From Gammaproteobacteria bacterium (GTDB taxonomy: Bacteria; Pseudomonadota; Gammaproteobacteria; HK1): a stretch of 24,090 bases of DNA. Where the stretch lies: NCBI GenBank assembly GCA_022822245.1, contig JAJECB010000361.1, positions 1 through 24,090 of the forward strand, given 5' to 3'. A program made the position numbers and the translations under genes. The stretch's first letter is position 1, and each line of letters starts with the position of its first letter. Shown in pieces: positions 1-24,090 of this stretch. The notes under the pieces were generated by a model. The model did no database searches, was not told the DNA's origin, and saw only the letters and a list, made by a program, of their open reading frames with translations.

Positions 1-393
1 CTCTCGCACGTCTACGGCTACGCGGTCGGGATCGACATGACCCGCCGCGACCTCCAGGCGGTCGCGAAGAAGGCGGGCCGGCCCTGGGAGGTCGCCAAGG
101 CCTTCGAGCACGCGGCGCCATGCTCGGCCGTCGTCCCGGCCGCCGCCATCGGCCATCCGGACCGGGGCGACATCACCCTCGAGGTGAACGGCGAGGAGCG
201 CCAGCGCGGCGACCTCGCCCAGCTCATCTGGAAGGTGCCGGAGATCATCTCGTACCTGTCGGGGCTCTTCACCCTCGCGGCCGGCGACGTCATCTACACC
301 GGCACCCCGTCCGGGGTCGGCCCGGTCGCGCGCGGCGACCGGCTGCACGGGCGCGTCGCGGGGGTCGGCGAGATCGAGGTGGAGGTCGTCTGA
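1..393 (+). CDS. Fumarylacetoacetate hydrolase family protein, fumarylpyruvate-hydrolase-like (5' end outside window)
   Basis: The C-terminal 130 residues of an FAH-fold hydrolase are visible; the frame is open from base 1, so the start lies upstream. The family cleaves C-C bonds of acylpyruvates such as fumarylpyruvate in gentisate-type ring degradation. The visible part carries the family blocks YAVGIDMTRRDLQ, GRPWEVAKAFEHAAPC, a conserved QLIW.VPEIISYLSGLFTL stretch, and the closing GDVIYTGTPSGVGPV with the GTP.G loop. The DMTRRDLQ and KAFEH wording is closest to fumarylpyruvate hydrolases of the NagK type. The metal-binding acidic residues of the N-terminal half are not in the window. A strong hairpin follows at 535-570. 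The family is certain; the exact substrate is inferred. Confidence 0.9.
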   Translation, partial: LSHVYGYAVGIDMTRRDLQAVAKKAGRPWEVAKAFEHAAPCSAVVPAAAIGHPDRGDITLEVNGEERQRGDLAQLIWKVPEIISYLSGLFTLAAGDVIYTGTPSGVGPVARGDRLHGRVAGVGEIEVEVV

Positions 394-534
394 GCCGGGG
401 GCAGTCGCCTTTGCGGGCGCCCGGCGTCGTGTAGTGCTCGGCGAGATCGGTGGCCAGGTGGTCTGAGCCACGTTCGTCGCCACCGTAGCCGGGCCGCGCA
501 CCGCCCGGCCGGCGTCGGCGGCACCTGCCCGCAA

Positions 535-570
535 CGGCCCTCGCTCCGGTCCGCGACGGAGCGAGGGCCG
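535..570. terminator. Perfect 14-bp hairpin between convergent genes
   Basis: The arms CGGCCCTCGCTCCG (535-548) and CGGAGCGAGGGCCG (557-570) are perfect reverse complements around an 8-base loop. The hairpin sits between the ends of the convergent hydrolase (+) and sugar-binding protein (-) genes, where a bidirectional terminator is expected. There is no T-run on either side, so classical intrinsic termination is not shown. Confidence 0.6.
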
Positions 571-588
571 CTGACGAGGGCCGCTAAC
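563..588. repeat. Tandem 13-bp duplication at the hairpin edge
   Basis: GAGGGCCGCTGAC (563-575) is followed directly by GAGGGCCGCTAAC (576-588), a single mismatch. The first copy overlaps the right arm of the 535-570 hairpin, so the left arm can also pair in part with the second copy. Confidence 0.6.
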
Positions 589-597
589 GCATCGAGG

Positions 598-1620
598 TCA
601 CTCGGCGAGCTTGGCGTCGATGTCGAGCATCGCCTTGGGAACCCACTTGCGGATCGAATCCACCGAATCCAGGGTCCGCAGAGCCGTATAGAGGACCTTG
701 GGGATATCCTCCTCCCGCCCCTCGAGATGCATGATGAGGGCGTTTGCGGTGTTCGCCCCCATGTCGCGCGGATCGCGGGAAACGGCAACGCCGATCTTCC
801 CGCGGGCCACCATCTCCAGCTCGTCCGGCTGCCCGCCCATCCCGGTCACGAGGACGTCGTCGAGCTTGCCGTCGGCCTCGAGCGCGGACATGGAACCCAG
901 AGCCATGACGGAGTTCATCCCCACGATGACCTCGACGCTGGGATAGGCGATCAACGCGCGTTCGACCTCGGCATAGGCCTTCTCCCGCTGGAAGTCGCCG
1001 TAGCCCTCGTAGATGATGTTGGCGGTAAAGCCGTCCACCTCCTCCATCCCCTTCAGCACGCCGTTTCCGCGGTCCTGGCTGATCTCGGAGGCGATCGGAC
1101 CCCAGATCATGATGACGTCGGCGCTGTTCTTGCCCTGCGACTTCAGGTGCTCGGCGATCCAGCGCCCGGTGGCCTCGCCCATCTGACCGTGGTTGTAGAC
1201 CGACCAATTCAGCACCGCGTCTTCGAACGGAAAGCTGGAACCTTCCTTCGGCTCGTAGTCGACCATCAGGATCTTCACCCCGGCGTCGGCGACCATGACC
1301 AGGCCAGGCGTGTTCTGCTCGAGACTGGACGGCCCGAACACCATGTAGTCGAGGTTCAGGTTCGCCATGTTCTCGAGGATGTTGAGCATCTCGTCGTGGC
1401 GGTTGGAAGCGGTCGGCGCGGCCTGGAAAAGCTCGTACTTGATGCTCTTTGCATCGAGCGCTTCGCGGAAACCAATCTCCAGTTGTCCGAACAGGTCGGT
1501 GATGTCGTGCTGGTGCGACACGAACCCGATGCGCAGCGGCTTGTCCTGGGCCACCGCGGTCGTCGCGGCGGTGGTCACGATTGCGGCCGCAACAAGTAAC
1601 CTTCGCAAGATCTGTTTCAT
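598..1620 (-). CDS. Sugar ABC transporter periplasmic substrate-binding protein (ribose/fructose type)
   Basis: A 340-residue periplasmic binding protein of the Peripla_BP_4 type. Residues 1-24 are a signal peptide: basic MKQILRR, a hydrophobic core, and an A-V-A cleavage site before Q25. The mature protein opens with LRIGFVSHQHD, the first beta strand of the fold, and keeps the family segments DYMVFGP, VKILMVDYEP, VIMIWGP and VEVIVGMNSVMALG. It would deliver a sugar-like ligand to the permease encoded upstream. The SD sequence GGAGAG lies 8 bases before the ATG. It is the last gene of the minus-strand transporter set and is separated from the permease by 286 bases, so its level may be set independently. 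The ligand cannot be read from the sequence. Confidence 0.93.
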   Translation of the reverse strand: MKQILRRLLVAAAIVTTAATTAVAQDKPLRIGFVSHQHDITDLFGQLEIGFREALDAKSIKYELFQAAPTASNRHDEMLNILENMANLNLDYMVFGPSSLEQNTPGLVMVADAGVKILMVDYEPKEGSSFPFEDAVLNWSVYNHGQMGEATGRWIAEHLKSQGKNSADVIMIWGPIASEISQDRGNGVLKGMEEVDGFTANIIYEGYGDFQREKAYAEVERALIAYPSVEVIVGMNSVMALGSMSALEADGKLDDVLVTGMGGQPDELEMVARGKIGVAVSRDPRDMGANTANALIMHLEGREEDIPKVLYTALRTLDSVDSIRKWVPKAMLDIDAKLAE

Positions 1621-1906
1621 GATGATGTCTCTCCGTTTCGTTTCCGGTTCTCGGTACTTCCATCGACTGCGCCGGCCAGGTCCACTGTCGCGCTGCTGCT
1701 GCTGCAGTGGCGGCGGCCGGGCAGCCTTCGCGAAGGTTATCTCATGGAATGTCCTCCCGTTTTCACGTTTCTGGTCATCCGTACGTTCATCGGGAGCGGC
1801 TAGTGCCTCTGCACGGAGATTTTGACCGTCCGAGATGGTGTGGATGGGACCATGCTGGCACGTAACCGATTGATTTTCGAACGATCAGAATCACTGTGCA
1901 AGGGTA
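1621..1906 (-). promoter_or_regulatory. Leader region between permease and binding-protein genes
   Basis: These 286 bases hold no supported gene. Read on the minus strand they contain, in order: a promoter-like pair TTGCAC (1901-1896) and GAAAAT (1878-1873) spaced 17; the 12-bp palindrome CCTTCGCGAAGG (1725-1736); a hairpin CCACTG/CAGTGG (1682-1687 and 1705-1710) whose loop is mostly a CAG-type triplet run; then the SD of the binding-protein gene. A separate promoter or an RNA-processing and stabilising structure would give the binding protein higher expression than the membrane parts. The promoter match is modest; the dyads are exact. Confidence 0.4.
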
Positions 1907-2905
1907 CTAGCCAGGCCCGCTCCTGCGTTGCTGCAACTGCAGCGCCACGGCGGCGATGATCAGAAGACCGAGGATGATGCGCTGCACGAAGAATCCCGCT
2001 CCCGTCTGGATCAGGCCGTTCTCGAGCATGCCGATGAGATAGACGCCGAGCAGCGTTCCAATCATCGTCGAGCGACCGCCGAAGAGGTAGGTACCGCCCA
2101 GAACGACGGCGGCAATCACGTGCAGCTCGACGCCCTCGCCCATCGCCGCGGAAGCGGAGTCGAGGCGGCCCATGAGCACGAGCGCCGCAACCCCGGCAAG
2201 CGCTCCCTGAATGACGTAGGTCGACGCGGTGATGGCCTTCACGTTGATGCGCGTCGCCTCGGCGGCACTCGGATTCGACCCGATCGCGGTGATGTAGCGA
2301 CCATAGAGCGTGCGGTTCAGGACGAACCACCCCAGCACCGCGACCGCGAGGGCCACGATGACGGAGATCGGCAGGCCGAGAACGCTCGACCGTCCCACCG
2401 CCACGACCACGTCCGGCAATCCGGTGACGAGGTTGACCCCCATGTAGTGCTGGGTGAAGCCGCGATAGGCGACGAACGTACCGAGCGTGGCGAGCAGCGG
2501 CGGCACGCCCAGCACCGTGATGTTGAAGCCGTTGAACGCGCCGAGCACGGCACCGACGAGAATCGCGGCCGGAATGGCGTAAATCGGATCCATCCAGCCC
2601 AGCTCGAGCCCCGAACCGACGATCGCTCCGACGACACCGATCATGGAGCCGGTCGAAATGTCGATCCCGCCCGTGGTCATGGCAAAGGTCTGGCCGACAC
2701 CGAGGATCAGGAAGACCGCCGCGGCGCGCATGATCGTGATCTGGTTGTTGGCCGTGTTGAACGTGTCGCCGGTGATGGCGGTGAACACCGCATAGAGGAT
2801 CACGATCGCGACGGCAACGTTGAAGAACGGCAGGGCAATTGCCTGCTCCAAGGCACCGCCCGCACCGTGGACCCGTCGCCGGGTCGGACCGGCCGGAGCG
2901 GTCAT
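1907..2905 (-). CDS. Sugar ABC transporter permease (RbsC/FrcC-like)
   Basis: A 332-residue polytopic inner-membrane protein of the BPD_transp_2 family. After a short cytoplasmic N-terminus, hydrophobic segments run from about residue 25 to the C-terminus. Family signatures are TGGIDISTGSMIGVVGAIVG (near residue 78), LYGRYITAIGSNPSAAEATR (the cytoplasmic coupling loop) and the late LGGTYLFGGRSTMIGTLLG. It forms the channel for the sugar ABC importer. Its ATG overlaps the stop of the ATPase gene by 4 bases (2902-2905), so the two are translationally coupled. Family assignment is firm; substrate is unknown. Confidence 0.93.
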   Translation of the reverse strand: MTAPAGPTRRRVHGAGGALEQAIALPFFNVAVAIVILYAVFTAITGDTFNTANNQITIMRAAAVFLILGVGQTFAMTTGGIDISTGSMIGVVGAIVGSGLELGWMDPIYAIPAAILVGAVLGAFNGFNITVLGVPPLLATLGTFVAYRGFTQHYMGVNLVTGLPDVVVAVGRSSVLGLPISVIVALAVAVLGWFVLNRTLYGRYITAIGSNPSAAEATRINVKAITASTYVIQGALAGVAALVLMGRLDSASAAMGEGVELHVIAAVVLGGTYLFGGRSTMIGTLLGVYLIGMLENGLIQTGAGFFVQRIILGLLIIAAVALQLQQRRSGPG

Positions 2906-3669
2906 GCCGCCGCATCCTCGATGTCGCCGACGATCAGGCGCACGATGTCGGTCTTCGTGACCTCGCCGGTGCGTACCACGGCCTGAACACGGCCCTGGCG
3001 CATGACCGCGATGCGATCGGACACCTGGAAGACATGCTCCAGGTCATGCGAGACGATGATCATGGTCTGACCATCGTCGCGCAGATTCTTGATGAGCGCC
3101 AGGACCTTGCGCACCTCCTCCACGCCCAGTGCCGCGGTGGGCTCATCGAGAATGAGAAGCTCGCGGCGCCCCCGGTGGATGGTCCGCCCGATGGCCACCG
3201 CTTGGCGCTGGCCACCGGAGAGATTCGCCACGGGCCGCTTCGGATTGGGAATGTCGATGCGCAGCCGATCCAGGGTGGCAGCGGTCTCGGCATCCATCCG
3301 GCGCGTGTCGGGGACCGAGAACCACCCGAGCTTCAGCCGCAGGGGCTCGTCCCCGAGAAACACGTTCGCCGCCACGTCGAGCGTGTTGGCGAGGGCCAGG
3401 TCCTGGTAGAGGACCTCGACGCCGAGCGCACCGGCGTCCTTTGCCGAGCGGATCGCCACTTCCCGTCCCCGCAATCGGATCGTGCCGCTGTCCGCCGGTT
3501 GCACCCCGGCGACGGCCTTGACCAGCGTGGACTTGCCGGCTCCGTTGTCGCCGACGAGCGCGACCGTCTCGCCCTCCGCAATCGACAGTGAAGCCCCTTG
3601 CAGCGCCCGCACGCCGCCGAAGCGCTTCTCGACGTTCTCCACTTCCAGGAGCGGCGGTCCCGTTTCCAT
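2902..3669 (-). CDS. Sugar ABC transporter ATP-binding protein (single-domain, FrcA-like)
   Basis: A 255-residue ABC ATPase. It has Walker A GDNGAGKST (40-48), Q-loop Q89 in LYQD, signature LSGGQ (150-154), Walker B LLILDEPT (171-178) and the switch His in SHD (208). Unlike RbsA-type proteins, which are about 500 residues with two fused domains, it has one nucleotide-binding domain as in FrcA, and would act as a homodimer on the permease. An open frame reaches 3723, but the ATG at 3669 has an upstream GGGAG and begins at the conserved LLEVENVEKRFGGVRAL block, so this start was chosen. First gene of the transporter set. Confidence 0.92.
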   Translation of the reverse strand: METGPPLLEVENVEKRFGGVRALQGASLSIAEGETVALVGDNGAGKSTLVKAVAGVQPADSGTIRLRGREVAIRSAKDAGALGVEVLYQDLALANTLDVAANVFLGDEPLRLKLGWFSVPDTRRMDAETAATLDRLRIDIPNPKRPVANLSGGQRQAVAIGRTIHRGRRELLILDEPTAALGVEEVRKVLALIKNLRDDGQTMIIVSHDLEHVFQVSDRIAVMRQGRVQAVVRTGEVTKTDIVRLIVGDIEDAAA

Positions 3670-3758
3670 CACGTTTCGTGGCTCCCATTGTCGCAACGCC
3701 CGGACCGTTGCCCGAAAAGCCAAGCGGCTCCGCCATCTGCGTCGCCACGGATCGGGAA

Positions 3759-3779
3759 GACATCATGCCCAATCATGTC
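3759..3779. promoter_or_regulatory. Imperfect 21-bp dyad upstream of the ABC operon
   Basis: GACAT (3759-3763) and ATGTC (3775-3779) are reverse complements, and an inner AT/AT pair extends the symmetry after one mismatch. The dyad lies 90 bases upstream of the ATPase start, where a repressor operator of a sugar transport operon would be expected. No regulator gene is adjacent, so this is a weak candidate. Confidence 0.25.
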
Positions 3780-3880
3780 GCATACCGCCAGATAGCCCGC
3801 GTTCCGGCCGCAAGGGTCGGCGCGATCGAGGTGAGCGTGGACCGAGCGACGGGTCGCCCGCCTTTGCGGCCACCGACGGG

Positions 3881-3903
3881 CATGTAGTACGCTGTACTAC
3901 ATG
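3881..3903. promoter_or_regulatory. Perfect inverted-repeat operator spanning the antitoxin start codon
   Basis: The arms CATGTAGTAC (3881-3890) and GTACTACATG (3894-3903) are exact reverse complements around the 3-base spacer GCT. The right arm ends in the antitoxin ATG (3901-3903). Ribbon-helix-helix antitoxins bind short palindromes in their own promoters, so this is the likely autoregulatory operator. No SD precedes the ATG (the nearest purine run, GGG, is about 20 bases away), so translation may be leaderless or the same dyad may form an RNA hairpin that hides the start. Confidence 0.75.
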
Positions 3904-4116
3904 ACGACCCTGACCATCCGAATCGACGATAAGCTCGATGCCGAGCTCCGCGAGATCACGGCGCGAACCGGCAAGGGCAAGAGCGAGTTCGTGCGCGAGG
4001 CGTTGCGGCAGCAGCTCGCGATTGCCCGCTTCGAGGACCTCAGGCAGCGTCTCGCGCCGTTTGCCGAGGCCCGCGGCTGGCTGACCGACGAGGATGTCTT
4101 CGACGCGATTTCGTGA
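3901..4116 (+). CDS. Ribbon-helix-helix (CopG-family) antitoxin
   Basis: A 71-residue protein. The N-terminal strand MTTLTIRIDDKLDAEL and the following helices TGKGKSEFVREALRQQL (about residues 22-38) form a typical RHH DNA-binding unit. The C-terminal part (LAPFAEARGWLTDEDVFDAIS) would be the toxin-binding tail; its GWLTDEDVF wording is common in antitoxins paired with PIN toxins. It should bind the PIN toxin and repress its own promoter through the dyad at 3881-3903. Its stop overlaps the toxin GTG by 4 bases. The module type is clear; activity is inferred. Confidence 0.9.
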   Translation: MTTLTIRIDDKLDAELREITARTGKGKSEFVREALRQQLAIARFEDLRQRLAPFAEARGWLTDEDVFDAIS

Positions 4117-4535
4117 GGGTTCTCCTGGACACCAACGTTCTGGTGGCGGCCTTCGCAACCCGGGGAATCTGCCAGGATGTGTTTCGGACCGTGCTTGCCG
4201 AGCATCACCTTCTCGTCGGCGAGTCGGAGCTCGAAGAGCTCGAACGGGTCCTCACGGACAAGCTTCGGACCCCGCTACCCCGGGTTCGCGAGATCGTCGC
4301 GTTCATCCGTGAGCACGGAGATGTGGTCACACCGGACGCTCCCGCGTCATGGCCGGAGAACGAGCCTGATGATCGATGGATCGTCGCCGCTGCGGTGAAA
4401 GGAGAGGCGGACGTGCTTGTAACCGGTGACAGCGACATTCTCCTGGCCAGCGGCGCGGAGGGGATCCAGGTCCTCACCCCCCGGGGATTCTGGGAATCGC
4501 TCCGGGACCGTTCCGCCCGCACCCCGTCGAACTGA
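4113..4535 (+). CDS. PIN-domain toxin, putative ribonuclease of a type II toxin-antitoxin pair
   Basis: A 140-residue PIN-domain protein starting at a GTG that overlaps the antitoxin stop (GTGA at 4113-4116). The acidic active-site residues are in place: D6 in MRVLLDTNVLVAA, the glutamates of ESELEELERVL (37-47), D86/D87 in NEPDDRWIVAAA, and D106/D108 in VTGDSDIL. It belongs to the group annotated as 'putative toxin-antitoxin system toxin component, PIN family'. It would cleave RNA using Mg2+ or Mn2+ when freed from the antitoxin. The next gene starts only 14 bases downstream. Confidence 0.9.
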   Translation: MRVLLDTNVLVAAFATRGICQDVFRTVLAEHHLLVGESELEELERVLTDKLRTPLPRVREIVAFIREHGDVVTPDAPASWPENEPDDRWIVAAAVKGEADVLVTGDSDILLASGAEGIQVLTPRGFWESLRDRSARTPSN

Positions 4536-4549
4536 AGGAAGACATTGCG

Positions 4550-5425
4550 ATGAACGCACCGATGGCCGAAATGGCGCCCGTCCGGATAGGCGATCTCGAG
4601 GTCGCTCGGGTGGAGGAGATGATCTGGACGGTGAGTCCGCGCTATCTCTACGCGGGGATCGAGAACGAGCGCTTCGAGCCGTACCGGGACTGGCTCCAGC
4701 CGCATTTCTCGGCCGAGGACTTCAAGTGGCGGCTCAGCATCCACAGCTTCGTGGTGCGGACCCCCCACCACACGATCCTCGTCGACACCTGCGTCGGCAA
4801 CGACCGCAACCGGAGCTTGCCCGTCTGGAACCGGATGCAAACCGACTACCCGGGGCGGCTCGCCGCGGCGGGGGTGGTCCCGGAGGAAGTGGACTACGTC
4901 TTCTGCACCCACATGCACGTGGACCACGTCGGCTGGAACACCCGGCTCGACAACGGGCGCTTCGTCCCCACCTTCCCGAACGCGAAGTACCTCTTCCACC
5001 GCACCGAGTGGGAGCACTGGAAGCAGACCGAGGAAGAGATCCAGGCCGAGGTGGTGAAGGACAGCCTGCTCCCCGTCGTCGACGCGGGGCTTGCGGAGAT
5101 GGTCGAGAACGACCACGTGATCGAGGATGGGGTGCGCCTTCTCCCGACGCCCGGGCACACTCCCGGCCACTGCAGCCTCGTGCTCGGCGAGCCGGAGGAC
5201 GGGGACGCGGTCATCACCGGCGACCTCATCCACCACCCGTTCCTCATCGCGGAGCCGGACTGGCCCTCCCGGGTGTGCTGGGACCCGGCGATGGCCGTCC
5301 GCACCCGGCGCGCGTTCGTCGAGCGCTACGCTGACACCGCGACCCGGGTGCTCGGGACGCATTTCGCGCCCCCGACCGCGGTCCGCATCGAAAGCGGGCC
5401 GGGAGGCTGCCGCGTCACGTTCTGA
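4550..5425 (+). CDS. Metallo-beta-lactamase-fold hydrolase
   Basis: A 291-residue MBL-fold protein. Its metal ligands are all visible: H121-M-H123-V-D125-H126, H207 in TPGHTPGH, D225 in VITGDLIHHP, and H271 in LGTHFAPP near the C-terminus. This is a full set for two metal ions. The fold serves lactonases, thioesterases and many other hydrolases; the PGHTPGH motif and length match the AHL-lactonase-like branch, but the substrate cannot be assigned. The SD AAGGAAG precedes the ATG. It lies 14 bases after the PIN toxin stop on the same strand, so it may be co-transcribed from the autoregulated toxin-antitoxin promoter. Confidence 0.9.
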   Translation: MNAPMAEMAPVRIGDLEVARVEEMIWTVSPRYLYAGIENERFEPYRDWLQPHFSAEDFKWRLSIHSFVVRTPHHTILVDTCVGNDRNRSLPVWNRMQTDYPGRLAAAGVVPEEVDYVFCTHMHVDHVGWNTRLDNGRFVPTFPNAKYLFHRTEWEHWKQTEEEIQAEVVKDSLLPVVDAGLAEMVENDHVIEDGVRLLPTPGHTPGHCSLVLGEPEDGDAVITGDLIHHPFLIAEPDWPSRVCWDPAMAVRTRRAFVERYADTATRVLGTHFAPPTAVRIESGPGGCRVTF

Positions 5426-5463
5426 CTGTTCCCGCTGCCGGTACAGGTACGAAGGGGACGGGC

Positions 5464-5829
5464 TCACCGCCCCTTGTCGCCGGCGAGGAGAGCCTCCACC
5501 AAGGGGTCACGCCGTGTTTGTTGCGGCGGCGGAAGATTCTCGAACAGGTTCTGTGACCATGCTTGCGCCGGCTGGTTCACGTAGCTCCACAGGTTCTCGG
5601 GCAACCACCCGTCCACTGAACCAGGGCTTATTTCCGTCACGATGAACCACGCATCCGACAGGCGTCGGTGCAGCACCGCGCCGAGATCCTGGGCACTCAG
5701 ATCGGAGATGAGGACCGCAGCGGACGGGAATGGGGCAATCCAGGTCTCGATCGCTTTGGTATCGTTGAGAATGGCGTGCACCTGTGCCTGTGTCCACGCT
5801 TGGCTGTACGCAAAGAGATATGCCTTCAT
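5464..5829 (-). CDS. Small protein of unknown function, ferredoxin-fold-like (SinR/Cas2-like resemblance)
   Basis: A 121-residue soluble protein. It opens with MKAYLFAYSQAWT, a beta strand, followed by a helix (QAQVHAILNDT), then SAAVLISDLSAQDLGAVLHRR, then FIVTEI and the tryptophan-rich GWLPENLWSYVNQP. The beta-alpha-beta pattern and the GWLP..W motif recall small ferredoxin-fold proteins sometimes labelled SinR-like, distantly like Cas2 and VapD, but the label is by eye only. Its ATG overlaps the stop of the upstream membrane-protein gene by 4 bases, so the two are coupled. No catalytic motif is evident and no CRISPR array is nearby. Confidence 0.7.
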   Translation of the reverse strand: MKAYLFAYSQAWTQAQVHAILNDTKAIETWIAPFPSAAVLISDLSAQDLGAVLHRRLSDAWFIVTEISPGSVDGWLPENLWSYVNQPAQAWSQNLFENLPPPQQTRRDPLVEALLAGDKGR

Positions 5830-6269
5830 CGTACCTTTCCCTCGTCGTCAGAGGCTGCCTCGTTCGCCTCATCGAGTTCGTGCCGAGCATCGGCATCGGT
5901 CAGGTTCCGCGTAGGCTCGGGAAGGGAGTCTTCCAGCAACGGTTGCGGTAGTGACTTGGCGTCGAGCATCTGTATGCGAGTCATCCCGATGCGAAACTCC
6001 TCGGATTGCAATCTGTCCGGATCGGTCTTCGCGAACTTCCCGAAGTGCCTGTGGAAATTGTACGGAATCAACAGACCTGCAATCACCAACACCGCAGAAA
6101 TGATCGGGATACCCGCCACAACAGCCGTGTCCCGAAACAGCCACGCGAACAGAAGAAGAAAGGGAACCAGCACAAGCGAAGGTACCAGCGGCCCCATGGC
6201 GGTTCCGCGTTGCACGAGCGCACTGCTGACATCCTGCAGACTGCCCGAAAGTCTGTGAAGTACTCGCAT
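5826..6269 (-). CDS. Two-helix membrane protein of unknown function
   Basis: A 147-residue protein with an N-terminal soluble stretch, two adjacent transmembrane segments (about 27-45 and 49-70) and a polar C-terminal half. The C-terminal segment has FAKTDPDRLQSEEFRIGMTR (79-98), a motif seen in uncharacterised membrane proteins, then an acidic tail rich in D and E. The frame is open to 6392, but upstream residues are arginine-rich and low in complexity, so the ATG at 6269 was chosen; its SD is weak. It is coupled to the downstream 121-residue protein. Both are visibly less GC-biased than flanking genes, which suggests a transferred pair. Confidence 0.7.
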   Translation of the reverse strand: MRVLHRLSGSLQDVSSALVQRGTAMGPLVPSLVLVPFLLLFAWLFRDTAVVAGIPIISAVLVIAGLLIPYNFHRHFGKFAKTDPDRLQSEEFRIGMTRIQMLDAKSLPQPLLEDSLPEPTRNLTDADARHELDEANEAASDDEGKVR

Positions 6270-6355
6270 TGAGCTGCCGTCCGATCTTCGCCCTCGGTTA
6301 TCCCCGCCGGCTTTGCCGGAGTCGCCATGGTCCAGAGGGACTCCGTGGCGCCCCG

Positions 6356-7129
6356 CTAGCTCGTGACGAGGCCGCCGTCGACGTTGTAGCACTGCCCGGT
6401 GATGTTGCGGGCGCCGGGCGAGGCGAGGAAGACCGCCATCGCCGCGATGTCCGCGGGGTCGTTGGCCCGGCGGAGCGGGATGGGCCTCACCGCCTTCGCG
6501 ATGGCGTCGTCGAGGGAAATGCCCTCCTTCTCCGCCCGCTGCGAGGTAAGGCGGGCCACCATCTCGGTCATGGTGACCCCGGGGCAGATCGCGTTGACGT
6601 TGAGGTTGTGGCGGGCGAGCTGCTGGGCGGCGGTCTTGGTGAGGCTGATGACCGCGCCCTTGCTCGCCGCGTACGCGGCATTGGAGGTGCCGGGGAAGCC
6701 GCGGCCCGCGATGGAGGCGATGTTGATGATCCGCCCTTCGCGGCGGGGGATCATCTCCCGGGCGGCGCGCTGGAGGCAGAAGAAGACCCCCTTCGCATTG
6801 ACCCGGTGCATCCGGTCCCAGTCCTCCTCGGTGAGGTTCATGATGTAGGCGCCGCGGGTGACCCCGGCGTTGTTGACGATCACGTCGAGGTGGCCGAGCT
6901 CGGCGACGACGGTGCTCACCATGCGGTCGATGTCCGCGACGTCGCCCACGTCCGCCTGCACCGCGATCGCGCCGCCCCCCGCCGCCTCGGCGGTCGCGCC
7001 CGCCGCGCTCTCGTCGAGGTCGGCGGCGGCGACCCGTGCGCCCGTCTCCGCGAACGCGAGCGCGGTGGCCCGCCCTATCCCGGTTCCCGCCCCGGTGACG
7101 AGCACCGTCTGGCTGTCGTCCGTCGTCAT
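6356..7129 (-). CDS. SDR-family NAD(P)-dependent oxidoreductase
   Basis: A 257-residue classical short-chain dehydrogenase. It has TGAGTGIG (12-19) for the cofactor, D37 at the end of strand 2 (favours NAD+), NNAG (86-89), N111, and the catalytic S139, Y153 and K157 in NIAS and YAASK. The C-terminal VDGG block is typical of the FabG-like group. It would oxidise or reduce an alcohol/ketone pair. It is transcribed alone, with the candidate promoter at 7159-7186. The substrate is not evident; neighbouring oxygenases suggest a catabolic role (inference). Confidence 0.93.
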   Translation of the reverse strand: MTTDDSQTVLVTGAGTGIGRATALAFAETGARVAAADLDESAAGATAEAAGGGAIAVQADVGDVADIDRMVSTVVAELGHLDVIVNNAGVTRGAYIMNLTEEDWDRMHRVNAKGVFFCLQRAAREMIPRREGRIINIASIAGRGFPGTSNAAYAASKGAVISLTKTAAQQLARHNLNVNAICPGVTMTEMVARLTSQRAEKEGISLDDAIAKAVRPIPLRRANDPADIAAMAVFLASPGARNITGQCYNVDGGLVTS

Positions 7130-7158
7130 GGAGAGCGTCCCTCGCTATGGCCGGCGAA

Positions 7159-7186
7159 ATTATGACGCAGCTTCATTGATTGCGAA
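7159..7186 (-). promoter_or_regulatory. Candidate promoter of the SDR gene
   Basis: On the minus strand TTCGCA (7186-7181) and CATAAT (7164-7159) are 16 bases apart, and the CATAAT lies about 30 bases before the SDR start in otherwise GC-rich DNA. This is a moderate sigma-70-like match. Confidence 0.35.
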
Positions 7187-7315
7187 CGGCTTCCGCGGAT
7201 CCATCCCGGTGCGCGGCGCGCTGGCGGTCCCCCGGGACCCGAGCAGGGCGGGCACATCACGAAGACCCGTGAGCGCCGCCGCCGCCCGGAGCGCCGAACT
7301 CTGAGATTGCGGCGG

Positions 7316-7897
7316 TCAGTCCCGGGGCTTGAGCCAGGACTCGGACCACGCGAGGACGGCACTCGAGGACTGGTGGTCGCCCCGCTGCTCGCGCCAGACC
7401 GAGCCGGTCGCGACCTCGTCGTTGAGGGCGAGCTGGGCGGAGGCCGCCGGGGTGAAGGTGGAGAGGACCCCTAGCGGCCGGCCCCCGGTGCCTGGCGGCG
7501 CGTTCAGGATGAACGGCTCGAGGCAGTCGTACCACGTCATGCGGATGATGTCCTCGTCGGACTCGATGGTCTCGACGGTGGTCGAGCGCGGGTCGCCCTC
7601 GCGGGTGAAGACGGCCGGGCGCACCGGCACCCCCTCGTCCGCGAACGGCGCGTGCAGCAGGGTCTCGATGGTTCGCTGCAGCCAGCGGGCGACGGAGATG
7701 TCGTCGGCGTAGATGCGGACCTCCCCGCCCGTCAGCTCGCCCTGCATGAAGAGGGCGTGGCCGGCCCCCGCCGGGCACCAGAGCACCCGCCAGTGGCTGG
7801 TGCGGTCGGACATCGTGGTCCCGCCGTCGTGGCTGAGACGAATGAAGGAGTTCTCGCCGGTCATCAGGACCTGGTGGGCGTCGATGGGCGTGGTCAT
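7316..7897 (-). CDS. Conserved-looking protein of unknown function (193 aa)
   Basis: Not recognised. The 193-residue protein is soluble, with no signal peptide or membrane segment. It contains SHWRVLWCPAGAGHALFMQG, EVRIYADDISVARWLQRTIE, IRMTWYDCLEPFILNAPPG and a C-terminal SVWREQRGDHQSSSAVLAW. The alternating strand pattern and conserved-looking aromatic and acidic residues suggest a beta-rich enzyme or binding fold rather than a shadow frame. The ATG at 7897 has the SD GGGAGAA and lies 17 bases after the four-cysteine protein gene, so both are probably in one operon with the TauD-type dioxygenase upstream. Function is unknown. Confidence 0.75.
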   Translation of the reverse strand: MTTPIDAHQVLMTGENSFIRLSHDGGTTMSDRTSHWRVLWCPAGAGHALFMQGELTGGEVRIYADDISVARWLQRTIETLLHAPFADEGVPVRPAVFTREGDPRSTTVETIESDEDIIRMTWYDCLEPFILNAPPGTGGRPLGVLSTFTPAASAQLALNDEVATGSVWREQRGDHQSSSAVLAWSESWLKPRD

Positions 7898-7914
7898 GGG
7901 TGGATTCTCCCGGG

Positions 7915-8124
7915 TCAGCGTGGGCGGGCGGAGCGGGGCGGGGCGGCTTCCGGCGCCCCTGCCGCCTCGAAGTGTCGGATCGCGGTCTCGAACTTGTCCC
8001 GGCAACCGGTATTGCAGAACCCGACGACCTTGCCGGCATGCTCGGTGAGCGAGTCCGCCTGTACCGGCTCTCCGGACCAGGGGCAGGTCTCGTTGATGCA
8101 GTCGGCGATATCGAGGTCGGGCAT
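7915..8124 (-). CDS. Small four-cysteine (YHS/TRASH-like) metal-binding protein
   Basis: A 69-residue protein with two cysteine pairs, C9-x4-C14 (DCINETCPWSG) and C37-x3-C41 (GFCNTGCRDKF), a layout typical of small zinc-ribbon or YHS/TRASH-like domains that bind a metal. The CPWSG.PV and VVGFCN.GCRDKF wording is shared by small proteins often mislabelled glutathione S-transferase. The ATG at 8124 has an excellent SD (GGAGG, 6 bases away), so the longer frame to 8160 was rejected. It lies 97 bases downstream of the dioxygenase and 17 bases upstream of the 193-residue protein, which suggests shared function such as metal supply or sensing (inference). Confidence 0.85.
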   Translation of the reverse strand: MPDLDIADCINETCPWSGEPVQADSLTEHAGKVVGFCNTGCRDKFETAIRHFEAAGAPEAAPPRSARPR

Positions 8125-8221
8125 GGTGTCCTCCGGGGTCCGGCGTCCGCAGCCCGGCACGGTAACCGGTTTGAACGCGGCGCGTCCACGACCCGACCGG
8201 GACCGAGTCCCGGGCGGGCAA

Positions 8222-9133
8222 TCAGAACGGAACGGAACCGCCCGCCGTCACCCGGTGCATGAGGCGGCGCTGCGGCCACTCGTAGTCGCGAAGCGCGACG
8301 TGCTGCACCGTGCAGTTGTCCCAGATGACGAGGTCGCCGACCCGCCACCGGTGCCGGTACCGGAACTCCGGCCGGATGATGTGGTCGGACAGCCGCTTGA
8401 TGAGCGCCACCGCCTCCTCGTCCGCCATCCCCTCGATACCGACGCACTCCCCTTCGCGCACGTAGAGGGCCTTCGCCCCGCTCACGGGATGGGTGCGGGC
8501 GACGGGATGGACCACGTCCGGATGGCGGGCGATCTGCTCCGGGGTCAGCTTGACCGGGCGCTTGACCCCCCGCTCCTTGGCGCTGAAGCGGTGCACCGCG
8601 CGAAGCCCCTCGATGCGTCCCCGGTCCGGCTCGGCGAGCGCCTCGAAGGCCGCGCGGGCGTTCGCGAACAGGGTGTCCCCGAGGTTCCGGACGCCGGCGC
8701 TCGGAACCTCGATTGCGTGCAGCGCGGTGCATCGGGGCGGGGTCGCGGTGTAGGACATGTCGGTGTGCCAGTGGCTGCCCGCGTCGGCGTACCCGATGCT
8801 GCGGCCGTCCTCGACGATGTTCGACACCACCAGCACCCCGGGGTGCCCGGGAAGGGCGTACTGGTCGAAGGCGTTCACCTCGACCGGGCCGAACCGCTCG
8901 CAGAAGGCGAGCTGGCGCTCCGGGCTCAGGCGCTGATCCCGGAACACGAGCACCCCGTGGTGGGCGAGGGCGCGGTCGATATCGGCGAACACGTCGTCCG
9001 GCAGCCGCGCCGCCAGATCGACCCCGGCGACCTCCGCCCCCGCGCCCTCCCCGCTCGGCCTCACCTCGAGCCCCGCCGCGCCACGACCCCCCGAGGGTCG
9101 GGACGCCGGTCCGGTCCGCTTCGCGGTCTTCAC
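8222..9133 (-). CDS. TauD/TfdA-family Fe(II)/2-oxoglutarate-dependent dioxygenase
   Basis: A 303-residue TauD/TfdA-type oxygenase. The iron-binding facial triad is visible: H123-T-D125 in GSHWHTDMSY and the distal H278 in TVQH. R290/R294 in RRLMHR would hold 2-oxoglutarate. Other family blocks are HGVLVFRDQ and RVGDLVIWDN. These enzymes hydroxylate a substrate next to a heteroatom, often releasing sulfite, a phenol or an amine. The GTG at 9133 was chosen for its strong SD (GAGGGGG); a second GTG at 9172 has none. It is divergent from the LLM oxidoreductase and leads the minus-strand set down to 7316. The substrate is unknown. Confidence 0.92.
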   Translation of the reverse strand: MKTAKRTGPASRPSGGRGAAGLEVRPSGEGAGAEVAGVDLAARLPDDVFADIDRALAHHGVLVFRDQRLSPERQLAFCERFGPVEVNAFDQYALPGHPGVLVVSNIVEDGRSIGYADAGSHWHTDMSYTATPPRCTALHAIEVPSAGVRNLGDTLFANARAAFEALAEPDRGRIEGLRAVHRFSAKERGVKRPVKLTPEQIARHPDVVHPVARTHPVSGAKALYVREGECVGIEGMADEEAVALIKRLSDHIIRPEFRYRHRWRVGDLVIWDNCTVQHVALRDYEWPQRRLMHRVTAGGSVPF

Positions 9134-9204
9134 ATCGTCCCCCTCGGTTCCCCGCGAGCTGACGCGCGGCACCCCCGCCGCCCTTCGCCTCCCGCACTTG
9201 CTTC

Positions 9205-9234
9205 ACAATAGCCGCGTCCGAACGCGGCCGGCAA
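9205..9234 (-). promoter_or_regulatory. Candidate promoter with an embedded dyad, TauD/LLM divergent region
   Basis: On the minus strand TTGCCG (9234-9229) and TATTGT (9210-9205) are 18 bases apart. The spacer is filled by a perfect inverted repeat, GCCGCGT (9211-9217) and ACGCGGC (9222-9228), with a 4-base centre. A regulator bound there would block the promoter of the dioxygenase set. No regulator gene is adjacent. Confidence 0.4.
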
Positions 9235-9311
9235 CCTGCCGCGCCGGGATCGGATCGGGGTCGCGCGGCGGCCGGACAACCCCGTGCCACAGATGCGAGG
9301 AGCGGGAGAAC

Positions 9312-10397
9312 ATGGACTTCGGCGTTTGCGCGATCACGAAGATCGACGACATCGGCCTCGCCGTCGAGGCCGAGAACCTGGGCTACTCCCATCTGTGGGT
9401 CCCGGACAGCCAGATGATCTGGTCCGACTGCTACGCCTTCCTGGCCCTCGCCGCCCGCGAGACCCGCACCATCCGGCTCGGGACCGGGGTGAGCGTCGCG
9501 GGCACCCGCAGCGCCCCGGTCACCGCCCACAGCATCGCGACCATCAACCGGCTCGCTCCGGGGCGGGTATTCCTCGGGATCGGTACCGGGAACACCGCGC
9601 AGCGCCTGATGGGCCAGCGTCCCATCCGATTCGCCGCGTTCGAGGAGTACGTGCGGGTGCTCCGCGGGCTCCTCGACGGCGAGGAGGTGGACTATGTCGA
9701 CCCGGGGGCCGATTCGGTGGGCCGAGCCCCCCGGACCATCCGCTTCGACATGCTCGACCTCGGGTTCATGCAGTTGGAACCGCGGATCCCGATCCACGTC
9801 TCGGGTTTCTACCACCGGACCCAACAGCTCGCGGGGCGCTACGGGGACGGGCTCGTCGTCTCCATCCCGCCCCACCGCGACTTCGTGACCCGCGCCCGCT
9901 CCCACGCGGCCCGGGGCGCGGCGGAGGCGGGGCGGGAGCTGCCGGCCGACTTCCAGCTCAGCTCCCTCACCACCGCAGTGGTGCTCGAGCCGGGCGAGAC
10001 CCTCGAATCGGAGCGCGCGATCCGGGACTGCGGGCCGTTCGTCGTGTCCTCGATCCACTACATCTACGAGAAGATCAAGGAGAACGGCGGCGAGCCGCCG
10101 CCCCACATGCGTCCCTTCTGGAAGAAGTACTGCCGCCTCGTCGAAGAGACCCCCGAGCGGAGCCGCCACCTTCGGGTCCACGCCGGTCACTGCACGTGGC
10201 TGCACCCCGACGAGGCCGAGTTCGTCACCCCGGAGCTCATCCGCACCACCTGCCTCGCGGGCACCCCGGACGAGCTCGTCGAGCAGATCCGCCACCTTGA
10301 CGAAGCGGGGCTCGACCACGTCATGCTCCTCCCCTCGCTCGAGACGCAGCGCCAGACCATCGCGGCGTTCTCGCGCAAGGTGATGTCCCGCCTCTGA
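9312..10397 (+). CDS. LLM-class flavin-dependent oxidoreductase (luciferase-like, Mer-like)
   Basis: A 361-residue luciferase-like TIM-barrel protein. It has MDFGVCAITKIDDIGLAVEAENLGYSHLWVPDSQ-type opening features (strand 1 and the D32 loop), IRLGTGVSV..TRSAPVTAHSIATINRLAPGR, then GRVFLGIGTGN (85-94), and a late CLAGTPDELVEQIRHL.EAGLDHVMLLP block typical of the family. It resembles the F420-dependent Mer-like group more than SsuD, but FMN use is also possible. The ATG at 9312 has the SD GGGAGAA close upstream; the frame extends to 9198 without support. It is divergent from the TauD-type dioxygenase, so the two may serve one pathway (inference). Confidence 0.92.
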   Translation: MDFGVCAITKIDDIGLAVEAENLGYSHLWVPDSQMIWSDCYAFLALAARETRTIRLGTGVSVAGTRSAPVTAHSIATINRLAPGRVFLGIGTGNTAQRLMGQRPIRFAAFEEYVRVLRGLLDGEEVDYVDPGADSVGRAPRTIRFDMLDLGFMQLEPRIPIHVSGFYHRTQQLAGRYGDGLVVSIPPHRDFVTRARSHAARGAAEAGRELPADFQLSSLTTAVVLEPGETLESERAIRDCGPFVVSSIHYIYEKIKENGGEPPPHMRPFWKKYCRLVEETPERSRHLRVHAGHCTWLHPDEAEFVTPELIRTTCLAGTPDELVEQIRHLDEAGLDHVMLLPSLETQRQTIAAFSRKVMSRL

Positions 10398-10444
10398 CTC
10401 CCCCGGCACGCCGAACCGGGGCGAGCCCCAGCGCAGCCGACCCG

Positions 10445-10497
10445 AGGCAGGTTCCTTCCGGAGCGGGTTGCACGAGCCGCGGAGGAAAGAGCCTGCC
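10445..10497. terminator. Imperfect inverted repeat between convergent genes
   Basis: GGCAGGTTCCTTCC (from 10446) and GGAGGAAAGAGCCTGCC (10481-10497) pair imperfectly, the outer GGCAGG/CCTGCC exactly. It lies between the ends of the LLM gene (+) and the MFS gene (-), where a terminator is expected. No T-run follows. Confidence 0.35.
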
Positions 10498-10553
10498 CCC
10501 AAGCCGGCGGGCCACGGCCCCCAACCGCTGTCCCGACTCCCCCCGGCCCCCGA

Positions 10554-11798
10554 TCAGCGCCGCCGCGCCTTTCCGGTGGTCAGCACCGTGAAGACGGTGG
10601 CCAGGCTCACCAGCGCCACCGTCCAGAACAGGCTTCCGGGATCGCTCCGATCGAGGAGGAACCCGAACATCACCGGCGCGACAATCCCGCCGAGGTTGAA
10701 GCCGGTCGAGACGAAGCCGAAGACCTTGGCGATGTCGCCCGGCGGTGACATCGACCGGATGAGCATGTCGCGCGATGGCGCGACCATGCCCGAGAAGAAG
10801 CCGGCGACGACGAAGAACCCCGCGACGACGGCGAGCGGGGGCCGCAGAGCGGCCACCGCACCGATGCATACCGCCACCATCACGATGCAAAGCGCCGCGA
10901 ACGCGTCGTGGCGACGCCGGATCCGGTCCGCGACCCAGCCGCCCGCAAGGACCCCGACCGGCGAAGTGAAGAGGTAGGCGCTGAGCACCGTCGTCGCCTC
11001 GGCGATCGGAGCGTCGTGGAGGAGGTGGAGGGCCGACACGCTGAACGTCTGGAGGCCGTAGCCGGAGACCGACATCCCGAAGAAGAACAGGGTTCCGAGC
11101 AGGATCGGCGCGCTGAGAAGCAGCCGAATGCCGGTGGTGCCGGCCGCCGCCGCGCCCGCCGCACCGGCACCGGCACCGTCTCCCCCGCCCGGGCGCTCCT
11201 TCAGCACGCGGCCGTTGAAGACCACCAGCAACCCCACCGCGAGGCCGACGCCACCGCACAGGGTGAGCGCCACACGCCAGTCCAGGAGTGCGGTCAGGGA
11301 CACCATCGTCACCGGGGCGACCGCGTTGCCCAGCATCCCCGCCGAGGTGTGGAAGGAGAACGCGCGCCCCATCCGGCGGGGGTTCACCGAGGCGTTGAGG
11401 AGCGAGTAGTCGGCGGGGTGATAGACGGAATTGGCGAGCCCCGCCACCGCCATCAGGGCCACCAGCGCCCCGTAGAACGGCGCAAGCCCTATGGCCACGA
11501 AGGCGGCCCCTTCGAGCAGCAGGCCGGCCGCGAGGATCCGGCGTGCTCCGAAGCGATCCACCGCGAAGCCGACCGGCACTTGGGTGCAGGCGGTGACGAT
11601 GCTGAAGACGCTGATCGCGAAGCCGAGCTCGGTGTACCCGACCCCGTAGACCTCGCGCAGGAGCGGAAAGAGGGGCGGAAGCAGCAGGAGGTAGAAGTGG
11701 CTCGTGAAGTGGGCGGAGCTGATGACCGCGACCGCCCGCGCGGACCCGTGGCGTTCCCCCGTCCTGGCAGTGCCTCGCGCTTCGGCCGTGACCGCCAT
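10554..11798 (-). CDS. Major facilitator superfamily transporter
   Basis: A 414-residue polytopic protein with about twelve hydrophobic segments in two halves. The MFS motif A is present as GFAVDRFGARRIL in the loop after helix 2, with a second-half counterpart GGWVADRIRRRHD. VYHPADYSLLN lies near helix 4, as in fosmidomycin-resistance-like exporters. A glycine- and alanine-rich cytoplasmic linker (GGGDGAGAGAAGAAAAG) separates the halves. An ATG at 11834 is also in frame, but TACACT directly in front of it looks like a -10 box, so the ATG at 11798 was preferred. It is divergent from the NIPSNAP gene. Substrate and direction of transport are unknown. Confidence 0.88.
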   Translation of the reverse strand: MAVTAEARGTARTGERHGSARAVAVISSAHFTSHFYLLLLPPLFPLLREVYGVGYTELGFAISVFSIVTACTQVPVGFAVDRFGARRILAAGLLLEGAAFVAIGLAPFYGALVALMAVAGLANSVYHPADYSLLNASVNPRRMGRAFSFHTSAGMLGNAVAPVTMVSLTALLDWRVALTLCGGVGLAVGLLVVFNGRVLKERPGGGDGAGAGAAGAAAAGTTGIRLLLSAPILLGTLFFFGMSVSGYGLQTFSVSALHLLHDAPIAEATTVLSAYLFTSPVGVLAGGWVADRIRRRHDAFAALCIVMVAVCIGAVAALRPPLAVVAGFFVVAGFFSGMVAPSRDMLIRSMSPPGDIAKVFGFVSTGFNLGGIVAPVMFGFLLDRSDPGSLFWTVALVSLATVFTVLTTGKARRR

Positions 11799-11834
11799 GA
11801 CCCCGCGACCCCATCCCCTTCGCTCCGACCGCAT

Positions 11835-11840
11835 AGTGTA
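11835..11840 (-). promoter_or_regulatory. Possible -10 element of the MFS gene
   Basis: TACACT on the minus strand abuts the more distal in-frame ATG at 11834 and lies 36 bases before the preferred start. No convincing -35 is visible in the GC-rich DNA upstream. Confidence 0.25.
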
Positions 11841-11958
11841 CGGGCCACCCGGACCGCGCCCGGGACCCGACCTGTCCGCCCGGCTGCGGTATGCTTTGCG
11901 GTTGACGCTACGAAGTGGCCGGACGGCGGCCGGACGAATTCATCCGGGGGGAGAGAAC

Positions 11959-12594
11959 GTGATCCACGAGCTTCGCACCTACACCCTGCGGGCCGGCACC
12001 GGCCCGACCGTGGCGAAGAACGCGGGCGAGGTCGGCCGCGCGATCCGCGGCGACGACTACGGGAAGCTGGAAGGCTACTGGCTGACCGAGATCGGCCCGC
12101 TCAACCAGGTCATGCACCTGTGGAGCTACGCCGACCTCAACGAGCGCCAGCGGCTCCGGGGCGAGCTCGCGAAGAACGAGCGGTGGGCGACGGAGTACAT
12201 CCCCCTCATCCGCGAGCACCTCGTCCGTCAGGACGTCCGGGTCCTCGAGCCCATTCTCCCGCTCAAGGCCCCGGAGTCCGAGGGCAACATCTACGAGTAC
12301 CGCAACTACCGCACCGCCCCGGGGCGGGTGCGCGAGTGGGCGAAGCACTTCCAGGACATCATGCCGGTGCGCGAGGAGTACTCGAAGAACGTCGGCGCCT
12401 GGATCACCGACGCGGGGCAGCCGAACGAAGTCTCGCATCTCTGGGCCTATCCGTCGGTGGACGCCCGCACCGAGCGCCGGGCGCAGGTGGCCGCGGACCC
12501 GCGCTGGAAGGAGTTCCTGGGGAAGGCGGGGCCGCTTCTCGAGGAGATGCACTCGACGATCCTGCTCCCGGCCGCGCACTCGCCCCTCAAGTAG
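11959..12594 (+). CDS. NIPSNAP-family protein with two NIPSNAP domains
   Basis: A 211-residue protein built of two ferredoxin-like NIPSNAP repeats. The first has VIHELRTYTLRAGT..YWLTEIGPLNQVMHLWSY; the second has NIYEYRNYRTAPGR..AWITDAGQPNEVSHLWAY, so the duplication is plain. NIPSNAP domains occur next to catabolic genes in bacteria, but their biochemical role is poorly known. The GTG at 11959 follows the SD GGGGGAGAG and begins exactly at the domain, so upstream open frame was discarded. A P-loop kinase-like gene follows 86 bases later. It is divergent from the MFS transporter. Confidence 0.9.
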   Translation: MIHELRTYTLRAGTGPTVAKNAGEVGRAIRGDDYGKLEGYWLTEIGPLNQVMHLWSYADLNERQRLRGELAKNERWATEYIPLIREHLVRQDVRVLEPILPLKAPESEGNIYEYRNYRTAPGRVREWAKHFQDIMPVREEYSKNVGAWITDAGQPNEVSHLWAYPSVDARTERRAQVAADPRWKEFLGKAGPLLEEMHSTILLPAAHSPLK

Positions 12595-12610
12595 GGCGGA
12601 GCGTAGCGGG

Positions 12611-12658
12611 GCCAAGACCGGGGCCGGGACCGGGGTCAGGGCCGGACCGAGACCGAGC
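12611..12658. repeat. Degenerate 12-bp tandem repeat
   Basis: Four units of about 12 bases run between the NIPSNAP and P-loop genes, e.g. GCCAAGACCGGG (12611-12622) and GCCGGGACCGGG (12623-12634), with later units more diverged. No stop-free small gene with a start and SD was seen here. Confidence 0.45.
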
Positions 12659-12680
12659 CCGCCCGGAGGGAGACGAAACG

Positions 12681-13556
12681 GTGCGTATGACCGCCCGTGA
12701 ATTCGAGGCGTGGCCGCACAAGGCGGTGACCCTGCTCGGCATGTCCGGGGTGGGCAAGACCACGCTCGCGAACCGCCTCCCCAAGAGCAACTGGTTCCAC
12801 TACTCCGGGGACTACCGGATCGGAACCCGCTACCTGGACGAGCCGATCGTCGACAACATCAAGCGTCAGGCGATGCGGGTCGACTTCCTGCGCGACCTCC
12901 TCCGCTCGGACTCGATCTACATCAAGAGCAACGTCACGGTGGACAACCTGCAGCCGGTCTCCACGTTCCTCGGCAAGATCGGCGACCCGGAGCACGGCGG
13001 CCTCAGCGTGGAGGAGTTCCGCCGCCGCCAGCGCCTCCACCACGATGCCGAGGTGGGCGCGATGAAGGACGTCCCCGGATTCATCGAGAAGAGCCGCGAC
13101 ATCTACGGCTACGACCACTTCGTGAACGACGCGGGCGGGAGCGTGTGCGAGATCGAGGACGCCTCCGTGATCCCGACCCTCGCCGAGCACACCCTCATCC
13201 TGTACCTCCGGGCCGACGAAGCGCTGGAGAGCGACCTGCTCGAGCGCCAGCGCATCGACCCGAAGCCCCTCTACTACCCGGAGGCGTTCTTCGCCGCGCA
13301 GCTCGCGGCCTACCTCGAGGAGCGGTCCCTCGAATCTCCGGCGGAGGTCGAGCCCGACGACTTCGTGCAGTGGGTGTTCCCGTCGCTGGTCGCCCACCGG
13401 CGGCCGCGCTACGAGGCGATCTCCCGGCGCCACGGCTACACCGTTGAAGCGCGGGCGGCGGAGGGGGTTCGCGACGAGGCGGACTTCGTGGAGCTCGTGG
13501 CGGGAATCCTGGAGGCGGCCTCCGCCGTGGCGACGGCCCGCGTGAGGAGCGTCTGA
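12681..13556 (+). CDS. P-loop kinase-like NTPase of unknown function
   Basis: A 291-residue protein with Walker A GMSGVGKTT (20-28) preceded by the strand AVTLL, followed by a substrate-proximal FHYSGDYRIGTRYLDEP block. Later NDAGGSVCEIED and HTLILYLRAD resemble the strands of small-molecule or nucleoside kinases, and SDLLERQRIDPKPLYYPEAF may be the lid. It is larger than adenylate-kinase-type enzymes and has a long central insertion (about residues 55-145). The GTG at 12681 is 10 bases from a GGAGGG; an ATG two codons later is the alternative. The next gene on the strand is metA, 139 bases downstream. The substrate is not known. Confidence 0.82.
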   Translation: MRMTAREFEAWPHKAVTLLGMSGVGKTTLANRLPKSNWFHYSGDYRIGTRYLDEPIVDNIKRQAMRVDFLRDLLRSDSIYIKSNVTVDNLQPVSTFLGKIGDPEHGGLSVEEFRRRQRLHHDAEVGAMKDVPGFIEKSRDIYGYDHFVNDAGGSVCEIEDASVIPTLAEHTLILYLRADEALESDLLERQRIDPKPLYYPEAFFAAQLAAYLEERSLESPAEVEPDDFVQWVFPSLVAHRRPRYEAISRRHGYTVEARAAEGVRDEADFVELVAGILEAASAVATARVRSV

Positions 13557-13602
13557 GCACGGCGGCCCACGCGCACGAGCGTTCGGTCCCGCGGTACCCG
13601 CC

Positions 13603-13628
13603 GGCCGGTCTCGCCCGCGAAACCGGCC
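13603..13628. terminator. Hairpin between the P-loop gene and metA
   Basis: GGCCGGT (13603-13609) and ACCGGCC (13622-13628) are perfect 7-bp arms with a 12-base loop. It could terminate the upstream gene or act in the metA leader. No SAM-riboswitch-like architecture was recognised in this 139-base gap. Confidence 0.3.
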
Positions 13629-13695
13629 CGGGCTCCGGCCCGGCGCCCCGCGTTACGATCGTCGCGATTCCCGACCCTGCCTGAACGAAGACACA

Positions 13696-14766
13696 ATGCC
13701 TCTCGTCGCCCATTCCGACCTTCCGACGTTCGACCGGCTCCGGGGCGAGGGGCACGAGATCCTCGATCCCGAGCGGGCGCAACGCCAGGACATCCGGGAG
13801 CTCCACATCGGGTTCCTCAACATGATGCCGGACGCGGCCCTCGCGGCGACGGAGCGCCAGTTCCTGCGGCTCGTCGGGGCCTCGAACCGGATCGCCCAGG
13901 TCTTCGTGCACCCGTTCACGATGGTCGGGGTGGAACGCGAGGGCGCGGCGCGCGAGTGGGTGGAGCGATTCTACGAGCCGTTCGAGCGCCTGAAGCGCGA
14001 GGGGCTCGACGCCCTGATCGTGACCGGCGCGAACGTCACCGAGGCCGACATCACCCGCGAGCCGTTCTGGGAGCCGCTCATCGAAGTCCTCGACTGGGGG
14101 CGGGAGAACGTCGCGTCGATGCTCTGCTCGTGCCTCGCGAGCCACGCCGTCTTCCAGTGGCTGCACGGGGTGCAGCGCACCCACCTGCCGGCGAAGCGGT
14201 GGGGGGTCTACTCGCATCGGGTGCGGGACGGCGCCCACCCCCTCGTCGCCGGGATCAATACCCGTTTCGAGACCCCGCACTCCCGGTTCAACGACGTGCC
14301 TCGCGAGGAGATGGAGGCGGCGGGCCTCAGGGTGCTCGTCGAGAGCGAAAAGGGCGGGGTCCTCGTCGCGACGAGCCCGGACGGCTTCCGCTTCGTCTAC
14401 TTCCAGGGGCACCCGGAGTACGACCGGGAGAGCCTCCTCAAGGAGTACAAGCGCGAGGTCGGGCGGTACCTCCGGGGCGAGTGCGAGGACTATCCGCCGC
14501 ACCCCGAGAACTACTTCGCGCCGCCCGTGGCGCAACGGTTCGCGGCCTACCGGGAGGAGGTGATGCGGGCGCGGGAATCCGGCACCGCGGCCCCCGACTT
14601 TCCGGAAGCGGAGGTGCTGCCCGAGCTCGACAACACGTGGACCGACACCGGCAAGGCCCTCGTCAACAACTGGCTCGGACTCGTCTACCAGCTCACCGAC
14701 TACGACCGGCGCCGCCCCTTCGCCGGCGGCGTCGACCCCGAGGACCCCCTCGGGCTCCGCGACTGA
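13696..14766 (+). CDS. metA: Homoserine O-succinyltransferase
   Basis: A 356-residue MetA-family enzyme, which transfers an acyl group from succinyl-CoA (or acetyl-CoA in some members) to homoserine, the first committed step of methionine synthesis in the cytoplasm. Family blocks are LHIGFLNMMPDAALAATERQF, LDALIVTGAN, and the catalytic GHPEYD with H239 and E241. The nucleophile aligns with C146 in CSCLASHAV. It is longer than E. coli MetA (about 309 residues) owing to a C-terminal extension (PENYF.., NNWLGLVYQLTDYD), as in other members of this gammaproteobacteria-type branch. The SD is weak (AACGAAG). Acyl-CoA specificity cannot be settled by eye. Confidence 0.93.
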   Translation: MPLVAHSDLPTFDRLRGEGHEILDPERAQRQDIRELHIGFLNMMPDAALAATERQFLRLVGASNRIAQVFVHPFTMVGVEREGAAREWVERFYEPFERLKREGLDALIVTGANVTEADITREPFWEPLIEVLDWGRENVASMLCSCLASHAVFQWLHGVQRTHLPAKRWGVYSHRVRDGAHPLVAGINTRFETPHSRFNDVPREEMEAAGLRVLVESEKGGVLVATSPDGFRFVYFQGHPEYDRESLLKEYKREVGRYLRGECEDYPPHPENYFAPPVAQRFAAYREEVMRARESGTAAPDFPEAEVLPELDNTWTDTGKALVNNWLGLVYQLTDYDRRRPFAGGVDPEDPLGLRD

Positions 14767-14794
14767 CCCCGCCGCGTTCGTGCGCGCGGGGCGC

Positions 14795-15916
14795 TCATCG
14801 GAGCGCGGCCACCACCCGCTCCTGGAAGGCCCGCACCGCGTCTTCCCACACCGGCGAGAGCACGCCGCCTCCCGCGGCGACGTCGGATGCGCGCCCCTGC
14901 TGGAGCCGTTCGAGCATGGCGTGGTCCTCGGCGTGCACCTTTCGCCAGAGGTTCGCGAGCTCCTCCGTTCGCGCGGCCGATTCCGGCCCCGATTCCGATC
15001 CGAGGCGGTAGACCGCGCGGCGCTGGAGGGTACGGTTCGGGGCGAGCGGCACGATGAGCTGCACGCCGACCTCGTCCGGGAGGTAGAGCCCGAACACGAA
15101 GTTGGGGAACGCGGTGAGGTAGCGGGAGTCGGCCGAGAGGGTGTCTTCCCGGGTCGCGTCGCCGGAGACGTCGACGGCGCATCCGAGACAGCCCCGGTCA
15201 TTCACGGTGTAGTGGTCGAGGAGAGGCTGCTCGGTGGTCGTCGCATGCACGAACTGGACGTGGTAGGGCTCGATGAAGTTCTCCAGCAGGAGCTTCCAGT
15301 TCGCGGCCACCTCGCCGAAGTCGATGGTGACGACATGGCGGACCCGGCCGGGGTCGACGCCCTCGAGCCGGCCTCGGAGCGGGGCGACGAACTCCTCGAA
15401 AGGGGGCGCGGCGCCGCTCGGGTTGACGAAGACCCAGTCGTGCCACGTCGCCGAGCGCACCGGCACGAGCCCGTGCCGCCCGCGGTCGAAGCCGGGAGGC
15501 ACCGCGCGCGGCTCCCGCCCACCGAAGTAGGGAGTGAGGCGGAGCGTGCCGTCGAGCCCGTACGTCCAGGAGTGATAGGGGCACCGGATCGCCCGCCCGA
15601 CATTTCCGGGGGCGTCGACGAGCTTGAGGTTACGGTGGCGACAAACGTTGTGGAAGGCCCGAACCCCGAGCTCGGCATCCCGCACGAGGAGGAGCGGCCG
15701 GCCCGCTACGGTGACCGGCGTGACGTCGCCGGGCCGGGCGAGCTCGTGCGCGAAGCCCGCGAAGACCCACGACTCGGTGAAGATCCGCTCGTTCTCGAGC
15801 GCGAAGAACGCCTCGCTCGTGTAGGCGGCGCCCGGAAGTCCGGCCGCCACCGGCCCCCCTGCCTCGAACCCGGCGAGCGCCTCGGCCCCGAGGATGGATT
15901 GCAGCGATTCACTCAT
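14795..15916 (-). CDS. Rieske 2Fe-2S non-heme iron oxygenase, alpha subunit
   Basis: A 373-residue Rieske-type oxygenase. The [2Fe-2S] ligands are C92/H94 in NVCRHRN and C112/H115 in RCPYHSWTYG. The mononuclear iron site has H219 and H224 in ENFIEPYHVQFVH, with the third ligand probably the Asp of EDHAMLERLQQGR (about 331). Such oxygenases hydroxylate or N-demethylate aromatic or quaternary-amine compounds, using electrons from a separate reductase; no reductase gene is in the window. The ATG has a good SD (GGAGG). It is the downstream partner of the Lrp/AsnC regulator (27-base gap) and is convergent with metA. The sequence style fits the amine-demethylating (CntA/GbcA-like) branch, tentatively. 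Confidence 0.92.
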   Translation of the reverse strand: MSESLQSILGAEALAGFEAGGPVAAGLPGAAYTSEAFFALENERIFTESWVFAGFAHELARPGDVTPVTVAGRPLLLVRDAELGVRAFHNVCRHRNLKLVDAPGNVGRAIRCPYHSWTYGLDGTLRLTPYFGGREPRAVPPGFDRGRHGLVPVRSATWHDWVFVNPSGAAPPFEEFVAPLRGRLEGVDPGRVRHVVTIDFGEVAANWKLLLENFIEPYHVQFVHATTTEQPLLDHYTVNDRGCLGCAVDVSGDATREDTLSADSRYLTAFPNFVFGLYLPDEVGVQLIVPLAPNRTLQRRAVYRLGSESGPESAARTEELANLWRKVHAEDHAMLERLQQGRASDVAAGGGVLSPVWEDAVRAFQERVVAALR

Positions 15917-15943
15917 GCCCGCCTCCCGAGTGTGCCGGCCCGA

Positions 15944-16486
15944 CTACGGCACGTGACGCTTGAGCAGGAACTGGTTCTTGAACATGCCGATCCGGGTCAT
16001 CACCTCGACGTGGGCGATGTCGGAATGACCGTGGATGTGCTCGTCGAGGAATAACGCGAGCTCGGTCTGCGCGTCGCACACGACCTCGACGAGCAGGTCG
16101 TATCGGCCACTCACCCACATGATGTAGACGACCGCCGGATGGGGCTCGAGCCGCTGCGCAAGCGCGGCGGGCACGGCTCCGGGCGCGGCCTTGACCCCGA
16201 GCATCGCGTCCGCCTCGTAGTCGACGGCCACCGGGTCCACCACGGCCACGATGCGAAGCATCCCCGCGTCTCGCATCCGGGTGACCCGGTTGCGCACGGT
16301 TCCACCCGATACGCCGAGCTGCTGGCCGATGACGTCGTAGGCGGCCCGCCCGTCGTCCCGGAGGAGCCGGATGATCTGCTGGTTGAGGTCGTCGGCGGGA
16401 GAGGAGAGGGGGGAGACGCCCTCGGCGGCATCGGCGCCGCCGTGCGCGGCGACCGCCCGCAATTCGTGGACCGTGGGCCGGGACAT
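15944..16486 (-). CDS. Lrp/AsnC-family transcriptional regulator
   Basis: A 180-residue regulator. A 30-residue N-terminal extension precedes the winged helix-turn-helix (DDLNQQIIRLLRDDGRAAYDVIGQQLGVSGGTVRNRVTRMRDAG, about 32-76), then IVAVVDPVAVDYEADAMLGVK leads into the RAM effector domain ending near 175 (IAHVEVMTRIGMFKNQ). These proteins form octamers and sense amino acids or amine metabolites. It is transcribed with the Rieske oxygenase and divergently from the GS-like ligase. The 185-base gap between carries dyads, one of them perfect and long-range, that probably bind it. Confidence 0.92.
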   Translation of the reverse strand: MSRPTVHELRAVAAHGGADAAEGVSPLSSPADDLNQQIIRLLRDDGRAAYDVIGQQLGVSGGTVRNRVTRMRDAGMLRIVAVVDPVAVDYEADAMLGVKAAPGAVPAALAQRLEPHPAVVYIMWVSGRYDLLVEVVCDAQTELALFLDEHIHGHSDIAHVEVMTRIGMFKNQFLLKRHVP

Positions 16487-16525
16487 GGCCTCGCCTCGTG
16501 GCTCCGGTGGAGGTCGGGGGCTGCC

Positions 16526-16647
16526 GCGGTTGTGGATATCGCGGTTCTTGTTCTATGCTTCTACCGAATCGGAAGGATCAAGTCAACCAGATTCATGATC
16601 CGTTTTTTTGGATTGGCTGAATCTGCGAATTCATCATCCACAACCGC
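16526..16647. promoter_or_regulatory. Long-range 12-bp inverted repeat in the Lrp/GS intergenic region
   Basis: GCGGTTGTGGAT (16526-16537) and ATCCACAACCGC (16636-16647) are exact reverse complements whose centres lie 110 bases apart, close to a whole plus half number of helical turns. One arm is near the Lrp gene start and the other near the GS-like gene start. An Lrp-type octamer could bind both and wrap or loop the DNA between. That the Lrp protein binds here is inferred. Confidence 0.6.
16588..16625. promoter_or_regulatory. Nested dyad upstream of the GS-like gene
   Basis: CAGATTCA (16588-16595) and TGAATCTG (16618-16625) are perfect 8-bp arms, and the inner ATCC (16598-16601) and GGAT (16610-16613) add further symmetry around a T-run (16603-16609). 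This AT-rich island in high-GC DNA is a likely binding site or promoter region for the divergent genes. A near-direct repeat ATTCATGATCC/ATTCATCATCC (16591 and 16629) overlaps it. Confidence 0.5.
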
Positions 16648-16671
16648 CGCCGTGACGGAGGGAAGCATCCG

Positions 16672-18102
16672 ATGAACGAGACACCATCGAACCCGGGAAG
16701 CCTGGCCGCCGCGCTGCCCGATGTCGCGCGCGTGCGCGAAGCCGCGGCGAAGCTCGCCGAGGCCGGAGTCCGCTACGTGTTCTCGTGCTGGATCGACCTG
16801 CTCGGGGTACCGAAGACCAAGCCGGTGCCGCTCAGCGATTTCGAGAACCTGTGCATGGGCCGGGGTCCGCAGTTCGCGGTCCACTCGGTCTCGTTCGTTC
16901 CCGAGCTCACCCCGGCCGACGCGGACCAGATCCCGGTGCCGGACCTCGACACCCTGGTCATCTGCCCCTGGGACCGCACCTGCGCATGGATGTTCGCGGA
17001 TCTCTGGTGGGAGGACGCGCCGTACAACCTCTGTCCCCGCCACACGCTCAAGCGGGTGGTGCGCGACGCCGCGGCGAAGGGGTTCGCCGGGTTCGCAGGC
17101 GTCGAGCCCGAGTTCATCGCCATGCGCTGGCAGGACGGACGGCCGATCAAGGCGTTCGACGACGACCCGCTTCCCGGCGAAGGCGTACGCCCGAGACGCC
17201 AGGCATTCGGCTACGACGCCGAGTACTCCATCGATTCGATGGGGTTTCTCGGCTCGCTCATCGACATCCTCGAGGAGCTCGGATGGGGGCTCAAGGACGT
17301 GGTCGCCGAGGGCGCCTACTCGCAGTTCGAGCTCGACTTCGGCTACACGGACGTCGTGCGGATGGCGGACCGGCTCGTGTTCCTGCGCGTGCTCCTCAAG
17401 GAGGTCGCGAAGAAGCACGGCATGTTCATCACCTTCATGCCCAAGCCCACCATCGGCGACTGGCGCTCGGGCGCGCACATCAACTACTCGATGCAGCGTA
17501 CCGACGCCCCGGGCGTGAACCTCTTCGAAGACCCGGAGGGCGGCGGCTGGGCGAACGCGGTGTACGGCGCGGTCGGAGGGCTCCTCCGCCACGGCGGGGC
17601 GCTCACCGCCATCGCCTGCTCGACGGTCAACTCCTACAACGGCCTCGTGCCCCGGGTCGGCGGATTCGAGGGGGGCACGGTGACCTGGGCGCCCACCCAC
17701 ATGACCTACGGCAACAACAACCGCTCGTGCATGCTGCGCCTGCCCCAGAACCGGTTCTGCATCGAGAACCGCGCCGCCGACATGTGCATGAACCCGTACC
17801 TCTCCCTCGGAATGACCACCGCCGCGACGGTCGCCGGGGTGGTCGAGGGCATCGACCCCGGGCCGCCCCTCGACCGGGACCTCTACACGCTCACCGACGA
17901 GGAGATCCGCGCGAGCGGCGGGCAGCGTCTGCCGCGGAACCTGCTCGAGGCGACCGAGATCCTGAGGCAAGACCCGATCGCCGCCGAGGTGCTCGGCCCG
18001 ACGATGCTGAGCTCCTGGCTGCGGTACAAGGTCGACGAGTGGGAGCGCTATCACCAGGCGGTGACGGACTGGGAGGTCGAGGAGTACCTGCGGCTCTACT
18101 GA
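16672..18102 (+). CDS. Glutamine-synthetase-like gamma-glutamyl ligase (GlnT-type)
   Basis: A 476-residue GS-fold ligase. GS motifs are present in order: E145/E147 in GVEPEF, EGAYSQFELDFG (213-224), FMPKP (255-259), SGAHINYS with H269 (266-273), NSYNGLVPR (320-328), NNNRSCMLRLP with R351, and CIENRAADMCMNPYLSLG (363-380). The lysine of the canonical NSYK segment is N323 here. True glutamine synthetases normally keep this lysine, so the substrate is probably an amine other than ammonia, as in gamma-glutamylmethylamide or GlnT-type ligases. Its stop overlaps the ATG of the next gene (TGATG). Regulation by the divergent Lrp protein is likely. Confidence 0.9.
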   Translation: MNETPSNPGSLAAALPDVARVREAAAKLAEAGVRYVFSCWIDLLGVPKTKPVPLSDFENLCMGRGPQFAVHSVSFVPELTPADADQIPVPDLDTLVICPWDRTCAWMFADLWWEDAPYNLCPRHTLKRVVRDAAAKGFAGFAGVEPEFIAMRWQDGRPIKAFDDDPLPGEGVRPRRQAFGYDAEYSIDSMGFLGSLIDILEELGWGLKDVVAEGAYSQFELDFGYTDVVRMADRLVFLRVLLKEVAKKHGMFITFMPKPTIGDWRSGAHINYSMQRTDAPGVNLFEDPEGGGWANAVYGAVGGLLRHGGALTAIACSTVNSYNGLVPRVGGFEGGTVTWAPTHMTYGNNNRSCMLRLPQNRFCIENRAADMCMNPYLSLGMTTAATVAGVVEGIDPGPPLDRDLYTLTDEEIRASGGQRLPRNLLEATEILRQDPIAAEVLGPTMLSSWLRYKVDEWERYHQAVTDWEVEEYLRLY

Positions 18103-19172
18103 TGACGGGCGCGCCGGTGAGCGCGCGGGAACGCACCGGAGGACGAGTCGAGGCGATGCCGGACCACGAGGTATTCGAGCTCGGCGAGGTGACACTGCAG
18201 TCCGGCGCCACCCTGCCCGACGCGAAGCTCGCCTTCAAGGCGTACGGCTCGCTCAACGCGGGCCGCGACAACGTCATCGTCATGCCCACGTTCTACACCG
18301 GCACCCACGTCCGCAACGAGGGGTACCTCCGCGCGCTGCCGGCGCTCGATCCGTCGCGCTGGTTCATCGTCTCGATCGACCTGTTCGGAAACGGCCTCTC
18401 GTCCTCGCCGAGCAATACCGCGCCGCCCTTCGACGGCCCGCGCTTCCCCGCCGTCACCCTCCATGACAACGTCGCGTGCCAGCACCGGCTGCTCGCCGGG
18501 GAGCTCGGCGTGAAGGGCGTCGCCCTCGTCTTCGGGTGGTCCATGGCCGGGTGCCAGGCGTACGAGTGGGGGGCGCAGTTTCCCGACCTCGTCGAGGCCA
18601 TCCTGCCGTTCTGCGCCTCGGCCCGGACCTCCCCGCACAACCAGGTGTTCCTCGAGGGCGTCAAGGCGGCGCTCGTGGCCGACGCCGCGTTCGCGGGCGG
18701 CGACTACCCGGCGCCGCCCGAGGCCGGCCTCCGGGCGTTCGGGCGGGTCTACGCGGGATGGGCGTACTCGCAGGCCTTCTATCGTGAGAGGCTCCACCGC
18801 GAGCTCGGGTTCGAGACCTTCGAGGAGCTGCTCGCCGACTGGGAACGCGACCATCTCGGGTGGGATGCGAACGATCTCCTCGCCAAGCTCCGGACCTGGC
18901 AGCTCGGCGACATCAGCGCCAACGATCGCTACCGGGGAGACTTCGAACGTGCGCTCGGGGCCATCCGGGCCCGGGCGATCCTCGTCCCGTGCACCACCGA
19001 TCTCTACTTCCCGCTCGAGGACAACGCCATCGAGGCCGAGCACCTGCCGAACGCCGAGCTTCGCCCGTACGCCTCCCCGTGGGGCCACTGCGTGGCCTCG
19101 CCCGGGCGCGTCGGGAGCGACTTCCTGCGCATCCTCAGCGGGTACGTGGCGGAGCTGCTCGGCGACGCTTGA
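18102..19172 (+). CDS. Alpha/beta-fold hydrolase, MetX-like superfamily
   Basis: A 356-residue alpha/beta hydrolase of the homoserine-acetyltransferase-like superfamily. The nucleophile elbow is GWSMAG with S147, the acid D300 in CTTDLYFP, and the base H329 in WGHC. The opening LAFKAYGSLNAGRDNVIVMPTFYTGTH matches the superfamily, but true MetX enzymes have GGSMGG at the elbow and a DLFP-type acid site, so it is more likely a hydrolase, such as an amidase or thioesterase, or a different acyltransferase. The ATG overlaps the GS-like stop by one base, so the two products are probably made together and act on related compounds. An alternative start is the ATG at 18156 (residue 19). Confidence 0.87.
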   Translation: MTGAPVSARERTGGRVEAMPDHEVFELGEVTLQSGATLPDAKLAFKAYGSLNAGRDNVIVMPTFYTGTHVRNEGYLRALPALDPSRWFIVSIDLFGNGLSSSPSNTAPPFDGPRFPAVTLHDNVACQHRLLAGELGVKGVALVFGWSMAGCQAYEWGAQFPDLVEAILPFCASARTSPHNQVFLEGVKAALVADAAFAGGDYPAPPEAGLRAFGRVYAGWAYSQAFYRERLHRELGFETFEELLADWERDHLGWDANDLLAKLRTWQLGDISANDRYRGDFERALGAIRARAILVPCTTDLYFPLEDNAIEAEHLPNAELRPYASPWGHCVASPGRVGSDFLRILSGYVAELLGDA

Positions 19173-19214
19173 CCGGTCCACGCCCGGCCCTGCCTGCGCT
19201 TTCGCTGGCAGCTC

Positions 19215-19229
19215 TCGCCCATCGGGCGA
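19215..19229. terminator. Short hairpin after the alpha/beta hydrolase gene
   Basis: TCGCCC (19215-19220) and GGGCGA (19224-19229) form a 6-bp stem with a 3-base loop in the convergent gap before the FMO-like gene. No T-run follows, so termination is only suggested. Confidence 0.25.
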
Positions 19230-19338
19230 ATCATGGGCGTTCCCGCGAAGTGGGCCGCATGCGACCGACCGGGCGGGCGGCGCGTTGCCCGGCGAGCCGC
19301 GCCGGCGCGCCAACGCGTGCCGCGCGGTTCATCGCCGT

Positions 19339-20589
19339 TCACCGACCGGCGGCGAGGTATCCCGCAATGTGAGCGGCGACGTGCCGGGCGTCGTCCCCGA
19401 CGCCGTACAGCAGGCCGGACTTTCGTTTCACCATCCAGTTGAGGCCGATGAAGTACAGACCGGGGACGGCGGCCGCGCCGCGGTCCGTGACCGGATACCC
19501 CATCTCGTCGCGCACGGGAAAGTCGATCCAGGAGAAATCGAAAGAGAACCCGGTGGCCCATACGATGGTGGTGACGTTCTCGTCCCCGAGGTCTATCGAG
19601 GGGCGGCACGGTACGGACCAGTCGCCTTCCGGTGGTTCGCCGTCGAGCTCCTCGTCGGTCGGGAGGGGTGCGTCGATGCCGTTCCTCTCCACGAACGCAT
19701 CCACCCCTTCCCGGAACGTGCGCGAGAACCGGTCGGCGTTCTCCATGTTGTCGCGGAGATCGTCGGCGAACCGCATCTTCTCGCCGTCCGCGGCCGTCAA
19801 CCTTCCGAGCAGCTCGATACCCTCGCGACGGAGGGAGTGCAGGCCGACCGCCTGTCCGCCATCGTGCCCGCTCGCCTGCACCTCGGCCCGGAAACGCGCC
19901 GCGGGAGACTCCAGCATGTCCGGAGTCCGATCGAAGAATCCGAGCTCGTCGAGCCACGCCACGCAGTCCCGCCCCCGGTAGCGGCGTGGAACACGCATCG
20001 CCCCGCCGGTGCTGAACAGCACCCGGCGGCCGGAAAGCCGCAGGTCCGAGGCAATCTGCACTCCCGTCTGACCCGAGCCGACGACCAGCACCGCACCGGG
20101 AGCGAGATCCCCGGGATTGCGGTAGGTCTCGGCATCGAGCTGCCGGATGCGAGGCGGCACGCGCTCGGCCAGCACCGGCCGGCGGGGCGTCTGCATCGTG
20201 CCGGTGGCGACCACCATCGCCGGGGCCTCGAGGGGTCCGTCGGTCGTATCGACGCGCAGCCGGCCCTTCGTGCCTCGACCGACACCGGTAGCCTCGACTC
20301 CGGTCCGGATCGGACAGCCGAAGTGCCCGGCCCAACGCGCAAGATACTCCGCGAACTCGTCGCGTCCCATGAACCCGTCCGGGTCGGGCCCGCGATACTC
20401 CGCGCCGGGAAGGCGGATCGTCCAGTTCGGGGTGACGAGGGTGAAGCTGTCCCATCGGCGCTTCCGCCAACTGTCCCCCAATATCCCCCGCTCCAGGACG
20501 ACATGGTCGATTCCGTGGCCCGAAAGGAAGTAACTGGTGCAAAGCCCGGCCTGGCCGGCGCCGATGATGATGACTTCCGGTTCCCGCAT
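19339..20589 (-). CDS. FMO-like flavin-dependent monooxygenase (NAD(P)-binding flavoprotein)
   Basis: A 416-residue two-dinucleotide-binding flavoprotein. The FAD site is VIIIGAGQAG (6-15), the second Rossmann motif is VVGSGQTGVQIASDL (169-183), and the linking ATG is at 128-130. The closing VWATGF block is typical of the family. It resembles flavin monooxygenases and Baeyer-Villiger-like enzymes that oxidise soft nucleophiles or carbonyls with NADPH and O2. The FxGxxxH BVMO/FMO fingerprint is not obvious. The ATG at 20589 starts the FAD strand directly; an open frame to 20817 is not protein-like and was dropped. It sits alone on the minus strand, 130 bases from the next gene. Confidence 0.9.
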   Translation of the reverse strand: MREPEVIIIGAGQAGLCTSYFLSGHGIDHVVLERGILGDSWRKRRWDSFTLVTPNWTIRLPGAEYRGPDPDGFMGRDEFAEYLARWAGHFGCPIRTGVEATGVGRGTKGRLRVDTTDGPLEAPAMVVATGTMQTPRRPVLAERVPPRIRQLDAETYRNPGDLAPGAVLVVGSGQTGVQIASDLRLSGRRVLFSTGGAMRVPRRYRGRDCVAWLDELGFFDRTPDMLESPAARFRAEVQASGHDGGQAVGLHSLRREGIELLGRLTAADGEKMRFADDLRDNMENADRFSRTFREGVDAFVERNGIDAPLPTDEELDGEPPEGDWSVPCRPSIDLGDENVTTIVWATGFSFDFSWIDFPVRDEMGYPVTDRGAAAVPGLYFIGLNWMVKRKSGLLYGVGDDARHVAAHIAGYLAAGR

Positions 20590-20719
20590 GGGTTCGTGTT
20601 TCCCCGGCAGCGCGCGTTGTGAATGTTCCACGGCACGCAGCGTTCTCTGTCGAAGTCTCCGCTCTCCGGGTAGGAGGGGTGCGCAGCCGCGACTCAAGAG
20701 CGCGTACGTGCGCCCGAGC

Positions 20720-22336
20720 TCAGCCGCCGATCCTCTTGCGCAAGCGGAATTGATTCCGGCCTTGGTCGCGCCGGTATCGCATCTCGTCGACATAGGTGCG
20801 CGCCAGGTGCAAACCAAGCTCGTCCATCACCGTCTCCTCCCCGATCGTGTCCGGACCCGGTTGGAAAAAGGACGCTCCGGCTTCGAGCTCGCCTCCGTCG
20901 TCGATGGTCCGGATCTCGAGGCTGCGGGTCTCCTCGCTCATCTCGAGGTGGACTTCGATCCGGTGCGCGCCGGCACCGCCAGAGCCGTGTTCGGCGATGT
21001 ACATGAGGAGCTCCTCGATGCAAAGCTGCACCTGGAACCGGTCCTCGTGCGGAAACCCGTTCCGCTCGGCGAAGTCCTCCACCGCTTCCCCGACCCGTTC
21101 GAGCTCAAGGCTTGCATTGCGGATGGCGAGGCTGAGGACGTGAGGCGGTTCCCGCTCCGGCTCCGAGGGCGTTTCCCGGCCGCCGCCGTCACCGCGCGAC
21201 CCGCTCCCGTTCGAAATCTCGCCGGCCAATGCCCCGGACGGCCCCCCGCCGCGCACGAGTGCGTTCAGCGCCGCGACATCGAGCGCGGGGCGGATCGAGT
21301 CCTTTGCGCTCCTCGGCGGCCAGTGCAGGTTCCCGTCCTTGAGGATGAGGCGCTTGACCGCGTTCGTCAGGTCGACCACTTGCGGCATGCGACGCACGAG
21401 GTCGAACGTCTGTGCATGCTCCGGGAGGCGCAGGTGCCGGTAGAGCACCGGATAGGGCACGACGTCGTCACCGGCGAGGCCGAAGACGTCCATCGGCGAA
21501 GCCGGATCTTCCGGCGAAAGCCCCGCGGCGCGGAGCAGGCCGGCCAGTGCCTCCCGACTTGTCCGGCTCTCGTCGAGCCCGTCTCCCATCCTGCACAAGG
21601 CGCCCAGCAGGGCGAAGTAGTCCGGGTCCGGCGGCTGGGTGAAGCTCCAGAGCGGGCGCATCGGGTCGGTGAGGTAACGCACTTCGCCGCCGCGATGAGG
21701 CCGCTGCATGACGGCGTTGCGGTGAGGGAAGCGGTCGAAGAGGAGCAGCGTCTCGGTGTGCTCGATCGCGGCCCTGACGATCGACCAGCTCACGAACTGG
21801 TTGATCCGGCGCCGGTCGGGCGGTGCTTCGGCGATGAGGTCGGCGCTCCAGCGAGCAAATTTCTCGATGGACAGCTCCTGGAACTGCAGGTTCTCCACGT
21901 GGACAAGCGGAAGATAGATCCAGAAGCGCTCGATGACGTTGTAGTGCGCAAACTCCCGGCCCGCCTCGCAGGCCTGCCAGGACAACGAGGCGGCAAGGGA
22001 GTCGTTCGCGTAGGCCAGCGCCGTCCCGCGATAGACGCCTCGTGGGAATTGATCGAGGACGATCAGCCTTGCCAGCAAGCCCTTCGGCGTGTCCCAGACC
22101 GGGTCGCGGAAGAAGCGGTCCGGTCCTTCGCGGTGCATCTGTTCGCACCACTCGCGCTGCGCCCGAAGAATGTTCGGATCTTCGGCGCTCCTCGCGAACG
22201 GTCCGAGCCGCCATCTCCGCATCCCCTGCTGCCAGTTCCGGCGGGAGGCATCGGACGCCGTCCGCAGTCGGCCGAGCCAGAAGTCCAGCACCGCCTCCGG
22301 GGTTCGTTCCGCAATGGCAACGTTGGCGGCGGGCAT
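20720..22336 (-). CDS. DUF924-like domain fused to a degenerate HATPase domain
   Basis: A 538-residue fusion. Residues 14-222 match DUF924: PEAVLDFWLG, LLARLIVLDQFPRGVYRGTALAYAND, IYLPLVHVENLQ and FDRFPHRNAVMQRP. A middle region (about 230-370) has LRRMPQVVDLTNAVKRLILKDGN and is unassigned, followed by a low-complexity G/S/E linker. Residues 400-535 look like an RsbW-type GHKL ATPase: N-box-like QLCIEELLMYIAEH (437-450), TIDDGGELEAG (478-487) and ETVMDELGLHLARTYVDEMRYRR (501-523). The asparagine of the N-box appears missing (LLMYIAEH), so ATP binding is uncertain. No SD precedes the ATG; a strong promoter lies at 22414-22441. DUF924 function is unknown. Confidence 0.85.
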   Translation of the reverse strand: MPAANVAIAERTPEAVLDFWLGRLRTASDASRRNWQQGMRRWRLGPFARSAEDPNILRAQREWCEQMHREGPDRFFRDPVWDTPKGLLARLIVLDQFPRGVYRGTALAYANDSLAASLSWQACEAGREFAHYNVIERFWIYLPLVHVENLQFQELSIEKFARWSADLIAEAPPDRRRINQFVSWSIVRAAIEHTETLLLFDRFPHRNAVMQRPHRGGEVRYLTDPMRPLWSFTQPPDPDYFALLGALCRMGDGLDESRTSREALAGLLRAAGLSPEDPASPMDVFGLAGDDVVPYPVLYRHLRLPEHAQTFDLVRRMPQVVDLTNAVKRLILKDGNLHWPPRSAKDSIRPALDVAALNALVRGGGPSGALAGEISNGSGSRGDGGGRETPSEPEREPPHVLSLAIRNASLELERVGEAVEDFAERNGFPHEDRFQVQLCIEELLMYIAEHGSGGAGAHRIEVHLEMSEETRSLEIRTIDDGGELEAGASFFQPGPDTIGEETVMDELGLHLARTYVDEMRYRRDQGRNQFRLRKRIGG

Positions 22337-22403
22337 ATCAAAAGTCGCGGGTGGAGGCGGACGAGACCCCGGAACTCTTCATCTGTATCTATATTTCTAC
22401 CCT

Positions 22404-22415
22404 TATGAATTCATA
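22404..22415. promoter_or_regulatory. Perfect 12-bp palindrome over the fusion gene's -10 region
   Basis: TATGAATTCATA (22404-22415) is exactly self-complementary and lies at the -10 and transcription start of the promoter at 22414-22441. It is a plausible operator within an AT-rich stretch (22378-22430) that stands out from the high-GC surroundings. Confidence 0.4.
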
Positions 22416-22441
22416 TATACGATTGATGATGGCACGGTCAA
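22414..22441 (-). promoter_or_regulatory. Strong sigma-70-like promoter for the DUF924-HATPase gene
   Basis: On the minus strand TTGACC (22441-22436) and TATATA (22419-22414) are separated by 16 bases. The predicted start lies about 70 bases upstream of the ATG at 22336. The promoter starts inside the gap after the PhyH gene, whose stop is at 22479. Confidence 0.6.
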
Positions 22442-22478
22442 GCATTCGGCGAGAGGGCGGCAGGCGGTCGGGCCGCGC

Positions 22479-23369
22479 CTATGCGGCCGCGTCCTCCCCG
22501 GTCTGGGCGGCGAAGATGGAGGTGTAGCCGCCGGACCAGTCGGGCGGGATGAGGCACGGGCGCGGGTCGTGGTGCGCCCAGCGGGCCGACCGGCCGCGCA
22601 CGACGGTTCCCGAGTGGCACGACGGATCGGGGTGCGGGGTGTACGGGAAGGCGTCGGCGGAGGCGTAGGCGTTGAGGAGAAGCGGGCGCCCGTCGTCGCG
22701 ACGGCTCGCCGGGGAGCCGTGCACGGTGCGGCAGTTGTGCACGGTGATGGACTCCGCCGGGGCCTCGACGTAGACCGCGCGCGACGTGGGGAGGGTGGAG
22801 ACGTCGGCCGGAGCGAGAGAGCCCACCCACTGGCCCCGGTCGTTGTACTGGTCGAAGAGGGGGCCGCCATGGCTGCCGGGGATGAATCCAAGCGCGCCGT
22901 CGTCGAGGCGGGTGTCCTGGAGATAGACCCCGATCGTGAGCGGGCTGTAGTTGGTGTGGGGATAGAACTGGATGTCCTGGTGCCAGTCCACCTGGTCCGC
23001 TCCGTCGTTCCACTTGTAGTTGAGCTTCGAGTGGTGGAAGACCACGTCGGGGCCGACGAGATCGGCGGCGACGTCGGCGATGGGCCCCGTCGCGAACTCC
23101 CAGAAGGTCTCGTGCCGCTCGTCGGGGCGCTTGAGCCGCCGAAGGCGCGGCGCCTCGGCCGAGTGGCCGGGAGCGATATCGAAGACGTTGCCGGAGCGGG
23201 TCTCGGCGCGGCTTCGCTCGACAAACTCGAAGGCGATGCGACGAAGCCGTTCCAGCCACTCCTCGCCGACGAAGCGCTCCACCGAGAGGTAGCCGTTCTC
23301 GAAGTAGGACTCGCGCTCGGCTTGCGAGAGCGCCCGCGGCGGGTGGGAGAGCACTTCTTCCGGGGTCAT
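22479..23369 (-). CDS. Phytanoyl-CoA dioxygenase (PhyH)-family oxygenase
   Basis: A 296-residue Fe(II)/2-oxoglutarate oxygenase of the PhyH family. The facial triad is H130-Q-D132 in DWHQDIQFYPHTN and H217 in NCRTVHGS; R228 in GRPLLLNAY should hold 2-oxoglutarate. The YFENGYLSVERFV opening and GALGFIPGSH (158-167) are family hallmarks. Bacterial members hydroxylate diverse small molecules, so a phytanoyl-CoA substrate should not be assumed. The SD AGGAG precedes the ATG by 6 bases. It follows the aminotransferase gene by 59 bases on the same strand, so the two were probably an operon. Confidence 0.92.
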   Translation of the reverse strand: MTPEEVLSHPPRALSQAERESYFENGYLSVERFVGEEWLERLRRIAFEFVERSRAETRSGNVFDIAPGHSAEAPRLRRLKRPDERHETFWEFATGPIADVAADLVGPDVVFHHSKLNYKWNDGADQVDWHQDIQFYPHTNYSPLTIGVYLQDTRLDDGALGFIPGSHGGPLFDQYNDRGQWVGSLAPADVSTLPTSRAVYVEAPAESITVHNCRTVHGSPASRRDDGRPLLLNAYASADAFPYTPHPDPSCHSGTVVRGRSARWAHHDPRPCLIPPDWSGGYTSIFAAQTGEDAAA

Positions 23370-23428
23370 TCTCTTCTCCTGCGGCGGCGGCGAAACGGCG
23401 GGGACGGGGGCGGTTACGGGGACTGCCG

Positions 23429-24082
23429 CTACGACGAATCCGTCATGGTAGCCGGAGCGGCGGCAAGGTGGTCCATCGCCGCGTCGACCCCGCCCCGCTG
23501 GTAGGGCGCGCCGGCGAGCCCGAGCCCCATCTCCACCGCCGCGAGGGTGCCGAGGAGGGTCACGTCGTTGAGATCGCCGAGGTGGCCGATGCGGAACACC
23601 CGGTCATCGAGCTTCCCGAGCCCGTTGCCGAGGGAGACGTCGAAGCGCTCCAGGATGAGGGCGCGGAGCGCGTCGGCGCTCCAGCCGTCCGGCATGCGGA
23701 CCGCGGTGAGCGATGCGCTCCGATGCTCGGGCGGCCGGCAGTTGAAGTCGAGGCCCCACGCCTGCACCGCCCGCCGCGTCGCGGCCGCGAACCGCCGGTG
23801 ACGGTCGAAGACCCGCTCCATCCCCTCCTCCTCCAGCATGGCGACGGCCTCCTTGAGGCCGAAGAGGAGGTTCGTCGCCGGGGTGAACGGGAAGTAGCCG
23901 GCCGCGTTCGGGTCCTCCATCGCCCGCCAGTCCCAGTAGCTCCGCGCGAGCTTCGCATCCGCGCCCGCGCGCCACCAGCAATTCTCATTTTGGCGAGGGT
24001 TGGGCGCGGGGTCGTGCAGGCGGCGGGTTGAAGGAGGCTTGACAACGTAGGGCTTGGCACCTATGGTGCGTGCCATGGGCAA
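23429..24082 (-). CDS. Serine-glyoxylate-type aminotransferase, C-terminal part only, with unrelated N-terminal sequence
   Basis: From about residue 41 (base 23964) the protein matches the C-terminal half of serine-glyoxylate or alanine-glyoxylate aminotransferases: AKLARSYWDWRAM, GYFPFTPATNLLFGLKEA, SLTAVRMPDGW, LGNGLGKLDDRVFRIGHLGDLNDVTLLGTLAAVEMGL, GGVDAAMDHL. Upstream of that, the frame (24082-23965) reads through P- and R-rich residues that do not match the family, and the expected pyridoxal-phosphate lysine region is absent. The frame starts with a TTG that has no SD. The gene is therefore probably broken by a rearrangement near 23965-23990, or by a misassembly. A non-functional fragment is likely, though expression beyond the window edge cannot be excluded. 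Confidence 0.75.
   Translation of the reverse strand: MPMARTIGAKPYVVKPPSTRRLHDPAPNPRQNENCWWRAGADAKLARSYWDWRAMEDPNAAGYFPFTPATNLLFGLKEAVAMLEEEGMERVFDRHRRFAAATRRAVQAWGLDFNCRPPEHRSASLTAVRMPDGWSADALRALILERFDVSLGNGLGKLDDRVFRIGHLGDLNDVTLLGTLAAVEMGLGLAGAPYQRGGVDAAMDHLAAAPATMTDSS
24039..24067 (+). promoter_or_regulatory. Near-consensus promoter at the right edge, with overlapping dyad
   Basis: TTGACA (24039-24044), a 17-base spacer and TATGGT (24062-24067) point out of the window. The -10 lies in a dyad: GCACC (24057-24061), TAT, GGTGC (24065-24069), plus outer TGGCAC (24055-24060) and GTGCCA (24070-24075). A regulator bound there would block the promoter, so autoregulation is plausible. Confidence 0.6.
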
Positions 24083-24090
24083 CCCGTGGT
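24075..24090 (+). CDS. Start of an outward gene (only the first codons visible)
   Basis: An ATG at 24075 lies 8 bases after the -10 box, exactly where transcription should begin, and there is no SD. A leaderless transcript starting with MGNPW is possible, but only five codons are visible, so this is a tentative call. Confidence 0.3.

Follow-up and report, generated by a model that had tools for sequence, protein, structure and literature searches.

The stretch of DNA that we analysed (the window, 24,090 nucleotides) carries on its minus strand a gene in which a DUF924 domain is joined to an RsbW-like HATPase domain. We confirmed the open reading frame at 20720..22336 and its length of 538 amino acids. 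Its parts, and the gene that follows it, are these:

20720..22336, minus strand: whole open reading frame, 538 aa; DUF924, middle domain, linker and RsbW-like HATPase
21662..22291, minus strand: DUF924 domain, residues 16–225 (Pfam)
21251..21661, minus strand: conserved middle domain, residues 226–362; helical, weakly EF-hand-like
21143..21250, minus strand: variable linker, residues 363–398 (low pLDDT, dN/dS)
20723..21142, minus strand: RsbW-like HATPase_c_2 domain, residues 399–538 (Pfam, fold matches, dN/dS)
20999..21013, minus strand: degenerate N-box E442-L-L-M-Y446; base Glu retained, Mg-ligand Asn replaced by Tyr
19339..20589, minus strand: flavin monooxygenase-like gene (MSMEG_0569-like), downstream on the same strand after a 130 bp gap

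Both domains passed the curated Pfam cut-offs, and nothing between them matched at E≤1. The first-pass annotation had placed DUF924 at residues 14–222 and the HATPase at about 400–538; Pfam agreed closely, with DUF924 at 16–225 (E 3.5e-32; 112.4 bits, gathering cut-off 27) and HATPase_c_2 (PF13581) at 412–534 (E 4.9e-15; 56.1 bits, gathering cut-off 27.4).

The DUF924 half, middle domain and linker

The DUF924 half matched the fold of the solved family member Atu0120 (2i6h), whose title reads 'protein of unknown function'. No paper naming DUF924 or its accession PF06041 was found in the open-licence literature. When we compared the fusions with ordinary DUF924 proteins (nine rows, three of them unusable), the core motifs DQF.R, RG, H.E and RFP.RN proved common to the fusion domain and the six ordinary proteins. 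The fusion domain nevertheless departs from its family in three respects. Its length exceeds that of the 180-position model by about 30 residues; the Asn of DQFxRN is S, G, T or C in the aligned fusion rows; and two further domains are attached, so that the window protein has 538 residues where stand-alone DUF924 proteins have about 180–200. At least one other DUF924 gene was present in each of the seven fusion-bearing genomes examined for one.

The region between the two Pfam domains had been called unassigned. This held in that residues 226–365 matched no Pfam family at E≤10 (a limit at which the HMMER filters drop most matches above about 0.1), but the region is a conserved domain, found both in the long family members and in 361–365 aa relatives that have no HATPase. 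The predicted model of residues 226–366 had a pLDDT of 86.9 and gave weak fold matches to an EF-hand pair. EF-hand loops carry Glu at position 12. A true calcium EF-hand had no support from sequence and weak support from fold; by eye, the loops lack the position-12 Glu. The linker (residues 365–396) was modelled with a pLDDT under 50.

The RsbW-like domain and its N-box

The predicted structure of the C-terminal domain had RsbW, UsfX and SpoIIAB among its fold matches, in line with the GHKL fold first proposed for it. The NCBIfam RsbW equivalogs missed it (PRK04069, 14 bits against 145; TIGR01924, 11.9 against 155.05), as did the RsbA anti-sigma model NF041045 (18.2 bits against a subfamily cut-off of 210). 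The DDGG (G1) and LGLHLARTYVDE (G2) segments reported earlier are both present. The N-box asparagine had been described as absent, and profile alignment to Bacillus subtilis RsbW indeed placed Tyr446 under the Asn of SEACTN, with Glu442 aligned to the base and His450 to the His. According to PMC10345196, SpoIIAB uses Asn50 to chelate Mg and Glu46 as catalytic base, with nucleotide contacts from His54, Gly107 and Gly109. The window protein has E442, D479 (the G1 Asp) and G508 (the second G2 Gly).

Across the family domains drawn from the best 120 of 169 homologues, the base was Glu in 109 of 109 and the second G2 Gly unchanged in 108 of 108; 101 of 108 retained the G1 Asp. The first Gly position of G2, occupied by Glu506 in the window protein, was Gly in 86 of 108. 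In the same set the N-box position was readable in 108 domains, of which 96 had Tyr and 5 had Asn. An enlarged set (122 domains, 121 readable) gave Tyr 96, Asn 15, His 4, Thr 3 and one each of Phe, Ser and Gly. As a control, we took 27 of 30 HATPase loci from ten host genomes and obtained 26 usable domains. All 21 non-fusion domains (20 distinct) had Asn, and the five fusions had Tyr (4) or His (1). Within this sample, therefore, the change of the Asn is specific to the fusion family.

The earlier description of the domain as possibly non-ATP-binding fared unevenly. Because the family keeps the base Glu, the G1 Asp and the second G2 Gly, "kinase-dead" fits it better than "non-ATP-binding". This preference is less sure for the window protein, whose first G2 Gly is Glu506; that residue, together with a poorly modelled lid (residues 499–503, pLDDT under 50), leaves its nucleotide binding uncertain.

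Related domains offer precedents for such an output. In CapK, phosphorylation fell strongly when a conserved active-site Asn was mutated (PMC13373217, where two residue numbers are given for it); we infer that this is the N-box Asn. In Mycobacterium smegmatis, neither RsbW1 nor RsbW3 phosphorylated RsfB, and the role of RsbW1 is that of an anti-sigma factor (PMC7693655). A kinase-negative RsbW-like output is thus plausible and would not be unprecedented.

The fusion nonetheless differs from each of these systems. It resembles the RsbW/SpoIIAB anti-sigma factor kinases in predicted fold, base Glu, G1 Asp and second G2 Gly, but has a sensor-like N-terminal half and, in most members seen, Tyr for the N-box Asn. 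UsfX, which was among the best fold matches, and RsbW1/RsbW3 supply the kinase-negative precedent for the fold (PMC7693655), but they are single-domain proteins of different organisms, encoded beside sigma or STAS genes. Rv1364c (3ke6) and CapK likewise hold an RsbW-type domain within a multi-domain signalling protein; their other domains, however, are sensor/PP2C/STAS or HTH/STAS rather than DUF924, and CapK keeps the active-site Asn (PMC13373217). The fusion combines its domains in a new architecture and shows a consistent replacement in the active site; we found no description of it in the open-licence literature.

Intact, short and broken homologues

A whole-protein search gave 169 homologues over threshold. 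Among the best 120 of these, query included, both domains were precomputed in 108, and a profile built from the fusions' own domain found all or part of the HATPase in 109. The 11 without it comprised five proteins that were divergent or ended early and six short forms (P0116–P0121, 361–365 aa, five of them aligned) that look complete and end after the middle domain. A second, profile-based search returned 339 proteins; its best 120 included a larger Asn-form branch, and 116 of them had both domains. Since both lists hold the best-scoring 120, they lean towards their queries. With the C-terminal domain alone as query, a word-based search of limited sensitivity gave only two matches (157 and 94 aa), on contigs of 2,381 and 13,677 bases. 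The short forms had no recognisable locus among the wider searches of related genomes.

We also looked for stops and frameshifts between the halves. At ten further loci the fusion gene was a single open frame (frames picked as ORFs by a purpose-made gene caller). A few broken copies were seen, set against at least 108 homologues with both domains. One of the best 120 of 169 homologues stops inside the HATPase; locus L011 matches in two frames, with a break near residue 204, inside DUF924; and in L010, a syntenic Immundisolibacterales metagenome-assembled genome (MAG), the fusion is cut at about residue 220, leaving residues 3–220 beside a rearrangement. The broken copies in L010 and L011 are compatible with the fusion being the normal form of the family, and the joining of DUF924 to an RsbW-like HATPase is confirmed as real and conserved. 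Positions 7946–8653 of L010 correspond to window positions 21678–22382, and the first part of the fusion gene is inverted and cut there; window positions 14775–21677, with the rest of the fusion and the flavoprotein gene, had no blastn match in L010. Separately, P0101 follows the family sequence to about residue 335 and then enters a stretch matching PF01409 (tRNA synthetase); it is probably an assembly chimera.

Tree and selection

Our tree covers 61 proteins and was computed from the columns of DUF924 and the middle domain only, which excludes the N-box trait itself, by a quick method with SH-aLRT support and a midpoint root. An Asn-form branch (14 Asn, 3 Thr) was sister to the short forms. 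In the second large branch there were 30 Tyr, 1 Asn and 7 other residues; H, N, S and G occurred at or near the base of this branch. Tyr needs at least five changes on this tree and was thus gained or lost more than once. With the midpoint root, the simplest reading is an Asn-type ancestor and an early loss of Asn in the Tyr branch. Of the HATPase_c_2 domains outside the fusions, that of L066 came nearest, scoring 165 bits against the fusion profile (next best, 113); it lies directly after a gene whose translation reads as a receiver-PP2C (RsbU-like) protein. A domain of the L066 type is a possible source of the fused one, and tree support for a single fusion group was 63.

Selection was estimated from eight pairs by simple Nei-Gojobori counts, with GC bias uncorrected. 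The dN/dS ranges were 0.10–0.27 for DUF924, 0.19–0.59 for the middle domain, 0.33–1.73 for the linker and 0.21–0.41 for the HATPase. DUF924 had the lowest value in six of eight pairs, and the HATPase was slightly the more constrained of the two in the other two. Because the HATPase lay below the linker in seven of eight pairs (the exception being the window against L001, 0.41 versus 0.33), we conclude that the HATPase domain is maintained.

Genomic neighbourhood

A flavoprotein gene follows the fusion after 12–130 bp in seven of the twelve loci with room for it (the window, L001, L002, L003, L007, L040 and L041) and is absent from the other five (L004, L005, L006, L011 and L039). This flavin monooxygenase-like gene is likely the operon partner of the fusion. 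It scored 421.3 bits against TIGR04046, under the cut-off of 498.35; because of that score we did not use its MSMEG_0569 or Nit1C/cyanide relatives to read it. Upstream of the window fusion lies a PhyH-type dioxygenase gene, which was matched only in G007 loci. By Pfam and NCBIfam, window positions 598–19172 mostly carry catabolic or transport genes, among them those for a sugar-type ABC transporter, a TauD dioxygenase, a MetX-like hydrolase, luciferase-like and Rieske oxygenases, a relative of glutamine synthetase and a NIPSNAP protein with two domains.

The window ORFs that we scanned included no gene for a STAS, PP2C or sigma protein. The sole STAS gene seen near a fusion, in L004 (4972–5838), is an ORF of 288 aa whose STAS domain is C-terminal; it lies about 2 kb upstream and is non-adjacent. 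Elsewhere in the host genomes, SpoIIE-type and STAS-domain genes were present in nine of nine searched, so partner-switch machinery is available in trans; in G192, G005, G286 and G395, STAS, SpoIIE-type and HATPase matches lay within about 2.5 kb of one another.

Proposed function

The architecture, predicted fold, N-box replacement, selection, tree and frequent neighbouring gene were all obtained by computation. We propose, with a probability of about 0.45, that the protein is a conserved three-part regulator that works as a binding switch. Its N-terminal half, DUF924 with the EF-hand-like domain, would sense a ligand or a partner and, through the flexible linker, open or close the C-terminal domain. 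The latter would bind in trans, with a STAS protein or a sigma factor as the likeliest target, and in the Tyr branch would hold and release that target without phosphorylating it, given that most members seen have Tyr in place of the Mg-binding Asn. The Asn-form branch may still be a kinase. Several observations weigh against this proposal: the gene frequently found next to the fusion encodes an oxidoreductase rather than a regulator, and the scanned window ORFs lacked STAS, PP2C and sigma genes; some catalysis could survive, to judge from the invariant Glu and the kept G1 and G2 residues; and one of the eight pairs, window against L001, shows weaker constraint on the HATPase than on the linker.

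The main rival makes DUF924 the catalytic part, with the RsbW-like domain as a dimerisation or nucleotide-sensing regulator, in the same pathway as the flavin monooxygenase. The strong constraint on DUF924, the polar motifs it has in common with six ordinary family members, the flavoprotein gene next on the same strand in seven of twelve loci and the apparently complete 361–365 aa forms without a HATPase all agree with it. Catalysis by DUF924 is putative, however, the flavoprotein neighbour is missing from five of those loci, and in two pairs the HATPase is the more constrained half; we regard this explanation as unlikely, if a serious one. Distinctly doubtful is that the Tyr-form HATPase is an active STAS serine kinase in which Tyr, another residue or water organises Mg, which would make the protein an ordinary RsbW-type kinase with a new sensor. 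The invariant E442, the kept G1 Asp and second G2 Gly, the purifying selection and the canonical N-box of the Asn-form branch are what such a kinase would show, but all 21 controls have the Mg-ligand Asn, and mutating a conserved active-site Asn strongly cut phosphorylation by CapK (PMC13373217). That the HATPase is a functionless, decaying passenger on a useful DUF924 half is very improbable and already disfavoured by selection, since, even with short forms lacking it and a few homologues frameshifted or truncated before or inside it, its dN/dS of 0.21–0.41 lies under that of the adjoining linker in seven of eight pairs, 109 of the best 120 of 169 homologues encode all or part of it, and a single residue is replaced consistently rather than lost by scatter.

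If the binding switch is taken further, one can speculate that DUF924 is a signalling input and that the Tyr forms are a new, phosphorylation-free class of partner switch. This class would have arisen from an Asn-form kinase in one branch, moved by horizontal transfer between uncultured and apparently host-associated bacteria and in many cases become tied to a flavin monooxygenase pathway, with nucleotide binding at the Tyr-bearing Mg site as the switch itself; as a whole this is improbable. Stable fusion to a well-understood switch domain is in any case a clue that DUF924, or its ligand, acts in signalling, and Asn, mixed and Tyr N-boxes on one tree offer a natural series in which to study how a kinase switch might turn into a non-kinase one.

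Distribution

A pattern scan of one genome per species found eleven loci, all in MAGs by title, from Defluviicoccus, Rhodobacteraceae, Rhodospirillaceae/-ales, other Alphaproteobacteria and Immundisolibacterales. Most rows among the best 120 of each protein search were nameless; those with names added Gammaproteobacteria, Gemmatimonadetes, Deltaproteobacteria, Acidobacteria and Boseongicola, likewise as MAGs. Among plasmids the 106 matching records were all distant, each with less than 60% identity and with less than 80% of the query covered. Occurrence within groups is patchy: with the query genome included and E limits of 1e-20 to 1e-60, the family was found in 3 of 6 genomes of the family of G001, 3 of 27 of its order, 3 of 385 of its class and 1 of 398 of its phylum, and in 1 of 341, 3 of 11, 1 of 14 and 1 of 17 (a truncated copy) of the orders of G003, G005, G006 and G007, respectively. 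The names of some bins, RHO and COS among them, suggest that the metagenomes are from reef sponges; a published study reportedly covers about 1200 sponge MAGs (PMC8163846). Two genomes carry two family copies each, G001 (L029, L032) and G395 (L036, L037), and in G001 the flavoprotein gene lies beside one of the two only.
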